DNA of 64,000 nt. It comes from Rhodovulum sp. 12E13. Lineage in GTDB: Bacteria > Pseudomonadota > Alphaproteobacteria > Rhodobacterales > Rhodobacteraceae. Shown here one piece after another: positions 1 through 64,000 of the stretch (position 1 is its first letter; every line of letters starts with the position of its first letter). Below the pieces are notes generated by a model. That model did not search any database and was not told the origin of the DNA. It worked only from the letters and a program-made list of their open reading frames with translations. The stretch spans positions 24,649 to 88,648 of the forward strand of contig NZ_QPLK01000019.1 of assembly GCF_003340565.1 (NCBI RefSeq), read 5' to 3'. Made by a program: the position numbers and the translations under genes.

Positions 1-273
1 GCCGGCGAGGCGCAGGCCCGACAGCGGCGCGGGTGCGGCGCCCGTACGCGCGGCGAGCGGTCGGGCCGGGTGGCACCGCCCATCGCGGCGGGCGCGATAT
101 TGGCCGCACGTCCGAGGTGACGCAGAGGCAGGCGCCGCGTCTGCATCTGGCAACGGCGCCATGCCGCGCTCTCCGGCGCTCAACGGCCCGGTCGCGCCGG
201 GCGGGCCACTGGGGAGAAAGACCGCCCCCGCGCCTTTCGGCAGAGCCTCGGTGTCGCACCGGCGACGCGCGGC

Positions 274-1659
274 TCAGAAGACGTTCGCGTTGCGCAAGCC
301 GCCGAGCGCGGCGGCGCACAGGGCGAAAGCCGCCGCGACGACCATCAGGGGCACGATCTGGAAGCCGCCGAGAATGGCGATCAGGCTCGCGGCAAGTGCC
401 GCCCCGCAGGACTGGCCGAACACCCGCGCGACCGACATCATCCCGCTGGCCCCGCCCGAGCGATCGAGGGGCGCGCTCGTCATGATGGTGCGGCTATTCG
501 GCGCCTGAAACAGCGAGAATCCCGCGCCGCACAGGGCGAGGCGCCACATGATGTCGGCGTTCGACGGAGCGGCGGGCAACGCCGCGATCAGCAGCAGCCC
601 GAGCGCGACGAGTCCCATCCCCGCCGCGCTCTGGATGGCACGATAGGGCCGGTCGGCCAGACGGCCCGCAATGGGGGCGAGCGCGGCGACGGCGATGGGC
701 CAGGGGGTCAGGAGCAGACCTGTCTCCGCAGGGCTGCGCCCGAGCACGTCGTGCAGGTAGAACGGCAGCGAGACAAGGGCGAGGAACTGCGCGGCGAAGG
801 ACGTGATCGAGGCCGAGATCGACAGGGCGAAGGGGCGATGCGCGAGCAGGTCCGTCGGCAGTAGCGGCGATGTCATCAGCCTCTGCCGACGCACCAGCGC
901 GGCGAAGGCGATAGCGGCCGCGCCCAGCTCGATCGTGCTCAGAACGACGGAGCCCCCTCGGCCGAACCCGCTGAGCCCGTAGATCGCCAGCCCGAACGCC
1001 AGGGCGTTGAGCACCGCGCTGACGATGTCGAACCGGTTGCCCCGCCCGGCGATGCGCGGCAGCGTCAGCGCGCCCGACAGCAGGATGCCCATGCAGATCG
1101 GCACATTCACGAGAAACAGCCAGTGCCACGATGCAACCGACAGGATGGCTCCTGCCACTGTCGGCCCGGCCGCTGCCGAGATACCGACCACCAGCGAGAT
1201 CGTGGCGATCCCGCGCCCGATCCCGTCGGCCGGCACGATATGGCGCACCATCGCACCGTTGATGCTCATGATCGCTCCGGCACCGATGCCCTGCACGATC
1301 CGCGCCGCGATCAGCGTCGCGATCGAGTCGGCCATCGCGCAGAAAAGCGAGGCAGCGCCGACGAGGGCCACGCCGGCAAAGTAGATCTTCCGGAACCCGA
1401 TCGCCTCGGCCAGAGACGCCATCGGCAACAGGCAGGCGACGACGGCGAGCTGGAACGCGGTCACCACCCAGATCGCCGTCGAGGGGGTGACCCCCTGCGC
1501 GGCGGCGATCGAGGGAAGCGCCACGTTCATCATCGAGGCATCGAGGACCGACAGCATAACCGCCGCACCCAGCGTGACGAAGGCGTAGAAGCGTTGCGGC
1601 TGCGGCAGGCCGCCATGCAGAGCCGCCTTCGGGCCATTCTCGGTTGTCGACAGGCTCAC
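274..1659 (-). CDS. MFS drug-efflux-type transporter (DHA2-like)
   Basis: A 461-residue inner-membrane protein made almost entirely of hydrophobic helices. The first helix carries the LDASMMNVALPSIA motif typical of the DHA2 (EmrB/QacA) drug:H+ antiporters, followed by the helix-4 RIVQGIGAGA motif and a WHWLFLVNVP segment, which are also family hallmarks. It probably exports a small molecule using the proton gradient; the substrate cannot be read from the sequence. The chosen start is GTG at 1659, preceded by a purine-rich stretch. The gene stands alone, with 121 bases between it and the end of the GntR gene transcribed in the same direction. Bases 1-273 beyond its stop show no gene. Confidence 0.85.
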   Translation of the reverse strand: MSLSTTENGPKAALHGGLPQPQRFYAFVTLGAAVMLSVLDASMMNVALPSIAAAQGVTPSTAIWVVTAFQLAVVACLLPMASLAEAIGFRKIYFAGVALVGAASLFCAMADSIATLIAARIVQGIGAGAIMSINGAMVRHIVPADGIGRGIATISLVVGISAAAGPTVAGAILSVASWHWLFLVNVPICMGILLSGALTLPRIAGRGNRFDIVSAVLNALAFGLAIYGLSGFGRGGSVVLSTIELGAAAIAFAALVRRQRLMTSPLLPTDLLAHRPFALSISASITSFAAQFLALVSLPFYLHDVLGRSPAETGLLLTPWPIAVAALAPIAGRLADRPYRAIQSAAGMGLVALGLLLIAALPAAPSNADIMWRLALCGAGFSLFQAPNSRTIMTSAPLDRSGGASGMMSVARVFGQSCGAALAASLIAILGGFQIVPLMVVAAAFALCAAALGGLRNANVF

Positions 1660-1780
1660 GTGTCCGCCCGCTCCCGTGATCCGCCCGCGGGCCGCGACTG
1701 GCTGCCGCCGCGCCCGGCTTCGGTGCGGTCCCTTGCATGACCCACCCGCCCCGCCTGCCCCGATGACACCCGGGCGGCGC

Positions 1781-2518
1781 TCAGCCCGCGACGCGCGTCG
1801 CGGGCGTCGGCTCTGCCTCGGCCCCGGCCTCGGCGATGTCTTCGCCCCGGTTGCGGCGCTCTATCTCGCGCCACTGCCGAACGATTCGCTGGCCGTTCTG
1901 ATAGACGTGTTCGGCCGTCAGCTCCTCGGCCCGGCGCTGCTGCCCGCGGCGCAGCGCGTCGAGTATTGCCTCGTGCGACGACTGGTTGACCGCCAGCGTC
2001 TCCGGGTCGATCCAGCGATAGCGGATCTCGCGCAGAACGGGGATGTCCCGCGTCCGCTGGATGGCCGCCACGACATAGGGGTTCTCGGCGGCCTCGTCGA
2101 TCCGCCAGTGGAAGGTCTCGTTGGTCTGCTCCCACAGTTGAAACTCGGCCTGAGTCCAGATCCCGTCGTCGAGCAGTTCGCGCCCCGAGCGGACGAGCGC
2201 GCGGAGCCGGTCGAGCCCCTCCTCGCCGAGGCCGTTCTGCGTGGCCAGACGGGCCGCCAGCCCCGACAGCGTCGACCGGAGCTCGTAGATCTTCACGATA
2301 TCCTCCGAGGTGAAGACCTGCACCGTGAAGCCGCTGTTCGGCGTGTAGTGCAGCAGCCCCTCGCTCGACAAAACCGAGAGCGCAGCCCGGACCGGTGTCC
2401 GCGATACCCCGAGATTCCGCGCAAGTTCGATCTCGTTCATGCGCGTGCCGGCCGCGAATTCCCCCTCGAGGATACCCTCCCGGATCCGCCGCTCGATCAT
2501 CTGGCTGCGTGTCGCCAT
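1781..2518 (-). CDS. GntR family (FCD-type) transcriptional regulator
   Basis: A 245-residue regulator. The N-terminal winged helix (about residues 8-70) includes the conserved stretch ELARNLGVSRTPVRAAL, and an all-helical C-terminal ligand domain of the FadR/FCD type follows, with the usual ERR...E and H residues. It is the last gene of the run that begins with the peptide-binding protein at 9117, 114 bases after the cysteine hydrolase gene. It therefore probably controls that operon in response to a small organic acid or amide. ATTG-N4-CAAT palindromes in the 9118-9512 promoter region are candidate operators. The effector is unknown. Confidence 0.88.
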   Translation of the reverse strand: MATRSQMIERRIREGILEGEFAAGTRMNEIELARNLGVSRTPVRAALSVLSSEGLLHYTPNSGFTVQVFTSEDIVKIYELRSTLSGLAARLATQNGLGEEGLDRLRALVRSGRELLDDGIWTQAEFQLWEQTNETFHWRIDEAAENPYVVAAIQRTRDIPVLREIRYRWIDPETLAVNQSSHEAILDALRRGQQRRAEELTAEHVYQNGQRIVRQWREIERRNRGEDIAEAGAEAEPTPATRVAG

Positions 2519-2632
2519 GGTGCGTCCTTCTCCTCCCTCGCAGGGCCGCCAGACCGGGCCGGGGCGCAGCCCGTCCCCTCGCCCGGGCGGCGGGCGCGCC
2601 CCCGGCAGATCGGCCGGAGGCGCGGACCGGGC

Positions 2633-3343
2633 TCATTGCGCGGCTGCCTGCGTCACGTTTGCCTGCACTGTATCTATCAGGCTTTCTGTATCCATCACGT
2701 CGCCGAAGGTGGCGTAGAAGGCAGTCAGCGCGGCATTGTGCTCGGCATCGGTCATGGCCGCGTTCCCGTCGGACACCATGATCGTCTTGTAATTCAGCAT
2801 CATGGCGTCGCGCGCGGTCGACTCGCAGCACACGCTCGTCACCGTGCCGGTGACGATCACGGTTTCGATACCGGCCGCCTGCAGCCGCTCGTGCAGATCC
2901 GACGAGCCCTGGATCAGCGCCGAGAAGCGGTGCTTGAGCACGGTCTCGTCCTCGGGTTTCACCACGAGCTCGGGATAGAGCTCGTGGCCCACCGCCCCTT
3001 CCACCATGTTGGCCTGCCGTTGCGCGGCACGCTCGGCATCGTGGCCGGTCATGGCGAACCAGTGAGACCATGCCTCGCGGCTCTCGTCGGTGATCGTGTT
3101 GCGGATCCAGAAAACCTTGCCGCCCGTCGCGCGCACCGCCTCGGCCAGACGATTGACGTTCGGCACGATGTCGACGCAGCCGGGGACGAAGGCGGCGGCG
3201 TGCTCTTCCACCATGAAGGCGTTCTGCAGGTCGACGACGAGCAGCGCCGTCTTCGCCGGGTCGAGGTCGTCGTGGATATGTACCTTGCCGCGGCGCTCTA
3301 CCACGCGCTCGACGATGTAGTCGGGGATTTTCACCTCGTGCAT
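2633..3343 (-). CDS. Cysteine hydrolase, isochorismatase-like fold
   Basis: A 236-residue protein of the isochorismatase/cysteine hydrolase superfamily (nicotinamidase, N-carbamoylsarcosine amidase, ureidoacrylate and biuret hydrolases). The Asp-Lys-Cys triad is visible: D38 in ALLVVDLQ, K137 in VLKHRF and C172 in TVTSVCCEST, with the usual cis-peptide region just before the cysteine. It most likely hydrolyses an amide or carbamoyl bond in the cytoplasm. The frame stays open far upstream, but the ATG at 3343, preceded by a GGAGAA ribosome site, begins the conserved domain. It lies 38 bases after the transporter ATPase gene. The exact substrate cannot be told. Confidence 0.85.
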   Translation of the reverse strand: MHEVKIPDYIVERVVERRGKVHIHDDLDPAKTALLVVDLQNAFMVEEHAAAFVPGCVDIVPNVNRLAEAVRATGGKVFWIRNTITDESREAWSHWFAMTGHDAERAAQRQANMVEGAVGHELYPELVVKPEDETVLKHRFSALIQGSSDLHERLQAAGIETVIVTGTVTSVCCESTARDAMMLNYKTIMVSDGNAAMTDAEHNAALTAFYATFGDVMDTESLIDTVQANVTQAAAQ

Positions 3344-3381
3344 TGGTATTCTCCTTTCTCTCTCTCTGCTGGGATGGGGCG

Positions 3382-4383
3382 TCAGGCGGGGGCTGCGGCC
3401 GCCGCGGCGGGCCGCGCCGCGGCGAGCCGGGCGCACCTCGCGCTGCGGCCGGGGCCGACTTCCTCGACCGGCGGCAGTGCGGCGCGGCAGGCGTCGACCG
3501 CGAAGCGGCAGCGCGGGGCGAAGGCGCAGCCCGGCGGCAAGGCGGCGAGGTCGGGCGGGCTGCCGGGGATCGCCTCGATGTCGCGGTCGCGCGGCTGGCC
3601 GCGCACGGTCGAGGACAGCATGCCGATCGTGTAGGGGTGGCGCGGGTCGAGAAGGACGTCGCGCGCCGGACCGTATTCCACGATCCGGCCGGCATACATC
3701 ACCGCCACCTTGTCGGCGATCTGCGCCGCCACGCCGAGGTCGTGGGTGACGAAGACGATTCCCATGCCGATCTCTGCCTGCAGGCGCTTGAGCAGGACGA
3801 GCACCTGGATCTGCACCGTCGCGTCGAGCGCCGTTGTCGGCTCGTCGGCCAGAAGCAGCTTCGGCTGGCAGGACAGGGCGAGCGCGATCATCGCCCGCTG
3901 GCGCAACCCGCCCGACAGTTCGTGCGGATAGGCGCGCAAGCGCCGCTCGGGCGACGGGATGCGCACCAGCTTCAGCAGCTCGAGCGCCCGCGCCTCGGCC
4001 TCGGCGCGGCTCGCGCCGCGATGGCGGCGGACCGTCTCGGCGATCTGGTCGCCGATGGTGAAGACCGGGTCGAGCGCCGTCATCGGCTCCTGAAACACCA
4101 TCGACACGGTGTCGCCCCGCAGCGCGTTGAGTGCGCGGTCCCCGAGCGACAGCACGTCGTTCCCGTCGAGCCCGATCCGGCCCGATATCTCCGCGCGGCG
4201 CTCCGGCAGCAGGCGCATCAGTGCCCGCATCGTCACCGACTTGCCCGACCCGGACTCGCCGATGATGCAGAGCACCTCGCCTGCGGCGAGCGAGAAAGAG
4301 ACGTCGTCGACCGCTGTCGCCGAACTCCTGCGGCTGTGGAACCGGACGGTCAGGCCCCGCACGTCGAGCAGCGGGGCGGTCAT
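3382..4383 (-). CDS. Dipeptide/oligopeptide ABC transporter ATPase (DppD type)
   Basis: A 333-residue ABC ATPase of the OppD/DppD class. It has Walker A (GESGSGKS), a Q-loop, the signature LSGGLRQR, Walker B (LLLADEPT) and an H-switch. The C-terminal Opp extension has four cysteines near residues 286-315 of the kind that bind an Fe-S cluster in this family. It pairs with the DppF-type ATPase encoded just upstream, whose stop overlaps its start by ATGA, and it powers import by the two permeases at 5.5-7.4 kb. The D subunit follows F here, the reverse of the classical dpp order. Confidence 0.92.
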
Positions 4384-5543
4384 CGGGCCGCTCCCTGCGC
4401 GCGCTTCGCCGGCATCGGCGCCGGCGCGGCATTGAGTGGTGTCACCGGCGGATCGCCGTGCCGGCTGTGCCCCGATCCGGGATCGTGCATGTGGCAGGCG
4501 ACGCCGTGCGCCTCCGGCCCCTCGGCCGCGCTCAGCCGGGGCGCCTGCGCCGTGCAGACCGCTTCTGCGAACGGGCAGCGCGTGTGGAACCGGCAGCCTG
4601 ACGGTGGGTCGATCGGGTTCGGCGGATCGCCCGCGATCGGTGCCTCGGTCAGCCGCTCGGCCGGATCGGTCGACAGCTGCGAGGCCAGCAGGGCCTGCGT
4701 GTAGGGGTGGCGGGCGGCGGAATAGATCCGGTCGACGGGCCCGATCTCGACCACCTCGCCGAGATACATCACCAGCACCCGGTCCGAGATGTATTGCACG
4801 ACGTGCAGGTCGTGCGAGATGAACAGGTAGGTCAGGCTGAGGCGCGTCCGCAGATGGCGCAGCAGGTTCAGCACCTGCGCCTCGACCGACTTGTCGAGCG
4901 CCGAGACCGCCTCGTCGAGGATCAGCATGCGCGGCTCGAGCGCCAGCGCGCGGGCGATGTTGACCCGCTGCTTCTGGCCACCCGACAATTCGTGAGGATA
5001 GCGATGCGCGAACATCTCGGCGGGCAGACCCACCTTGTCGAGCAGGTCGCGCGCCGTGGCGCGCGCCGTGTGTCGAGGTGCGCCGTGCACGCGCGGCCCG
5101 TAGGCGACCGAATCCTCGATGGGCATGCGGGGATTGAGCGACGAGGAGGAGTCCTGGAAGACCATCTGCATGTTGCGCCGCAGGTCACGGAGCGACAGGC
5201 CCTGGCGCTGTCCCACCGGATCGCCGTCGAAGATCAGTTCGCCCCTGTCGGGAGGGATCAGATGCATCAGCAGCCGCGCGAGGGTGGACTTGCCGCAGCC
5301 GGACTCGCCGACGACGCCCAGCGTCTCGCCCTTTCCCACCGCAAAGGAGACGCCATCCACCGCCTTCACCGTGGCGACCGTCGTGTTCAGCAGCCCGCCC
5401 TTGATCGGGAAGTGCTTGTGCAGGTCGCGCACGATCAGCAGGGGCTGGCGCGCGCCGCCCCGGTCGCGCGGATCGCGCTTGGGCACCTCGTGCAGGGCGG
5501 GGGCGGTGGCGGCGGGGGTCGTTGTCTGGTCGAACAGGGTCAT
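4380..5543 (-). CDS. Dipeptide/oligopeptide ABC transporter ATPase (DppF type)
   Basis: A 387-residue ABC ATPase of the OppF/DppF class. The strand opens with the typical LHKHFPIKGG element and continues with Walker A (GESGCGKS), the signature LSGGQKQR, Walker B (LILDEAVSALD) and the C-terminal Opp domain with cysteines in RFHTRCPF. The start at 5543 follows a GAGGAAA ribosome site; the frame is open further upstream, but that part matches nothing. The gene sits 10 bases after the permease gene and overlaps the next ATPase gene by four bases. The ATPase acts at the inner face of the membrane. Confidence 0.92.
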   Translation of the reverse strand: MTLFDQTTTPAATAPALHEVPKRDPRDRGGARQPLLIVRDLHKHFPIKGGLLNTTVATVKAVDGVSFAVGKGETLGVVGESGCGKSTLARLLMHLIPPDRGELIFDGDPVGQRQGLSLRDLRRNMQMVFQDSSSSLNPRMPIEDSVAYGPRVHGAPRHTARATARDLLDKVGLPAEMFAHRYPHELSGGQKQRVNIARALALEPRMLILDEAVSALDKSVEAQVLNLLRHLRTRLSLTYLFISHDLHVVQYISDRVLVMYLGEVVEIGPVDRIYSAARHPYTQALLASQLSTDPAERLTEAPIAGDPPNPIDPPSGCRFHTRCPFAEAVCTAQAPRLSAAEGPEAHGVACHMHDPGSGHSRHGDPPVTPLNAAPAPMPAKRAQGAAR

Positions 5544-5553
5544 GGCAGTTTCC

Positions 5554-6450
5554 TCAGGCCTTGACGTCCATCGCGTGGCGGAGACCGTCGCTGACGAGGT
5601 TGAACGAGAGCGACATGACGAAGATGGCGATACCGGGCAGCGCACAGACCAGCGGCTGCACGTAGACGGCCTGCCGCAGGCTCGAGAGCATCGCGCCCCA
5701 GTCGGCCACCGGCGGCGAGACGCCGAGGCCGAGAAACGACAGGCCGGCCGAGAGCAGGATCGACACCGAGACGAGGCTGGAGGCGTAGATGAAGATCGGC
5801 GGCAGCACGTTGCCGATGACGTGTGCGCGAATGATCGAGTGTGTCGGCGCCCCGCTTGCCCGCGCCGCCTCGACGAAGTCGACCGATCGGATCTGGCTCG
5901 TCGCCGTCTCGGCCACCCGGCAGAGCGAGGGAATGAAGACGAGCGTCAGCGCGACGAGGCCGCTCGCGATCCCCCCGCCCAGCGTGCCCGAGATGGCGAC
6001 GGCGAGCAGCACGGAGGGAAAGGCGTAGAAGACGTCCATCACCCGCATGATCGCGGTGTTGACCAGCCCCCCGAGGAAGCCGGCCAGGACGCCGAGCGTG
6101 CCGCCGATGGCCACGGCGAGCAGCACCGGCAGCACCCCCATCATGATCGAGACGCGCCCGCCGTAGAGCAGCCGGCTGAGCATGTCGCGGCCAAGTTCGT
6201 CGGTGCCCAGCGGATGCTCCTCGAAGCCTACCGGTTTCAGCCGCTTGAGCATGCTCGTCTCGTAGGGGTCGTGCGGCGCGAGGACCGGCGCGAGCAGCGC
6301 TGCGACCGCCGCCAGAAGGATCACGCAGAGAAAGAAGACCGTGACCGGGTCGTGCCGCAGGCGCTCCGCGACCGAGCTCCAGTAGCCGCGTCGGGCGGGG
6401 CCGGCAGGCGCCCCGGCCTGCGCGGTGGTGATCGTGGCATCGGCGGGCAT
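5554..6450 (-). CDS. Dipeptide ABC transporter permease (DppC type)
   Basis: A 298-residue inner-membrane permease with about six membrane helices. An N-terminal OppC_N segment is followed by the LGTDELGRDMLSRLLYGGRVS motif region (residues about 78-98) that marks DppC/OppC proteins. The EAA loop (EAARASGAPTHSIIRAHVIGN) near residues 186-206 contacts the ATPases. It forms the translocation channel with the DppB-type subunit encoded 13 bases upstream. The substrate is probably a short peptide or another oligomeric nitrogen compound. Confidence 0.92.
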   Translation of the reverse strand: MPADATITTAQAGAPAGPARRGYWSSVAERLRHDPVTVFFLCVILLAAVAALLAPVLAPHDPYETSMLKRLKPVGFEEHPLGTDELGRDMLSRLLYGGRVSIMMGVLPVLLAVAIGGTLGVLAGFLGGLVNTAIMRVMDVFYAFPSVLLAVAISGTLGGGIASGLVALTLVFIPSLCRVAETATSQIRSVDFVEAARASGAPTHSIIRAHVIGNVLPPIFIYASSLVSVSILLSAGLSFLGLGVSPPVADWGAMLSSLRQAVYVQPLVCALPGIAIFVMSLSFNLVSDGLRHAMDVKA

Positions 6451-6463
6451 GGGCGTCTCCCGT

Positions 6464-7420
6464 TCAGGCGCGCGACATGCGCGGGTCGACGAGCGTCTGC
6501 AGCAGGTCGACGATCAGGTTGATCAGGACGAAGGTGAGGGCGAGGAACAGGATCGTGCCCTGCAGCAGCGGAATGTCCCGGGTCAGGATGGCCTTCGACA
6601 TCAGAAGGCCCGTGCCCGGCCAGGTGAAGACGGTCTCGATCAGGATCGACCCGCCGATCAGGTAGCCCAGCTGAAGGCCCATCACCGCCAGGATCTGGGG
6701 CAGCGCGTTCTTCACCGCGTGCACGAGGATACGGGTGTTCGACAGCCCCTTCGCCCGCAGCACCTGCACGAAGTCCTGGCTGAGAATGTCGGCGACCGCC
6801 GAGCGGGTGGAGCGGGTGACGACGCCCAGCGGGATCATCGCCATCGTAACGACCGGCAGCACCGCGTATTTCAGGCTGTCCCAGTCCAGCCAGTCGAAGT
6901 TCTCCGAGCCCGTCGCGCCCATGCCGGTGGCCGGCAGCCAGCGCAGGTTCACCGCGAAGACGATCACCAGCACGATCCCCATCCAGTAGTTCGGCACCGA
7001 GACACCGACGGTGGAAATCGAGGTCGCGATCCGGTCGATAGGGCGGCCGACATTGTAGGCGGCCAGCGTCCCCAGGGTGAAGGCCACCGCGAAGGCGAGC
7101 GTCACCGCGATGAGCGCGATGGCCAGCGTGTTGGCGAAGGCACGAGTGACATCCTCGAGCACCGGGCGGTTGGTCTGCAGCGAGGTGCCGAGATCGCCGG
7201 TCAGCGCGCGTCCGAGCCAGTCGAAATACTGGAACACCAGCGGCTTGTCGAACCCGTAGAGGCGCTTGATCGCCGCGATGTCCTCTTCGGTGGCGTCGGC
7301 GGGGATGAGCGACTGCACCGGGTCGCCAGGGGCGAGGTAGACCAGCGCGAAGCAGATCACCGAGACGCCGAGGGCGATCGGGATTGCGTAGAGCAGACGG
7401 TGCAGGGCGTAGATCCACAT
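6464..7420 (-). CDS. Dipeptide ABC transporter permease (DppB type)
   Basis: A 318-residue inner-membrane permease with about six helices. It has the typical start MWIYALHRLLYAIPI and a periplasmic loop containing GLDKPL-like residues (GFDKPLVFQYFDWL). The EAA loop QDFVQVLRAKGLSNTRILVHA lies near residue 215. The frame extends far upstream into the binding-protein region, but the ATG at 7420, preceded by GGAGAG, gives the family-typical N-terminus. A long hairpin separates it from the binding-protein gene. Confidence 0.92.
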   Translation of the reverse strand: MWIYALHRLLYAIPIALGVSVICFALVYLAPGDPVQSLIPADATEEDIAAIKRLYGFDKPLVFQYFDWLGRALTGDLGTSLQTNRPVLEDVTRAFANTLAIALIAVTLAFAVAFTLGTLAAYNVGRPIDRIATSISTVGVSVPNYWMGIVLVIVFAVNLRWLPATGMGATGSENFDWLDWDSLKYAVLPVVTMAMIPLGVVTRSTRSAVADILSQDFVQVLRAKGLSNTRILVHAVKNALPQILAVMGLQLGYLIGGSILIETVFTWPGTGLLMSKAILTRDIPLLQGTILFLALTFVLINLIVDLLQTLVDPRMSRA

Positions 7421-7471
7421 GGGGTCTCTCCTGTGGGAGCGGGCGGCCGGCGGTCCTGAAGGCGGCGGCGA

Positions 7472-7502
7472 GGGGCGGGCGCGCCGGCCTCGCGCCCGCC
7501 CC
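7472..7502 (-). promoter_or_regulatory. Intercistronic hairpin after peptide-binding-protein gene
   Basis: A perfect 12-base-pair stem: GGGGCGGGCGCG at 7472-7483 and its complement at 7491-7502, with a 7-base loop. It lies between the stop of the binding-protein gene (7525) and the DppB start (7420). No T-run follows, so it is more likely a 3' RNA-stabilising or attenuating hairpin than a full terminator. Confidence 0.6.
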
Positions 7503-7524
7503 GGCAAGGCGCCGCCGCGCGCCG

Positions 7525-9117
7525 TTACTCCACCCGGATCGGGGTGATGTCCTGGAACCAGCTCTGCGCCTGAACGAACCCCTTCACGTTGGGCGCCATC
7601 GCCCGCGGATTGAGGTCGGACACGATGAACAGGTTCGCCCCGTCGGCCACCGCGATCTCGTGGGCCTGCGTTATCAGCGCGGACTGCTTCTCGGGGTCGA
7701 AGGTCTCGAGCGCCTCGGCGAGCAGGGCCTCCACCTCCTCGTTGTGGTATCCGCCCCAGTTCGAGCCGCCGGGGGTCTGGAACTTCTTCATGAAGCTCTT
7801 GACGAACTGCAGCGGCTCCATCGTCGCCGAGGAAAAGTTGATCGCGTCGTACTGTTCGTGGTTCACCGCCCCCTGGATGAAGATGCCGATCATGGTGTTC
7901 CAGTCCATGACCTCGAAGTTGACCTCGAAGCCGGCCTCCTCCAGCTGAGACTGGACAAGCTCGTTCATCGGCAGCGGCTGCATCTGGCCCGAGCCCGAGG
8001 TCGAGATGCCCACGTTGATCTCGCAAGGCAGGCACCCCGCCTCTTCCAGCAGCGCGCGCGCCTTCTCGGGATCGTGGGAATAGCGCATCGGGTCGCCGAA
8101 ATCGGTCTGGTTCGGCGTGTAGGCGCCGTAGGCCGGGATCGCGGTGCCGTTGAGCAGCGCCACCACTTCCTCGCGGTTCACGGCCCAGTTGGCCGCCTGG
8201 CGGATCCTGGGATCGGCGAAGGGGCCGCGCAGGTGGTTGAAGCGGTAGGGCCAGTAATGCGGGTATTCGTTCGTGACGACCTGCATCCCCGCCCCCTCGA
8301 GCGCCGGGATCATGTCGGGCGAGGGCGCCTCGACGAAATTCACCTGCCCCGCCAGCAAAGCGGCGGCCCGCGTCGTCGCCTCGGGCATCGGCAGGAGCAC
8401 GAGACGGTCGTGCTGCGGCATGCGATCGGGATTCCAGTAGTCGGGGTTGGGCACCAGTTCGAGCCGCTCGGTCGGCACGGCCGAGTCGAACAGATAGGGC
8501 CCCGTCCCCGCCGGCGCCTTGGCATACTCGGCGCGGTCGTTGCCGGCCGCTTCGTAGGCACAGGGCGACACCATCAGCACGTAAAGCAGGTTGTAGTCGA
8601 ACAGCGACTCGATGTCCTGCGTGTGCAGCGCGAACGTCATCTCGTCGATCTTCTCGACCTCGGCGACCGTCGAGACGCGCGACCGGGCGCGGGCGAAGTC
8701 GACCGGGTTGAACGAGGGGTGGCTCTCGTCGGTCAACCGCGAGAAATTCCACACCGCGGCGTCGGCGTTCCACGGGCACCCGTCGTGAAAGGTGACGCCC
8801 TCGCGCAGCTCGAAGATCCAGCGCCTGGGATCGCTCTCGTCGACGTCCCACGACGTCGCGAGGCCGGGCATCGCGACGGCCTCGGCGTCCGAGCGCGACA
8901 GGTCCCATGCCACGAGGCCCTCGTAGATCGAGTAGCCCACGAAACGCCAGCCCTCGAAGCCCTGATCGGGCATACCCGCCCAGTCGGGCAGGTCGCCCGC
9001 GGTCATGGCGACGGTGAGCGTGCCCTGCGCGGACGAGGCGCCCGCCACTGCGCCGGCCAGCGCGGCAGCGGCGGCGACACGGTGCAGCCCGCGTCCGAAG
9101 AAGGTGTCGTGCAGCAT
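7525..9117 (-). CDS. Peptide-type ABC transporter substrate-binding protein
   Basis: A 530-residue periplasmic binding protein of the SBP_bac_5 (DppA/OppA) family. The N-terminal segment (residues 1-30) is a Sec signal peptide with a hydrophobic alanine-rich core ending near GASSAQG. The mature part carries family landmarks such as LREGVTFHDGCPWNADAAVWNF and an RFNHLRGPFADPRIRQA segment. The start at 9117 follows an AAGGGGA ribosome site; upstream in-frame codons do not encode a signal peptide. It is the first gene of the operon and delivers ligand to the DppBC channel. The true ligand could be a peptide, or another compound such as a ureide or glycoside. Confidence 0.92.
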   Translation of the reverse strand: MLHDTFFGRGLHRVAAAAALAGAVAGASSAQGTLTVAMTAGDLPDWAGMPDQGFEGWRFVGYSIYEGLVAWDLSRSDAEAVAMPGLATSWDVDESDPRRWIFELREGVTFHDGCPWNADAAVWNFSRLTDESHPSFNPVDFARARSRVSTVAEVEKIDEMTFALHTQDIESLFDYNLLYVLMVSPCAYEAAGNDRAEYAKAPAGTGPYLFDSAVPTERLELVPNPDYWNPDRMPQHDRLVLLPMPEATTRAAALLAGQVNFVEAPSPDMIPALEGAGMQVVTNEYPHYWPYRFNHLRGPFADPRIRQAANWAVNREEVVALLNGTAIPAYGAYTPNQTDFGDPMRYSHDPEKARALLEEAGCLPCEINVGISTSGSGQMQPLPMNELVQSQLEEAGFEVNFEVMDWNTMIGIFIQGAVNHEQYDAINFSSATMEPLQFVKSFMKKFQTPGGSNWGGYHNEEVEALLAEALETFDPEKQSALITQAHEIAVADGANLFIVSDLNPRAMAPNVKGFVQAQSWFQDITPIRVE

Positions 9118-9222
9118 TGCGGTCCCCTTGTCTGTCACGGGCCCGGCAGACGGGCCCCTTCTTGCGGTCAGGCGTCTCCACTGCGGGCCGCGAGGCCGCT
9201 CCGGAAAACGCCCACCCATCAG

Positions 9223-9236
9223 GATTGTGCGCAATC
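9223..9236. promoter_or_regulatory. Candidate GntR/FCD operator 1
   Basis: The palindrome GATTGTGCGCAATC has five-base arms and a four-base centre and lies 106 bases upstream of the binding-protein start. ATTG-N4-CAAT symmetry is common for operators of FCD-type GntR regulators, and such a regulator is encoded at the end of this operon. The rest of the 9118-9512 gap holds the divergent promoters and no gene. Confidence 0.4.
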
Positions 9237-9442
9237 TATCTCGCAAGCCCCTTTCGCACACATGAGGCCAAAAACGCCCCCGCACGCCGCGCACTTCGGT
9301 CAATTCTGCGGCAGACTGGAAGGCGCCTGCTCATTTTGCTGACTGGAAAGGGATTTTCCCGATCAACGAACGCAGATCGAACTGCCGCACCGCCGCGACA
9401 TGGCGTATCGCTGAGTCGGCCGGCTCGATCGCGCCAAACTTG

Positions 9443-9454
9443 ATTGCATACAAC
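9443..9454. promoter_or_regulatory. Candidate GntR/FCD operator 2
   Basis: ATTGCATACAAC, a near-palindrome with the same ATTG-N4-CAA pattern as the site at 9223-9236, lies 58 bases upstream of the asparaginase-like gene start. Two similar sites flanking a divergent promoter region would allow one regulator to control both directions. Confidence 0.35.
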
Positions 9455-9512
9455 GCAACCCTTGCGCGTGCGCTCGACCGCTCCCGCAGGCGTCAAAACG
9501 GAGGACGATTCC

Positions 9513-11216
9513 ATGGACATGCAACGCAAGACGCGAATCGCGCATCTCGCCGGGCCGACCGCCACCATCCAGAACACCCCCCCGCTCGTGACCTCCAACA
9601 AGGCCCGGGCCCGCCGCAACCTGCCGCTGCGCACGGCACCCGACGGCGCGCCCTTGCGCTACGATGCGTTGCGCCTGCAGCGCCTCGCCGCTCCGGCCAA
9701 GGTCTATGTCGAGCAGTTCTCGGCTCACCCTCTCGAGGCCGACGCCGACGATCTCTACGGCCCGCCCGACGGCTGGCTCGCCCCCGACGGCACGTTCTCG
9801 CCCGACAAGACTGGCCCAGACGACAAACCCGTCTACGAGGTCGAACTCATGCCCGAAGACGGCCTCTACCCCCTGCCCTACATGGCCGTGCAGGCCGACG
9901 GATCGCCCTGGGAGGAAGAGATGGCCGTGCCAGGCGGCCCGGACGACAAGGCACGTCAGAGCTTTTTCCCGGACGGCTCGCGCAGCTTCGAGGAGATCGA
10001 CCGCGTCTCGATCTGGGTCGACGGGCTCGCCAGCCCGATCTCGCGGCAGGCCGAGGTCGATTTCTTCCGCATCATGCCCCCCGGCGGCTACAAGAAGGGC
10101 CTGCCCGCCAACCGCCGCAGCGACAAGGGCGAGGGCGACATTCCGCCCGAGCTCCGCGGGCGCGAGTTCAACGCCTACAAGCCCTACCACCTCTCCACCG
10201 CGCCCGCCCGGCCGAGCCTCGCGAAGATCACCAACGAAACCCAGGCGATCGCGGACTCCGGCGAGTACGACGGGCTCATCTGGACGCAGGGCAGCCCGCA
10301 GGTCGAGGAGACCGCCTACTGGTTCAACCTGCTGATCGACACCACCCTGCCGATCTGCGGCAACGCGGCCCAGCGCCCGCAGGGGCAGATCTCGGCCGAC
10401 GGCCCGAAGAACATCGTCGATTCGATCACCTTCATCCGGTCGGGCAAGTGGAAGGACGAGGAGGGCCGCAACCGCTGCGGCGCGCTGGTCATCCAGGAGC
10501 AGCAGTTCTTCGCCGCCCGCGAGGTCGCCAAGGCCGATGCCCGTCCGGGCGGCTACGTGGCGACCGGCGGCCACGGCGGCATCCTGGGGCAGGTGACCCA
10601 CAAGGACGACATCCATGTGCAATACGTGCCTGCCTACAGGCATACATGGTCGTCGGAGGTGAACCTCGCACGCCTGCCTGCCAGCGTGCAGGCCGTCGCC
10701 CGCAGGGATGGCGCCCTCGTGCCCGTCGAGATCCGCGTGAAGGACGACGAGGGCCGCCTGACCGAAGAGGCGATCCCCTCCGTTTCGATCGTCAAGGAGG
10801 GGGGATACTCGGACGAGAGCTGGGAGACCGGCCCCGACGACCTGTCGGACATGGTCGCCCTGATCGAGCACAAGCTGTCGCTCGGCCGCCTCGCGGGGTT
10901 CGTCACCGAAGGGCTGGTGCCCTATGGTCGTCTCCCGTCGGGCGCCCGCGAGGAACTGCTGTTGCGGGCAGCCTACAGCGGGCTGCCCACCGTACGCACC
11001 GGGCGGGGCGCGATGGAGGGGTTCGCGGATCCCTTTCCTCTGGTCGTCGCCGGCTCGAACCTGACGTCGACGAAGGCGCGGTTGCTTCTGATGGCGTGCC
11101 TGATGAAGTTCGGCGCTCTGCCCGTCGCGGCCGATCCCCTTGCGCCGACGCCGGAAGACACCGAGCGTCTCGCGGCAGCGATCGTCCCCTTCCAGAAGGT
11201 CTTCGATAGCCACTGA
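9513..11216 (+). CDS. Asparaginase-fold protein with large insertion and altered active site
   Basis: A 567-residue cytoplasmic protein, against roughly 330 residues for ordinary type I/II asparaginases. The C-terminal half follows the asparaginase pattern. LIWTQGSPQVEETAYW (about residues 255-270) aligns with the usual HGTDTMEETA region, REVAKADARPGGY with the catalytic-lysine region (K340), and the last 70 residues with the KARLLLMACL ending. Two oddities stand out. The TD catalytic pair of HGTDT is replaced by SP, and about 200 residues are inserted between the N-terminal LAGPTATIQN motif and this region. The start at 9513 follows a good GGAGGA site. It diverges from the peptide transporter, so it may hydrolyse an imported amide. 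Asparaginase activity is not assured. Confidence 0.7.
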   Translation: MDMQRKTRIAHLAGPTATIQNTPPLVTSNKARARRNLPLRTAPDGAPLRYDALRLQRLAAPAKVYVEQFSAHPLEADADDLYGPPDGWLAPDGTFSPDKTGPDDKPVYEVELMPEDGLYPLPYMAVQADGSPWEEEMAVPGGPDDKARQSFFPDGSRSFEEIDRVSIWVDGLASPISRQAEVDFFRIMPPGGYKKGLPANRRSDKGEGDIPPELRGREFNAYKPYHLSTAPARPSLAKITNETQAIADSGEYDGLIWTQGSPQVEETAYWFNLLIDTTLPICGNAAQRPQGQISADGPKNIVDSITFIRSGKWKDEEGRNRCGALVIQEQQFFAAREVAKADARPGGYVATGGHGGILGQVTHKDDIHVQYVPAYRHTWSSEVNLARLPASVQAVARRDGALVPVEIRVKDDEGRLTEEAIPSVSIVKEGGYSDESWETGPDDLSDMVALIEHKLSLGRLAGFVTEGLVPYGRLPSGAREELLLRAAYSGLPTVRTGRGAMEGFADPFPLVVAGSNLTSTKARLLLMACLMKFGALPVAADPLAPTPEDTERLAAAIVPFQKVFDSH

Positions 11217-11230
11217 AGCGTCCCCCGTGC

Positions 11231-11261
11231 CCGCAGCGGAAGCACACGGCTTCCTCTGCGG
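11231..11261. terminator. Hairpin between convergent genes
   Basis: Arms of 13 bases, with 12 of 13 pairs matching (CCGCAGCGGAAGC at 11231 and its complement ending at 11261), enclose a five-base loop. It lies 14 bases after the asparaginase-like stop and faces the end of the 13-gene operon coming from the other side. There is no T-run, so termination is inferred from structure and position. Confidence 0.5.
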
Positions 11262-11357
11262 ATCCGTCCCGCTTGCGCGATGCGCGGCGAGGGACAGGAG
11301 GCTTGCGCGACGCAGCCGCCGGCAACCGCGAGGCGGATGGGCTCGGCAGGGCTGTCT

Positions 11358-12068
11358 TCAGGCGATGCTGTAGCCGCCGTCGATCGGCAGAACCACCCCG
11401 TTGACATAGCTTGCGGCGGGCGAGACGAGAAAGCCGACGACGTGGCCGACTTCGCTCGGGCGTCCCCAGCGGCCGGCAGGGATGCGCGCGAGGATCGGAC
11501 CGGACCGCGCCGGATCCGTCATCGCGTTCACGGACATGCGGGTATCCACCCAGCCCGGGGCGACGGCATTGACCCGCACGCCATCCCCGCCCCACGCAGC
11601 GGCGAGGGCGCGGGTGAGCGAGGCGACGGCCCCCTTGCTCGCCGAATAGGCAGGATTGCGCGAAGAGCCGAAGATCGACCACATCGACGCGAAATTCACC
11701 ACTGCGCCGCCGCGCGCCTTCAGGGCCTGCTCGAAGGCGAAGCACATCTCCTGCGTCCCGCCGAGGTTGACAGCCATCACGGCCCGGAACCCCTCGTTGG
11801 TCATCTCGCGCCCCTCGTGCCGGATCACGCCCGCGGCGTTCACTAGGGCGTCGAGCCCGTCGAAGCCCGCGGCAAAGTCGGCGATCGCCGCGCTGTCGGT
11901 CACGTCGAACTCGGTGTGCGCGTGCGCCGGGTGCTCGATCCTTTCCTCCACGTCGAGCCCCAGGGAATGGACGTGAAAGCCATCTGCCAGCAGTCGCAGG
12001 ACGCTTGCCTGCCCCAGCCCGGTGCCACCGCCCGTGACCACGGCGATGCGCTTGGTGTCGGTCGTCAT
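11358..12068 (-). CDS. Short-chain dehydrogenase/reductase (SDR)
   Basis: A 236-residue classical SDR using NAD(P)H. It has the glycine motif VTGGGTGLGQ near residues 11-20, NAAG at about 83, and the catalytic YSASK (the AYSASKGAVASL segment, about residues 143-154), followed by VNAVAPGWVDT. It oxidises or reduces a hydroxyl/keto group in the cytoplasm. It is the last gene of the long operon starting at 24175, 45 bases after the APH-type kinase gene. In this setting it may act on a 3-hydroxyacyl intermediate, like FabG-type enzymes, but the substrate is not visible. Confidence 0.88.
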   Translation of the reverse strand: MTTDTKRIAVVTGGGTGLGQASVLRLLADGFHVHSLGLDVEERIEHPAHAHTEFDVTDSAAIADFAAGFDGLDALVNAAGVIRHEGREMTNEGFRAVMAVNLGGTQEMCFAFEQALKARGGAVVNFASMWSIFGSSRNPAYSASKGAVASLTRALAAAWGGDGVRVNAVAPGWVDTRMSVNAMTDPARSGPILARIPAGRWGRPSEVGHVVGFLVSPAASYVNGVVLPIDGGYSIA

Positions 12069-12113
12069 GTCGGAAGAACCTCTCGTGCTGACCTTGCTCC
12101 TGGGGCCGTTTCG

Positions 12114-13148
12114 TCAGGGCGCTACCGGCCCGGCGAGCCCGAGAATCTCGAGCCCCCGCCGGGCGAAGACGGCGGCGAGCGGCGCGAGACGCGCGGCTTG
12201 CGGATCGGCGGCAGTGCCCTGCCGGGCGCGCTCGGCGATGCCCACGAAGATCACCGCGAAACGGAAGAAGGCGAAGGCCTCGTGGAACGGCGCGAGCGGC
12301 GGCGTTTCCGGCGCGGCGGCCGCGTAGCGGGCGACGAAGGCCTCGCGCGTCGGGATGCCGTGGGCCGTCGCGCCGGTGCCCCGGATGCCGCCGTATTCCT
12401 GGGGCGAGGTGTGCCATGTCATGCAACAGAAGCCGAGATCCGACAGCGGGTGGCCGAGGGTCGACAGCTCCCAGTCGAGGATCGCCACGACGCGGGGCTC
12501 GGCGGGATGCAGGATGAGGTTGCCGATCCGGTAGTCGCCGTGGACGATGGATTGCCGCCCGTCGTCTTCCGGCATGCGCGCGCCGAGGGCCTCCGAGAGG
12601 CGGTCGATGTCGGGGATGTCCATGCCCTCGGCCTGGCGCCACTGTCGCGTCCAGCGGCCGAGCTGTCGCTCGAAGTAATTGCCGGGCTTTCCGAAATCCG
12701 CGAGGCCGACCTCGGCCGGGTCGACGGCGTGCAGCCGGGCCAGCGTCTCGGCCATCGACAGGTAGGCGGCCTCGCGTTCCTCGGACGAGAGACCCGGCAG
12801 CGTCGCGTCGTGAAAGACGCGGCCCGGCACCCGCTCCATCAGGTAGAAGGGCGTGCCGATCACGCTCTCGTCGCCGCACCAGGCGACCGGGCGCGGCACC
12901 GGCAGGCCGGCGGGGTGCAGCGCCGAGAGCACGCGGAACTCGCGGTCGATGGCGTGGGCGCCGGGCAGCGTCGGTCCCGCGGGGCGGGTGCGCAGCACGA
13001 GGTCGGCGCCGGGCAGTGCGGCATGCCAGGTCGGGTTCGACTGGCCGCCCGCGATCGGCGCGAGCGACAGCGGGCCGTCGAGCTCGGTCGCCTCCGCGAT
13101 CCACGCCGCGAGGGCGTCGCGGCGCGCGGGGTCGGCGAGGCCGCTCAT
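12114..13148 (-). CDS. APH-type phosphotransferase, ACAD10/11 kinase-like
   Basis: A 344-residue kinase of the aminoglycoside/choline phosphotransferase fold. It has the GGQSNPTW nucleotide loop near the N-terminus, VLRTRP with the ATP-contacting lysine position, the catalytic loop VHGDYRIGNLILH and the metal site AILDWELSTLGHPLSDLG. The GKPGNYFERQLGRWTRQW segment is characteristic of the kinase domain of human ACAD10/ACAD11 and of LvaA from the Pseudomonas levulinate pathway. Those enzymes phosphorylate 4-hydroxyacyl-CoA. An ACAD10/11-type dehydrogenase gene lies two genes upstream, and a CoA ligase gene ends 1 base before this gene starts. A role in 4-hydroxyacid breakdown is therefore a reasoned inference. 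Confidence 0.85.
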   Translation of the reverse strand: MSGLADPARRDALAAWIAEATELDGPLSLAPIAGGQSNPTWHAALPGADLVLRTRPAGPTLPGAHAIDREFRVLSALHPAGLPVPRPVAWCGDESVIGTPFYLMERVPGRVFHDATLPGLSSEEREAAYLSMAETLARLHAVDPAEVGLADFGKPGNYFERQLGRWTRQWRQAEGMDIPDIDRLSEALGARMPEDDGRQSIVHGDYRIGNLILHPAEPRVVAILDWELSTLGHPLSDLGFCCMTWHTSPQEYGGIRGTGATAHGIPTREAFVARYAAAAPETPPLAPFHEAFAFFRFAVIFVGIAERARQGTAADPQAARLAPLAAVFARRGLEILGLAGPVAP

Positions 13149-13149
13149 C

Positions 13150-14778
13150 TCACTCCCCCTCGTCCGTCAGGCGCTGCCGCAGCAGGAATTTCTGGATCTT
13201 GCCGGTCGCGGTCTTCGGCAGCTCGCCGAAGCGGTAGTGGCGCGGCACCTTGAACGCCGCGAGCTGGTCCCGGCAGAACGCCTCGAGCTCGTCGGGCGCG
13301 GCCTCGCGACCCGGTTTCAGCTCGACGAAGGCGCAGGGCAACTCGCCCCACTTGGCGCTCGGCATGGCGACGACGGCAGCCAGCAGGACAGCGGGGTGCC
13401 GGTGCAGCACGCCCTCGACCTCGATCGAGGCGATGTTCTCGCCACCCGAGATGATCACGTCCTTCTCGCGGTCGGTGACCCTGATCGCGCCGTCGGTATC
13501 GCGCACCCCGAGATCGCCGGTATGGAACCAGCCGCCCGCAAAGGCGCGCTCAGTCGCGGCCGCATCGCGGTAGTAGCCGGCCATCAGCGTGTTGCCGCGC
13601 AGCAGGATCTCGCCCTGCGTCTCGCCGTCGGGCGGCGCGTCGCCGCCCGCGCCGCCCGATGCGGCGATGCGGATCGTGCCGGACGTGGCGTGGCGATACC
13701 CCTGCCGCGCGAGCCATGCCGCCTTGCGCTCGTTCGAGGCGTCCGCAAGCGCCTCGCCGGTCTGGCAGATCGAGGCCGGGCCGTAGCTTTCGGTCAGCCC
13801 GTAGAGGTGGGTGAGCTCGAAGCCGAGCGTCCCGAGCTGCTCGATCAGGTGGGCCGAGGGCGCGGCACCGCCGGTTCCGACCGCCACGCGGCCGGCCTCG
13901 CCCGCGGCCAGCCGCGCCCGGTGCGCCTCGGCCGCGGGGTCGGCCAGCAGCATGTAGAGGACGACGGGAGCGCAGCACATGTGGCTGACGCCGTGACGCG
14001 CGATCAGGTCGAAGATCGCGGCTGGCTCCACCGCGTCGAGGCAGACATGGGTGCCGCCCGCCGCGGTCACGGCCCAGGTGTGCGACCAGCCGTTGCAGTG
14101 GAACATCGGCAGCGTCCAGAGATAGCTCGTGGCCGCCCCGAAGCCGAGCGTCAGGGCGTTGCCCATCGCGTTGAGGAAGGCGCCGCGGTGGTGATAGACG
14201 GCCCCCTTGGGCGCGCCGGTCGTGCCCGATGTGTAGTTGAGGCAGATCGGCTGCCATTCCTCGGTCACGGCAGACGCATCGAGCGGCGGCGCCGCGGAAC
14301 CGCCCGTCAGCAGGTCGAGCCGGTCGGGCGCCGGCCCCTCGCCCGGATCGGCGAGCATGAGCATCCGCACGCCGGTGGCGCGTGCAGCCTCGCCCGCCGC
14401 CCCTGTGCAGGCCGGATCGCACAGCAGCAGCCGGCTTTCGGAATGGGCGAGGATGTAGCCGAGCGCGCCGGCGTCGAGCCGGATGTTGAGCGTGCTCAGC
14501 ACGGCGCCCAGCGCGGGCACGGCGAAATGCGCGGCCAGCATCTCGGGGCGGTTGCGCGCGACGATCGACACGACGTCGCCACGGCCGATGCCCGCCTCGC
14601 GCAGTGCCTCGGCCATCCGCACGGCCATCGCGTGCAGCCCGGCATAGTCCCACGTCGCATCCCGCCAGATGACGGCCGTCCGGTGCGGATGCGCCTCGGC
14701 GGCGCGCGTCAGGAAGCTCACCGGGGTCAGCGGCTGGAAGTTCGCCGCCCGCGGGCGGAGATGCGGCTCCTCGAACAT
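13150..14778 (-). CDS. Acyl-CoA synthetase (AMP-forming)
   Basis: A 542-residue ANL-superfamily ligase that activates a carboxylic acid to its acyl-CoA via an acyl-AMP. It shows the AMP-binding P-loop YTSGTTGAPKGA (about residues 170-185), the TGDLGVRDTDG motif and the VTDREKDVIISGGENI hinge. The C-terminal catalytic lysine is in PKTATGKIQK. The start overlaps the stop of the acyl-CoA dehydrogenase gene by one base (TGATG). A slightly longer start seven codons upstream is possible. In the operon it would make the acyl-CoA for the dehydrogenase and the kinase. It is comparable to LvaE or medium-chain ligases. Confidence 0.92.
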   Translation of the reverse strand: MFEEPHLRPRAANFQPLTPVSFLTRAAEAHPHRTAVIWRDATWDYAGLHAMAVRMAEALREAGIGRGDVVSIVARNRPEMLAAHFAVPALGAVLSTLNIRLDAGALGYILAHSESRLLLCDPACTGAAGEAARATGVRMLMLADPGEGPAPDRLDLLTGGSAAPPLDASAVTEEWQPICLNYTSGTTGAPKGAVYHHRGAFLNAMGNALTLGFGAATSYLWTLPMFHCNGWSHTWAVTAAGGTHVCLDAVEPAAIFDLIARHGVSHMCCAPVVLYMLLADPAAEAHRARLAAGEAGRVAVGTGGAAPSAHLIEQLGTLGFELTHLYGLTESYGPASICQTGEALADASNERKAAWLARQGYRHATSGTIRIAASGGAGGDAPPDGETQGEILLRGNTLMAGYYRDAAATERAFAGGWFHTGDLGVRDTDGAIRVTDREKDVIISGGENIASIEVEGVLHRHPAVLLAAVVAMPSAKWGELPCAFVELKPGREAAPDELEAFCRDQLAAFKVPRHYRFGELPKTATGKIQKFLLRQRLTDEGE

Positions 14779-15986
14779 CAGTCCTCCCTCACCGGCCATG
14801 ACCACAGTGCCGGCCCGCTGGCGCGAAGCTCGCGGTTGATGACCATCTTGTGGACCTCGTCGGCCCCGTCGACGAGCCGGGCCTGCCGCGCGTAGCGGTA
14901 GATCCATTCGAGCGGGGTGTCGGTGGAATAACCACGCGCCCCGTTGATCTGGATCGCCCGGTCGGCGGCCGTGTGCAGCAGGTTCGCCACGTGGATCTTG
15001 GCCATCGAAATCTCGGTGCGCGCGTAGCTGCCCCCGTCGAGCGCCCAAGCCGCCTTCATCACCAGCAGACGGCCGATCTCGATCTGCATCGCCAGATCGC
15101 CCAGCATCGTCTGGACGCTCTCGCGCTCGGCCAGCCGCACGCCGAAGCCCTCGCGCCGCTCGGCATACTCGGTCGCGATCTCGACGCAGCGCTTCGCCAG
15201 CCCCAGCCACCGCATGCAGTGCGTCAGCCGGGCCGGGCCGAGGCGCGTCTGCGTCACCTTGAGGCCCCGGCCGACGCCGCCGAGCACGGCCTCGTCGGGC
15301 ACTGTGAGCCCGTCGAACTCGAGCTCGCAATGGCCGCCGTGCTCCTCGGGGCCCATGATCCCGATGCGCCGCACGATATGCCAGCCGGGGTCGTCGCGGT
15401 GAAAGAGGAACGCCGTCAGCCCGCTGCGCGGGTCGTCCGAGGTGCGGGCGACGACGATGAAATGGGCGGCCTCGCCGGCGCCGGTGATGTACCACTTGCG
15501 CCCGGTGATCGCCCAGCCGTCGCCGCGCCGCTCGGCCCGCGTCAGCATCATGCCGGGGTCCGAGCCGCCGCCCGGATGCGGCTCGGTCATGGCGAAGGCC
15601 GAGCGCACCTCGCCATCGCGGATCGGGTCGAGCCAGCGCCGCTTCTGCGCCTCGGTGCCGAGGGCGGCGAGCACCATCATGTTGCCGTCGTCGGGCGCGG
15701 CCGAGTTGAACGCGACGGGGCCGAAGATCGAGCGGTTCATCGCCTCGTAGGCCACCGCCATGCCCACCCGGCTCAGCCCGCCGCCGCCCTCCTCGCGCGG
15801 CATCTGCAGGCTCCAGAGGCCAGCCGCGCGCGCCTTGGCACGGACCTCTTCCAGCAGGTCGAGGCGAATGTTCTGGTGGTCGTCGAAGCTGGCCGGGTCG
15901 GCCTCGAGCGGCAGCAGCTCGGTCTCGACGAAATCGGCTATGCCGGCGCGGATGCGCTCGATCTCGGCGGGGATGCGAAAGTCCAT
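14778..15986 (-). CDS. Acyl-CoA dehydrogenase, ACAD10/11 type
   Basis: A 402-residue FAD enzyme. It has the FAD-contact motif FAMTEPHPGGGSDP (about residues 133-146), the WYITGAGEA segment, and the C-terminal NGARGYSTDTPLEW region followed by DGADEVHK. The last motif resembles the DGPDEVH of ACAD10/11 and LvaC rather than the catalytic-glutamate loop of ordinary acyl-CoA dehydrogenases. In the known pathway this type of enzyme eliminates phosphate from a 4-phosphoacyl-CoA. It lies between an SDR gene (10-base gap) and the CoA ligase gene (one-base overlap). Confidence 0.9.
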   Translation of the reverse strand: MDFRIPAEIERIRAGIADFVETELLPLEADPASFDDHQNIRLDLLEEVRAKARAAGLWSLQMPREEGGGGLSRVGMAVAYEAMNRSIFGPVAFNSAAPDDGNMMVLAALGTEAQKRRWLDPIRDGEVRSAFAMTEPHPGGGSDPGMMLTRAERRGDGWAITGRKWYITGAGEAAHFIVVARTSDDPRSGLTAFLFHRDDPGWHIVRRIGIMGPEEHGGHCELEFDGLTVPDEAVLGGVGRGLKVTQTRLGPARLTHCMRWLGLAKRCVEIATEYAERREGFGVRLAERESVQTMLGDLAMQIEIGRLLVMKAAWALDGGSYARTEISMAKIHVANLLHTAADRAIQINGARGYSTDTPLEWIYRYARQARLVDGADEVHKMVINRELRASGPALWSWPVRED

Positions 15987-15995
15987 TGCGCTCTC

Positions 15996-16760
15996 CTACA
16001 GGCTCGACACGAGGTGGCCGCCGTCGACGACCAGCTCGGCCCCGGTCATGAAGCGCCCGGCATCCGAGGCGAGCAGCAACAGGGCCCCGTCGAGGTCGGC
16101 CGGCGTGCCGAGGCGGCGTTGCGGGACGCGGCGGATCAGGGCGCGGCCCCGCTCGGTCTGGAAGAAGTCGCGGTTGATGTCGGTCTCGACATAGCCGGGG
16201 CAGAGCGCGTTGACGCGGATGCCGTCGCGCGCCCATTCCAGCGCCATCGCCCGCGTGAGCTGGACGAGCCCCGCCTTCGAGGCGGCATAGGCGCCGACGC
16301 CGCCCGCCACGCGCAGGCCGAGGATCGAGGCGACGTTGACGATCGTTCCCCCCTGCCCCGCCGACCGCATGGCCGCCGCCGCGGCCTGCGCCACGAGGAA
16401 GGGGGCGCGCAGGTTCACCGCCATCGTGTCGTCCCAGTCGGCGGCGGAGAGGTCGCCCAAAGCGCCCGGCCGCGAGATTCCGGCATTGTTGATGACGATG
16501 TCGAAAGCCGCGGCGGCGTCGAAGAACGCCGCGACCGCCCTTTCGTCGGCGACGTCGAGCACAGCGGCCTCGGCCGCGCCGCCGCGCTCGGTGATCCCGG
16601 CGCAGGCGGCGTCGAGCGCCGCGCGGCGGCGTGCCGCCAGCGTCACCTGCGCGCCGCGAGACGCGAGCACGCCCGCGAAATGCCGGCCTAGGCCCGACGA
16701 CGCGCCGGTGATCAGGGCGCGCCGGCCCGCCACGTCGAAGGGATCGCCGGGCGCGGTCAC
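15996..16760 (-). CDS. SDR family oxidoreductase (LvaD-like position)
   Basis: A 254-residue classical SDR. It has TGASSGLGRH near residue 18, NNAGISRPG at about 88-96, the catalytic Tyr/Lys in YAASKAGLVQL, and LCPGYVETDINRDFF. The start is GTG at 16760, overlapping the stop of the alcohol dehydrogenase gene (GTGA). With the kinase, ACAD and ligase genes that follow, it reproduces the gene content of the levulinate (lva) cluster, where an SDR reduces or oxidises the 4-position. Which direction it works in here cannot be said. Confidence 0.88.
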   Translation of the reverse strand: MTAPGDPFDVAGRRALITGASSGLGRHFAGVLASRGAQVTLAARRRAALDAACAGITERGGAAEAAVLDVADERAVAAFFDAAAAFDIVINNAGISRPGALGDLSAADWDDTMAVNLRAPFLVAQAAAAAMRSAGQGGTIVNVASILGLRVAGGVGAYAASKAGLVQLTRAMALEWARDGIRVNALCPGYVETDINRDFFQTERGRALIRRVPQRRLGTPADLDGALLLLASDAGRFMTGAELVVDGGHLVSSL

Positions 16761-17896
16761 ACGGTCGCTCCCAGCGCCTCGGCCCGCAGGATCGCCGCGC
16801 CAACCGCGGCCCGGTCGAGCGGGGCGGCGAAGTTGGCGAGGTGGGGCGCGGTCATGGTCAGGCGGGCCATCTCGTCGATCTCGGCGTTGCTCGGCTCGGC
16901 CATGCCGAGGTCGGCGAGCTGCACCGGCAGGCCGATGCGGCGGTAGAAACGGGCGAGCGACAGGATCTCGTCGTCGCCCCGCCCCTCGGCGGCCATGTGC
17001 ACGAGCGTCGCCCAGGCCACCTGCGCGCCGTGGATCGCGTCGCGCGCCCCGCGCGCCCTGACAAGGCCCCGCGTGAGCGAATGGGCCAGCGACAGCCCGC
17101 CGTTCTCGAAGCCGAGCCCGCTCATTAGCACGACGGCCTCGACCACGTGTTCGAGATCGGGCGTCGACTCTCCGGCCTCGCAGGCGGCCAGCGCAGCCTC
17201 GGCGTGGCGCAGGATCGTGGCATGGGCGCAGTCGGCGATGGCCAGCGCCGTCAGCAGGGGGCGCGTGCCGAACGGCGTGAGGCCGGTGCCTGCCATGCAG
17301 CCCTCGGCCTCGAACTTCTTGGCGATGGCGTCGCCGATGCCCGCCCGCAGGAAATGCGCGGGCGCGGCGGCGATCAGCGCCGTGTCGACCAGCACGCAGG
17401 CGGGGCTGGCCTCCATCCGGTCGACCGCGACCATCACGTGGTCGTCGTCGTAGATCGCGACGGCCGCGCTGGTGGGGCTGTCGTTCGAGGCGATGGTGGG
17501 CACCGTGACGACGGGCGCGCGCAGGAGCATGGCGACGCCCTTGGCCGCGTCGAGCGACTTGCCGCCGCCGACGCCGACGACGACGCTGGCCGCCTCGGCA
17601 CCTCGCGCAAGCGCGGCGATGGCGGGCCGGGTGATCTCGCCCTCGAGCGTGCGGAAGGCCGGGCGCAGTCCCGCCCCCGCCAGAAGGGCCTCGAGCCGGG
17701 GCCGCAACATCGCCATGACATGCGCGTCGCCGACCACGAGAGGCGCCGGGCCGAAAGGCGCGGCGACCTCGCCGAGCAGGTCGAGCGCGCCCGGCCCCTG
17801 GTGATAGCGCCCCGGTCCGCCGAACAGGCGGATGCCGCCGTCGGGCTCGGGCAGGCCCGCCGGCGGGGCGCCCGTGATCGCCCCCGTCGCCGTCAC
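16757..17896 (-). CDS. Iron-containing alcohol dehydrogenase, glycerol-dehydrogenase-like
   Basis: A 379-residue type III alcohol dehydrogenase. It has the nucleotide loop GVGGGKSLDAAK (residues 108-119) and the GldA-like TIASNDSPTSAAVAIY (residues 134-149). The metal ligands are visible as D189 in AGIGDAIAKKFE, H272 in SLAHSLTRG and H289 in AIHGAQVAW. It interconverts an alcohol and an aldehyde or ketone with NAD(P)H. The frame runs on upstream, but the GTG at 17896, forming a GTGA overlap with the cupin gene's stop, is the likely start. The split transketolase genes upstream suggest a short hydroxyaldehyde or dihydroxyacetone-like substrate. Confidence 0.88.
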   Translation of the reverse strand: MTATGAITGAPPAGLPEPDGGIRLFGGPGRYHQGPGALDLLGEVAAPFGPAPLVVGDAHVMAMLRPRLEALLAGAGLRPAFRTLEGEITRPAIAALARGAEAASVVVGVGGGKSLDAAKGVAMLLRAPVVTVPTIASNDSPTSAAVAIYDDDHVMVAVDRMEASPACVLVDTALIAAAPAHFLRAGIGDAIAKKFEAEGCMAGTGLTPFGTRPLLTALAIADCAHATILRHAEAALAACEAGESTPDLEHVVEAVVLMSGLGFENGGLSLAHSLTRGLVRARGARDAIHGAQVAWATLVHMAAEGRGDDEILSLARFYRRIGLPVQLADLGMAEPSNAEIDEMARLTMTAPHLANFAAPLDRAAVGAAILRAEALGATV

Positions 17897-18438
17897 CGCA
17901 TCAGGCTCTCGGCATGGGCCGCGCCGAGGCCGATCGCCTCGTAGTGGGCCCGTGCGGCATCGAGCTTGGTGAACACGTCTTCGTAGCCCATCGCCCGGCC
18001 CTCGGGATCGACGTAGACGTATCCGCCGGTGACGTGGAACAACGTCACCATCTCGTCGACGCCGTCGGGCACGACGAGGGTGTGCGTCTCGCCCGGCGGC
18101 TCGAAGGCGTAAGCGCCCGGTACCGCCTGCCAGTCGTGCTCGAGGTAGTGCCAGCGCCCGCGCAGCGTGATCGCATGGACCGGGCCGGCATGGCGGTGGC
18201 GCGACAGCACGCCCGAATTGCGTACGCGCAGCAGATTCACGTAATAGCCCTGGCTGACGCACAGCACGAGCGGGCGGAACCAGACGCCCTCGGCCTGCGG
18301 CACCCAGCTCTGCTCGTCGCCGTCGAGGTCGAGCGCGCCGGGCGCGAAGATGTCCGGCATCATGCCGAAGGGCTGCGGCCGGGCGTAGGGCTGCTTGGCG
18401 GGGTCCATGCGCCCCGCGTTCCGGTCGAGCTGGTTCAT
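17893..18438 (-). CDS. Cupin protein, 2,4'-dihydroxyacetophenone dioxygenase family
   Basis: A 181-residue single-domain cupin. The first metal motif is RHRHAGPVHAITLRGRW (about residues 78-94) and the second is EPPGETHTLVVP (about 112-123), giving the His/Glu ligand set of a mononuclear Fe site. Overall the protein resembles the 2,4'-dihydroxyacetophenone dioxygenase family, whose founding member cleaves a C-C bond next to a carbonyl. Many family members are uncharacterised, and here a beta-diketone or hydroxyketone substrate is only a guess. The start follows AGGAGG and overlaps the transketolase stop by ATGA. Confidence 0.75.
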   Translation of the reverse strand: MNQLDRNAGRMDPAKQPYARPQPFGMMPDIFAPGALDLDGDEQSWVPQAEGVWFRPLVLCVSQGYYVNLLRVRNSGVLSRHRHAGPVHAITLRGRWHYLEHDWQAVPGAYAFEPPGETHTLVVPDGVDEMVTLFHVTGGYVYVDPEGRAMGYEDVFTKLDAARAHYEAIGLGAAHAESLMR

Positions 18439-19442
18439 GTCGGGCCTCCTGCGCCTGCTCCATCCTGTCGTATCGCGGACTCGAAGGCGGGCAGGTCGAC
18501 GCCGTATTTCGCCTCGAGGTATTCCTGAGAGCCGCATTCGAAGAAGCTGTCGGCGAGGCCGATGCGCGTCATCGGGCGGTGCAGCCCCGCCTCGTAGAGC
18601 GCCTCGATTACCAGCGTCGTCAGCCCGCCGGTCGTCTTGTGGTTCTCGGCCACGATCAGCCGCTGGTGGTCGCGCGCGAACGAGAGCACGGCGGCCGCGT
18701 CGAACGGCTTGATGGTGCTCAGGTGCAGCACGCTTGGATCGTGGCCCTCGGCGGCGGTCGAGCGGCAGGCTTCGAGGGCGCGGGCGCTCATGTAGCCGGT
18801 GGCAATGATGCCCACCCGGCCGTCGCCCGCGCGCAGCACCTGCCCCTTGCCAAAGGTGAAGCGGTAGTCGTCTCCGAGCTCGACCGGCACCTTGCCCCGC
18901 AGATTTCGCACGTAGACCGTGCCGGGGATGTCGGCCGCCGCGCGCACCACCTGCTTGAGCTCGGTCGCGTCGCAGGGGTCGATCACCGCGAGATCGGCGA
19001 TGCCGCGCATCATGTTGAGATCCTCGGTCGCCTGGTGGGTGGCGCCGTAGCCGTTCACGAGGCCGGGCATGCCGGCGAAGATCTTCACGTTGGCCTTCGA
19101 ATGGGCGCAGGCGATGGCGACGAAATCGTAGGCGCGGCGGGTGATGAACACCGAGTAGGTCGTGCAGAAGGCGATCTTGCCGACCTTCGACAGGCCCGCC
19201 GCCACCATCATCAGGTTCTGCTCGGCCATGCCGACGTTGAAGAAGCGGTCGGGATGGGCGTCGCGGAACGGCAGGATATCGCTGTAGCGGCCCATGTCGG
19301 CGGTGAGCCCGACGATCTCGGGGCGCTCGTGGCCCAGCTCGGCCAGCGTGCGGCCGAAGGGGGCGAGCTCGGTCTGCTTGCCGGCCACCTCGACGATCTC
19401 GCCCATGCCGCGGGTGCGGTTCGCGATCGGTGCGTCAGGCAT
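18435..19442 (-). CDS. Transketolase C-terminal subunit
   Basis: A 335-residue protein holding the pyrimidine-binding and C-terminal domains of transketolase. The thiamine-activating glutamate is in NVGMAEQNLMMVAAGL. It complements the N-terminal subunit encoded just upstream; the two genes overlap by eight bases. Together they should form a thiamine-diphosphate enzyme moving a two-carbon ketol unit. Split transketolases are often dedicated catabolic versions (for example apulose phosphate or sulfosugar transketolases), so a substrate outside the pentose phosphate pathway is plausible. Confidence 0.9.
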   Translation of the reverse strand: MPDAPIANRTRGMGEIVEVAGKQTELAPFGRTLAELGHERPEIVGLTADMGRYSDILPFRDAHPDRFFNVGMAEQNLMMVAAGLSKVGKIAFCTTYSVFITRRAYDFVAIACAHSKANVKIFAGMPGLVNGYGATHQATEDLNMMRGIADLAVIDPCDATELKQVVRAAADIPGTVYVRNLRGKVPVELGDDYRFTFGKGQVLRAGDGRVGIIATGYMSARALEACRSTAAEGHDPSVLHLSTIKPFDAAAVLSFARDHQRLIVAENHKTTGGLTTLVIEALYEAGLHRPMTRIGLADSFFECGSQEYLEAKYGVDLPAFESAIRQDGAGAGGPT

Positions 19443-20298
19443 TGCCGGCCTCCAGTTCGGCGATCAGCGCGTCCCATTCGTCGTCGGCGATACGCACGAA
19501 ATGCGCCCGCTCGCGCGCCACGATGGTCGGCACGCCGTGACCCGGCGTGGTGCGCATGACGATGGCCTTGGGCCGTCCGTCGGCGGCCCGCGCACCCGCG
19601 AGCGCCGCGACGAGGGCGCCCATGTCGTTGCCATCCACCTCGGTCGTGTCCCAGCCGAAGGCGGCCATCTTGTCGGCCACCGGCTCGATCGCCACGGTCA
19701 CCGGCCCGTCGGCCTGGATGCCGTTGCAGTCGATCAGCGCCACGAGGTTGTCGCAGCGGAAGGTGGCCGCGCCCATCGCCGCCTCCCAGGTCGAGCCCTC
19801 CTGCAGTTCGCCGTCGGAGAACTCGCAGAAGGCCCGGGCGGGCGAGCCGTCCATCCGCAGGCCCATCGCCATGCCGACCGCCTGGCCGAGGCCGTGACCG
19901 AGCGAGCCGCCGACGATCTCGACACCGACCGTCTCGTCGAAGGTGCTCATCGGCAGGGCCGAGCCGTTGAGGCCGTAGGAGGGCAGCAGCGCCTCGTCCA
20001 TGTAGCCGGCCTCGGCCAGCACGGCATACATGGCGATCGAGTAGTGACCGGTCGACAGCAGGAAGCGGTCACGATCCGGCCAGTCGGGGCGCGCGCTGTC
20101 GTGGCGCATCTCGTGGAAGTAGAGGGCGGCGAGGCAGTCGGCCATCGCCAGCCCCTGCGCGATGTAGCCCTCGCCCTTGCCGGCGGCCATGCCCATCATC
20201 TTGCGGCGCAGGGCGAAGGCACGCCGGCGCAGCTCGTCGAGATCGGGGGCGCCGGGCGGGTGGTTGCTCGGGGCGGCCGTGGCCGGGGATGTGGTCAT
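19435..20298 (-). CDS. Transketolase N-terminal subunit
   Basis: A 287-residue thiamine-diphosphate-binding subunit. GHYSIAMYAVLAEAGY (about residues 84-99) and LGHGLGQAVGMAMG are typical. The cofactor motif reads FSDGELQEGSTWEAAM...N rather than the usual GDGE: the first glycine is replaced by serine. It partners the C-terminal subunit. The start at 20298 follows a purine-rich AGAGAGA site; codons further upstream in the frame do not match transketolase. It lies 25 bases after the SMP-30 gene. Confidence 0.9.
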   Translation of the reverse strand: MTTSPATAAPSNHPPGAPDLDELRRRAFALRRKMMGMAAGKGEGYIAQGLAMADCLAALYFHEMRHDSARPDWPDRDRFLLSTGHYSIAMYAVLAEAGYMDEALLPSYGLNGSALPMSTFDETVGVEIVGGSLGHGLGQAVGMAMGLRMDGSPARAFCEFSDGELQEGSTWEAAMGAATFRCDNLVALIDCNGIQADGPVTVAIEPVADKMAAFGWDTTEVDGNDMGALVAALAGARAADGRPKAIVMRTTPGHGVPTIVARERAHFVRIADDEWDALIAELEAGNA

Positions 20299-20323
20299 GC
20301 GGTCTCTCTCTTGCAGGGCTCTC

Positions 20324-21247
20324 TCACGACGCGGGCTGTGGCGGCACGGGCAGGCCCGGCCTGGCCCAGGGCATGCGCACGAGCCGCCCGGTGGTCGACA
20401 GCGTGACGTAGGCCACCTCCGGGTCGCGGAGATCGAAACAGATGTTGGTGGTGTAGGGATCGGGCAGCGCGACGCGCTCGACGAGCCCACCCCGTGGCGA
20501 GATCACGACGATCCCGCCGAAGCGCAGGGTGGCCACGGCCACGTTGCCACCCGCCTCGACGGCGAGGCTGTCGTAGCGCTGGAAACCGGGCAGGCCGGCC
20601 ACGAGTTCGCCACCGGTGGGCGAGGGCCAGTCGGCCTGCCGCAGCACGCCGGGGCCCTCGACGGGCCACGACCAGAGCCGCCCGCTCGACGTCTCGGCGA
20701 CGTAGAGGGTGGCGCCGTCGGGCGACAGGCCGATTCCGTTGGGCCCGATCAGGGGAAAGGCGGCCTCGACGATGCGCGTGCCGTCGCAGGCGGCGTGGTA
20801 AACCGCACCGAAATCGAGCGTCCGCCCCGAGCGGTGCCCATGGTCGGTGAACCAGATCCCGCCATGGGCGTCGCACACGAGATCGTTCGGCGCGCGCAGC
20901 GGCGTGCCCTCGCACTCGGTGTAGAGCGTCTCGACGGCGCCGGTCCCGGGATCGACCCGCTGGATCGAGCCGCCCGAATTGTCGGGCGCGCGGCCTGTCG
21001 GGCGCCAACCGTTCTCCGTCTCCCACGAGAAGCCGCCGTTGTTGGCGACGTAGAGCATGCCGTCGGCACCGAGCGCGGCGCCGTTCGGCCCGCCGCCCGT
21101 CTGGGCGAGGCGCGTGGCGCCGCCGTCGGGCGCGATCCTCGTCAGGCAGCCGCGGGCGATCTCGGTCACCACGACGCTGCCGTCGGGCATCGCGACGGGG
21201 CCTTCGGGAAAGGCGAGGCCCTCGGCCATCGTCTCGAACCGGGTCAT
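20324..21247 (-). CDS. SMP-30/gluconolactonase family lactonase
   Basis: A 307-residue six-bladed propeller of the SMP-30/gluconolactonase/LRE family. The metal-ligand positions appear as E in AFPEGPVAM (residue 15), N in RAPNDLVCD, and D in RYDSLAVE. It probably hydrolyses a sugar or hydroxy-acid lactone to the open acid. No signal peptide is seen, so it is cytoplasmic. The start overlaps the TctA stop by ATGA. Placed between the importer and transketolase genes, it suggests the imported compound is, or becomes, a lactone. Confidence 0.88.
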   Translation of the reverse strand: MTRFETMAEGLAFPEGPVAMPDGSVVVTEIARGCLTRIAPDGGATRLAQTGGGPNGAALGADGMLYVANNGGFSWETENGWRPTGRAPDNSGGSIQRVDPGTGAVETLYTECEGTPLRAPNDLVCDAHGGIWFTDHGHRSGRTLDFGAVYHAACDGTRIVEAAFPLIGPNGIGLSPDGATLYVAETSSGRLWSWPVEGPGVLRQADWPSPTGGELVAGLPGFQRYDSLAVEAGGNVAVATLRFGGIVVISPRGGLVERVALPDPYTTNICFDLRDPEVAYVTLSTTGRLVRMPWARPGLPVPPQPAS

Positions 21248-22734
21248 CGCGCCATCTCCCGCTCCGCCCGCGCCCGACCGCGATGCCGCCAGGCCGAGAA
21301 GACCAGCGAGGCGGCGGCGAAGGCAAGGATGGACGCGGTCAGCGGTTGCAACAGCCACTCGTAGCTGCCCTGGTGCAGGATCATCGAGCGGCGGAAATTC
21401 TCCTCGGCGATCGGGCCGACGATCACGGCGATCAGGAGCGGGGCGACCGGGTAGCGCGCCTTGGTCATCAGGTAGCCGAGCACCCCGGCGAGCAGCATCA
21501 CCAGCACGTCGAACGTGGTGTTGCGCACGGCATAGGCGCCCACGACGCAGAACAGGATGACGATGGGCCAAAGATACACCGACGGGATCCGGATGACCCG
21601 GATCCACAGCCGGATCCCGAGCAGGCCGATGGCGAGAAGGCACAGATAGGCGAGCGCCATCCCCAGGAACGAGCCGTAGATCAGCTCGGGTGCCGTGTTG
21701 AAGAGGCCGGGCCCCGGCTGCACCCCGGCGATCAGGAGCGCGCCCAGCAGCACCGCGGCCTGCGTGTTGCCGGGGATGCCCAGCGCGAACGTTGGAACGA
21801 GCGAGCCCATGTTGCTGGCATTGTTCGCCGCCTCAGCGGCCACCACGCCGCGCGGCTCTCCCTGCCCGAAGGGCGCCGCGGCGCCGCCGAAGCGCTTGGC
21901 CTCGTTGTAGGCGATGTAGCCGCCGATATCGCCGCCGACGCCGGGCAGCATCCCCGTGCCGAAACCGATCGCGCTTGCGCCGGCCGTGGTCGGCAGCAGA
22001 CGCCGCGCCCAGCCCGCGCCGATGCCGAAGCCGCCGATCTCGCGGCGATCGAGGCGCGAGGCGATGGCGCGTTCGAGCTGGGTCAGCGCTTCGGCCATGC
22101 CGAAGATCCCGACCAGCAGCGGGATGAGCTGGATGCCGCCCGACAGGTCGGAACTGCCGAACGACAGGCGCGGAAAGCCCGCAACCGGGTCGAACCCGAT
22201 CGAAGCGATCAGCAGGCCAAGCGCGGCGGCGACGAACCCCTTGGAAATCTGCCCGCCCCCGATCGAGGCGATGATGGTCAGGGCGAGGACGGCGATGGCG
22301 AAGTATTCCGGGGTGCCGAACGACAGCGCGTAGCGCGCGAGCACCGGGGCGAAGAAGGCCAGCAGCGCCGTGCCGATCAGCCCGCCCGCGACGCTGGCAA
22401 GCAGCGACAGCGTCAGGGCCTCGCCGGCCCGACCCTTCTGCGCCATGGGGTAGCCGTCGAGCGTGGTCGCAGCCGACGAAGGCGTGCCGGGCGTATTGAT
22501 GAGCACGGCCGGAATCGCGCCGGCGTAGCAGGCGCCGTTGTAGATGCCGAGCAGAAGAACGAGGCCGGTCAACGGGTCGAGGGTGAAGGTGAAGGGCAGG
22601 AACATCGCCATGCCGACCGTCGCCGACAGGCCGGGGATCGCCCCGATCGAGACGCCGAGCAGCACCCCGATCGGGACCATGGCCAGCACCGACCAGTCCT
22701 GCAGGACGGCGAAGCCCTCGGCCCAGCCGCTCAT
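21244..22734 (-). CDS. tctA: Tripartite tricarboxylate transporter, large permease TctA
   Basis: A 496-residue membrane protein with about 12 helices. It carries the two TctA hallmark regions: GLSATVGMAMFLPFTF with NTPGTPSSAATTLDG near residues 35-95, and GMLPGVGGDIGGYIAYNEAKRFG. It forms the channel of a secondary tripartite importer for carboxylates, together with TctB and the periplasmic TctC. The true start (22734) overlaps the TctB stop by ATGA; the frame is open further upstream without meaning. Confidence 0.95.
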   Translation of the reverse strand: MSGWAEGFAVLQDWSVLAMVPIGVLLGVSIGAIPGLSATVGMAMFLPFTFTLDPLTGLVLLLGIYNGACYAGAIPAVLINTPGTPSSAATTLDGYPMAQKGRAGEALTLSLLASVAGGLIGTALLAFFAPVLARYALSFGTPEYFAIAVLALTIIASIGGGQISKGFVAAALGLLIASIGFDPVAGFPRLSFGSSDLSGGIQLIPLLVGIFGMAEALTQLERAIASRLDRREIGGFGIGAGWARRLLPTTAGASAIGFGTGMLPGVGGDIGGYIAYNEAKRFGGAAAPFGQGEPRGVVAAEAANNASNMGSLVPTFALGIPGNTQAAVLLGALLIAGVQPGPGLFNTAPELIYGSFLGMALAYLCLLAIGLLGIRLWIRVIRIPSVYLWPIVILFCVVGAYAVRNTTFDVLVMLLAGVLGYLMTKARYPVAPLLIAVIVGPIAEENFRRSMILHQGSYEWLLQPLTASILAFAAASLVFSAWRHRGRARAEREMAR

Positions 22735-23192
22735 ATCAGCATGCCCCCGATGCGCGTGGCCGGCAGGGGCACCGAGAGAAGCACGCGAAACAGAAGGTAG
22801 GTGAGCGCCGTCAGGCCGGCCGGCAGCGTCGCCAGCGCGAGCGGCGAGCGCACCCCCAGGAGCACCATCTGGCAGGTCAGGAAGGCGAAGGTCGAGGCGG
22901 GAAAGCCCCAGCGCTCCAGCGTTGCGAGATAGGCGAGGGTCAGGCCGATGGTGCCGGCGACGCGGAGCAGCATCGCCCCCCGTGGCATCCCGTCGTGCGG
23001 CTCGCGGGCGACGAGCAGGCGCAGGCCGAGGCCCACAAGCGCGGCGCCGGCGGCCATCGGAAGGAAGGCCGGCCCGGGGTCGTTGGGCAGCATTCCCGGC
23101 CGGATGCCCATGGCGGCCCAGAGTGCGCCCGCCCCCAGCAGGATCACCAGCAGGGGCGGGACGACAGAGCCCGTCTGAGGCGTCGACGGCAT
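22731..23192 (-). CDS. tctB: Tripartite tricarboxylate transporter, small permease TctB
   Basis: A 153-residue protein with four membrane helices, the usual size and layout of TctB (DUF1468). It lies five bases after the TctC gene and overlaps TctA by four bases. It assists TctA. Sequence conservation is weak in this family, so the call rests on size, helix pattern and gene order. Confidence 0.9.
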   Translation of the reverse strand: MPSTPQTGSVVPPLLVILLGAGALWAAMGIRPGMLPNDPGPAFLPMAAGAALVGLGLRLLVAREPHDGMPRGAMLLRVAGTIGLTLAYLATLERWGFPASTFAFLTCQMVLLGVRSPLALATLPAGLTALTYLLFRVLLSVPLPATRIGGMLI

Positions 23193-23197
23193 GGACT

Positions 23198-24175
23198 TTA
23201 CTGCGCGAGGCCCAACTGCTCGAGAAGCTCGCCATAGCGCTGATACTCGGCGGCGAGGTAGGCGTCGTAGTCGGCGGCGCCGAGATAGGCCGGGTTCACC
23301 CCGCTCTGCTCGACATAGGCGTTGAACGAATCTGAGCGGAAGGCGGCCTCGAAGCAGGAATTGAGCGCCTCCACCCGGTCGGCGGGCGTGCCGGCCGGCA
23401 CCGCGAGGCCGAAGATCGAGCCGCCGGTGACGTCGATGCCCTGCTCCGCGAGTGTCGGCGTGTCGGGCAGGATCGCGATGCGGCTGTCGCTTGCGACGCC
23501 GAGCGGCACCAGCGCCTCCTCGGCCACCTGGCCCACGACGTTCGAGGCGTTCGTGACCAGCAGATCGACCTCGCCGCTCAGGGCCGCCGGAATCGCCATG
23601 GCGTCGCCCTGGTAGGGGATGTTGACGAGCTGCCCCGTCACGCCCGTGTTGCGCGCCATGTCCTCGAAGGTGATCGCGTAGGGGCTGGCCGGACCGGAGG
23701 TGGCGACCCGGATAGTCTCGCCGCCCTTGGCCGCGTCGACGACGTCCTGCAGCGAATCGTAGGGCGGGTCAGGCGTGACGAAGAAACCGTGGGGGTCGAA
23801 GACGAAGCGCATGACGGCGCTGAAGTCCTGGTGCGTGATGTCGCTCAGGCCCATGTGCGAGACGGCGCTGATCTCCGTCGGCGTCGTGGCGATCGTGTAG
23901 CCGTCGGCGTCGGAGTTGCGCACCGTGTCGAGCGCGATCACCCCCGAGCCGCCCGGCTGGTTGGTGATGACGATCTCGGTGCCGCAGGTCTCCTCGGCCG
24001 CGGCGGCGAGCGCGCGCGTGTTCGTGTCGGTCGAGCCCCCGGCGGCGAAGCCGATGACGATGCGGATCGGCTCGGACGGGAATTGCTGGGCCGCGACGGC
24101 TGTTGCAGCCGTCGTGGCCAGAAGCGCGGACAAGCCCGTGCAGAGGGCGCGGACGCCCCGGTTCATCGTGGTCAT
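23198..24175 (-). CDS. tctC: Tripartite tricarboxylate transporter substrate-binding protein TctC
   Basis: A 325-residue periplasmic binding protein of the Bug/TctC family. The signal peptide covers roughly residues 1-30 (cleavage near AVAAQQ). The mature start has PIRIVIGFAAGGSTDTNTRALA, with NQPGGSGVIALD further on; both are family landmarks. It binds a carboxylate and feeds TctAB. The start at 24175 follows a strong GGGAGGAGA site. It is the first gene of the 13-gene operon and the only binding-protein gene here without a 3' hairpin. Confidence 0.95.
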   Translation of the reverse strand: MTTMNRGVRALCTGLSALLATTAATAVAAQQFPSEPIRIVIGFAAGGSTDTNTRALAAAAEETCGTEIVITNQPGGSGVIALDTVRNSDADGYTIATTPTEISAVSHMGLSDITHQDFSAVMRFVFDPHGFFVTPDPPYDSLQDVVDAAKGGETIRVATSGPASPYAITFEDMARNTGVTGQLVNIPYQGDAMAIPAALSGEVDLLVTNASNVVGQVAEEALVPLGVASDSRIAILPDTPTLAEQGIDVTGGSIFGLAVPAGTPADRVEALNSCFEAAFRSDSFNAYVEQSGVNPAYLGAADYDAYLAAEYQRYGELLEQLGLAQ

Positions 24176-24220
24176 GCTGTCTCCTCCCTTGAGGCGCCCT
24201 GTCGGGCCGCCTTCAATTTG

Positions 24221-24253
24221 TCCGCAATCCGGATGCATAGTCCGTATTGTGAA
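24221..24253. promoter_or_regulatory. Paired operator-like sequence upstream of tctC and the IclR gene
   Basis: Two boxes 20 bases apart: TCCGCAATCCGGA (24221-24233) and TCCGTATTGTGAA (24241-24253). The first has TCCG-N5-CGGA symmetry. The whole also contains a nine-base inverted repeat, CAATCCGGA versus TCCGTATTG, with one mismatch around a seven-base centre. The position between the divergent tctC and iclR-type genes and the two-helical-turn spacing fit binding of an IclR dimer pair. Confidence 0.5.
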
Positions 24254-24332
24254 CAGTCGGCAGATTGGCTTTCGTTTCGAGCCCTGTCAACATCGATCGG
24301 CGGGGCATCGCTGAGGGGCGGGAGACGGCGAC

Positions 24333-25190
24333 ATGGCACAAGACGGGGCCGAACGGGGCGTGCGGCATCCGGCCGGGGGCGGGACGGCGCGGTCCGGGCC
24401 GGCACGGGCGCGGCAGGGGCAGACCGAAAGTGACCCGAAGAACTACGTGGCGTCGGTCGAGAAGGCGGTACGCCTGCTGGAGCTTTTCGACGAGGGCGAA
24501 CCGGTCCTTTCCCTGCCGACGATCGTCGCGCGGAGCGGCTACACGCGCACGACGGCCTATCGGCTGCTGAGCACGCTGGAGCGGGTCGGCTGGCTGTCCC
24601 GCAGCGGGGCGGGCTATCACCTGACACTGCGCGTTTTCCGCCTGGGCGCAAGCGCTGGCAACGCGCTGAAACTACGCGAGATCGCGGCCGAAGTGCTGGT
24701 CGATCTCGCGGCCCGGGGCGGCGAGACGGCCTATCTGATCGTGCCGGACGGCCTGCGCGGCGTGTGTCTGGAGCGCGTCGAGGGCCCTTCGCTCGTGCGG
24801 GTGATGGTGCTCGACGTGGGCAAGTCCCTGCCCCTTCATGTCGGCGGCGGACCCACCGCCCTGCTAGCCCATCGCGACGACCTGCTCGAAGAGGTGTTCG
24901 CCTCGGGCCCGTTGCAGACGATGACCGGTGCGCCGCTGACGCCCGATGAGCTGCGCGACACGCTGCGCGGGATCCGCGAGCGAGGCTATTCGCGCAGCGC
25001 CGAGGACGTGACCGCGAGCGTTGGCGCCTTCGGCGCCCCGGTTTTCGACGCGCAGGGCACCGCCATCGCCGCCGTGAGCGTGGGAGGCATGCTGAAGACG
25101 CTGACCGAGAAGGAGTCGAAGCTGTCGGCCGCCCTTTGCGACGCGGCGGCGAGCATCTCTGCGCGGCTCGGCCATCGCCCCGGCACCTGA
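24333..25190 (+). CDS. IclR family transcriptional regulator
   Basis: A 285-residue regulator. A disordered basic N-terminus (residues 1-38) is followed by the winged helix (about 40-105), with SLPTIVARSGYTRTTAYRLLSTLERVGWL as recognition region. The IclR effector domain then has SLVRVMVLDVGKSLPLHVGGGPTALLA. It is transcribed away from the 13-gene operon and shares its promoter region, so it most likely controls that operon in response to the imported acid or a breakdown product. It ends 37 bases before the convergent HAD gene. Confidence 0.92.
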   Translation: MAQDGAERGVRHPAGGGTARSGPARARQGQTESDPKNYVASVEKAVRLLELFDEGEPVLSLPTIVARSGYTRTTAYRLLSTLERVGWLSRSGAGYHLTLRVFRLGASAGNALKLREIAAEVLVDLAARGGETAYLIVPDGLRGVCLERVEGPSLVRVMVLDVGKSLPLHVGGGPTALLAHRDDLLEEVFASGPLQTMTGAPLTPDELRDTLRGIRERGYSRSAEDVTASVGAFGAPVFDAQGTAIAAVSVGGMLKTLTEKESKLSAALCDAAASISARLGHRPGT

Positions 25191-25227
25191 AGCGGCCCGT
25201 TGCGGCGTGTCGGGCCTCCGAGCGCCG

Positions 25228-25914
25228 TCAGGCTGCCGAACCACGCCGAAGCGTGGCGGACAGCACCGCCGCGAGTGCAGGGACGTCATCGACCAGCGCG
25301 GCGGGGTGAAGGGCGGCGAGCGCCTCGGATGAGTAGAAGCCGTAGCTCACCGCCACGCAGGCCAGCCCGGCCGCGCGTGCCGCCTCGATGTCCTGCGGAC
25401 CGTCGCCGACATAGACCGCCTCGGCCGGCTCGGCGCCGGCGCGGGCGAGGCCGAGCAGGATCGGCGCCGGATCCGGCTTGCGTTCCGCGGTATCCTCCGC
25501 GGTCACGATCGCGGACAGGTCCGCCGGGTCGATGCCCGCCACGGAAAGGTCGATCAGGGTCCGCTCCTTGCCCTTGTTGGTCACGAGGCTGGGCACGCGG
25601 CCCGCGGCGCGCAGCCCGGCGATCAGCTCGGCCGCTCCGGAAAAGACCTGCACGAACGCGGCGCAGTCGGGATAGGCCTCGCTGTAGGCCTCGTAGAGCC
25701 GGTCGGCCTCGCCCGGCGCGACGAGGCCGAACACCTCGCGCGGGCGCATCGCGAACAGGTCGGCCGGCAGGTCGCGCGGGGGAAAGGGAATGGCCAGGTG
25801 CCGCTCGAACACGCGGGCATAGCACGCCTCCACCGCCGCGCGGGTATCGACGAGCGTGCCATCGAGATCGAACATGACGTGGCGGGCCTCGCCCGGCCGA
25901 CGCGGGACGCTCAT
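25228..25914 (-). CDS. HAD family hydrolase, phosphoglycolate-phosphatase-like
   Basis: A 228-residue haloacid-dehalogenase phosphatase. Motif I is MFDLDGTLVDT (nucleophile D16, acid D18), motif II is LVTNKGKE, the lysine motif is AERKPDP, and motif IV is YVGDGPQDIEAARAAG. A small helical cap lies between motifs I and II (subclass I, Gph-like). It dephosphorylates a small sugar phosphate or phosphoglycolate. It is the last gene of the kinase/ABC cassette, with an ATGA overlap, so it may recycle a toxic phosphorylated intermediate made by the kinases. Confidence 0.88.
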   Translation of the reverse strand: MSVPRRPGEARHVMFDLDGTLVDTRAAVEACYARVFERHLAIPFPPRDLPADLFAMRPREVFGLVAPGEADRLYEAYSEAYPDCAAFVQVFSGAAELIAGLRAAGRVPSLVTNKGKERTLIDLSVAGIDPADLSAIVTAEDTAERKPDPAPILLGLARAGAEPAEAVYVGDGPQDIEAARAAGLACVAVSYGFYSSEALAALHPAALVDDVPALAAVLSATLRRGSAA

Positions 25915-27452
25915 GCGCCGCCCTCCAGCAGACGCGCCCGGTGCTGCCAGAGCGGGATCAGCGCATCGCCCAGCGCATCGAAGAGCGGCGCCCCGCGCGC
26001 GTAGGCCGCGACCAGCGCCGGGTCGGGCACCTCGTCGGCGCCCGTCTGCACCATCGCGCGGGTCGCGGCCGCGAGATCGGCGTGTGCGCCCGCCGCCACC
26101 GCGCCCAGCATCGCCACGCCGAGCGCGCCGGTCTCCTCCGTCTCTATGGTGCGAAGCGGCCGGTCCATGACTCCGGCGCAGATCGCCCGCCACGTGGCCG
26201 AGCGCGCGCCCCCGCCGGTGATCCGGATCTCCGACACCTCGGCGCCGAGCGCGGCGTAGCACTGCCGCATCGAGAAGGCGACGCCCTCCATGACCGCGCG
26301 CACGATCTCGGCGGGCGTGGTGGAGGTGTCGAGGCCGTAGATCGACGCGCGCGCGGCCGGGTCGAAGCGCGGCGCCGACATGCCCGACGTGTTGAGGTAG
26401 GGGTGCGCGATCAGCCCCCGCGCGAGCGGCGGTACCGCCGCCACTTCGCGCTCGAGCGCGGCGAAGAAGGCGGGGCCGCGCCCGCCCTCGGCCTCGAGCA
26501 GCCCCCCGCAGAACATCTCGGCCGCCCAGTCGAGGCAGAGCGTGCCGCCCCCGGTGTTGGCCATCAGCCGCTGCCACGCCCCGCCCGGCATCAGGAAGAG
26601 AAAGCCGACGCCTTCGGGCTCGGTCAGGGGGCGGTCGGTGGTCAGGTTGTTCATGAAGCTGGTGCCGATCACCGTCACGGCCTGCCCCGGCGCGGTCGCG
26701 CCCGCTCCGAGGGCTGCCGCCACCGCGTCGCCCGCCCCCGAGACGACGAGCGTGCCCTCGCGTAACCCGAGCTGATCGGCGGCCTCGGCGGTCAGGGGGC
26801 CGACGGGGGCGCCGGTCGGCAGTACCTCGGGCAACATGTCCGCGGCCTCGTCGATGCCGGCACGTGCGAGCAGCTCGGGCGACAGGGCGCGGGCACGGGT
26901 ATCGCAGGGAAAGAACGACAGGTCGGACTCGTCGGTCGCGCGGCGGCCGGTGAGCCGATAGTTGACGTAATCCTTGGCGAAGAACAGCGTGCCGATCGCG
27001 CCGTATCGCTCGGGCTCGTGCCGCTTGAGCCATGCAAGCAGCGCGAGCGGAACGCCGGGGATCGGGGCGTTCCCCGATACCTGCCCGATCCGCGCGACAA
27101 GGCCCTCGCGCTCCCATTCGCCGAGCAGCCCGGCGGCGCGCGAGTCCGGCCAGGCGATGGCGTGGCCGAGCGGCGCGCCCGCGGCGTCGAGCGCCCAGAC
27201 GCCGCCCATGTGCCCCGAGACGCCGATGGCCGCCACGTCTTCGGGCGCCACGCCGGCCTCAGCGACCGCGCCACGGATGCAGGCGACGACGCCCTCGAAC
27301 ATCGCCTCCATGTCCTCCTCGTGCCAGCCGGGGCGCGGGTGGAGCGCACGCGTCGGGCGGCTTGCCTCGCCGAGAACGCGCCCGCACCCCGCGTCGAACA
27401 CGACCGCCTTGGTGGCGCTCGTCCCCTTGTCGATCCCGATCACGCAGGTCAT
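25911..27452 (-). CDS. FGGY family carbohydrate kinase (copy 1)
   Basis: A 513-residue sugar/polyol kinase of the FGGY fold. It has IGIDKGTSATKAVVFD at the N-terminus (phosphate loop), the PGWHEED region, and GAGDAVAAALGAG and IGTSFMNN in the middle. The ATP motif RITGGGARSATW lies near residue 420. It phosphorylates an imported sugar or polyol with ATP. Its start overlaps the stop of the second FGGY kinase gene (ATGA); the two proteins have identical length and are clearly paralogous. The specific sugar is not recognisable. Confidence 0.88.
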   Translation of the reverse strand: MTCVIGIDKGTSATKAVVFDAGCGRVLGEASRPTRALHPRPGWHEEDMEAMFEGVVACIRGAVAEAGVAPEDVAAIGVSGHMGGVWALDAAGAPLGHAIAWPDSRAAGLLGEWEREGLVARIGQVSGNAPIPGVPLALLAWLKRHEPERYGAIGTLFFAKDYVNYRLTGRRATDESDLSFFPCDTRARALSPELLARAGIDEAADMLPEVLPTGAPVGPLTAEAADQLGLREGTLVVSGAGDAVAAALGAGATAPGQAVTVIGTSFMNNLTTDRPLTEPEGVGFLFLMPGGAWQRLMANTGGGTLCLDWAAEMFCGGLLEAEGGRGPAFFAALEREVAAVPPLARGLIAHPYLNTSGMSAPRFDPAARASIYGLDTSTTPAEIVRAVMEGVAFSMRQCYAALGAEVSEIRITGGGARSATWRAICAGVMDRPLRTIETEETGALGVAMLGAVAAGAHADLAAATRAMVQTGADEVPDPALVAAYARGAPLFDALGDALIPLWQHRARLLEGGA

Positions 27453-28990
27453 GGGGCCCCTCCCTCGGCAGGGACCGCCGCGACAAGGCCCGAGCGTGCC
27501 TCGGACAGCCCGCGGTAGACGTCGCGACAGTCGCGGTAGAGCCCGAACCAGCCCTCGTAGTCGGCCACCGCCACGGGATCGGGATCGTAGGTCGCGGCAA
27601 TCGACACCGCTCGGGCCTGCGCCGTGGCGAGATCGGGCCAGAGGCCGGTGGCGACGCCGGCAAGCAGCCCGACGCCGAGTGCGCCGGTCTGGTCGGTCGT
27701 GCAGACCTGCACCGGCAGCCCGCAGATATCGGCGAACATCTGCGCCCACACCGGGCTGCGCGCGCCGCCGCCGGTCAGCGTCAGCGAGGCGCGCGTGCCG
27801 GGCATCGCGGCAAAGCAGTCGCGCGTCGAATAGGCGAGCGCCTCGAAGATCGCGCGCAGCAGGTGGGCGCGGCCGGTCTGGCTGCTCATCCCGAAGAAGG
27901 CGCCGCGCGCGCGCGGGTCGTAGAACGGCGCCAGCACGCCGGCGGGGTTGAGGTAGGGAACCAGCACGACGCCCTCGGCGCCCCGCCGCACGGCGGCGAC
28001 CTCGGCGCCGAGGGCGTCGAAATCCCACGCTCCGTCAGGGCGCTTCGGCCCGCCGAACCGGTCGAGGAACCAGTCGAGCGTGATCGTGCCCGACGTGTTG
28101 GGCAGGATGCGCACGTAGCGCGCCCCCGGCATCGCGAAGAGGAAGCCGAGCCCGTCCGGCGCCCGGCCGGGCGCGTCGAGGACGGTCGAGTTGAGGCAGG
28201 AGGTGCCGAGCACGGTCACCGCATCACCCGGTGCCGAGCGGCCCGCGCCGATCAGGTTGGCCACCGCGTCGCCCAGTCCGGTGACGACAGGCGTGCCTTC
28301 GGCCAGCCCCGTGGCGGTTGCGGCCTCGGCCGTGACCGCTCCCGCGATGACATCGGAAGGCAGGATCGGCGGCATGGTCGCGGCCCAGTCCTCGACCCCC
28401 ATCAGCGCCATCAACTCGGCCGAATGGCTGCGCCGGTCGATGTCGCCCGGCATGAACGACACGTCGGAGGGGTCGGTCGCGACATCGCCCGTGAGCCGCA
28501 GGCGGAGGTAATCCTTGGCCGACAGCACCGCGGCCGCCTCGGCGCGCAGTTCGGGCTCGTGGCGCGACAGCCAGCGCAGGATCAGCAGCGTGATGCCCGG
28601 CATCAGGCCGTTGCCCGAAATGGCGAAGGCCGCATCGAGGCGGTCTGCCTCCTGCAGGTCGGCCAGGTCGCCCTGCGCGCGCTCGTCGGGCCAGCAGACG
28701 GCGTTGCGCAGCGGCCGGCCCCGCGCATCGACGATCCACGCGCCCCCCATGTGCGCGGCGATGCCCACACCGGCGATATCCCCGCCCCCGATCCCGGCAT
28801 CGGCCAGAGCGGCGCGGATCGTGCGGCAGCAGGCGGCCCAGGTGTCGGCCGGGTCTTCCTCGTGCCAGCCGGGGCGCGGGACGAGCGCGGCCACGCGCTC
28901 CTCCCCGCGACCGCGCACCTGGCCCTCAGCGTCGAACACCACCGCCTTCACGACCGAGGTGCCCTTGTCGATCCCGAGGACGAAGGCCAT
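27449..28990 (-). CDS. FGGY family carbohydrate kinase (copy 2)
   Basis: A 513-residue FGGY kinase. It has LGIDKGTSVVKAVVFD at the N-terminus, PGWHEEDPADTW, GLGDAVANLIGAG and LGTSCLNS in the middle, and LTGGGARSPVW near residue 420. It resembles copy 1 along its full length but differs at many positions, which argues for an old duplication and distinct substrates or two subunits rather than a recent copy. It lies four bases after the ABC ATPase gene. Closest relatives are probably xylulose/ribulose/glycerol-type kinases. Confidence 0.88.
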   Translation of the reverse strand: MAFVLGIDKGTSVVKAVVFDAEGQVRGRGEERVAALVPRPGWHEEDPADTWAACCRTIRAALADAGIGGGDIAGVGIAAHMGGAWIVDARGRPLRNAVCWPDERAQGDLADLQEADRLDAAFAISGNGLMPGITLLILRWLSRHEPELRAEAAAVLSAKDYLRLRLTGDVATDPSDVSFMPGDIDRRSHSAELMALMGVEDWAATMPPILPSDVIAGAVTAEAATATGLAEGTPVVTGLGDAVANLIGAGRSAPGDAVTVLGTSCLNSTVLDAPGRAPDGLGFLFAMPGARYVRILPNTSGTITLDWFLDRFGGPKRPDGAWDFDALGAEVAAVRRGAEGVVLVPYLNPAGVLAPFYDPRARGAFFGMSSQTGRAHLLRAIFEALAYSTRDCFAAMPGTRASLTLTGGGARSPVWAQMFADICGLPVQVCTTDQTGALGVGLLAGVATGLWPDLATAQARAVSIAATYDPDPVAVADYEGWFGLYRDCRDVYRGLSEARSGLVAAVPAEGGAP

Positions 28991-28993
28991 CGC

Positions 28994-30142
28994 TCAGAGC
29001 CCCGCCGCGTGCAGCGGCACGCCGGGCTCGCCGCCCGTGCCGAAATGCAGCGTGGCCTCGCTGCCGGGGTCGAAGGCATAGAGCGCGGCGGCGTCGACCG
29101 TCAGGGTCACCGGCTCGTCGATGCCGAAGGCCTGCCGCTCGGGCAGGAGCGCCGTCGCGCTCAGCTCGCCCACCTGCAGCGTCACCAGCATCTCGTCGCC
29201 GATCTGCTCGGCCACGTAGACCTTTCCGGGCAGGCGCAGCGCCCCCTCCGGCGCCGCCTCGCCCGCGCGCCGCAGCCGGAGTGCGCCCGGCCGGCAGCCC
29301 AGCAAGAGGCGGCCGTCGGCAGAGGCGAAGCGCTGCGCCATCTCGGGCAGCAGCGCCTCCTGCCCCTGGCAGCGCGCCACCCGCCCGTCGGGCCCCGACA
29401 GCCCCTCGAACGGAAAGAGATTCATCGAGTGGACGCCGAAGAATTGCGCGACGAAGGCGTTGGCCGGCCGGTCGTGGATCTCGTCGGGGGTGCCCACCTG
29501 CTGCAGGCGGCCGTCGCGCATCACCGCCAGCCGGTCGGTCATCGTCATCGCCTCGACAGGGTCGTGGGTGACGATGACCGAGGTCATCCCGAGCGCGCGC
29601 TGCAGACGCTTGAGCTCGCCCCGCAGCCGCGCCCTCAGCAGCGTGTCGAGATGGGCGATTGGCTCGTCGAGGCACAGAAGGTTGGGCCGGCGCACCAGGG
29701 CGCGGGCGATGGCCACCCGCTGCTGCTGGCCGCCCGACATCTGCGCCGCCTTGCGGTCGATCAGGTGGGCGATGTTGAGCATCTCGGCCACGTCGTCGAC
29801 GAGCCGCTTCATCTCGTCTTTCGGGGTGCCGCGCACCTTCAGCGGGTAGGCGATGTTCTGCCGGCCTGTCATGTGCGGGTAGAGGGCGTTCTGCTCGAAC
29901 ACCATCGCGATGTTGCGCTCCTGCGGGCTGCGCGCGACGACCGACGCACCGTCGAACAGGATGTCGCCCTCGCTCACCGCCTCGAGGCCCGCGAGCATCC
30001 GCAGGACCGAGGTCTTGCCCGAACCGGACGGCCCGAGCAGACCGAAGAACTCGCCGTCGGCGATCTCGAGGTTCACGTCGCGCACGGCGTGCACCGTGTC
30101 GCCGTAACGCTTCTGCAGGTTCCTCAGCTCGACTTTCGCCAT
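28994..30142 (-). CDS. Sugar ABC transporter ATPase (UgpC/MalK type)
   Basis: A 382-residue ABC ATPase of the carbohydrate-importer CUT1 class. It has Walker A GPSGSGKTS near residue 36, the signature MSGGQQQRVAIARAL, Walker B LLCLDEPIAHLD and a C-terminal TOBE/OB regulatory domain (about residues 235-382) ending in YAFDPGSEATLHF. It energises the two permeases encoded just upstream, 10 bases away. The Walker A loop has S and G where most family members have G and C. Confidence 0.93.
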   Translation of the reverse strand: MAKVELRNLQKRYGDTVHAVRDVNLEIADGEFFGLLGPSGSGKTSVLRMLAGLEAVSEGDILFDGASVVARSPQERNIAMVFEQNALYPHMTGRQNIAYPLKVRGTPKDEMKRLVDDVAEMLNIAHLIDRKAAQMSGGQQQRVAIARALVRRPNLLCLDEPIAHLDTLLRARLRGELKRLQRALGMTSVIVTHDPVEAMTMTDRLAVMRDGRLQQVGTPDEIHDRPANAFVAQFFGVHSMNLFPFEGLSGPDGRVARCQGQEALLPEMAQRFASADGRLLLGCRPGALRLRRAGEAAPEGALRLPGKVYVAEQIGDEMLVTLQVGELSATALLPERQAFGIDEPVTLTVDAAALYAFDPGSEATLHFGTGGEPGVPLHAAGL

Positions 30143-30152
30143 CGGGTCCTCC

Positions 30153-30968
30153 TCAGCGCTGGGTGATCGTGAACGACCGGATCAGGAGCTTCTGCATGTA
30201 GTAGGACAGCAGCAAGAGCGGCCCGAAGGCGACGATGCCGATGGCGCCGAGCTGGCCCCAGTTCGGCTGCTGGAACAGGAAGAAGCTGGCCAGGGCCTTG
30301 GGCAGCGTGATGACGTCGTCGCCCGTCAGCACCAGCGCGAACAGGAACTCGTTCCACGCGAAGATCATCGCGAGAATCCCGGCCGTCGCCACGCCGGGCA
30401 GCGACAGCGGCAGCAGCACGTCGCGGAAGAGCTGGAACCAGCTCGCGCCGTCGACCCGGGCCGCCTCCTCGAACGAGCGCGGGATCTGGCGCATGAACTC
30501 GGCGAGAAGCCAGACGACGAGCGGCAGGTTCATGAACGTGTAGACGAGGATCAGGCCGGCATAGGTGTCGAACAGCGACAGCTTCTGGTAGAGCAGATAA
30601 AAGCCGATCACCGGCACGATGGGCGGCAGCATCCGTAACGACAGGATGGTGAAGCTGAGCTGACCGTGCGGCGGAAACCGGCGCGCCAGCGCGTAAGCGG
30701 CCGGGAAGCCCAGGACGAGGCAGATCGCGGTCGAGAGGGTAGACACGATCAGGCTGTCGACGATCCCCTTGCCACCGCCGATCGCCCAGCCCTCGGAAAA
30801 GTTGCGCAGGGTGGGCGCGTCGGGCCAGATCGTCGGCGGGCTGCGGAACAGCTCCTCGTAGGGTTTGAACGCCGTGAGCAGCAGCCACAGGAGCGGCGCG
30901 AGCATCGCCAGCAGCAGGATGATCAGGAGGGCGTGACGCCCGGCCTCGCCCCATGCGGTCCGGGTCAT
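30153..30968 (-). CDS. Sugar ABC transporter permease (MalG type)
   Basis: A 271-residue inner-membrane protein with six helices. The EAA loop reads FEEAARVDGASWFQLFRDVLLPLSLPG (about residues 170-196), as in MalG/UgpE subunits. It forms the channel with the MalF-type subunit, whose stop it overlaps by ATGA. The frame is open upstream, but the ATG at 30968 is where the typical N-terminal helix begins. Confidence 0.93.
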   Translation of the reverse strand: MTRTAWGEAGRHALLIILLLAMLAPLLWLLLTAFKPYEELFRSPPTIWPDAPTLRNFSEGWAIGGGKGIVDSLIVSTLSTAICLVLGFPAAYALARRFPPHGQLSFTILSLRMLPPIVPVIGFYLLYQKLSLFDTYAGLILVYTFMNLPLVVWLLAEFMRQIPRSFEEAARVDGASWFQLFRDVLLPLSLPGVATAGILAMIFAWNEFLFALVLTGDDVITLPKALASFFLFQQPNWGQLGAIGIVAFGPLLLLSYYMQKLLIRSFTITQR

Positions 30969-31918
30969 GAGCGCCTCCCTTCCATGCCGCCGGCACCCCG
31001 GCGGGCAGCCGCGAGGATCAGGCTGGTCCCGACGATCAGCACGACGAGCTGGATGATCGACAGCGCCCCCGCCGCGCCGAACTCGAACCGGTTGAAGCCC
31101 AGATCGTAGGTGTAATACGCGAGGTTCTGGGTCGAGGTGCCGGGGCCGCCGCGCGTCAGGATGTAGATGACGTCGAACACCTTGAAGCTGTCGATGAAGC
31201 GCAGCACGAAGGCGACGACGATGTAGGGCGCGAGCATCGGCAGCACGATGTTGCGAAAGGTCTGGCGCGGGGTCGATCCGTCGACCCGCGCCGCCTCGAA
31301 CACGGTCGCGGGGATCGCCCGCAGCCCGGCCAGCAGGATCACCATGACGAGGGGCGTCCACTGCCAGATGTCGACCAGAACGATGGTGGGCAGCGCCCAG
31401 TCGGGCGATTGCGCCCAGGCGGGCGGCGACAGCTCCATGCCGCGCAGGGCGCTGTTGAGCGGGCCGTAGATCGGGTTGAGAAACAGGTTCCAAGCGAAGC
31501 CGACGACGATCGGCGCCAGCATCATCGGGATCAGGAACAGCGACGCGTAGAACTCGCGCGCCCGCGCCACCGAGTTGATGAGCAGCGCAAGGCCCAGCCC
31601 CACCGCGATCTGGAGCGGCACTGCCACGAGCGCGAAGATCGCGGTGATGCCGAGGCTCGACCAGAAGCGCTCGCCCTGCAGCAGCCGCGTGAAATTGTCG
31701 ATGCCGACGAATTCGATCGGGATCGGAACCGCGAGCTGGTAGGAGGTGAACGAGGCATAGAGCAGGTAGGCGAAGGGCCACACCGCCATGACCACGAGAA
31801 AGGCGATCGCCGGCGCGAGCAGCAGCCAGGTCGAGCGCCGTTCGGCGCGGCGGGCGGCATCGGCCGGGCGCCTTCGCGGCGACCCGGCCAGCATCGCGTT
31901 GTCGGGCGAGGCGACCAT
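30965..31918 (-). CDS. Sugar ABC transporter permease (MalF/UgpA type)
   Basis: A 317-residue inner-membrane protein. About 30 basic cytoplasmic residues precede six helices. The EAA loop reads FEAARVDGSTPRQTFRNIVLPMLAPY. The VGIDNFTRLLQGERFW segment is typical of UgpA-like proteins. It pairs with the MalG-type subunit. The gene is separated from the binding-protein gene by a strong hairpin at 31949-31981. Confidence 0.93.
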   Translation of the reverse strand: MVASPDNAMLAGSPRRRPADAARRAERRSTWLLLAPAIAFLVVMAVWPFAYLLYASFTSYQLAVPIPIEFVGIDNFTRLLQGERFWSSLGITAIFALVAVPLQIAVGLGLALLINSVARAREFYASLFLIPMMLAPIVVGFAWNLFLNPIYGPLNSALRGMELSPPAWAQSPDWALPTIVLVDIWQWTPLVMVILLAGLRAIPATVFEAARVDGSTPRQTFRNIVLPMLAPYIVVAFVLRFIDSFKVFDVIYILTRGGPGTSTQNLAYYTYDLGFNRFEFGAAGALSIIQLVVLIVGTSLILAAARRGAGGMEGRRS

Positions 31919-31948
31919 GAGGGCTCCGAGCGTTCGACCATCCGGGGG

Positions 31949-31981
31949 CGGCCGCCCGCCCGAGCGGGGGGCGGGCGGCCG
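31949..31981 (-). promoter_or_regulatory. Intercistronic hairpin after sugar-binding-protein gene
   Basis: A perfect 13-base-pair stem: CGGCCGCCCGCCC at 31949-31961 and its complement at 31969-31981, with a seven-base loop. It starts 12 bases after the stop of the binding-protein gene (31993). No T-run follows in the direction of transcription. It probably protects or partly terminates the message before the permease genes. Confidence 0.6.
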
Positions 31982-31992
31982 TTTCGGGGCGG

Positions 31993-33489
31993 TTACGACC
32001 AGTAGCCGTTGTCGATCATGCGCTGCCGATACTCGTCGTAATGGCCGATCTGGCGCTCGCGGTTGAAGATCTCGGTCGTCTCCTCGAACTCGGCCTCCAT
32101 CGCCTGCAGCGCCTCCTGCGAGGTCGCCTGCCCCGTGACGGCGCGCTGCACGTGCTGGATCATCGACGACAGGTAGCGGTTGGTGCCGGGGATCGAGATG
32201 TCGAGATACACCTTGTCGGCGGCGAGCAGCCCCTTCGAGACGTCGGCGAAGTTCTGGGCGAAGCCCGACTCGGCCTGCAGCGGGAAGGTGCTCTCGGGCT
32301 TGTCGAACATGCTGGTGCGCCACGGGTCCATCAGCGACTGCGAGAACGTCTCGGCCACCCAGCGGTTCGCGTTCTGCGACTGCTGGATCCAGGCCATGAC
32401 GGCAAACGCGCCTTCCTTGTTGGTCGAGTTCGCCGGGATGCCCATGGCCCGGCCATAGGGCAGCACGGTGACATCGCCCCAGCTCGGCGCGCACTTGATA
32501 CGCCCGGCCACGTCGGAGATCGAGGGGTCGGCCGCGCCCTTGGGCATGTCGGTCCACCAGTTGGCCTGCGCGATCTGCCCCTCGAAGAAGACCTGCCGGC
32601 CCACGTCCCACGGCATCGCCATGGCGAGCTCTTGCGGCATGAAGGCGGTCATCTCGCGGTAGCGGTCAAGCGCGGCGATGGCAGTGTCGTTGACCAGTTG
32701 CGGCCGCATCTGCTCGTCGAACAACTCGCCGTAGCGCTCGCCCTTCTCGGCGCCCGCCTGCACCAGCTGGTTGATGAAGAACGCATAGACGAAGAAGCTC
32801 GTGACCTCGACGGCACCGTGCAGGCCCTGGTCGGGACGGGTGAAGAACTCTGCCGTGTCGCGGTATTCCTGCCAGTTGCGCGGCGCGGCCAGGTCGTAGC
32901 CGTAGCGGGCGCTGAACGCGGCCATCTCGGCCTCGTCCTCGAACAGGTCGGTGCGCAACGTGTTGATGAACAGGTCGCCGTCGATCATCACGCCGACGGT
33001 CTTGCCCTCGTAGATGTTGAGCAGCCGGAACGGCTTGGCGATATCGTCGAAGTTGAGATCCGCGAGCGATCCGATCTCTTCGAGCGGGGTCAGGAACGGC
33101 CCGAAATCCCCCGTGAAGTTCGGCCAGAAATCGAACACGTCGAAGCGCGCCTCGCCCTGGCGCAGCGCGAGCAGGTTCTGGTCGTACATGTTGCCGAGCG
33201 GGTAGGACAGGAATTCCACCTCGATCCCGGTCGCCTCCCGGAACTCGGTCGCGAAGGTCTGCAGAATCGGCGTGAAGGCGCCGCTGTCGAGCCCGACCCT
33301 GACGGTTCCGCTGCCCGACTGGGCGGCGGCCCGCAGCACGCCGCCGAAGGTCGCGAGCGTCGCCGTGGCGCCGAAGGCCGAGGCCCGGCGCATCAGCTCG
33401 CGCCGGCTGATCAGGCCACCGGTGTCGATCGAGGACAGCTGGTCGAGCGCACGGGTCTCCGCGCGAACGCGGTTCTTGAGTCGGTACAT
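31993..33489 (-). CDS. Sugar ABC transporter substrate-binding protein (Tat-type signal)
   Basis: A 498-residue extracellular solute-binding protein family 1 member. The N-terminus is unusual: a 40-residue basic leader, then SRRELMRRASAFGATATLATFGGVLRAAAQ. This looks like a twin-arginine signal (SRREL with a hydrophobic core) rather than a plain Sec signal. The mature part has EFLSYPLGNMYDQNLLALRQGEARFDVFDFW. It feeds the MalFG-like permeases. The start at 33489 follows GGGAGGAG. It is the first gene of the sugar cassette and divergent from the MocR regulator. Confidence 0.9.
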   Translation of the reverse strand: MYRLKNRVRAETRALDQLSSIDTGGLISRRELMRRASAFGATATLATFGGVLRAAAQSGSGTVRVGLDSGAFTPILQTFATEFREATGIEVEFLSYPLGNMYDQNLLALRQGEARFDVFDFWPNFTGDFGPFLTPLEEIGSLADLNFDDIAKPFRLLNIYEGKTVGVMIDGDLFINTLRTDLFEDEAEMAAFSARYGYDLAAPRNWQEYRDTAEFFTRPDQGLHGAVEVTSFFVYAFFINQLVQAGAEKGERYGELFDEQMRPQLVNDTAIAALDRYREMTAFMPQELAMAMPWDVGRQVFFEGQIAQANWWTDMPKGAADPSISDVAGRIKCAPSWGDVTVLPYGRAMGIPANSTNKEGAFAVMAWIQQSQNANRWVAETFSQSLMDPWRTSMFDKPESTFPLQAESGFAQNFADVSKGLLAADKVYLDISIPGTNRYLSSMIQHVQRAVTGQATSQEALQAMEAEFEETTEIFNRERQIGHYDEYRQRMIDNGYWS

Positions 33490-33538
33490 TTTCTCCTCCC
33501 TTGCAGGTTCGGGGCGTGACCGCCCGTCTGCGCGTCGC

Positions 33539-33629
33539 ATTGTGTCTTTTCTTCATAGTCTATACGTGTGACAAAGCCCGCGGCAATCCTCTTATTGTAT
33601 CATTATGCACCTCGAAAATCTGACACAAT
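33539..33629. promoter_or_regulatory. Candidate MocR operator repeats
   Basis: Between and just inside the divergent genes lie ATTGTGTC (33539-33546), ATTGTATC (33594-33601) and GACACAAT (33622-33629), the exact reverse complement of the first. MocR/PdxR regulators commonly bind a mix of direct and inverted half-sites spread across a divergent promoter, so these are candidate half-sites. The region is AT-rich compared with its surroundings, as expected for promoters. Confidence 0.35.
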
Positions 33630-35029
33630 CGGGAGGCAAGCCGCGGTCGCGCGACCTGGTCCGCGGCATTGCCGAGGCCATTGCTCGGGAGCGGCTGAAG
33701 CCGGGCGAGCGGCTGCCGCCGCAGCGTGACCTTGCGCACAGCCTCGGCATCGCCGTGGGCACGGTCGGGCGCGCCTATGCCGAGCTAGAAAGCGCCGGCC
33801 TGATCGCGGCGCATGTCGGACGGGGCACCTTCGTCGTCGGCCCCGCGAGCCGAGGCGGCAGGGGCGGGAGCATCCCGGACGCGGCCGGCGTCGAGACGGA
33901 ATCCCCCGAGCCGGAGCGGGCGAAATGCGAGATCGACCTGCTCACCTATCGCGTGCCGATCCCGGGATTGCCCGGCCTCGTGGCAGAGACATTGCGCGAG
34001 ATTGCGGACGATGGCGGCGAGAGGCACCTGCTCGACAACTCCCCGGCCGAAGGCGACGCGCGTCACCGCGCCGCGATGTCCGCGTGGCTGAAGGAGCACG
34101 GCCTGGCCGTCGACCCCGCTTCGATCGTGTTGACCAATGGTGGCCAGCACGCTGCCGTCGCAGCCATATCGACGATCACGCATCCGGGCGAAACCATCGC
34201 CACCGAGGAGTTGACCGATCCGCGCATGAAGGCCGTTGCCGGATATCTCGATCGCCGTCTCGCCGGCGTGCCCTGCGATGCCGACGGGATGATCCCGGAG
34301 GCGCTGGAGGAGTTGTGCCGCAAACGCAGGATCGCCGCCATCTACTGCACGCCGCGCAACCAAAACCCGATGAACACGACCATGCCGGCCGCGCGCCGCA
34401 TCGCGATCGCCGGCATCGCCGAGACACACGATCTGCCCATCGTGGAGAGCGACATCTACGGCACCCTGTGCCGCCACGACGACATCCCGATTGCCGCCAT
34501 CGCCCCGCACCGCACGCATTTCCTGTCGAGCCTCGGCCGGATCGCCGGACCCGGCATGAAGGTCGGCTGCCTCGTGTCGCCGCCGGCCCATGTCGTGCTG
34601 AGCCGGCAGGGCGTGGGCATGTCCACCGGCACCGTCACGCGCCTGTCCGCGGAAATCGCGACACGGTGGATCATGAACGGCAGGATCGTGGAACTGGCCG
34701 AATGGCAGAGGAACGACATCCGGCGACGGGTCGCGCTGGTCCGGGGTCTGCCAATGCTCAGGAACGCGCGCACGGGTGACATGAGCGCCCATATCTGGCT
34801 CACCCTTCCGGAGCCGTGGCGCAGCGAGGAGTTCGTGGACGGGGCGACGGCCCACGGCGTGGCGATCTCTCCCACTCACAATTTCGCCGTGGGCCGCCTC
34901 GACGCCCCCCACGCGGTGCGTCTCGTCATTTCAGCCCCACGGACGCATGGAGAGCTTCACCGGGGCCTGAACCGGCTGGAGCGGCTCCTGCGCACGCAGC
35001 CACGACCGCACGGCACCACCGCGGCCTGA
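33605..35029 (+). CDS. MocR/PdxR family regulator (GntR helix plus aminotransferase domain)
   Basis: A 474-residue regulator. The N-terminal GntR winged helix (about residues 12-78) includes ERLPPQRDLAHSLGIAVGTVGRAYAELESAGLI. A class I aminotransferase-like domain (about 115-470) contains TNGGQHAAVAAIS and a YCTPRNQNP segment. The PLP-lysine region reads SLGRIAGPGMKVGCL, where the usual SxxK lysine looks absent (R in its place), though this is read by eye only. It is divergent from the sugar ABC/kinase operon and probably controls it. Confidence 0.88.
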   Translation: MHLENLTQSGGKPRSRDLVRGIAEAIARERLKPGERLPPQRDLAHSLGIAVGTVGRAYAELESAGLIAAHVGRGTFVVGPASRGGRGGSIPDAAGVETESPEPERAKCEIDLLTYRVPIPGLPGLVAETLREIADDGGERHLLDNSPAEGDARHRAAMSAWLKEHGLAVDPASIVLTNGGQHAAVAAISTITHPGETIATEELTDPRMKAVAGYLDRRLAGVPCDADGMIPEALEELCRKRRIAAIYCTPRNQNPMNTTMPAARRIAIAGIAETHDLPIVESDIYGTLCRHDDIPIAAIAPHRTHFLSSLGRIAGPGMKVGCLVSPPAHVVLSRQGVGMSTGTVTRLSAEIATRWIMNGRIVELAEWQRNDIRRRVALVRGLPMLRNARTGDMSAHIWLTLPEPWRSEEFVDGATAHGVAISPTHNFAVGRLDAPHAVRLVISAPRTHGELHRGLNRLERLLRTQPRPHGTTAA

Positions 35030-35818
35030 CCGGTCCGCGCCCGACGCAAGGGGCTCGTGGCCGCGCATCGCCGCCCCGAGGCCGACCCGCTGTCGAGCAC
35101 CCCGCATATTGCCATGCACCTCGGGCCCGACCCGCGTGCTCCGGCCGTTTGCGACGGGTGCCGCGGAGCGGAGCAGGAACGCGCTTGCAGACCGCGCCGA
35201 GGCGGGCCGGACTTCGAAAACCGGCACCCGGCAAACCCCGATCCGGGCGGAGCCGACGCCGCGGCGCGACCCATGATGATCCAGAGGCGAACCTCGGCAC
35301 GCCGGACGACCGCGCGGAACCGATCAAGCGCGAGTTGAGTGAGCCGCCCCGCCTTGCCCGGAGCGTGTTTCGTACAAGCCCGCGGCCTCCGCCGACCAGA
35401 TCACCGCATGGCGGGACGCGGTGACGGACATGTGCGAGACGAGCGCGGACGTGCTCCGGTCTCCTTCGGCCGCACCCTCCATCGGCAGCGGGCCAACCAA
35501 CCCGACGCCGCTCTCGTCGCCGCGTTCGAGGATATCGACACCTTCCGGAGCCATGTCGGCAGCGACAAGCTCACCGCCCGTGTCGAGGATCACGCCTTCC
35601 ACGTGACCGCGAATCTCGCCCTGATCCAGCACGAAATGAAAGGCTGCGGTGCGGTCCGCCCCCCGCCCCGGGATAAGGGCGAACGCGGCCGGGCCACGCT
35701 CGAAGGGCCATGCCGCAAACCGGGTGATGGCGCCTGGAACGCAACCGCACCGGCGCGGTTTGCCCCGTGGCCGCCCCAGCCGGCCGCGACACCGCGCAGC
35801 CAGCCCGATGGAGTGCCA
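35030..35818. other. 789-base stretch without a convincing gene
   Basis: The stretch lies between the MocR gene and the aldehyde oxidoreductase operon. Open frames exist on both strands (the longest on the minus strand reaches into the following gene), but none shows a recognisable domain, a good ribosome site with a fitting start, or a signal peptide. It probably holds the promoter of the oxidoreductase operon and perhaps the decayed remains of a regulator gene. Confidence 0.4.
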
Positions 35819-36352
35819 ATGGAGATCACCCTCACCGTGAACGGACGCGCTCAGGCCCTCGAGCTGGATCCGAGGACCACCCTGCTCGACGCACTGCGGG
35901 ATCACCTTCAGCTCACGGGCACCAAGAAGGGGTGCGACCACGGGCAATGCGGCGCCTGCACGATCCTGCTGAACGGCAGGCGCATCAATGCGTGCCTGAC
36001 CCTCGCCGCGATGCACGAGGCCGACGAGATCGCCACGATCGAGGGGCTCGCCCCCCCCGACGACCCGGGCGCGCTTCAGGCGGCCTTTCTGCATCACGAC
36101 GGCTTCCAGTGCGGCTACTGCACGCCCGGCCAGATCGTGTCGGCGACGGGAATGCTGGAAGAGGCGCGCGCCGGCTGGCCGAGCCACGTCTCGCCGAACC
36201 TCGAAGCCGAGGTGGCGCTCGACCGCAGCGAGGTGGCCGAGCGCATGAGCGGCAACCTGTGCCGCTGCGCCGCCTATACCGGGATCGTCGAGGCGATCCT
36301 CGAGACCGCCGAGCAGGAGCGAGACGTCGAGCCCCGGGAGGCGGCGGAATGA
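35819..36352 (+). CDS. Aldehyde oxidoreductase, 2Fe-2S subunit (PaoA-like)
   Basis: A 177-residue small subunit of the xanthine oxidase family. The plant-ferredoxin cluster is bound by C39, C44, C47 and C59 (in [18 protein letters not shown] and NACLTL). The second cluster is bound by C98, C101, C148 and C150 ([10 protein letters not shown] and NLCRCAAY). It passes electrons from molybdenum to FAD. It is very close to the core of E. coli PaoA but begins directly at MEITLTVNG, without PaoA's Tat leader, so the complex should be cytoplasmic. It overlaps the FAD subunit by ATGA. Confidence 0.92.
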
Positions 36353-37341
36353 AGCCGTTCGACTATGTCCGCGCCGACAGCCCCCGGTCCGCCGTCGCGG
36401 CGGGAGGAGCGCGCGCCCGGTTCATCGCCGGGGGCACCAACCTGATCGACCTGATGAAGCTCGAGGTCGAGGCGCCGGAGCGCCTCGTCGACATCAGCCG
36501 GCTCGACCTCGGCGGGATCGGCCCGGCGGAGGGCGGCGGCCTGCGGATCGGCGCGCTGGCGTCGAATGCCGATGTGGCCGCCGCTCATGCGGTCCGCCGC
36601 GACTACCCCGCGCTCGCGCGCGCCCTGCTCTCCGGCGCCTCCGGCCAGATCCGCAACAAGGCAACGACCGGCGGCAACCTGCTTCAGCGGACCCGGTGCC
36701 CCTACTTCACCGACACGTCGCAGCCCTGCAACAAGCGGCGCCCCGGCAAGGGATGCGCCGCCATCGGGGGGCACACGCGCAACCACGCCATTCTCGGCGC
36801 GACCTCCCACTGCATCGCGACCCATCCCAGCGACATGGCCGTGGCCCTGCGTGCCCTCGACGCCTCTGTGGAAATCGAGGGCGCGGATGGCAGCCGACGC
36901 AGGATGACCGTCGGCGAGCTCTACAGGTTGCCGGGCGACGCGCCGGACCGGGACACGACGCTCGAGGCCGGCGAGCTGATCACGGCCGTCATCCTGCCGC
37001 CGCCGCCCGCCGGCGCGGCCCAGAGCTACCGGAAGGTGCGCGACCGGGCGTCCTATGCCTTCGCCCTCGTCTCGCTGGCCTGCGTGGCGAAGATGGAAGA
37101 CGGGCGCATCGACCAGGTCGCGCTCGCCTTCGGCGGGATCGCCCCGGTCCCGTGGCGCGACGGCGCGGCGGAGGAGGCGCTTCGGGGGGAAAACCCCGGG
37201 CCCGAGGTGTTCGAGCACGCCGCCGATATCCTGCTGGCCGATGCCGAAAGGCAGGGTGACAACGCGTTCAAGATCCCGCTCGTCAGACGCCTGCTCAAGG
37301 CCGAACTGGCGCGGGCGACGGGAACGGGAGATCAGCGATGA
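36349..37341 (+). CDS. Aldehyde oxidoreductase, FAD and 4Fe-4S subunit (PaoB-like)
   Basis: A 330-residue FAD subunit (CoxM family). The FAD loop reads [13 protein letters not shown] (residues 25-37) with [15 protein letters not shown] further on. C117, C127, C136 and C155 (the last in [12 protein letters not shown]) match the extra 4Fe-4S cluster that distinguishes PaoB and 4-hydroxybenzoyl-CoA reductase type subunits from ordinary xanthine dehydrogenases. The start overlaps the previous stop (ATGA). It hands electrons to the final acceptor. Confidence 0.92.
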
Positions 37342-39527
37342 CGGCCCGGTTCACCATGGACGAGACCCAGCCCCGTCTGCTCGACGAGACCGCGCAGGGC
37401 GTGATCCACGAACCGATGGACCGGCCGGAAGGGCGGCTGAAGGTGACCGGTTGCGCCCGATACGCCGCCGAGCACGTGTTGGAGGGCATGGCCGAGGGCG
37501 TTCTCGTGCGCGCCCGGGTCGGGCGCGGCCGGGTGTCCTGCGCAGACGAGGAGGCCGTGCGCGCGATGCCGGGCGTGCTGGGCGTCTATTCCGACTCGCG
37601 CATGCTTCAGGTGCCGGCGCATGGCGGGGCCGGGACGGCCCCCGCCCAGGGGCCCGACGAGGTGCGCTATTTCGGTCAGCCCGTCGCGCTCGTCGTCGCC
37701 GAGACGCCGCAGCAGGCCCGCCACGCCGCCGAGGCGCTGCAGGTGACCTACGAGGAGGAGCCGGGCGACTTCGACCCCGACGCGGCCGGCACCGTCGACC
37801 GGCCGGACAAGCGCGCCCTCGACCAGGGCGATCTGGACCAGGCCATGGCGGGCGCCCACCGCACCGTCGACGTGACCTGCACGACCGCGCCGCAGCACGC
37901 CGCGGCGATGGAGCCGCATGCCGCCGTGGCCGTGTGGGAGGGCGACCGTCTCACGCTTCACGGCACGTTGCAGATGCTGAAGCACAATCGCGCCGAACTC
38001 GCCGACGCGCTCGGCGTCGCGGAAGAGCAGGTCCGGATCCTGTCTCCCCATGTCGGGGGCGGCTTCGGCTCCAAGCTCGGCATCTCGGCGGAATCGGTCG
38101 CGGCGGCCCTCGCCGCAAGGGCGCTCGGCCGCCCGGTGCGCGTGGTGATGAGCCGTCAGCAGGTATTCGAGACGACGACCCACCGGACGGCGACTCGCCA
38201 GCGGATCCGGCTCGCCGCCGACGCCGACGGACGTCTGACCGCGATCGGGCACGAGGACCGCGTCTACAACCTGCCCGGCAACGCCTTTTCCGAGCCGACC
38301 GCCCAGTCCACCCATTTTCTCTATGCCGGTGAAAACCGTCGGATGGCGCAGGAGGTCGCCCGGGTGAACCGGGCCTGCACCGGCGCCGTCCGCGCCCCGG
38401 GAGAGGCGGTGGGGATGCTCGCGCTCGAGGGGGCCATGGACGAGATGGCCGAGGCTCTCGGGCTCGATCCGATCGCGTTTCGCAAGCGCAACATCCCCCA
38501 GCGCCATCCGGAGACGGGGCAGCCCTATTCCGCGCGGGCGCTGGCCGGATGCATGGACGACGGCGCGCGCCGCTTCGGCTGGGAGGCGCGCGATCCGCGC
38601 CCGGCGCAGCGGCGCGAGGGAGAATGGTGGATCGGCATCGGCATGGCCGCGGCCGCCCGTGTCAACCTCGTCTCGCCGTCGCGGGCCCGCGTGACGCTGC
38701 GCGAGGACGGCTCGGCGCTGGTCGAGACCGACATGACCGACATCGGAACAGGCACCTACGCGATCCTCAACCAGATCGCGGCCGAGATGCTGGGCCTGTC
38801 GCCCGCGCGCGTGGAGGTGCGGCTCGGCGACACCGACCTGCCGCCCGCCTCGGGCTCCGGCGGGTCGATGGGAGCGTCTTCGGCGGGGTCGTCCGTCTTC
38901 GTCGCCTGCCGCGCCTTGCGCAAGACGGTCGCCGGCCGGCTCGGCTGCCACGAGCACGAGCTGACCCTCAAGGACGGCACGGCGACCTGCGCCAACCGGC
39001 GCGCCCGGTTGCACGAACTGGCGGCGTCGGGGGCGCTGTCGGAGGAGGGCGAGTTCAGGCCCGGCACCACGAAGAAGCAGGTCAGCCAAGCGAGCTACGG
39101 GGCGTTCTTCGCCGAGGTCGCCGTGAACGGGGTCACGGGCGAGACGCGGGTGCGCCGGATGGACGGCACCTTCGCCGCCGGGCGCATCCTCAACGAGAAG
39201 ACCGCACGCTCGCAATGCCAGGGCGGGATGATCTGGGGCATCGGCGCGGCGCTGACAGAAGAAATGGTCTTCGATCCCCGCGACGGCCATGTGGTGAACC
39301 GCGATCTCGCGGGATACCACATCCCGGTCAACGCCGACGCGCCGCCCATCGGGGTGACGTTCCTCGAGGAGCGCGACGACCATGCCTGTCCGATCCAGTC
39401 CAAGGGTGTGGGCGAGCTCGGCATCTCCGGCGCCGGCGCAGCGATCCTGAACGCGATCTACAACGCAACGGGCCTCCGCCTGCGCGACTACCCGGTGCGG
39501 CCCGAGGCCATCCTGAGCGATACCTGA
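37338..39527 (+). CDS. Aldehyde oxidoreductase, molybdenum subunit (PaoC-like)
   Basis: A 729-residue molybdopterin subunit, close in length to PaoC (732). The hammerhead domain occupies residues 1-150 with GCARYAAEH and [17 protein letters not shown]. The Moco-binding domain has GGGFGSKLG and [10 protein letters not shown], and a catalytic glutamate, E693, sits in [10 protein letters not shown]. It hydroxylates an aldehyde, probably aromatic or N-heterocyclic, to the acid using water. The start overlaps the FAD subunit (ATGA). A dedicated XdhC/PaoD chaperone gene is not seen in the window and must lie elsewhere. Confidence 0.92.
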
Positions 39528-39830
39528 GGCGACCGGGATTTCCCGGTGAGCGCTGCAAGGTCCGGGGCCGCTGCCGGCCGATGCGGCTCCGCAGACGGCC
39601 GCGCGGGTTTTCCCATGCTCCCCTCTACCCCCGTCATTGGCGTCTCGCCGTCCTCCCCGTCATCGGCGACACGCTCGAGCGCCGCCCGCTGCCCCGATGC
39701 GCCGCCGCCAGCCTGCTCGGTCGCGCCGCACCCCGTCGACCGACCCGGCAGGCGTGTCGCCGCGACGCCCGTCCGTCGTTGCCGGTGACGGCGGCTCGCG
39801 CACCGTCGCACCGGGACCGCCGGAACGCGG
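39528..39830. other. Gap between convergent genes, with hairpin at 39532-39547
   Basis: No gene is seen. Five bases after the PaoC-like stop there is a perfect self-complementary element, ACCGGGATTTCCCGGT (39532-39547), able to form a six- or seven-pair stem. Without a T-run it is only a possible terminator for the oxidoreductase operon. Confidence 0.4.
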
Positions 39831-40766
39831 TCAGCTCGTCAGGGCGTGCGCGACCTCGTCCTGCATGGCGACGATCGCCTCCGTCAGATGTGCGGCGAAC
39901 GACCTGGCGAGCCGCGCCTGCGTCGCGTAGCCGGGCGCGAGGATCGAAACGCTGTTTCCCACGCGCGGCGCGAAGCGCCGTATCGCCAGTCGCGCCTCCT
40001 GGCGCGCGGCGACGTGGCTGTAGGCGGTGATCATGTCGCAGACCATGTAGCACAGGCCGGCCTCCACGAACTGTATGCCCGGCAGAAAGGTCCTCAGTTC
40101 CAGGCGCTTGTTGAAACGCCGGCCAGCCTGCACGAACGCCGCCTCGGTCTGGACCGCGGTCGTGTGCTCTTCGAACAGGATCGCCATCGGCTTGCCGTCG
40201 AGGTCGTCGGGCGTGATCTCGGCGGCCTGCGCCAGCGGGTCGGATTTCGGGACGACGCAGACGCATTCCAGATCGAAATCGGTCTGGTGGATCGAGGGCC
40301 GCCGGGCCGGCGTCTCTGCAAAGCCGATGTCGTATTGCTGCGAGGCGATCAGGTCCTCGATGACGGCCGAGGACCGCATGATCAGCGCAACGTCGACCTC
40401 GGGCTTGTCCTGCAGGAAGCCGGTCATGAGGCGCGGCAGGAAAAAGTCCGAGGCGGCGGGGTGGCAGGCGATGCGCAGCCGGCCCCGCTGGAGCGCGCCC
40501 AGTTGGCCCAGCGCGCGCTTGGTCCGGTCGAGCCGGTCGAGGATCGCCTCGCATTCCTCGAGGAAGTAGAGCGCTTCGGGCGTGGGGGTCAGGCGCCCGT
40601 GCTCGCGCAGGAACAGCGCGAAGCCGACCTCCGCTTCCAGCGTCCCGATCGTGCTGCTCACCGCGGGCTGGGTGCGGCCGAGCGTTCGCGCCGCCTGCGA
40701 GATCGAGCCGCTGCGCATCACCTCGACGAAGGTGGCGATCTGCCGGACCGAGAGGTTCATTGGCAT
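39831..40766 (-). CDS. LysR family transcriptional regulator
   Basis: A 311-residue LysR protein. The winged helix spans residues 3-62, with SISQAARTLGRTQPAVSSTIGTLE as recognition helix, and is followed by a two-lobed substrate-binding-like domain. It is divergent from the TRAP/oxidase operon, 100 bases away, and should control it using the TRAP substrate or its oxidation product as co-inducer. ATG codons at 40766 and 40760 are both possible starts. Confidence 0.92.
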   Translation of the reverse strand: MPMNLSVRQIATFVEVMRSGSISQAARTLGRTQPAVSSTIGTLEAEVGFALFLREHGRLTPTPEALYFLEECEAILDRLDRTKRALGQLGALQRGRLRIACHPAASDFFLPRLMTGFLQDKPEVDVALIMRSSAVIEDLIASQQYDIGFAETPARRPSIHQTDFDLECVCVVPKSDPLAQAAEITPDDLDGKPMAILFEEHTTAVQTEAAFVQAGRRFNKRLELRTFLPGIQFVEAGLCYMVCDMITAYSHVAARQEARLAIRRFAPRVGNSVSILAPGYATQARLARSFAAHLTEAIVAMQDEVAHALTS

Positions 40767-40773
40767 AACCCTG

Positions 40774-40791
40774 ATCTATGACCTTACAGAT
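40774..40791. promoter_or_regulatory. Candidate LysR binding site
   Basis: ATCT and AGAT arms separated by 10 bases lie just upstream of the LysR gene start, in the 100-base divergent region. Interrupted dyads of this kind are usual for LysR regulators. The surrounding 40760-40815 is AT-rich. Confidence 0.35.
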
Positions 40792-40866
40792 ATTTTGAAA
40801 TTGTTTTTATGACCTCTGTCCAGCCAAGTTGACGTGGCGCCGGGTTGACACCGGCGGGGGAGGACC

Positions 40867-41334
40867 ATGGACCGCTTCTCGAAATACCTTCTGACCGGGC
40901 TGATCGGCATCGTCGCGCTGGGCCAGTTCGTCCAGGTCGTCACGCGCTACGTGCTGCAGGTGCCGGTGATGGGGCTGGAGGAGACGATGCTCTACCCCAC
41001 GCTGTGGCTCTACATGCTGGGCGCGGTGAACGCCTCGCGCGAGAACACGCATATCCGAGCCAACGTGCTCGAGATCTTCCTCAAGACAGATCGCCAGCAC
41101 ACGATCCTCGCCATCGTCGGCGAGATCATCAGCCTGATCGTGGGGCTGTGGCTGCTCTCCTGGGCGTGGGACTTCACGCAGTATTCGTGGCGCGTCTGGA
41201 AGGAGAGCCCGACCCTCTACATCCCCACCTTCTTCTCCAACGTGGCGCTCGTGATCGGGCTGGGCCTGATGATGCTCTACACCGCGTGGCACCTGTGGGG
41301 CCACGTGCGGACCCTGACAGGAGCGGCCCGATGA
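40867..41334 (+). CDS. TRAP transporter small permease (DctQ type)
   Basis: A 155-residue protein with four membrane helices, the size and layout of DctQ. It contains the ENTHIRANVLEIFLKT segment, in which ExxHIRxD-like residues are conserved in the family. It works with the large permease (ATGA overlap) and the periplasmic DctP-type protein. The start follows GGGAGGA. Confidence 0.92.
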   Translation: MDRFSKYLLTGLIGIVALGQFVQVVTRYVLQVPVMGLEETMLYPTLWLYMLGAVNASRENTHIRANVLEIFLKTDRQHTILAIVGEIISLIVGLWLLSWAWDFTQYSWRVWKESPTLYIPTFFSNVALVIGLGLMMLYTAWHLWGHVRTLTGAAR

Positions 41335-42629
41335 TCGAGATCGCGCTTCTGGCCATCGGCGTGCTGGTGCTCACGCTGACGCTCGGCGTGCCGCTGCCCT
41401 TCTGCTTCGGCGCGGCGCTGATGGTCATGTACTTCATCGGCGACGTGACGATGAAGGGCATGATGCTCTGGGGCTTCCAGCAGCTCGGCAACCCGGTGCT
41501 TCTGGCCATCCCGCTCTTCGTGCTCGCCGGCACGATCATGTCCGAAAGCGGGATCGCCGCGTCGCTCCTGCGCTTCGTCAACGCCTTCGTGGGGCATGTG
41601 CGCGGGGGCCTCGGCGTGGTGGCGGCCGTCTCCTGCGCGGTGATCGGCGCGATCTCGGGTTCCGGCCTCACCGGCATCGCCGCGATCGGGCCGCTCCTGA
41701 TCCCCGAGATGGAAAAGCGCGGCTATCCCCGCGAATACGCCACCGCGCTCATCGCCAATTCCTCGATCCTCGGCCTGCTCATCCCGCCCTCGGTGACGAT
41801 GATCGTCTACGGCTGGGTGACCGATACCTCGATCCTCGCCTGTTTCCTCGCCACGCTGGGGCCGGGCCTGCTGATCATGTTCAACTTCTCGGTCGCCAAC
41901 CTGGTGATGAGCCGGAAGTTCACCCTGCATCTCGACGACAAGCCGTCCTTTTCCGAGCTGAGCACGGAAGTGGCAAGGCGCGGCTTCCACGCCACGCCCG
42001 CCCTGCTGATGCCGGTGATGATCCTCGGCGGCATCTACGGCGGTATCATGACGCCCACCGAGGCGGCCGCGCTCGCGGTGATCTACGCCATCCCCGTGGG
42101 CTTCCTGATCTACAAGGGCCTGCGCTGGGAGAACTTCCTGTCCGCTGGCAAGGAGGCCGCGACGGCCGTCGGCGCGATCATGATCATGATCCTGTTCTCG
42201 ATGATCCTGGGGCAGATGTTCGTCTACGAGAGCATCCCGCAGGAGCTGGTGGGCGCCATCTTCGGCATCACCGAGAACAAGGTGATCCTGCTGATCCTCA
42301 TCAACATCCTGCTGTTCCTCGTCGGCATGGTGGTCAACGACGTCACCGCCATCATCCTGATCGCGCCGCTCCTTCTGCCGCTGATGAACGCGCTCGGCGT
42401 CTCCCCGGTGCAGTTCGCCGCGATCATGGGCGTGAACACGGCCATGGGCGGGGTGACGCCCCCCTATGCCTCGATCCTCTATCTCGGCGCGCGGATCGGC
42501 AACGTGAAGGTCACCAAGGTGATCCCGCCCGCGATGGTGCTGATCGTCACCGGCTACGTCCCGGTCGTGTTCCTCACCTCGCTCTGGCCCGATCTCTCGC
42601 TCTTCCTGCCGAGCCTGTTCGGCTACTGA
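41331..42629 (+). CDS. TRAP transporter large permease (DctM type)
   Basis: A 432-residue membrane protein with about 12 helices. It shows the DctM landmarks IPLFVLAGTIMSESGIA, AISGSGLTGIAAIG, NSSILGLLIPPSVTMIVYGW and TPTEAAALAV. It uses the sodium gradient to move the solute presented by the DctP-type binding protein. Only the part from 41331 is real; the frame continues upstream through the small permease gene in another reading. Confidence 0.95.
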   Translation: MIEIALLAIGVLVLTLTLGVPLPFCFGAALMVMYFIGDVTMKGMMLWGFQQLGNPVLLAIPLFVLAGTIMSESGIAASLLRFVNAFVGHVRGGLGVVAAVSCAVIGAISGSGLTGIAAIGPLLIPEMEKRGYPREYATALIANSSILGLLIPPSVTMIVYGWVTDTSILACFLATLGPGLLIMFNFSVANLVMSRKFTLHLDDKPSFSELSTEVARRGFHATPALLMPVMILGGIYGGIMTPTEAAALAVIYAIPVGFLIYKGLRWENFLSAGKEAATAVGAIMIMILFSMILGQMFVYESIPQELVGAIFGITENKVILLILINILLFLVGMVVNDVTAIILIAPLLLPLMNALGVSPVQFAAIMGVNTAMGGVTPPYASILYLGARIGNVKVTKVIPPAMVLIVTGYVPVVFLTSLWPDLSLFLPSLFGY

Positions 42630-42659
42630 CCCACCCCCACCCAACGGAGGACCAATCCC

Positions 42660-43661
42660 ATGAAACACTTCCTGACCGGCACCGCTGCCGCCGCGCTGAT
42701 GGCGCTCTCGGGCGTCGCACAGGCGACCGAGCTCAAGATGAGCCACGTCCGCCCGCAGGACGCCACCATCGACGTCGAGCTGCGCGCCTTCGCCGAGAGC
42801 GTGGCCGAGGCCACCGGCGGCGACGTGACCGTCGAGATCTTCCCCGCCTCGGCGCTGGGCGACTACACCACGGTGCAGGAGCGGATCTCGGTCGGCGCCA
42901 TCGACATGGCCACCCAGCCGGCGGCGACCGGCGCCGACCGGCGCATGCAGATCAGCTCGTTCCCCTATCTCGCCAACTCGTGGGACGACGCCCGCGCGAT
43001 CTACGGCCCCGGCGGCCCCGTGCGCGAGGTGATGGCCGATCTCTACGCCGAGCAGGACATCACGATGCTCGCGGCCTACCCGGTGTATTTCGGCGGCATC
43101 TCGCTCAACACCGACCCGGTGAACCCGGGCGACCCCAGCCAGTCGAACGGCATCAAGGTGCGCGTGCCCGGCATCAAGAGCTTCCAGCTGACGGGCGAGG
43201 CGCTGGGCTACATCCCCTCGCCGATCCCGTTCTCGGAAGCCTTCACCGCGATCCAGACCGGCGTGGTCGACGGCGTGATCGGCTCGGGCGCAGAGGGCTA
43301 CTACGCTTCGTTCCGCGACGTGACCAAGGCCTACATCCCCGCCAACACCCATTTCGAGGTGTGGTACATGCTGATCTCCGACGGCTCCATGGCCGAGCTC
43401 GACGCCGAGGACCAGGCGGCGCTCCAGGCCGCCGCCGAGGGGTTCGAGGCGCAGCGCTGGACCGTGGCCGAGGAAGACCAGGGCAAGTGGGAGCAGCGGC
43501 TGGCCGACGAGCTCGGCGCGACCGTGGTGGAGCTGACCGACGACCAGCTCGCCGCGATGGCCGCCAAGGTGCGCGACGAGGTCTGGCCGGTGGTGCTGGA
43601 GGATGTCGGCGTCGAGTGGGGCCAGGCGATCCTCGACCAGGTCGGCGCCTCGGGCATGTGA
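42660..43661 (+). CDS. TRAP transporter substrate-binding protein (DctP type)
   Basis: A 333-residue periplasmic binding protein with a Sec signal peptide (residues 1-23, cleavage near AQATE). It carries the DctP pattern EIFPASALGDYTTVQERISVGAIDMA and PIPFSEAFTAIQTGVVDGV with the conserved carboxylate-binding arginine region (KVRVPGIKSFQ). The ligand is probably a carboxylate such as an N-substituted or cyclic amino acid, judging by the oxidase genes that follow. Confidence 0.94.
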   Translation: MKHFLTGTAAAALMALSGVAQATELKMSHVRPQDATIDVELRAFAESVAEATGGDVTVEIFPASALGDYTTVQERISVGAIDMATQPAATGADRRMQISSFPYLANSWDDARAIYGPGGPVREVMADLYAEQDITMLAAYPVYFGGISLNTDPVNPGDPSQSNGIKVRVPGIKSFQLTGEALGYIPSPIPFSEAFTAIQTGVVDGVIGSGAEGYYASFRDVTKAYIPANTHFEVWYMLISDGSMAELDAEDQAALQAAAEGFEAQRWTVAEEDQGKWEQRLADELGATVVELTDDQLAAMAAKVRDEVWPVVLEDVGVEWGQAILDQVGASGM

Positions 43662-43669
43662 GCGCGCGC

Positions 43670-43697
43670 GCCCCGGCCCGCCTCGCGCGGCCGGGGC
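43670..43697 (+). promoter_or_regulatory. Intercistronic hairpin after TRAP binding-protein gene
   Basis: A perfect nine-base-pair stem (GCCCCGGCC at 43670-43678 and its complement at 43689-43697) with a 10-base loop, starting nine bases after the binding-protein stop and 51 bases before the next gene. No T-run. It likely sets a higher message level for the binding protein than for the downstream enzymes. Confidence 0.55.
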
Positions 43698-43748
43698 AAG
43701 CGCAGACAAGGGGCGGACCCGCGCCGCCCCGCCACCCCGGGGAGCGGC

Positions 43749-44849
43749 ATGGACTGGGATTACGCCATCATCGGCGGCGGGGTCGTCGGCCTGTCGGTCG
43801 CGTGGGGGCTGCTCAGGCGCGACCTGCGCGTCGCCGTTATCGACGGCGACGACGGGGCGTTCCGCGCGAGCCGGGGCAATTTCGGGCTGGTCTGGGTCCA
43901 GTCCAAGGGCATGAACGAGCCCCGCTATGCAAGGTGGTCGCAACGCTCGGCCGCCGCATGGGCGGGCTTCGCCGAGGAACTCGCCGAGCGCACCGGCCGG
44001 AGCGTCGGGCTGGAGCAGAACGGCGGCTACGACCTGCACTTCTCGGAGGAGACGCTCGCGGCGACCGTCGCCAAATACGAAGAACTGAAGGAAAGGCTCG
44101 ACGGCGACTACCCGTTCGAGGTGCTCGGCCACAACGCGCTGCGCAAGGAGGAGCCCGCCATCGGGCCGACGGTCGTCGGCGCGATCCTCCACCACCAGGA
44201 CGGGCACGCCAACCCGCTCAACCTGCTCATGGCGCTCGCCGACGATGTCCGCCGCATGGGCGGCCGGGTGCTGACCGGAAAGACGGTAACCGAGGTGACA
44301 AAACCCGACGGCTTCCGCGTCGCCTGCTCCGACGGCACGCAGGTCGCCGCCGGCAAGATCGTCCTGTCGGCCGGGCTGGGCGCGGCGCAGCTCGGGCCTC
44401 GGCTCGGCTTCCGCGCGCCGGTCCGGCCCCAGCGCGGGCAGGTGCTGATCACGGAAAAGCTGCCGAAGATGATCAACCGTCCCTCGCTGATCGCCCGGCA
44501 GGTGGACGAGGGCGGCATCCAGATCGGCGCCACCAACGAGGAGGTGGGCCTCGACGACGGCGTGACTCAGCCGGGCCTGTCGCACCTCGCCGCCGAGGCC
44601 ATCGCCGCCTACCCGGCGCTCGCCAGGGCGCAGCTCGTCCGCAGCTGGGGGGCGCTGCGCGTCCTCTCGCCCGACGGGCTGCCGATCTACCAGGAGAGCG
44701 CCGAGATGCCGGGCGCCTATCTCGTCACCTGCCACAGCGGCATCACGCTGGCCGCCGCCCACGCCCTCACCCTGCCCGACTGGCTGGAGAGCACCGGCGC
44801 CGCGCCCGACCTGGAGGCCTTCAGTGAAGCCCGCTTCGCCGTTTCTTGA
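43749..44849 (+). CDS. FAD-dependent amino/imino acid oxidoreductase (DAO family, catalytic subunit)
   Basis: A 366-residue flavoprotein. The dinucleotide loop reads YAIIGGGVVGLSVAWGLL (residues 4-21) and a C-terminal SCRSG-like FAD segment follows (VTCHSGITLAAAHA). With the next two genes it matches the three-subunit D-hydroxyproline dehydrogenase/opine oxidase type, in which this subunit removes hydrogen from a secondary or D-amine to give an imine. The start follows GGGGAG. It overlaps the ferredoxin-like gene by 26 bases. Confidence 0.88.
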   Translation: MDWDYAIIGGGVVGLSVAWGLLRRDLRVAVIDGDDGAFRASRGNFGLVWVQSKGMNEPRYARWSQRSAAAWAGFAEELAERTGRSVGLEQNGGYDLHFSEETLAATVAKYEELKERLDGDYPFEVLGHNALRKEEPAIGPTVVGAILHHQDGHANPLNLLMALADDVRRMGGRVLTGKTVTEVTKPDGFRVACSDGTQVAAGKIVLSAGLGAAQLGPRLGFRAPVRPQRGQVLITEKLPKMINRPSLIARQVDEGGIQIGATNEEVGLDDGVTQPGLSHLAAEAIAAYPALARAQLVRSWGALRVLSPDGLPIYQESAEMPGAYLVTCHSGITLAAAHALTLPDWLESTGAAPDLEAFSEARFAVS

Positions 44850-45129
44850 GCTGGACGAGGGGCCGCGCGTGCGCGTGGTCTTCGACGGCACGCCCCTCGA
44901 TCTGCGCGCGGGCGCCAACCTCGCCGCCGCCCTGCTCGCCGCCGGCGTGCAGACGCTCCGCCACACCTCCGTCTCCGGCGCCCCGCGCGGGCCGTTCTGC
45001 ATGATGGGCGCCTGCTACGACTGCCTCGTGGAGATCGACGGCGTGGTGCGGCAGGCCTGCATGACGGAGGTCGCCGAGGGCATGGAGATCGCGCGGCCGC
45101 GCGCCGGGGAGGCCGGACATGGCGCATAG
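44824..45129 (+). CDS. Small 2Fe-2S ferredoxin-like subunit
   Basis: A 101-residue protein. Its iron-sulfur ligands lie in the stretch GPFCMMGACYDCLVEIDG plus QACMTEV. It links the two flavin subunits in hydroxyproline-dehydrogenase-type (Lhp/Hpb) or opine oxidase complexes. The start is GTG, inside the end of the catalytic-subunit gene, and its end overlaps the next gene by 11 bases, signs of tight translational coupling. Confidence 0.88.
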   Translation: MKPASPFLELDEGPRVRVVFDGTPLDLRAGANLAAALLAAGVQTLRHTSVSGAPRGPFCMMGACYDCLVEIDGVVRQACMTEVAEGMEIARPRAGEAGHGA

Positions 45130-46513
45130 CGACCTCGCGGTGGTCGGCGCAGGCCCCGCCGGCATGGCCGCCGCCGTCACCGCGGCCGAGGCGGGCCTCT
45201 CCGTCACCCTGCTCGACGAGCAGCCCCGCCCCGGCGGGCAGATCTACCGCGACGTGGACCGCGCCGCCGCCCGCCGTGGCGACATCCTCGGCGCGGACTT
45301 CACCGTGGGGGTGCGACTGACCGGCGCGCTCGCGCAGCCCGGCGTCGCCCATGTTCCGGGCGCCACCGTCTGGGCCATCGAGGCGGGCTGGCGCCTGCTC
45401 TACACGCGCGACGGGCGCGCCGCGGAGGTCACGGCCGACCGGGTGATCCTCGCCACCGGCGCGATGGAGCGGCCCATGCCGCTGCCGGGCTGGACGCTCC
45501 CGGGCGTGATGACGGCCGGAGCGGGGCAGATCCTGCTCAAGCAGTCGGGCCTCGTCCCCCGCGAAGCTGTGCTCGTGGGATGCGGGCCGCTGCTCTACCT
45601 CGTGGCCGCGCAGATGGTGCGGGCGGGCGTGCCGCCCCGCGCGCTCGTCGAGACGCAGACGAAAGCCGAACTGATCGCCGCTTTCCGGCATGCGGGAGGC
45701 GCCCTGCGCAACGGGCCCGCGCTCGCCAAGGGGCTGGGGCTGATCGCCGAGATCGCGGGCGCGGGCATCGACCGTCATACCGGAGCCACCGACATCGCCA
45801 TCGATGGCGAGGGACAGGCCGAGGCCGTTCGCTTCCGCGCGGGCGGGCGGGTGCACCGCATCCCGGCGCGCACGGTGTTGCTGCACCACGGCGTCGTGCC
45901 CAACACGCAGGCCGCGCGATCGCTCGGGATCGCCCATCGCTGGGATCACGGCCAGCACTGCTTCGCGCCCGTTCTCGACGGCTGGGGCGAGACCGAGCGC
46001 GCCGGCCTCTTCATCGCCGGCGACGGCGCCGGGATCGCCGGGGCGAAGGCGGCCGAGGCCGCGGGGCGCCTCGCCGCGCTCCAGGCGGGGCGGCAGGCGG
46101 GGCGCCTCTCCCGCGGCCAGCGCGACCGCCAGGCGGCTCCGCTCCGCGCGGCGCTCTCCCGCGAGCGCGCGCTGCGGCCATTCCTGGACGCCGCCTACCC
46201 GCCCCATGCCCCTGCCCTGCGCCCCCCCGACGCGACCGTCGTGTGCCGCTGCGAGGAGGTGACGGCGGGCGACATCCGCCGTTACGCCACGCTGGGCTGC
46301 ACCGGCCCCAATCAGGCCAAGGCGTTCGGCCGCGCCGGGATGGGCCCGTGCCAGGGCCGCTATTGCGGCCTGACGGTCACCGCCCTTCTTGCCGAGGCCA
46401 ACCGTCAGAGCCCCGAGGCGACCGGCTACTACCGCATCCGCCCGCCCCTGAAACCCGTCACGCTGGGCGAGCTCGCCGCCATGGACGCCCCCGCGCGGGA
46501 CGCCGCCGAATAG
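45119..46513 (+). CDS. FAD/NAD(P)-dependent oxidoreductase with C-terminal BFD-like 2Fe-2S domain
   Basis: A 464-residue flavoprotein. The N-terminal FAD loop is VVGAGPAGMAAAVTAAEAG, and the middle NAD-type loop is AVLVGCGPLLYLVAAQM. The C-terminal Fer2_BFD domain (about residues 365-425) has ligands in VVCRCEEVTAG and MGPCQGRYCGL. It is the third subunit of the amine dehydrogenase complex and carries electrons from the catalytic subunit through the 2Fe-2S protein to an acceptor. Confidence 0.9.
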   Translation: MAHSDLAVVGAGPAGMAAAVTAAEAGLSVTLLDEQPRPGGQIYRDVDRAAARRGDILGADFTVGVRLTGALAQPGVAHVPGATVWAIEAGWRLLYTRDGRAAEVTADRVILATGAMERPMPLPGWTLPGVMTAGAGQILLKQSGLVPREAVLVGCGPLLYLVAAQMVRAGVPPRALVETQTKAELIAAFRHAGGALRNGPALAKGLGLIAEIAGAGIDRHTGATDIAIDGEGQAEAVRFRAGGRVHRIPARTVLLHHGVVPNTQAARSLGIAHRWDHGQHCFAPVLDGWGETERAGLFIAGDGAGIAGAKAAEAAGRLAALQAGRQAGRLSRGQRDRQAAPLRAALSRERALRPFLDAAYPPHAPALRPPDATVVCRCEEVTAGDIRRYATLGCTGPNQAKAFGRAGMGPCQGRYCGLTVTALLAEANRQSPEATGYYRIRPPLKPVTLGELAAMDAPARDAAE

Positions 46514-46522
46514 GAGACACGC

Positions 46523-46861
46523 ATGATCGAACGGATCGATACCAGCCGCCGCATGAGCAGGATCGTCAAGCACAACGGGGTGGCATGGCTCTGCGGCCAG
46601 GTGGGCGACGGCGCGACCGTCACCGAGCAGACGCGCGACTGCCTCGCCCGCGTGGACGCCCTTCTCGCGCAGGCCGGCTCCTCCCGCGAGCGCCTCCTGC
46701 AGGCCGTCATCTGGCTGGCGGACATGTCCGACTTCGACGAAATGAACGCGGTATGGGACGCCTGGGTGCCGGAGGGGCACGCCCCGGCCCGCGCCTGCGG
46801 CGAGGCGCGCCTGGCCCGGCCCGAACTGAGGGTTGAGATCATCGTCACCGCCGCGTGCTGA
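46523..46861 (+). CDS. RidA family protein (enamine/imine deaminase)
   Basis: A 112-residue RidA/YjgF/UK114 protein. It contains [33 protein letters not shown] and the arginine-containing end [18 protein letters not shown], where the arginine binds the carboxylate of the imine. It hydrolyses the reactive imine produced by the upstream dehydrogenase to the keto acid and ammonia. It lies nine bases after the oxidoreductase gene, closing the operon. Confidence 0.92.
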
Positions 46862-47430
46862 CAGGTGCGGCCGCGCGTTGCGGATGCCGTTCGCCGCGCC
46901 TGCGCCGCCGATACTCCTGAGCCCGGCAGCAGGCGAGCTCCCATGAGCCGCCGCCACCGCTCCATGCTTGCCGCCGAGGCGTCGGAGCCGACCCTGGCGA
47001 CGCTGTCAGAGCACGACGCGCGTGTCTGTCCGTCGCCGGGACAGGTGCCCCGGCCCCAAGGACCCTCTGCGCGGGGATATCGCGGCTGCCTCCCGCACCC
47101 GCACGTGACTGACGATGCGTGGCGACGCCCGGATGACCACTCTCGTCGGCCGGTCCGGCGGGGGAGAGGGAGATGTCCGGGGCCGTCCTGACGCTCGGCA
47201 GAGGGATAGGCGGCCGGCGCCGGGGCTGCTCGAGGTCGCTGCGAAGAATCCGCGACAGGCGGCGCCTGGTCTGGCGATATTGACCGGGGTGGCCGGCTCT
47301 CGTATCGAGGCGAGGCCGGGTTCAGCGCGATGGCGTCGCGCCTCGGTCCGCCATCCCGATCCGTTCCCGTCCTGCACGCCCGGACGTCGCCCGCGCCGTC
47401 GGCCCGGGCCAGTCGCTGCGAGGTGCCCCG
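46862..47430. other. 569-base stretch without a convincing gene
   Basis: It lies between the RidA gene and the EamA permease gene. Open frames are rich in arginine, proline and serine and look like chance frames of GC-rich DNA. It presumably contains the end of the upstream transcript and the promoter for the EamA gene; no clear hairpin with a T-run was seen. Confidence 0.4.
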
Positions 47431-48384
47431 ATGAAACAGAGCCAGGTTGCGGCATCTTCCGACCCTGCCGCCGGGCTCGGCGTGCAGTCGGGCATGATCC
47501 TGATGGCGCTGGCGATGCTGATGCTGCCCGTCGGAGACACCTTCGCCAAGCTGCTCACGGGCGTCATCGCGCCCGTCGAGGTGACGATGTGGCGGTTTCT
47601 GGCCCAGGCGCTCTGCCTCGTGCCGGTGGCGATCGTGCTGCGCGGGCGCCTGCGCGGCGCCATGTTCTCGCCGATCGTGGCATTGTCGGGCGCGCTGATC
47701 ATGGCCACGCTGCTCTGCCTGATATCGGCCTTCTCCGTGATGCCGATCGCCACGGCCATCGCGATCTTTTTCGTCGAGCCGCTGATCCTGACCCTTCTCG
47801 CGGGTCCGCTGCTGGGCGAGCGGGTCGGTCCGCGCCGTCTGGCGGCGGTGGGGGTCGGCCTGATGGGGGCGATGATCGTGATCCGGCCGGGCTTCTCCGA
47901 TTACGGCCCGGCCACGCTGCTGCCGCTCGTCGCGGCGCTGGCCTACGCGCTCAACATGATCGTGCTCCGGCACGCCTGCCGCGAGCGGTCCGGGCTGACC
48001 GTTCAATGCGGCGCGACGGTCTACGCCGCCGCCGGCATGGTCGTCCTCGTGGGTCTGCTGGGCTGGGCGGGGGTGCTCGAGGTGGCGCCCCTGTCCCGCC
48101 CGGTCTGGACGTGGGGCGCGGTTCTTGCCGCGGGGGCCTTCGCGGCCGCGAGCTTCGTGCTCATCGCGGAGGCCTTCCGCCGCGCCGAGGCGGGCGTGCT
48201 GGCTCCGTTCCAGTATCTCGAGATCCTGGGCGCCACCGCCGCCGGCTACGTCGTGTTCGGTGATTTCCCCGACGGCCTGACCTGGCTCGGGATCGCCGTC
48301 ATCCTCGGCTCGGGTGGCTACGTCTTCCATCGCGAGCGCGCCCGCGCGGCGGATCTGCCCCGGCGGCGTCGCGCGCCCCGCTGA
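47431..48384 (+). CDS. DMT superfamily (EamA) permease
   Basis: A 317-residue inner-membrane protein with about ten helices in two EamA repeats. MWRFLAQALCL lies in the first repeat, and FVEPLILTLLAGPLLGERVGPRRLAAVGVGLMGAMIVIRPG closes it. FQYLEILGATAAGYVVFGDFPDGLTWLGIAVI in the second is typical. It probably exports a small metabolite. It stands alone, 145 bases before the methanethiol oxidase gene, in the same direction. Confidence 0.88.
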   Translation: MKQSQVAASSDPAAGLGVQSGMILMALAMLMLPVGDTFAKLLTGVIAPVEVTMWRFLAQALCLVPVAIVLRGRLRGAMFSPIVALSGALIMATLLCLISAFSVMPIATAIAIFFVEPLILTLLAGPLLGERVGPRRLAAVGVGLMGAMIVIRPGFSDYGPATLLPLVAALAYALNMIVLRHACRERSGLTVQCGATVYAAAGMVVLVGLLGWAGVLEVAPLSRPVWTWGAVLAAGAFAAASFVLIAEAFRRAEAGVLAPFQYLEILGATAAGYVVFGDFPDGLTWLGIAVILGSGGYVFHRERARAADLPRRRRAPR

Positions 48385-48528
48385 CCGGCGACGTGCGCCG
48401 ACCCCGGGCGGCGGGCCGCGCGATTGCACTGGCCGATGACGCAAATCGTTTGCCCGACGCAGCGTCACATGCCACGCTCGGAGCAAGGCGCGCGGACAGA
48501 ACAGCGCCTTCACCTAGGGAGGACATCC

Positions 48529-49929
48529 ATGAACCTGCGGCCCGATCCCACGTTCCACGCAACCCCGAAACTCGCCATGGAGGCGCCGGCCGAGACGCTG
48601 GCCTTCACCTTGATGCTCAGCCCCGACGGCGCGCAGCCCGACGGGCTGGCCATCGTCGACGTCGACCCGAAGTCGAAGACCTACGGCGAGATCGTCCACC
48701 AGGTGATCATGCCGAACACCGGCGACGAGTTCCACCATTTCGGCTGGAACGCGTGCTCCTCGGCGCTGTCGCCGCTGACCGGCCACGCCTTTCTGGAGCG
48801 GCGCTACCTGATCATCCCCGGCATCCGCTCGTCGCGGATCTACGTGATCGACGTGAAGGAACCGCTGGAGGCGAAGATCCACAAGATCATCGAGCCCGAG
48901 GAGGTCTTCGCCAAGACGGGCTATTCCCGCCCCCACACCATCCATTGCGGCCCCGAGGGCATCTACGTGTCCACCCTCGGCGGCGGCGGCCCCGACGGCA
49001 CCGACGGCCCGCCAGGCATCTTCATCATGGATTGCGAGACATTCGAGATCCTTGGCCGCTACGAGATGGACCGGGGCAAGCAGGACAAGCACTACGACTT
49101 CTGGTGGAACCTGCCGCGCGACTACATGGTCAGCTCCGAATGGGGCCTGCCGCCGCAATTCGAGAACGGGATCGTGGCGGAGGATCTGCTCTCGAACAAG
49201 TACGGCCACTCGATCCATTTCTGGAACCTGCGCGAGCGGCGCAACGTCCAGACGATCGACCTCGGCGCGAACCACCAGATGGCGCTGGAGATCCGCCCCG
49301 CCCACGACCCGGCCAAGGATTATGGCTTCTGCGGCGTGGTGGTGGACACCACGAACCTGCAGGGCGCGATCTTCACCTGGTGGCGCAAGCCCGACGGCAC
49401 GTTCGAGGCGAAGAAGACCGTCACGATCGACCCCCAGCCCGCCGCGGCCGACGACCTGCCGGAGTTGCTCAAGGGCTTCGAGGCGGTGCCACCGCTGGTG
49501 ACCGACATCGACCTCAGCCTCGACGACCGGTTCCTCTACGTCTCCTGCTGGGGCACGGGCGAGATGCACCAGTACGACGTGACCGACCCGATGGCGCCGA
49601 AGCTCGTCGGCAAGGTGGAGATCGGCGGCATCGTGAAAAAGACGCCGCATCCCTCCGGCCGCCCCTTCGCCTACGGGCCGCAGATGGTCGAGATCAGCCG
49701 CGACGGCAAGCGCGTCTACTGGACCAACTCGCTCTATTCCACCTGGGACGACCAGTTCTACCCGGGCGACGAGGGCGGGCAGATGGTGATGGCGCATGTC
49801 GGCGATACCGGCGGGCTGACGCTGGCCGAGGACTTCTACCTCGAGTTTCCCGAGGGCTATCGCGCGCACCAGATCCGCCTCGAGGGGGGCGACTGCTCGA
49901 CCGACAGCTTCTGCTACCCGTCCGTCTGA
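48529..49929 (+). CDS. Methanethiol oxidase / selenium-binding protein 1 homologue
   Basis: A 466-residue SBP56 (SELENBP1/MtoX) protein. It has DEFHHFGWNACSS (residues about 66-78), the conserved histidines in RPHTIHCG and WDDQFYPGDEGGQM, LSLDDRFLYVSCWGTGEMHQYDVTDP, and the LEGGDCSTDSFC end. Family members oxidise methanethiol to formaldehyde, hydrogen sulfide and hydrogen peroxide. No signal peptide is visible, unlike periplasmic bacterial MtoX. The MauG and SCO1 genes that often accompany mtoX are also missing. The start at 48529 follows AGGGAGGA; a longer frame upstream lacks coding character. Confidence 0.9.
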   Translation: MNLRPDPTFHATPKLAMEAPAETLAFTLMLSPDGAQPDGLAIVDVDPKSKTYGEIVHQVIMPNTGDEFHHFGWNACSSALSPLTGHAFLERRYLIIPGIRSSRIYVIDVKEPLEAKIHKIIEPEEVFAKTGYSRPHTIHCGPEGIYVSTLGGGGPDGTDGPPGIFIMDCETFEILGRYEMDRGKQDKHYDFWWNLPRDYMVSSEWGLPPQFENGIVAEDLLSNKYGHSIHFWNLRERRNVQTIDLGANHQMALEIRPAHDPAKDYGFCGVVVDTTNLQGAIFTWWRKPDGTFEAKKTVTIDPQPAAADDLPELLKGFEAVPPLVTDIDLSLDDRFLYVSCWGTGEMHQYDVTDPMAPKLVGKVEIGGIVKKTPHPSGRPFAYGPQMVEISRDGKRVYWTNSLYSTWDDQFYPGDEGGQMVMAHVGDTGGLTLAEDFYLEFPEGYRAHQIRLEGGDCSTDSFCYPSV

Positions 49930-49932
49930 CGG

Positions 49933-50592
49933 GTGGAGGGCGTGAGCACGGCGGCGGCCCTGTGGTGGGCCGTCGCCCTCTCGGGTGTCTATCACGGGGT
50001 CAACCCCGGCATGGGCTGGCCGCTCGCGGTGTCGGCGGCGCTGATGGAGAAGGGCCGGGGCCGCCTGCTCAAGGCGCTCGCCGCGCTGGCCGTCGGGCAC
50101 CTTATCGCAATGGCCGCGATCCTGTTTCCGTTCTCGGCTCTCATGGTGCTGGCCGAGTGGCAGCACGAGATCCAGGTCGGCGCCTCGCTGCTGGTGATCG
50201 CGCTCGGCCTGTATCTGCTGGTCAACCGGCGCCATCCCCGCTTTCTCGCCCGCGTGCCCCCCTCGCGGCTGGCGCTCTGGTCGTTCCTCGCCGCGATGGC
50301 GCACGGGGCGGGGCTGATGCTGGTGCCGATCTATCTCGGCATCTGCCGCACCGTCGAGACCGATGCGGGCCACGCCGCCGCCGATACGCTCATGCGCGGC
50401 GACGCGACCATCGCCACCGCGGTTGCCGTGCTCCACACGCTGGCGATGACGCTCTCCGGCGGCCTTCTCGCCGCCGGCGTCTATGGCTGGCTCGGGCTGA
50501 AGTTCCTGTCGCGGAGCTGGTTCAACCTCGACATCGTCTGGGCGCTCAGCCTCGTGCTCGTCGGCGGGCTCTCGCTCTGGGCCGTGCACTGA
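49933..50592 (+). CDS. Membrane protein of unknown function, coupled to the methanethiol oxidase gene
   Basis: A 219-residue protein with about six membrane helices. Conserved-looking features are the HGVNPGMGWPLAV motif near residue 21, ALAVGHLIAM, and a histidine/glycine pair in AMAHGAGLMLVP, which might bind a metal or gas-like ligand. The start is GTG three bases after the methanethiol oxidase stop; a second GTG at 49942 is also possible. The tight coupling suggests a role with that enzyme, such as transport of copper, a sulfur compound or formaldehyde. I do not recognise a named family. Confidence 0.75.
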   Translation: MEGVSTAAALWWAVALSGVYHGVNPGMGWPLAVSAALMEKGRGRLLKALAALAVGHLIAMAAILFPFSALMVLAEWQHEIQVGASLLVIALGLYLLVNRRHPRFLARVPPSRLALWSFLAAMAHGAGLMLVPIYLGICRTVETDAGHAAADTLMRGDATIATAVAVLHTLAMTLSGGLLAAGVYGWLGLKFLSRSWFNLDIVWALSLVLVGGLSLWAVH

Positions 50593-50606
50593 CGGAGACG
50601 TCTCCG
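50593..50606. terminator. Palindrome between convergent genes
   Basis: CGGAGACGTCTCCG, a perfect 14-base palindrome, directly follows the stop of the membrane-protein gene and lies 31 bases from the end of the convergent frcK gene. It may act as a bidirectional stop; no T-run is present. Confidence 0.35.
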
Positions 50607-50637
50607 GCTGGCTGCGCGCGCGGCTCGACGGGGCCGA

Positions 50638-51318
50638 TCAGGCGCCCGCCCGGTCGTCGCCTCGCCCGACCACCGCGCCGTCGGAGAGAACGAGATCGGC
50701 GTTCCGGCTGCCATCGAGCACGCGGCGCGCGTTGACGAGGTCGTTCCCCCGCGCGCGGCGCCGGGCCTCATCCGGCGGCAGGCCGTGGCCGAGCCACCGC
50801 GCGACCAGCCGCGCCTCGAGCACGTCCATCGGCGGCGCGATCATCACCGTGACGTCGAAAAGCGGCGCGAGGTCGGCCCAGTCGCCATCGGCCAGCAGAA
50901 GGTAGTTGCCCTCGACGACCACCACCTCGGTTCCGGCGTGAAGCCGCCCCGCATCGGGCAGCGTGCGGTCTGCGGCCCGGTCGAAGAGCGGGTAGCGGAG
51001 GTCGCGGCCCGGCTCTCGGAGGTGCCGCACGAGGGCGACGAAGCCCACCGCGTCGAAGGTTTCCGGTGCGCCCTTGACCGCACGCAGGCCGCGCGCGTCG
51101 AGCTCGGCATTGTCGAGGTGGAAACCGTCCATCGGCACCAGCGCCGCGGTGGCGGCCGGCGGGGGGCCGGCGTTCAGACGCTCGACCACGGCAGCGGCCA
51201 GCGTCGACTTGCCCGATCCCGGCGGGCCGGCAATGCCCACGAGCAGGCGCTGCCCGCGCCCAGGCGCACGCTCGATGGCATCGAGGACAGCCCGGATGTG
51301 CAGCTCGGACACGCCCAT
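50638..51318 (-). CDS. frcK: Fructose-transport-associated kinase FrcK
   Basis: A 226-residue P-loop kinase of the phosphoribulokinase/uridine kinase fold. Walker A is GIAGPPGSGKSTLA (about residues 29-42), the substrate loop is MDGFHLDNAEL, and the phosphoryl site lies near VVVEGNYLLL. It matches FrcK of the rhizobial frcBCAK operon in size, fold and position, just after the transporter ATPase gene (three-base gap). It may phosphorylate the incoming fructose, but its true role is not settled. Confidence 0.88.
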   Translation of the reverse strand: MGVSELHIRAVLDAIERAPGRGQRLLVGIAGPPGSGKSTLAAAVVERLNAGPPPAATAALVPMDGFHLDNAELDARGLRAVKGAPETFDAVGFVALVRHLREPGRDLRYPLFDRAADRTLPDAGRLHAGTEVVVVEGNYLLLADGDWADLAPLFDVTVMIAPPMDVLEARLVARWLGHGLPPDEARRRARGNDLVNARRVLDGSRNADLVLSDGAVVGRGDDRAGA

Positions 51319-51321
51319 TTC

Positions 51322-52107
51322 TCAGGCGGCGGCGAGATCGCCCGGCGTTCTCGCGCCCGTCATCAACGCGACCGCGTCGTTCATGGTGACCTCGCCCGGC
51401 CTGACCACGCAGAGCCTGCGGCCGAGGCGATGGACATGGATGCGATCGGCCACCTCGAAGACATGGGGCATGTTGTGGCTGATGAGGATGATCGGCACGC
51501 CCCGGTCCCTCACCGTGCGGATCAGGTCGAGCACGCGCTGGCTCTCCTTGACGCCGAGCGCGGCGGTGGGTTCGTCGAGGATCACGACGCGAGAGCCGAA
51601 GGCGGCGGCGCGGGCCACGGCCACGCCCTGCCGCTGGCCGCCCGACAGCGTCTCGACCGTCTGGTTGATGTTCTGGATGGTCATCAGGCCGAGCTCCGAC
51701 AGCTTGTCGCGGGCGATGCGGCTCATCTCCCGCTTGTCGAGCTGGCGGAACCAGCGGCCCATCACCCCCTGCTTGCGGATCTCGCGGCCCATGAACATGT
51801 TGTCGGCGATCGACAGGGCGGGCGACAGGGCGAGCGTCTGGTAGACCGTCTCGATCCCGGCCTCGCGCGCCTCGATGGGCGAGGCGAAGCGGACGGGCCG
51901 CCCCTCCAGCCGGATCTCGCCCGCGTCGGGCTGCAGCGCGCCCGAGAACGCCTTGATCATGGTCGACTTGCCGGCGCCGTTGTCGCCGATCACGGCCTGG
52001 ATCTCGCCCGGATAGAGGTCGAAGTCGCAGCGATCCATCGCGACGACCCGGCCGAACCGCTTGGTCAGGCCCCGGGCGGTGAGGATCGGCTCGGGGTCGT
52101 CGGTCAC
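51322..52107 (-). CDS. frcA: Fructose ABC transporter ATPase FrcA
   Basis: A 261-residue single-domain ABC ATPase, half the size of RbsA-type proteins, as usual for FrcA. It has Walker A GDNGAGKST (about residues 41-49), the signature LSGGQRQGVAVARA (with G in place of the usual R) and Walker B VVILDEPTAALG. The likely start is GTG at 52107, giving a GTGA overlap with the permease stop; the frame is open further upstream without matching the family. Confidence 0.93.
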   Translation of the reverse strand: MTDDPEPILTARGLTKRFGRVVAMDRCDFDLYPGEIQAVIGDNGAGKSTMIKAFSGALQPDAGEIRLEGRPVRFASPIEAREAGIETVYQTLALSPALSIADNMFMGREIRKQGVMGRWFRQLDKREMSRIARDKLSELGLMTIQNINQTVETLSGGQRQGVAVARAAAFGSRVVILDEPTAALGVKESQRVLDLIRTVRDRGVPIILISHNMPHVFEVADRIHVHRLGRRLCVVRPGEVTMNDAVALMTGARTPGDLAAA

Positions 52108-53159
52108 TGGCTGGCCCTCCGGATGCGCTGGTCGACGGCGACCGCGGCGATGATGAGCACACCGATCAGGAGGTAGGTCCACTGCACGTCGGCCCCCAGC
52201 AGGCGCAGGCCGAGGGTGAACACGCCGACGATGAGCGCCCCGAACAGCGTGCCCGCGACCGAGCCGCGCCCGCCGAAGAGCGAGATGCCCCCGATCACCA
52301 CCGCGGTGATCGACTCGATGTTGGCGAGCTGCCCCGCCTGCGGCGAGACCGAGCCGATGCGCCCGATCAGCGCCCATCCGGCGAAAGCGCAGATCAGCCC
52401 GCCAAGCGCGTAGACCGAGATCAGGGTGCGGCGCACGTTGACGCCCGAGAGCTCGGCCGCCTCCTTGTCGTCGCCCACGGCGTAGACGTGGCGGCCCCAG
52501 GCGGTCTGGCTGAGCACGTAGGCGAGAAGGGCCACCAGAACGAGGAGCAGGATCACCCCGTAGGTGAACACGGCCCCGCCGATCTCGATCGTGCGCCCGA
52601 AGAACTGCAGCAGCGGCGCCTGCTCGGCGATGTCCTGGCTGCGGATGACCTCGGAGCCGGAATAGAGGAAATTGGCGGCGAGCACGATCTGCCACATCCC
52701 CAGCGTGACGATGAAGGGCGGCAGCTTCCAGTCGGCCACGAGCCAGCCGCTGATCGTGCCGCAGAGCAGCCCGCAGAGCAGCCCGCAGAACACGCCGAGC
52801 GCGGGGGGCAGGCCGAGATCCATGGTGAACTTGCCCATAACGACCGACGACAGGATCATCACCGCGCCCACCGACAGGTCGATGCCAGCGGTCAGGATCA
52901 CCAGCGACTGCGCCGAGGCGACGATGCCGATGATCGCCACCTGCTGCAGGATCAGCGTCAGCGCGAAGGGCGAGAAGAAGCGGTCGCCCAGAAGGATGCC
53001 GAAGATCGCGATGGCGACCAGCAGGACGAACAGTGGCACAAGCGCCGGCGCGGCGTAGAAGACATGGGCGATGCGGCGCCCGATGCTCTCGGTGGTCTCG
53101 AACGAGGCCACCCCCTCGCCGGGCCGGGCGCCGTCAGCCTCGCGGCTCGCGTCCTGCAT
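52104..53159 (-). CDS. frcC: Fructose ABC transporter permease FrcC
   Basis: A 351-residue permease of the RbsC/BPD_transp_2 family with about 8-10 helices. It has AGIDLSVGAVMILSSVV (about residues 100-116) and GGISLFGGRGSVAGTLFGALIVG, both hallmarks of this class. It is the only permease gene of the system, so it should act as a homodimer with FrcA. It lies 81 bases after frcB, with a hairpin in between. Confidence 0.94.
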   Translation of the reverse strand: MQDASREADGARPGEGVASFETTESIGRRIAHVFYAAPALVPLFVLLVAIAIFGILLGDRFFSPFALTLILQQVAIIGIVASAQSLVILTAGIDLSVGAVMILSSVVMGKFTMDLGLPPALGVFCGLLCGLLCGTISGWLVADWKLPPFIVTLGMWQIVLAANFLYSGSEVIRSQDIAEQAPLLQFFGRTIEIGGAVFTYGVILLLVLVALLAYVLSQTAWGRHVYAVGDDKEAAELSGVNVRRTLISVYALGGLICAFAGWALIGRIGSVSPQAGQLANIESITAVVIGGISLFGGRGSVAGTLFGALIVGVFTLGLRLLGADVQWTYLLIGVLIIAAVAVDQRIRRASQ

Positions 53160-53189
53160 CTCGCGCTCCTCCCTCGCGCTGCGGGCGGC

Positions 53190-53218
53190 CCGGGGCGCGC
53201 GGCCGGCGCGCGCCCCGG
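53190..53218 (-). promoter_or_regulatory. Intercistronic hairpin after frcB
   Basis: A perfect 12-base-pair stem: CCGGGGCGCGCG at 53190-53201 and its complement at 53207-53218, with a five-base loop, in the 81-base gap between frcB and frcC. No T-run follows. Same type as the hairpins after the other binding-protein genes. Confidence 0.6.
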
Positions 53219-53240
53219 ACGGTGTCGGGGGCGAGGCGGG

Positions 53241-54251
53241 TCAGCCCCAGCAGAGCTCGAGGCCCTCTTCGACCGTGAGCTGGTCCATCCCCTCGACCGG
53301 CGCGTCGGTCACGAGGCCCACGCCGGTGTCGAAGAAGTCCTTGCCTTCGGTCGCCTCGGGCACCTCCCCGTTCTCGGCGTAGGTGGCCACGGCCTCGACG
53401 CCGAGCGCTGCCATCCGCAGCGGGTATTGCTGGGCGGTCGCGCCGATCACGCCGGCGGCCACGTCCTCGACGCCGGGGCAGCCGCCGTCGACCGAGACGA
53501 TCAGCACGTCGTCTTCCTTGCCGAACGAGCGCAGCGCCTCGTAGGCGCCGGCCGCGGCGGGCTCGTTGATGGTGTAGACCACGTTGATGTCGGGGTCGAT
53601 CGCCAGCAGGTTCTCCATCCCCTCTCGGCCGCCCTCGGCGTTGCCGCTCGACAGTTCCTGCCCCGAGATGCGCGGATCGTCCTCGTCGCCCCAGCGGTTC
53701 GGGTCGCCGATGTCGACGCCGAAGCCGGTCAGGAAGCCCTGGTTGCGCAGCACGCCGACGGTAGGCTGGCTGACATTGATGTTGAGCAGGCCGATCTTCG
53801 CGTCCGAGGTGTCGCCCATCGTCTTGGCGGCCCATTCGCCGATAAGGCGGCCGGCCTCGAAATTGTCGGTGGCGAAGGTCATGTCGGCCGCGTCGATCGG
53901 GTCGAGCGGCGTGTCGAGCGCGATCACGAGCGTGCCGGCCTCGCGGGCCTGCTCTACGACCGAGGTGATCGCCTTGGTGTCGGAGGCCACCAGCAGGATG
54001 CCGTCGACATCGGCGGCCATGCAGGTCTCGATGGCGGCGACCTGGGTCTCGTGGTCGCCGTCGAACTTGCCGGCGAAGGAGCGCAGCTCCACCCCCAGCT
54101 CGGCGGCCTTGGCGAAGGCGCCCTCGGCCATCTTGACGAAGAACGGGTTGGTCGCGTCCTTGGTGATCAGGCACACGCTCTGTGCCGTTGCCGCGCCGGC
54201 CCCGGCCGCGGTGGCCGCCAGACCGATCAGTCCCGCTTTCAAGAGTTTCAT
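53241..54251 (-). CDS. frcB: Fructose ABC transporter substrate-binding protein FrcB
   Basis: A 336-residue periplasmic binding protein of the ribose-binding (Peripla_BP_4) family. The signal peptide spans about residues 1-24 (cleavage near ATAQS). The mature start [19 protein letters not shown] is typical, and the sugar-binding AxDTPxD-like site appears as ALDTPLDP. It is the first gene of frcBCAK and divergent from the ROK repressor gene. The ligand is inferred as fructose from the locus organisation; related monosaccharides are possible. Confidence 0.92.
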
Positions 54252-54290
54252 GGTCTCCTCCCTCGGTAGGTCGCCCCGGACCGGGCCTCC

Positions 54291-54317
54291 TTAATTCATA
54301 GGGAAGTATTTATCGAG
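54291..54317 (+). promoter_or_regulatory. Candidate FrcR operator, frcB-proximal copy
   Basis: A 27-base AT-rich box beginning TTAATTCAT, with AAGT and TTTAT following at fixed positions. It lies 40 bases upstream of frcB and matches the inverted copy at 54426-54452 at 21 of 27 positions. AT-rich boxes of this kind suit ROK/NagC-type repressors. Confidence 0.55.
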
Positions 54318-54425
54318 ACGATTAGCCCATGGGCAGAGGCGCTGCCTGCGCCCCGCCTTGCCGCCCCGACGCCTCCTCCCCGACGCATCGCGCTGCTGGA
54401 ACGGTAGGCAGGCCGGACGAAACGA

Positions 54426-54452
54426 GTCAATAAAAACTTTCGGATGAATTAA
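54426..54452 (-). promoter_or_regulatory. Candidate FrcR operator, frcR-proximal copy
   Basis: The second, inverted copy of the 27-base box, read on the minus strand. It shares the perfect TTAATTCAT end and the AAGT and TTTAT blocks. It lies 127 bases upstream of the frcR start. The two copies face each other across the divergent promoter region, which suggests joint repression, perhaps with looping. Confidence 0.55.
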
Positions 54453-54579
54453 TTTCTCGCTCAAGCCCCGCTTGTGCGACCGTCTGCGCCCCCCTACCCT
54501 TCTGCCGCGGGCCCGCTGGCGTCGCCACTCGAACGGCGATGCTGCGCGCTGGCGCGGGCGGGGTGGAAACGCAGGCGGG

Positions 54580-55773
54580 ATGGACATGCGCGACCGGGAC
54601 GACCTGCTGCGATCGACGCCGATCAAGGGGTCGAACCAGACCAAGGTGCGCGGCTACAACGAGCGGCTCGTCCTTCACCTGATCCGCACGTACGGCGCGT
54701 TGACCAAGGCCGAAGCGACCCGCGCAACCGGCCTGTCGCCCAATGCCGTCTCGATGATCTTCCGGGCGCTCGAGGCCGACGGCCTTCTTCTGCGCGACGA
54801 TCCGATCCGGGGCCGGGTGGGCCAGCCCTCGGTGCCGATCCGGCTCAACCCCGCGGCGCGGCACTACCTCGGCTTCAAGATTGGCCGGCGCAGCTTCGAC
54901 CTCGCGGTGGTCGATTTCGCGGGCCGCATGGTGGCGCGGCGCACCGCGAGCCACGCCTACCCGACGCCCGCGACGGCGCGCGGCTTCCTGCATGCCAACC
55001 TGCGTCCGCTGCTGCGCTCGGCGAAGCTGAAGGCGGCGCAGATCGACGGCACCGGAATCGCGATGCCCTCGGAGCTCTGGCACTGGACCGGCGAGTTCGG
55101 CGCTCCGAGGGCGGAGATGGAAGCGTGGCGCGGCTTCGACGTCGAGGCCGAGCTGAGCCCCCTGCTGCCGGGCCCCGTCGCGGTCGAGAACGACGGCACC
55201 GCGGCCTGCAGGGCCGAGCTCGTCTTCGGTCCGGTGTCGCGCTGGCACGACGTCATCTACTTTTTCGTGGGCACCTTCATCGGCGGCGGCATCATGCTCA
55301 ACGGCAGCGTCTATCCGGGCCGCAGCGGCAATTCCGGCGGCTTCGGCCCCCTGCGTATCCCCGACGAGCCCGGCGGCACGCGGCTGGTCGATCACGCCTC
55401 GCTGGCCGTGCTGGAGCGCCTCGTCGCCGCCGATGGCCGCGACCCCGCCCTGCCGCAGGGCGAGGACTGGAGCGCGCTCGAGCCGGTCCTGTCGGACTGG
55501 ATCGCGCGCGCCGCACGGAGCCTCGCCCACGCGGTGGTCTCCACGCTTTCGGTGATCGACTTCGAGGCGGTGGTGATCGACGGCGCCCTGCCCGGAGACG
55601 TGCGCGACCGGCTGGTGCGGGCGGTCGGGGCAGAGCTCGACCTGCTCGATCTCCAGGGCGTCGGACGGCCCGACCTCGGCCCCGGGCACCTCGGCGATGC
55701 GGCGCGCGTGCTGGGCGCGGCCGCCTACCGGATCTCGACCGACTGCATGATCGACCAGAACACGCCGTGGTAG
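54580..55773 (+). CDS. frcR: ROK family repressor FrcR
   Basis: A 397-residue ROK regulator. The N-terminal winged helix (about residues 18-75, [26 protein letters not shown]) is followed by a ROK kinase-like sugar domain with [14 protein letters not shown] and [15 protein letters not shown]. The GNSGGFGPL segment corresponds to the zinc/sugar region, but the usual CxCG zinc cluster is not evident. It is divergent from frcB and should sense fructose. The start is uncertain: the ATG at 54580 lacks a strong ribosome site, and ATG at 54586 is possible. Confidence 0.88.
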
Positions 55774-55933
55774 CCGCCCGCTCCGCCGGCCAGGCCCGTC
55801 ACGCCGGGCGCCGGCAAGCGGCGGCCGCCGGCGCAAGCGTCGAGAGGCGCGGCACCGGGGCGGGCGATGCCGTCGCCCCCCTATGGACTGATGCATCACC
55901 GCCCCTCGACACGGTGCGCCTTCGAGGGAAGAT

Positions 55934-55972
55934 GGGCACCTGTTCCACGCGATCGCGGGCACGCGTTCCGGG
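55934..55972 (-). repeat. IS21-type right-end repeats
   Basis: Two related 16-base units, GGGCACCTGTTCCACG (55934-55949) and GGGCACGCGTTCCGGG (55957-55972), recur at a 23-base step just beyond the end of the istB remnant. IS21-family elements carry such multiple terminal repeats outside istB. This marks the right end region of a decayed element; the exact terminus toward 55880-55910 cannot be fixed. Confidence 0.5.
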
Positions 55973-55995
55973 TCAGGGTCTGAATTTCGGAGGAG

Positions 55996-56229
55996 GCGCT
56001 TTCGCATGCTGTCCCCCGCGAGTTCGAGCCCGTGAGCGGTATGGAAGGAGCGGTCGAGGATGGCGGCGGCGGGGGTCGGGTCGCCGATGACCTCGTGCCC
56101 GGCTTCGACCGGGAGCTGGCTGGTGACGATGGTGGCCTTGCGGCCGTGTCGGTCCTCGAGGATCTCGCGGCGTTCGACGGATGTGAGTGGGGCGAGGCCC
56201 CAGTCGTCGAGGATCAGCAGGTCCAGGGC
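55996..56229 (-). pseudogene. istB: istB remnant (IS21 helper ATPase, C-terminal part)
   Basis: About 78 codons match the C-terminal half of IstB. They include Walker [32 protein letters not shown] and [16 protein letters not shown], ending in DSMRKR. The N-terminal half with Walker A is missing; upstream codons in the same frame are unrelated, and no stop follows the normal end. The reading is therefore a truncated relic of an IS21-family transposition helper, not a working gene. Confidence 0.8.
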
Positions 56230-56498
56230 CTCCGCCAGCTCGATCTCCATGCGGATGAGCGCGTCGATCACCCCGTCCAGTTGTCGTTCCTCGAGCATGT
56301 CCGCTCCGACCGCCTCGACCGGTCCGATGAGGTCGTCGGTGAAGCGCGCCGCGATCGCGGCGCGCCGCCGTCGCTCCTCGAGGAGGTGCGTTCGCAGCGA
56401 AAGCGCCCAAAACGACTTTCTGCAGATTCTTTCGAGGGACCCCGCCACCCGGTGGCGGAACACGACAGTCGCGCCGCGGCAGAGCAGGTAGGTCGTGC

Positions 56499-56545
56499 CC
56501 CTCGGGCTGCGGCAAGTCCACTCTGCTGCGCATGATCGCCGGGCT
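56499..56545 (+). repeat. 47-base direct repeat, copy 1
   Basis: Identical base for base to 63954-64000, including third codon positions. The identity may continue beyond the window edge at copy 2. To the left of the repeat the two sequences diverge at once. Confidence 0.85.
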
Positions 56546-56615
56546 CGGGGAGACCACCGAGGGCCGCATCAGGATCGGGGCGCGCGAAGTCACGCGCGTC
56601 GACGCGGCCGACCGG
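56499..56615 (+). pseudogene. Fragment of an ABC transporter ATPase gene (Walker A region)
   Basis: In the frame starting at 56502 it reads [20 protein letters not shown] and continues [17 protein letters not shown], the Walker A segment and following strand of a UgpC/MalK-type ATPase. The start and the remaining 80 percent are missing. Its first 47 bases are identical to the last 47 bases of the window, where an intact copy begins. It abuts the istB relic, so it was probably left by a duplication or recombination involving the insertion sequence. Confidence 0.75.
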
Positions 56616-56910
56616 TGGGTGGCTGAGGTAGGGCGCGGAACGGCCGCCCCCCAGCCGGGAGGTCCGGGATACCGGGCCGGACCGTCCGTGGCGACGAATG
56701 CACCGACGCCTCGTGCGCCCGGTCTGCATGCAGTCGCCTTGCACCTGCGACGAGCGGGACCGGGAAGGTCATGGCGTCCACCGTCGGGCCGGCCGCAGCC
56801 GCCATCTTCCGGCTTCGACCCCCAGTCGCCCGGAGCCGTGCGCCCCGGGCGGGAGGCAGGCGGCAGCTCCGTTTCCGCCTCGGCTCCGCGAGCCAACACG
56901 ACGAACGCGC

Positions 56911-57075
56911 CTACCGGGGCAGCGCCGAGCAATGCGCGCCGCCGGATGCCAGGCCAGACCCGAGCGCCAGCGCCGGCGGAGCGCGATAGGGGTCGAGCTC
57001 GGCCGTCGCCGTGTCGAAGACGGCGAGCGCGAGCAGGAACGCCGCGGCGAGGGCGGCCGTGACACGCCTCGTCAT
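56911..57075 (-). CDS. Small secreted or membrane-anchored protein next to the YeeE/YedE gene
   Basis: A 54-residue protein with an N-terminal hydrophobic helix (about residues 6-24), followed by a short polar tail, [16 protein letters not shown], ending in AHCSALPR with one cysteine. The start overlaps the stop of the YeeE/YedE gene (ATGA), which supports translation despite the small size. The single exported cysteine next to a thiosulfate-type transporter and a rhodanese may matter, but the function is unknown. Confidence 0.55.
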
Positions 57076-58202
57076 CGCCGTGCCTCGAGGCCGACGAGCG
57101 GGCGCAGCCGCAGGCCCAGGGCCGAGCCGGCGAGCGCCGCGGCAAACCAGGCCCAGCCGTGCAGGCTGCCGGTGGAAATGCCCGAGAAGAAGGCGCCGAC
57201 GTTGCAGCCGAACGCGAGGCGCGAAGAATAGCCCATGGCGAGCCCGGCCACCATCACGGCGATCCACGCACGGACGGGTAGGCGTGGCAGCCGCTCCGAC
57301 AGGCCGCCCGCACGCCATGTCGCCACCACGAGCGCGCCCGCGATGATGCCGATATTGGTCAGCGAGGTCACATCGGTGAAGAGGCTCGCCTCGACCCGCG
57401 CGGCATTGGCAGGGGCCGACCAGAAGGCCGAGCCCGACAGGTCGGCACCGAGTGCCGCGGCGCCCTTTGCCGCCCAGAGCCCGAGACCGTAGACCACGCC
57501 CCAGGGCTGACCGGACACGACGAGGTTGGCGAGGGCGAGCAGAGCGACGGCGACCGCCGCGATCACCAGGCGGCGGGGGATGCGTCGCGCTTCGGGGGGC
57601 GCGAGCGCCAGAAGCACCGCCGCCACGACGCCCAGGGCCGCCAGCGTCGCGAGCAGCCCGGTGGTGCCTCCGAGCGCGACGACCGGCAGGGTTCCCAGCT
57701 CCGTCCACCAGAGCAGGTGTGTCGCGCCGAGGAAGCTGCCAACGGCGAAGAACGGCAGGGCGAGAAGGCCCACGGGGTTGCCCGAGCCGGCATTGACCAG
57801 CGTGCCAGACCCGCAGCCCAGCACGACCTGCATCGCCGCGCCGAAGACGAACGCCCCACCGACCATCGCCCATCCGACCGGAGCATGTGCGCCCACGATC
57901 TCGCCGCCCCCGGAAGAGACCAGCGGGATCGCCACCGCCGCCACCAGCGCGATCGCCAGCAGTTGAGCCAGAACGCCGGCCGGCTCGCGCCGCAGCAGCA
58001 GAGCGCGCCACGGCCCCGCGAAGCCGAACCGCAGCCCCTCGAGCGCAATCCCGAAGCCCAGGCCGATCGCAAGCAGCACTCCGTAGCGCGCCCCGGCGAA
58101 CAGCGCGACGGCGAACACGGCGAGCAGCGCAGCCCCGGCGAGTGCAGCTCGGCGCAGGTGCGGGGCGGCTTGCGCTCCGCCATCGAAGGTCGTCTCTGCC
58201 AT
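57072..58202 (-). CDS. YeeE/YedE family thiosulfate-type transporter
   Basis: A 376-residue membrane protein with about ten helices in two Sulf_transp repeats. The conserved cysteines appear as C130 in VVLGCGSGTLVNAGSG and C333 in LAFGCNVGAFFSGISTGS, the motifs that relay thiosulfate in YeeE. It should take up thiosulfate or a similar sulfur anion. It lies 10 bases after a secreted rhodanese gene and is followed by a small cysteine protein gene, together forming a sulfur cassette. Confidence 0.88.
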   Translation of the reverse strand: MAETTFDGGAQAAPHLRRAALAGAALLAVFAVALFAGARYGVLLAIGLGFGIALEGLRFGFAGPWRALLLRREPAGVLAQLLAIALVAAVAIPLVSSGGGEIVGAHAPVGWAMVGGAFVFGAAMQVVLGCGSGTLVNAGSGNPVGLLALPFFAVGSFLGATHLLWWTELGTLPVVALGGTTGLLATLAALGVVAAVLLALAPPEARRIPRRLVIAAVAVALLALANLVVSGQPWGVVYGLGLWAAKGAAALGADLSGSAFWSAPANAARVEASLFTDVTSLTNIGIIAGALVVATWRAGGLSERLPRLPVRAWIAVMVAGLAMGYSSRLAFGCNVGAFFSGISTGSLHGWAWFAAALAGSALGLRLRPLVGLEARR

Positions 58203-58212
58203 GGCGTGCCCC

Positions 58213-59142
58213 TCAGAAGATCCCGCGCACCTGGTTCATCAGGTTGCGAAACAGCCCCGGCGTGTTGGCCATCTCATGGCCGGCATTGGAGTAACCCACC
58301 ATGGACTCGGGGTAGAGCCTGACGCCGTCGATCCCGGCGAGTTCGGACAGCGCGAACCAGTTCGTCGCGGCCCAGTGGCCGGTATTGCAGAACGAGACCA
58401 GCGTTTCCGCGCCGACGAGACCCTCGGCTTCGGCCAGTCGTCGCGCGCTGTCCGCGTTCACGATGGCAGGCCCATCGGAGAACCACCCGGCATGCTCGAA
58501 ATATCTCGATTGAGGCAGGGTGCCGGGGCGGGCCGCCGCGGCATGAGAGCGGTTGCCTTCCCAGAATGCCTGCGGTCTGGCGTCGAGCAGCAGGGCGTCT
58601 GCTTCGCCTCCGACGATGGCTGCCACGTCTTCGGTCGTCGCGAGCCAGTCGTCGGAAAACGTCAGCTCGAACTCGGACGGAACGACCTCGGCCACCTGCG
58701 TGCTCATCGGCAGGCCGGCGAGACGCCACGCTTTCGCGCCGCCGTTCAGGATGGCGAGCTGGCTGACGCCCGAGGATTTCAGCGTCCAGTAGACACGCGC
58801 GGCGGCCCCGAAGTCGGAGTCGCTGGCGCCCTCGTGCACCACGACGACCGGCCGCTCCCGCGTCACGCCCAGCGACCGAAGGGTTGCTTCCAGGTCGTCC
58901 TCGGGAACGAGCCGCCCCGGGTTTTCGGAAGGGCCGCGAAAGAGAGAATAGGGCGCGTGCACCGCGCCGGGGATGTGCCCGGCTTCGTAGGCGTCGCCGC
59001 GAATGTCGAGCACGAGCGGCGCGGTGTCCGACAGCCTGCGGTCCAGCTCGACAGGGGTGAGCAGCGGGCCGAACCCCTGCTGGGCGGCTGCCGCGACTGC
59101 GAGGCCGAAGCTGAGCGCCGTTGCAAGAGAGAGAACCTTCAT
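58213..59142 (-). CDS. Secreted two-domain rhodanese (sulfurtransferase)
   Basis: A 309-residue protein with a Sec signal peptide (residues 1-21, cleavage near AAAQQ). The first rhodanese domain (about 28-150) lacks the cysteine (loop VVHEGASDSD). The second (about 165-295) has the active C252 in SFCNTGHWAATN. It resembles periplasmic thiosulfate:cyanide sulfurtransferases and probably handles thiosulfate sulfur for the adjacent transporter. The start at 59142 follows AGGAGGA; upstream frame codons do not form a signal peptide. Confidence 0.9.
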   Translation of the reverse strand: MKVLSLATALSFGLAVAAAAQQGFGPLLTPVELDRRLSDTAPLVLDIRGDAYEAGHIPGAVHAPYSLFRGPSENPGRLVPEDDLEATLRSLGVTRERPVVVVHEGASDSDFGAAARVYWTLKSSGVSQLAILNGGAKAWRLAGLPMSTQVAEVVPSEFELTFSDDWLATTEDVAAIVGGEADALLLDARPQAFWEGNRSHAAAARPGTLPQSRYFEHAGWFSDGPAIVNADSARRLAEAEGLVGAETLVSFCNTGHWAATNWFALSELAGIDGVRLYPESMVGYSNAGHEMANTPGLFRNLMNQVRGIF

Positions 59143-59396
59143 CGTCTCGTCCTCCTGAGGTGACGTTGCATTTCCCTTAGCATTCGCGAGCGGCCGTGTC
59201 GCGACAAGGCGCCGTGAGCCTGCCGCGACCTCGGCTCGGCGAAGGCCCGTCTGCGCCGGGCCGCCTGCGCGAGAATGCCTGTCCATGCGGCGGGGGCGTC
59301 GCTCGTCGCGCATCCTCCCGGGCGTGCGAGACGCGGGCGATCCTCCTTATTCGCATCGGGATCAAGGGTGCGCCTGCCGGTCGCTTCGCTGGTGCC

Positions 59397-59871
59397 TCAG
59401 CGCGGGTCCGTCCCGGTCTCAGAGCCAGGAGAGCGCTGGAGAAAGCCCGAAAGCCCGAAAGCCCATAGGGCAAGGGGCGCGGGCGAGACGGCAACGGCGA
59501 ACGTCGCCACCATCGCGACCGGCTGAAACACGCGGCTGAAGCCGGCGGAGAGGGCGATTCCGCCGCCGATCAGCGCATTGCGAGAAAGATTCACGAGCAG
59601 GGCGATGAAAAGGTAGCGGTAGCGCGAGGTGAGCGGGCGCAGACAGCCGGGCGCGCGCTGCTGGAGCAGGTCCAGCCTGCCACGACGACCCAGCGGTTCG
59701 AGAGCGTCAAGCAGCATGCAGGCTCGCCGAAGACCCAGATCGGCCAGCGTGCGGCGCACGCCGCCATGCGGCATCCACTCGCCCGCGGCGAAGGCCAGGC
59801 AAAGCCCCGCGCGCGTCGCGAGATACACGAACGGCGCGATGGACGGGCCCTGCAGCACGAGCAGGGAAAGC
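59397..59871 (-). pseudogene. 5'-truncated membrane protein gene, cut by an IS21-type end
   Basis: On the minus strand the frame encodes a hydrophobic protein end: APFVYLATRAGLCLAFAAGE, a soluble helix-rich stretch with [14 protein letters not shown], then LFIALLVNLSRNALIGGGIA and two more membrane segments. It looks like the C-terminal 150 residues of a small conserved membrane protein. Immediately upstream, at 59872, the sequence switches to an IS21-like terminus, so the start of the gene is lost. Function unknown. Confidence 0.55.
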
Positions 59872-59945
59872 TGTAAATCCCGGAGACAAAATGAGCCACG
59901 GAAGCGGTCGGATGCTCTGACCGCCGCGGAGTAAAATTCCGCCAC
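59872..59945 (+). repeat. IS21-type left end with internal repeats
   Basis: The segment starts with TGTAAATCCC and contains two related 18-base units, GGAGACAAAATGAGCCAC (59882-59899) and GGAGTAAAATTCCGCCAC (59928-59945), 46 bases apart, just upstream of the istA start. A TG terminus and multiple repeats before istA are usual in the IS21 family. Confidence 0.55.
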
Positions 59946-59981
59946 CCTTGCGCCTGAGGCGAACGAACTGAAGGCGGGGAG

Positions 59982-60346
59982 ATGTACTCTGTGGAACTTT
60001 ATGCGCGTGTGCGACGAGCGTGCCATGTCGATGGTCTGAGCGAACGCGCGGCGGCCCGGCTGTTCGGGATCGACCGGAAGACGGTGTCGAAGATCCTGAA
60101 GCACCCGGTGCCCCCTTGGATACCGCCGGTCGAAGCCGCCGGCGCGGCCGAAGCTTGACCCGTTCATTCCGATCATCGACCAGATCCTCGAGGCGGACCG
60201 GGCGCTGCCGAGGAAGCAGCGGCACACGTCACAGCGGATCTTCGAGCGGTTGCGCGAGGGCGAGCCATCGTGTCGCCATGCGTTCGGGACCGTTGGCGAG
60301 CGGGTTCAACGGGGGCATCACCATCGTCACCGACTACGTCCGGGAT
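59982..60346 (+). pseudogene. istA: istA remnant (IS21 transposase, N-terminal part, frameshifted)
   Basis: The ATG at 59982 begins MYSVELYARVRRACHVDGLS, followed by ERAAARLFGIDRKTVSKILKH, the helix-turn-helix start of IstA. At about 60115 one extra base shifts the frame; the protein continues in the next frame with KLDPFIPIIDQILEADRALP and KQRHTSQRIFERLRE. A second shift near 60270 leads to GFNGGITIVTDYVRD. The sequence then passes into an unrelated gene fragment. It is a dead, truncated transposase gene. Confidence 0.85.
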
Positions 60347-60347
60347 C

Positions 60348-60602
60348 CGCGACGGGTTCGGCATGCGGTGGGCGCTGCTCGGGCCCCTCGAGGCCGTTCA
60401 CCTGAACGCCCCAGGCGGCATGGACGACTACTTCACGCGCTACCGGGCGACGTTCGACGGATTCTGCCCTGACGGCACGTGCCTCGACGACCTGCTGACG
60501 CCGCAGACGCGTGCGGCGCTGCAGGAGTACTGCCTCGCCGAAACGCCCCTGTCGAAGGCGAAGGCGCGCCGCGACGACGCGCTCGCGGCCCTGCGCGCGT
60601 GA
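60348..60602 (+). pseudogene. 3' fragment of a 3-hydroxyacyl-CoA (or L-gulonate) dehydrogenase gene
   Basis: About 84 codons ending at TGA 60602. GFGMRWALLGPLEAVHLNAP followed by GGMDDYFTRYRATF matches the C-terminal domain of the 3-hydroxyacyl-CoA dehydrogenase/lambda-crystallin family, in which RWxxxGPxExxxLNAPGG is conserved. The NAD-binding two thirds are missing, and the fragment is joined directly to the istA relic. Confidence 0.7.
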
Positions 60603-60724
60603 CCGCGGCATCGAACGCATCGCAGGCCCGGGCTGAGACCTCCCGCTTCGCCTGCGCCTCCGTCGGCCTTCACGGCTAGCGCACCCCCGTCGCGGCGCCC
60701 GGCCCAGGCGCGGCCCTCGGGCCG

Positions 60725-60780
60725 AGGGGCAGCCCCCCGGACCCCTCCCGGAGTATTTCAGCCGAGAAGATGGAGCGCGG
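60725..60780. repeat. Rhodobacteraceae-type intergenic element
   Basis: A GGGG/CCCC-rich potential hairpin is followed by CCCGGAGTATTTCAG and a purine-rich GAGAAGATGG tail. From memory, variants of this block recur between genes in Rhodobacteraceae. Only one copy is seen here. It lies between two gene relics and may mark a former gene end. Confidence 0.35.
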
Positions 60781-60797
60781 GCGGCGCCTCGGTTCGT

Positions 60798-60967
60798 TCA
60801 GTAATCCGGCGTGACGGAACGGCCCTCGCGGCGGGAGCGGTCGCAGGCCAGCGCGATGGCGAGGGCGGCGCGGCCGTCGGCTTGGGTGGGCTGCGGGGCC
60901 CGGCCCTCTTCCAGCGCCTGCCGGAAGGTGTCCAGCGCGATGCCGAACGAGTCGTCATAGCGTTCGA
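60798..60967 (-). pseudogene. 3' remnant of a Gfo/Idh/MocA (inositol dehydrogenase-like) gene
   Basis: About 55 codons read LERYDDSFGIALDTFRQALE followed by DGRAALAIALACDRSRREGR, the typical C-terminus of inositol 2-dehydrogenase-like oxidoreductases, ending at TGA 60798. The NAD-binding domain and most of the rest are absent. The frame passes at about 60967 into the antisense of a permease fragment. Confidence 0.7.
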
Positions 60968-60977
60968 GAAAGAGGGC

Positions 60978-61355
60978 GTCTTCCTGATGATGTCCTTCTT
61001 CAAGGCGATCCCGAAGGACATCGAGGAGGCCGCGCGGCTCGACGGCGTCGGCTGGCTGCGGATCTTCTGGTACGTCATGCTGCCGCTCGCGCGGCCGGCG
61101 ATGATGACGCTTGCGATCCTGACCTTCCTCTACGCCTGGAACGACTATCTCTGGCCGCTCGTCTCGGCCCAGCAGCGGGAATATTTCACGATCACGCTGG
61201 GTCTGGCGAGTATCCAGTCGAATTTCGCGCAATCCGAAGGCTTGGGCCGGGTGATGGCCTCGGGCGTGATCGCCTCGCTGCCCGTCGTCCTGCTGTTCCT
61301 GATTTTCCAGCGATACGTCGTGCAGGCGATGACCGCCGGCGGCAGCAAGGGCTGA
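60978..61355 (+). pseudogene. 5'-truncated sugar ABC permease gene (MalG type)
   Basis: The last 126 or so codons of a CUT1 permease. The EAA loop region FKAIPKDIEEAARLDGVGWL is followed by FLYAWNDYLWPLVSAQQ and a final helix ending in QRYVVQAMTAGG. The first three or four helices are missing; upstream of about 60975 the sequence belongs to the oppositely oriented inositol-dehydrogenase relic. The adjoining binding-protein, glycosidase and ATPase genes are intact, so this transporter has lost at least this permease locally. Confidence 0.85.
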
Positions 61356-61399
61356 GCGCGAGCGAACCGACAGACGACATGCAAACGGGAGGGAAACCG

Positions 61400-62680
61400 A
61401 TGAAACACATCCTGATCGGGGCCGCGCTCGCCGCCGGCCTGACCACGGGGGCGACGGCGCAGGAGATCACGCTCGGCCGCTTCTTCGGCGCCTGCGAGGA
61501 CGCGGGCACCGACACCAAGGCGAGCGTCGGCGAGGCCTGCATCATCCAGTCGATCATCAACGCCGCCGACGCAGAGATCGAGGGCGTGACGGTGAACACG
61601 CTGCCCACCGACTGGGGCAACTACTACGACCAGATCAAGGCGGCCTATGCCGGTGGCACGCCGCCCGACGTGCACGTGATGCACCGCCACCGCGTGCCGG
61701 AATTCGCCGGGATCGGCGCGCTGGCCGACCTGTCGGGCGACCTCGAGACGGTCGGCATCGACCCCTCCGACTGGACGGAGAGCGCGCGTGACGCCGTCAC
61801 CTACGAGGGCGGCATCTACGGCGTGCCGATGGACCTGCACGCAAACCTCTGGCACGTGAACATGGATATCATGGAAGAGGCGGGGCTGGTGCAGGACGGC
61901 GCACCCGTTCTGCCCTCCTCGCCCGAGGAGCTCCTCGCGCACGCACAGCAGGTGAAGGACGCGACCGGCCACGATTATCTCGCCGCCGATTTCGCGCAGT
62001 TCCCAATCGGGGTGCGGCTCGTGCTGGCGTTGATGTGGCAGCAGGGCGCCAACATCTTCACCGAGGACGGCACGGCGACCATAGACACCGACGAAGCGCG
62101 CAACGCCGTCACCGCGATCACGCAGCTCTTCGACGCGGGGCTGGCCGACCCGCAGCTCAACTACGCCGACAGCCAGCAGGCGTTCTTGAACGGCGAGGCG
62201 GCAGTGCTGGTCAACGGCACCTGGGTGGTCGACTTCTACACCGCCGAGGCCGCGAAGGAGGAGACGGGCCTCGACCGCTACTACGTCGCCGACTTTCCCA
62301 CATTGTTCGACGAGGGCGCGACCTGGGCCGACACGCACATGTGGGCCATCCCCTCGCCGCTGAAGTCCGACGAAGACAAGTACATGGCCGCGCTCGAGGT
62401 GCTGGCCTTCATCGACGCGCACAACGTCGACTGGGCGCGCACGGGCCACATGGCGGTGCGCACCTCGGTGCTGGAGAGCGAGGAATACAACGACCTCCCC
62501 CACCGCGACGAATACACCGGCACCGCGCAGATCGCGCGCGACACCCCGCCCTCGGAGCGCTACGGCGCCATCCAGGACGTGCTCAACCGCGAGCTTCAGG
62601 CGATCTGGCTGACCGGCAAGCCGGTGGGCGACGCGCTCGCGGATGCGGAGCTCGAGGTGCAGGACCTGCTCGACCGCTGA
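61400..62680 (+). CDS. Sugar ABC transporter substrate-binding protein
   Basis: A 426-residue extracellular solute-binding protein family 1 member with a Sec signal peptide (residues 1-20, ending GATAQE). The mature part has [39 protein letters not shown] and [13 protein letters not shown], typical of CUT1 sugar binders. The start at 61400 follows GGGAGGGAAA. It lies 45 bases after a broken permease gene and before a glycosidase gene, so its ligand is likely an oligosaccharide or glycoside. Confidence 0.92.
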
Positions 62681-62690
62681 CACAGGCGCT

Positions 62691-62714
62691 CCCGCGCCGC
62701 GCCGCCGGCGCGGG
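62691..62714 (+). promoter_or_regulatory. Intercistronic hairpin after sugar-binding-protein gene
   Basis: A perfect nine-base-pair stem (CCCGCGCCG at 62691-62699 and its complement at 62706-62714) with a six-base loop, starting 11 bases after the binding-protein stop and 22 bases before the glycosidase start. No T-run. It is the fifth example of this arrangement in the window. Confidence 0.55.
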
Positions 62715-62736
62715 GGCCGCCCCAGGGAGACGCCCC

Positions 62737-63849
62737 ATGGAACGCTGGAGCGAAGCCGACGCGAACGCCTGGTGGGCGGCGCGCCCGTGGATCTGCGGGG
62801 TCAACTTCCTGCCCTCATCGGCGGTGAACTTCCTCGAGATGTGGCGGGCCGAGACCTTCGATCGCGTTACCATCGAGCGCGAGCTCGGCTGGGCGGCCGA
62901 GATCGGCTACAACGCCATCCGCGTGAACCCGCACTTCCTGGTCTGGAAGCACGATCGCGGCGGCCTGCTCGATCGGCTCGACTGGCTGATCGGCGTGGCC
63001 GACGCCCATGGCATCGCCACCATCCCCTGCCTGTTCGACGATTGCGGCTTCGGCGGGGCCGAGCCCGTCTGGGGCCCCCAATCGGAGCCTGTGCCGGGCG
63101 TCCACAACAGCCGCGCCGTGGCGAGCCCCGGGCGGGAGGCCGTGATGGACCGCACGCAATGGCCCGACTTCCAGGACTACGTGCGCGGCGTCGTCCGTGC
63201 CTTTCGCGCCGACGCCCGGATCCCGTTCTGGGATGTCTACAACGAGCCCGGCAACCGCATGCAGTTCGGCCCCGGCGGCTATTCCCGCTTCGAGGGCGAC
63301 CTGGAGCCGCACGCTCAGGCGCTGATGGAGGCAGCCTTCCGCTGGATGCGCGAGGAAAACCCAGAGCAGCCGCTGACCGTCGGCGCGTGGTCGACGCCTG
63401 TGCCGAGGGACGTCGACCACGTGAATCCATACCAGACCGCGATCGACCGCAGCGCGCTGCTCCATTCCGACATCGTGACGTTCCACGCCTATTGGCGCGC
63501 CTCGCGTGTGGCGCGCTTCATCGACTACCTGTCGGTTCTCGACCGCCCGATGCTGTGCACCGAATGGATGGCACGCGCCGTCGACAGCCGCATCGAGGAC
63601 CAGCTTCACATGTTCCACGATCGCGGCGTCGGCTGCATCCAGTGGGGCCTCGTGCGCGGCCGCAGCCAGACGCACCTGCCCTGGCCTTCTGCCCTCGTGG
63701 AGGCGCATGGCGGCCATCCCGACCGGTCGATCTGGTTTCACGACGTGCTGCACGAGGACGGGCGCCCCTATGCGCCCCACGAGATCGACACGGTCCGGTC
63801 GCTGACGCGGCGGGCGCACGACCCCGGACAGGAGGGAATGAGGACATGA
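62737..63849 (+). CDS. Glycoside hydrolase, GH5-like (clan A) TIM-barrel
   Basis: A 370-residue protein without a signal peptide. The acid/base glutamate is E170 in [11 protein letters not shown] and the nucleophile is E276 in [11 protein letters not shown], the strand-4 and strand-7 positions of clan A glycosidases. [14 protein letters not shown] at the start and [17 protein letters not shown] fit barrel strands 1 and 2. It should act in the cytoplasm on an imported glycoside. The frame is open far upstream, inside the binding-protein region, but the start at 62737 after AGGGAGA is the right one. Confidence 0.82.
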
Positions 63850-64000
63850 CCGGCGTCACACTGGACAACGTGATCAAGCGCTTCGGCGAGGCGCAGGTGA
63901 TCCACGAGGTCGACCTGGCCGTCGAGGACGGCGAGTTCTGCGTCTTCGTCGGGCCCTCGGGCTGCGGCAAGTCCACTCTGCTGCGCATGATCGCCGGGCT
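63846..64000 (+). CDS. Sugar ABC transporter ATPase (UgpC/MalK type), partial at window end
   Basis: The first 51 codons: [19 protein letters not shown], then Walker A in [17 protein letters not shown], cut by the window edge. The start overlaps the glycosidase stop (ATGA). It would energise the sugar transporter whose binding protein lies at 61.4 kb. Its Walker A region is duplicated as a fragment at 56499-56545. Confidence 0.9.
63954..64000 (+). repeat. 47-base direct repeat, copy 2
   Basis: Identical to 56499-56545; it covers the Walker A codons of the intact ATPase gene and reaches the window edge, so the full length of the repeat is unknown. Confidence 0.85.

What the first reader, a model, noticed from the sequence alone, without database searches (positions are those of the whole stretch)
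11358..24175. A 13-gene IclR-linked operon combining TctCBA, lactonase, split transketolase, dioxygenase-like cupin and an acyl-CoA module
Thirteen genes on one strand are joined by overlaps or gaps of at most about 45 bases. The parts suggest stepwise breakdown of an imported carboxylate or lactone: opening by SMP-30, cleavage or C2 transfer by transketolase or the cupin, redox by the iron alcohol dehydrogenase and SDRs, then CoA activation and ACAD/kinase steps. I know no named pathway with this exact set. The pathway idea is inference; the gene layout is seen directly.
Basis: partly seen in the sequence, partly recalled or inferred. Interest (0 to 1): 0.7.

Follow-up and report, generated by a model that had tools for sequence, protein, structure and literature searches.

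The report
Operon splitting alpha-ketols into acyl-CoA
Thirteen tightly packed bacterial genes sit behind one predicted control site found only once in the genome, and together they would likely import a sugar-like hydroxy-ketone acid, cut off a two-carbon piece with an unusual two-part transketolase, and feed the rest into fatty-acid-type breakdown, a combination that the literature searches made here did not find described.

Summary
The layout is confirmed: 13 minus-strand genes (11358-24175), gaps -8 to +45, divergent IclR. New here: (1) one operator-promoter before tctC, conserved in six loci and unique in the 4.53 Mb genome, so both halves likely share one control point. (2) The acyl-CoA half is a 4-hydroxyacyl-CoA (lva/ACAD10-11-type) module: the ACAD carries the diagnostic HCMR motif and catalytic Asp. 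(3) The split transketolase belongs to a rare subfamily whose phosphate-site positions are replaced (Tyr at E. coli S385, D469 and H26), so it probably takes unphosphorylated ketols, as the cortisol-cleaving DesAB is thought to. (4) The cupin keeps the tested catalytic residues of 2,4'-dihydroxyacetophenone dioxygenase but has a more polar pocket. (5) In 12 of 29 related loci the transketolase core lies by an acyl-CoA module of one of three unrelated kinds, 7 of them this kind, so the halves recur together; 17 of 29 show none. SMP-30 instead tracks a sugar-kinase operon just upstream. Best reading: catabolism of an imported alpha-ketol/gamma-hydroxy acid. The substrate is unknown and all activities are inferred.

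The parts
24219..24255 (-). predicted IclR operator, 37-base imperfect palindrome
   Evidence: invariant at 21 of 37 positions in six loci, 28-29 bases after a TTGAC(A/T) box; core pattern once in the whole genome at up to 3 mismatches
24285..24290 (-). TTGACA, -35-like box
   Evidence: conserved spacing to the operator; not listed by the strict promoter scan
24333..25190 (+). IclR-family regulator, divergent
   Evidence: HTH_IclR and IclR_C; orthologues of 55-88% in L002, L003, L004, L005, L030
23198..24175 (-). TctC substrate-binding protein
   Evidence: PF03401
22731..23192 (-). TctB
   Evidence: PF07331
21244..22734 (-). TctA
   Evidence: PF01970
20324..21247 (-). SMP-30/gluconolactonase-like, predicted lactonase
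   Evidence: PF08450; co-occurs with the HAD/FGGY operon in the same 15 of 29 loci
19435..20298 (-). split transketolase, N chain (TKN)
   Evidence: PF00456; GEGY, Tyr45 at the E. coli H26 position
18435..19442 (-). split transketolase, C chain (TKC)
   Evidence: PF02779, PF02780; Tyr53, Met125, Tyr132 in place of phosphate-site residues
17893..18438 (-). cupin of the 2,4'-dihydroxyacetophenone dioxygenase kind
   Evidence: PF12973; 4p9g E 1.8e-30, three iron His kept
16757..17896 (-). GldA-type (glycerol dehydrogenase-like) alcohol dehydrogenase
   Evidence: PF00465; NCBIfam PRK09423 327 bits, cut-off 336; PDB glycerol dehydrogenases
15996..16760 (-). SDR1, predicted 4-oxoacyl-CoA reductase of the acyl-CoA module
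   Evidence: PF13561; next to ACAD in many alphaproteobacteria
14778..15986 (-). ACAD10/11-LvaC-type acyl-CoA dehydrogenase
   Evidence: HCMR motif and catalytic Asp aligned to ACAD11 8v3u
13150..14778 (-). AMP-forming acyl-CoA ligase
   Evidence: PF00501; PRK08162 657.5 bits, just under its cut-off of 677
12114..13148 (-). APH-fold kinase, predicted 4-hydroxyacyl-CoA kinase
   Evidence: PF01636; 3dxp and the ACAD11 kinase domain are the best PDB matches
11358..12068 (-). SDR2, predicted carbinol/ketol dehydrogenase
   Evidence: PF13561; in 11 of 29 transketolase loci
25228..25914 (-). HAD phosphatase of the neighbouring sugar operon (start inferred from the 4-base overlap)
   Evidence: 61% to L010 HAD; PF13419
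25911..27452 (-). FGGY kinase 2
   Evidence: 65% to L007
27449..28990 (-). FGGY kinase 1
   Evidence: PF00370, PF02782; XylB-like below cut-off
28994..33540 (-). CUT1-type ABC importer: ATPase, two permeases, binding protein
   Evidence: 67-85% to L007; ABC_tran

Best explanation
The 13 genes are packed as one unit behind one predicted IclR operator, and the unit would likely import a small acid carrying an alpha-ketol or its carbinol, remove the two-carbon ketol end with a predicted phosphate-independent split transketolase, and send the remaining acid through a predicted 4-hydroxyacyl-CoA route into beta-oxidation. Shown: the layout, the single operator sequence, the families, the residue signatures and the recurrence of the modules. 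Inferred steps: TctCBA brings in the acid; SDR2 and the GldA-type dehydrogenase interconvert carbinol and ketone next to a CH2OH; the transketolase moves HOCH2-CO- to a central aldehyde; the cupin splits a remaining R-CO-CH2OH with O2 into R-COOH and formate; SMP-30 opens the gamma-lactone that 4-hydroxy acids form; the ligase makes the CoA ester; SDR1 reduces a 4-oxo group; the APH-type kinase phosphorylates the 4-OH; the ACAD eliminates phosphate to a 2-enoyl-CoA. The true substrate is not identified.
For: One conserved operator, once in the genome. ACAD signature and ACAD11-type kinase. Transketolase phosphate-site positions replaced in 29 of 29 close relatives; the S385Y change is reported to clash with substrate phosphate (PMC5073344 passages). 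Cupin catalytic residues kept. Acyl-CoA modules of three kinds by the same core in 12 of 29 loci plus the three plasmid loci read. Baeyer-Villiger enzymes tend to stand in for the cupin.
Against: 17 of 29 loci show no acyl-CoA module in the stretch held. None of 45 ACAD-centred stretches from other genomes shows a transketolase or cupin. The core is joined to sugar importers and FGGY kinases in 15 of 29 loci. SMP-30 follows the sugar operon, not TctCBA. Three of 20 genomes or records hold both cupin and BVMO. The strict scan finds no sigma-70 promoter. No activity, ligand or transcript was measured.
Confidence: 0.42

Rival explanations
1. A sugar or polyol pathway: transketolase, Fe-ADH, SDR and cupin degrade an unphosphorylated ketose, perhaps a branched one (apiose-like or 2-C-methylerythritol-like) whose C2 removal leaves dihydroxyacetone or acetol for the cupin, and the lva-type half is a passenger with its own substrate.
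For: CUT1 importer, two FGGY kinases and HAD by the core in 15 of 29 loci; CUT2-type importers in others. SDR2-cupin pairs stand in sugar-acid clusters of other genomes.
Against: One operator covers both halves; acyl-CoA modules of three kinds recur at the core; TctCBA or branched-chain-amino-acid-type importers replace the sugar importers in several loci. No paper on such a route found.
Confidence: 0.25
2. Two unrelated gene sets under one promoter: the halves share expression but not a substrate, brought together by gene transfer.
For: Gene content varies widely between loci; each half is found without the other.
Against: 4-base overlaps and one unique operator; nearly the same gene set in L030, a different family by name.
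Confidence: 0.13
3. Aromatic side-chain catabolism, such as arylglycerols or aryl hydroxyketones from lignin, with the cupin acting as a true 2,4'-dihydroxyacetophenone dioxygenase.
For: Cupin homology; engineered S385Y/D469T/R520Q transketolase takes aromatic aldehydes (PMC5073344 passages).
Against: 8 of 15 pocket residues differ, several to polar ones; no aromatic ring gene in the operon; a 4-hydroxyacyl-CoA module does not suit a benzoate.
Confidence: 0.08
4. Steroid side-chain removal, as by DesAB.
For: DesAB is a split transketolase in an operon with a dehydrogenase and a transporter (PMC3735941 passages).
Against: Sugar and acid importers around the core and no steroid ring gene seen in the operon. 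DesAB sequences were not compared.
Confidence: 0.04

Closest known systems
lva operon of Pseudomonas putida (levulinate) and animal ACAD10/ACAD11
   Same: Kinase plus ACAD with HCMR and catalytic Asp, CoA ligase and SDR (PMC12440821 and PMC11342911 passages)
   Different: Here joined to a transketolase, cupin and Tct importer; no LvaB-like gene is among the 13 by Pfam, and LvaB itself was not compared
DesABCD steroid-17,20-desmolase operon of Clostridium scindens
   Same: Split transketolase with a dehydrogenase and transporter, thought to remove a two-carbon ketol (PMC3735941 abstract and passages)
   Different: Aerobic-type oxygenase and acyl-CoA genes here; sequences not compared
Carboxydothermus hydrogenoformans split transketolase
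   Same: Closest solved C chain, E 9.6e-64
   Different: It keeps the GEDG stretch, and its paper says that it lacks the known aromatic-specificity substitutions (PMC7661550 passages); here S385 and D469 positions are Tyr
2,4'-dihydroxyacetophenone dioxygenase (4p9g, 5bpx)
   Same: Three iron His, Tyr93, Glu108, Glu112
   Different: 8 of 15 pocket residues changed
Same operon in HLUCCA09 (L002) and Pseudohoeflea suaedae (L030)
   Same: Same genes and operator
   Different: In L030 SMP-30 sits with the HAD gene beyond IclR

Membership tests
lva/ACAD10-11 4-hydroxyacyl-CoA module | ACAD with Arg626, HCMR (His634, Arg637) and catalytic Asp753 (mouse ACAD11 numbers) | tested here: met
   aligned to 8v3u; importance from PMC12440821 passages
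lva/ACAD10-11 4-hydroxyacyl-CoA module | APH-fold kinase related to the ACAD11 kinase domain, with catalytic Asp and following Asn | tested here: met
   8v3v E 2e-67; HGDYRIGN aligned to HGDFKLDN
lva/ACAD10-11 4-hydroxyacyl-CoA module | CoA ligase and SDR of the LvaE and LvaD kinds | tested here: inconclusive
   ligase and SDR families present; not compared with LvaE or LvaD
lva/ACAD10-11 4-hydroxyacyl-CoA module | LvaB partner protein | not tested
   one search used a wrong accession and is void
lva/ACAD10-11 4-hydroxyacyl-CoA module | phosphorylation and elimination of 4-hydroxyacyl-CoA | not testable with these tools
   needs enzyme assay
Transketolase (pentose-phosphate type) | three transketolase domains, here on two chains | tested here: met
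   PF00456 and PF02779+PF02780 over cut-off
Transketolase (pentose-phosphate type) | phosphate and hydroxyl contacts R358, S385, H461, D469 and H26 (roles partly recalled) | tested here: not met
   Tyr53, Tyr132, Tyr45, no His at 461, no Arg at 358; R520 kept
Steroid-17,20-desmolase DesAB | sequence relation to DesA/DesB | not tested
   no DesAB sequence in the collections used
Steroid-17,20-desmolase DesAB | C2 removal from cortisol | not testable with these tools
   needs enzyme assay
2,4'-dihydroxyacetophenone dioxygenase | His76, His78, His114 iron site with Tyr93 and Glu108 | tested here: met
2,4'-dihydroxyacetophenone dioxygenase | hydrophobic aryl pocket of 15 named residues | tested here: not met
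   7 kept, 8 changed
GldA-type dehydrogenase | metal-binding Asp, His, His | tested here: met
   GIGDA, GGLSLAH and DAIHG align with GldA (which residues bind metal is recalled)

The most novel reading that the evidence does not exclude
A new aerobic catabolic route: a phosphate-blind split transketolase strips a C2 ketol from an unphosphorylated imported acid, an alpha-hydroxyketone-cleaving oxygenase (cupin, or a Baeyer-Villiger enzyme in relatives) trims the remainder, and interchangeable acyl-CoA modules, here a kinase-ACAD pair that erases a 4-hydroxyl, finish the job. It would be a general ketol-desmolase strategy of which the gut steroid desmolase DesAB is one case.
Probability: 0.3. 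Interest if true: 0.72.

Novelty: new variant of a known kind. Interest (0 to 1): 0.5.

Why it matters
If right, transketolase chemistry is used well outside sugar phosphates, to cut free ketols in soil, marine and plant-associated bacteria. The residue signature (Tyr at three sites) would let such enzymes be recognised among the many split genes now annotated simply as 'transketolase'. It would be a natural counterpart to laboratory-evolved transketolases, and would tie the recently found ACAD10/11 chemistry to a defined bacterial operon whose substrate can be found by growth tests.

Tried and rejected
Pathways considered and dropped. D-apionate/apulose routes were recalled; the search for apulose/apionate with transketolase returned 0 papers, and the 15 listed of 179 papers on apiose or transketolase showed nothing on this operon (listing only). 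2-C-methylerythritol catabolism: none among the 15 listed of 53 papers (listing only). The sulfoquinovose transketolase route (seen in listings) has no counterpart to the acyl-CoA half that I know of.

Strict cupin/Baeyer-Villiger exclusivity, which the +/-10 kb loci suggested (17 cupin, 7 BVMO, 0 both, 5 neither of 29), was weakened. Over 20 genomes or records, chosen by me from 32 loci, 8 have cupin only, 8 BVMO only, 3 both (those of L014, L016, L017) and 1 neither (Fisher p 0.0098, species not independent; two of the 20 are plasmid records alone). The L017 cupin lies just outside the stretch held. The Cnuibacter plasmid also holds both, about 19 kb apart.

My first reading (a notebook entry, onward) that His26 became Glu43 was wrong; alignment with the genome's own transketolase puts Tyr45 there. 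A single origin of the transketolase-linked ACADs is neither shown nor excluded. The PDB search with the CUT1 binding protein found nothing; the TctC search gave matches but no ligand lead. The strict promoter scan found no sigma-70 site, and 4 terminator-like sites against 4.2 expected. No structure prediction and no homologous-protein search was run. Literature searches (open-access library only) that might have shown the combination: 0 papers; 2; 11; 15 listed of 88; 2, off-topic by title; 0.
Full report
Observation. Thirteen minus-strand genes between 11358 and 24175 were rebuilt from the sequence; the junctions are +5, -4, -4, +25, -8, -4, -4, -4, +9, -1, +1 and +45 bases. Pfam gives TctC, TctB, TctA, SMP-30 (SGL), Transketolase_N, Transket_pyr+Transketolase_C, Cupin_7, Fe-ADH, SDR, acyl-CoA dehydrogenase, AMP-binding ligase, APH, SDR. 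IclR is divergent at 24333-25190.

Control. Six loci with an orthologous IclR gene (window, L002, L004, L005, L030 before tctC; L003 before the transketolase) share a TTGAC(A/T) box and, 28-29 bases further, a 37-base imperfect palindrome of which 21 positions are invariant. Its 26-base core pattern occurs once in the window and once in the whole 4.53 Mb assembly at up to three mismatches, at this promoter. The strict sigma-70 scan lists no promoter in 9500-26000, and terminator-like sites are at chance level (4 found, 4.2 expected). So the two halves likely share one control point, and the neighbouring sugar operon does not carry it. That IclR binds this site is inferred.

Relatives. A scan of one genome per species with the transketolase C chain gave 29 loci (exact peptide patterns, so biased to close relatives and a lower bound). 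TKN and a GldA-type dehydrogenase are within the stretch held in 29 of 29; the cupin in 17; SMP-30 in 15, the same 15 that hold the HAD gene of the CUT1-FGGY-FGGY-HAD operon; SDR2 in 11; TctCBA in 4. In L011 and L012 the dehydrogenase and cupin belong to a second, diverged transketolase set on the other strand. Such close transketolases are rare: in 244 genomes of the order the next best N chain is 54% identical, and in 398 genomes of the phylum the next best C chain is 56%. In the window the CUT1-FGGY-FGGY-HAD operon lies just past IclR (25228-33540).

The acyl-CoA half. Against mouse ACAD11 (8v3u) the ACAD conserves Arg626, Arg631, His634-Cys-Met-Arg637 and the catalytic Asp753. Passages of PMC12440821 say that Arg626, His634, Arg637 and the Asp are special to ACAD10/11 and LvaC and contact the 4-phospho group (Arg631 is general to ACADs); passages of PMC11342911 describe the kinase-then-elimination chemistry. 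The kinase's best solved matches are 3dxp and the ACAD11 kinase domain. The ACAD is common by itself: 55 of 337 class genomes have it at E<=1e-90, 44 of them (the window's own included) at 60% identity or more by my count of the list. In 16 longer stretches from such genomes SDR1 is present in 12 and an APH-type kinase in 8; in these 16 and 29 shorter ones no transketolase or cupin was seen. Near the transketolase a signature ACAD occurs in 7 of 29 loci: L002, L009, L013, L030, and more distant ones in L015, L026 (both HVMR for HCMR) and L017 (cut by the locus end, so its Asp was not seen). In a tree of 37 ACADs the five rows labelled as transketolase-linked (window, L002, L009, L013, L030) need three label changes; one origin is not excluded. 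L015 and L026 were in that tree without the label.

Other acyl-CoA modules at the same core. Stappia indica (L006) and a Variovorax plasmid (L194) share a ligase, quinone-oxidoreductase-like, two-ACAD and enoyl-CoA hydratase set; its large ACAD lacks the signature. L014, L015, L017, L021, L025, L027 and the plasmids of Cnuibacter (L193) and a marine Paracoccaceae (L195) have an ADP-forming CoA ligase with an SCP-type thiolase, in most with a DUF35-like partner. Together 12 of 29 loci, plus the 3 plasmid loci read for this, have some acyl-CoA module; 17 of 29 show none in the stretch held. This is the best sign that the core delivers a carboxylic acid.

The transketolase. The C chain is nearest the C. 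hydrogenoformans split enzyme among solved chains. Aligned to human transketolase and to the genome's own canonical tkt, Tyr53 stands at E. coli S385, Tyr132 at D469, Met125 (Gly124 in the ungapped alignment) at H461, no Arg at R358, and Tyr45 of the N chain at H26; Arg182 keeps R520. The human-to-E. coli numbering is recalled. 29 of 29 relatives have Tyr53, Met125, Tyr132 and GEGY (the L028 chain reads in two pieces). A wider sister set has mostly Leu and Tyr at the Met125 and Tyr132 positions and GQGY; transketolases of that identity range are on many plasmids (188 of 190 records under 60%). [quoted passage not shown] PMC7661550 passages list R358, S385, D469 and R520 as specificity sites. 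I infer a phosphate-independent enzyme. DesAB of C. scindens is a split transketolase hypothesised to remove cortisol's C2 side chain (abstract and passages of PMC3735941; passages of PMC12876203).

The cupin. It matches 2,4'-dihydroxyacetophenone dioxygenase at E 1.8e-30 and keeps His76/78/114, Tyr93, Glu108 and Glu112, while 8 of the 15 pocket residues named in PMC4219425 (passages) differ, several becoming polar. A more polar alpha-hydroxyketone is therefore likely. Baeyer-Villiger enzymes (motif FxGxxxHxxxW found in 6 of 7 inspected) tend to stand in for it: over 20 genomes or records, 8 cupin only, 8 BVMO only, 3 both, 1 neither. In other genomes of the same family an SDR2-like gene and a cupin of about 60% stand in clusters with KDG-kinase, DGOK or KDPGal-aldolase genes.

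Mechanism and rivals. The proposed order of steps is in Best explanation. Its first half resembles desABCD in logic, its second half lva. A sugar or polyol route with a passenger acyl-CoA module is the main rival, because the core is so often joined to sugar importers and FGGY kinases. Aromatic and steroid routes fit less well. SMP-30's place is uncertain: in L030 it sits with the HAD gene on the far side of IclR.

Novelty and verdict. No description of this combination was found in the searches made (listings and abstract starts, open-access library only). The parts are known families; the regulated combination and the transketolase subfamily signature look new. I class it as a new variant of a known kind (catabolic operon), interest 0.5.

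Noticed in passing
25228-33540 (minus strand): A CUT1-type ABC importer, two FGGY kinases and a HAD phosphatase form a conserved operon that in 15 of 29 relatives also carries SMP-30 and adjoins the same transketolase; its sugar is unknown.
   Followed up: partly
L107-L117, L124-L144; plasmid hits: A wider sister family of split transketolases (about 42-49% to the C chain, GQGY, Leu/Tyr) often stands with one SDR gene; named plasmid examples add a TRAP or MFS transporter.
   Followed up: partly
L060, L064, L070, L072, L074: An SDR2-like gene and a cupin of about 60% identity stand in clusters with KDG-kinase or DGOK/KDPGal-aldolase genes without a transketolase; L060 also has an ACAD11-type ACAD and kinase nearby.
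   Followed up: partly
L011 and L012, 11420-20608: A second, diverged set (SDR2, TKN, TKC, Fe-ADH, cupin, branched-chain-type ABC importer) lies back to back with the first in two Microvirga genomes.
   Followed up: partly
L028, 6004-10977: FGGY2, SMP-30 and the transketolase C chain each align in two pieces in Rhizobium sp. G21, as if by sequencing errors or decay.
   Followed up: no
L196 (Sinorhizobium meliloti pSymA), 9001-9516: A cupin of 69% identity stands near transposase genes without the rest of the cluster in the annotated stretch.
   Followed up: no
9444-11216 (plus strand): The ORF next to the operon's end, on the other strand, has a partial asparaginase-type domain match (PF00710) in a 590-residue frame.
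   Followed up: no
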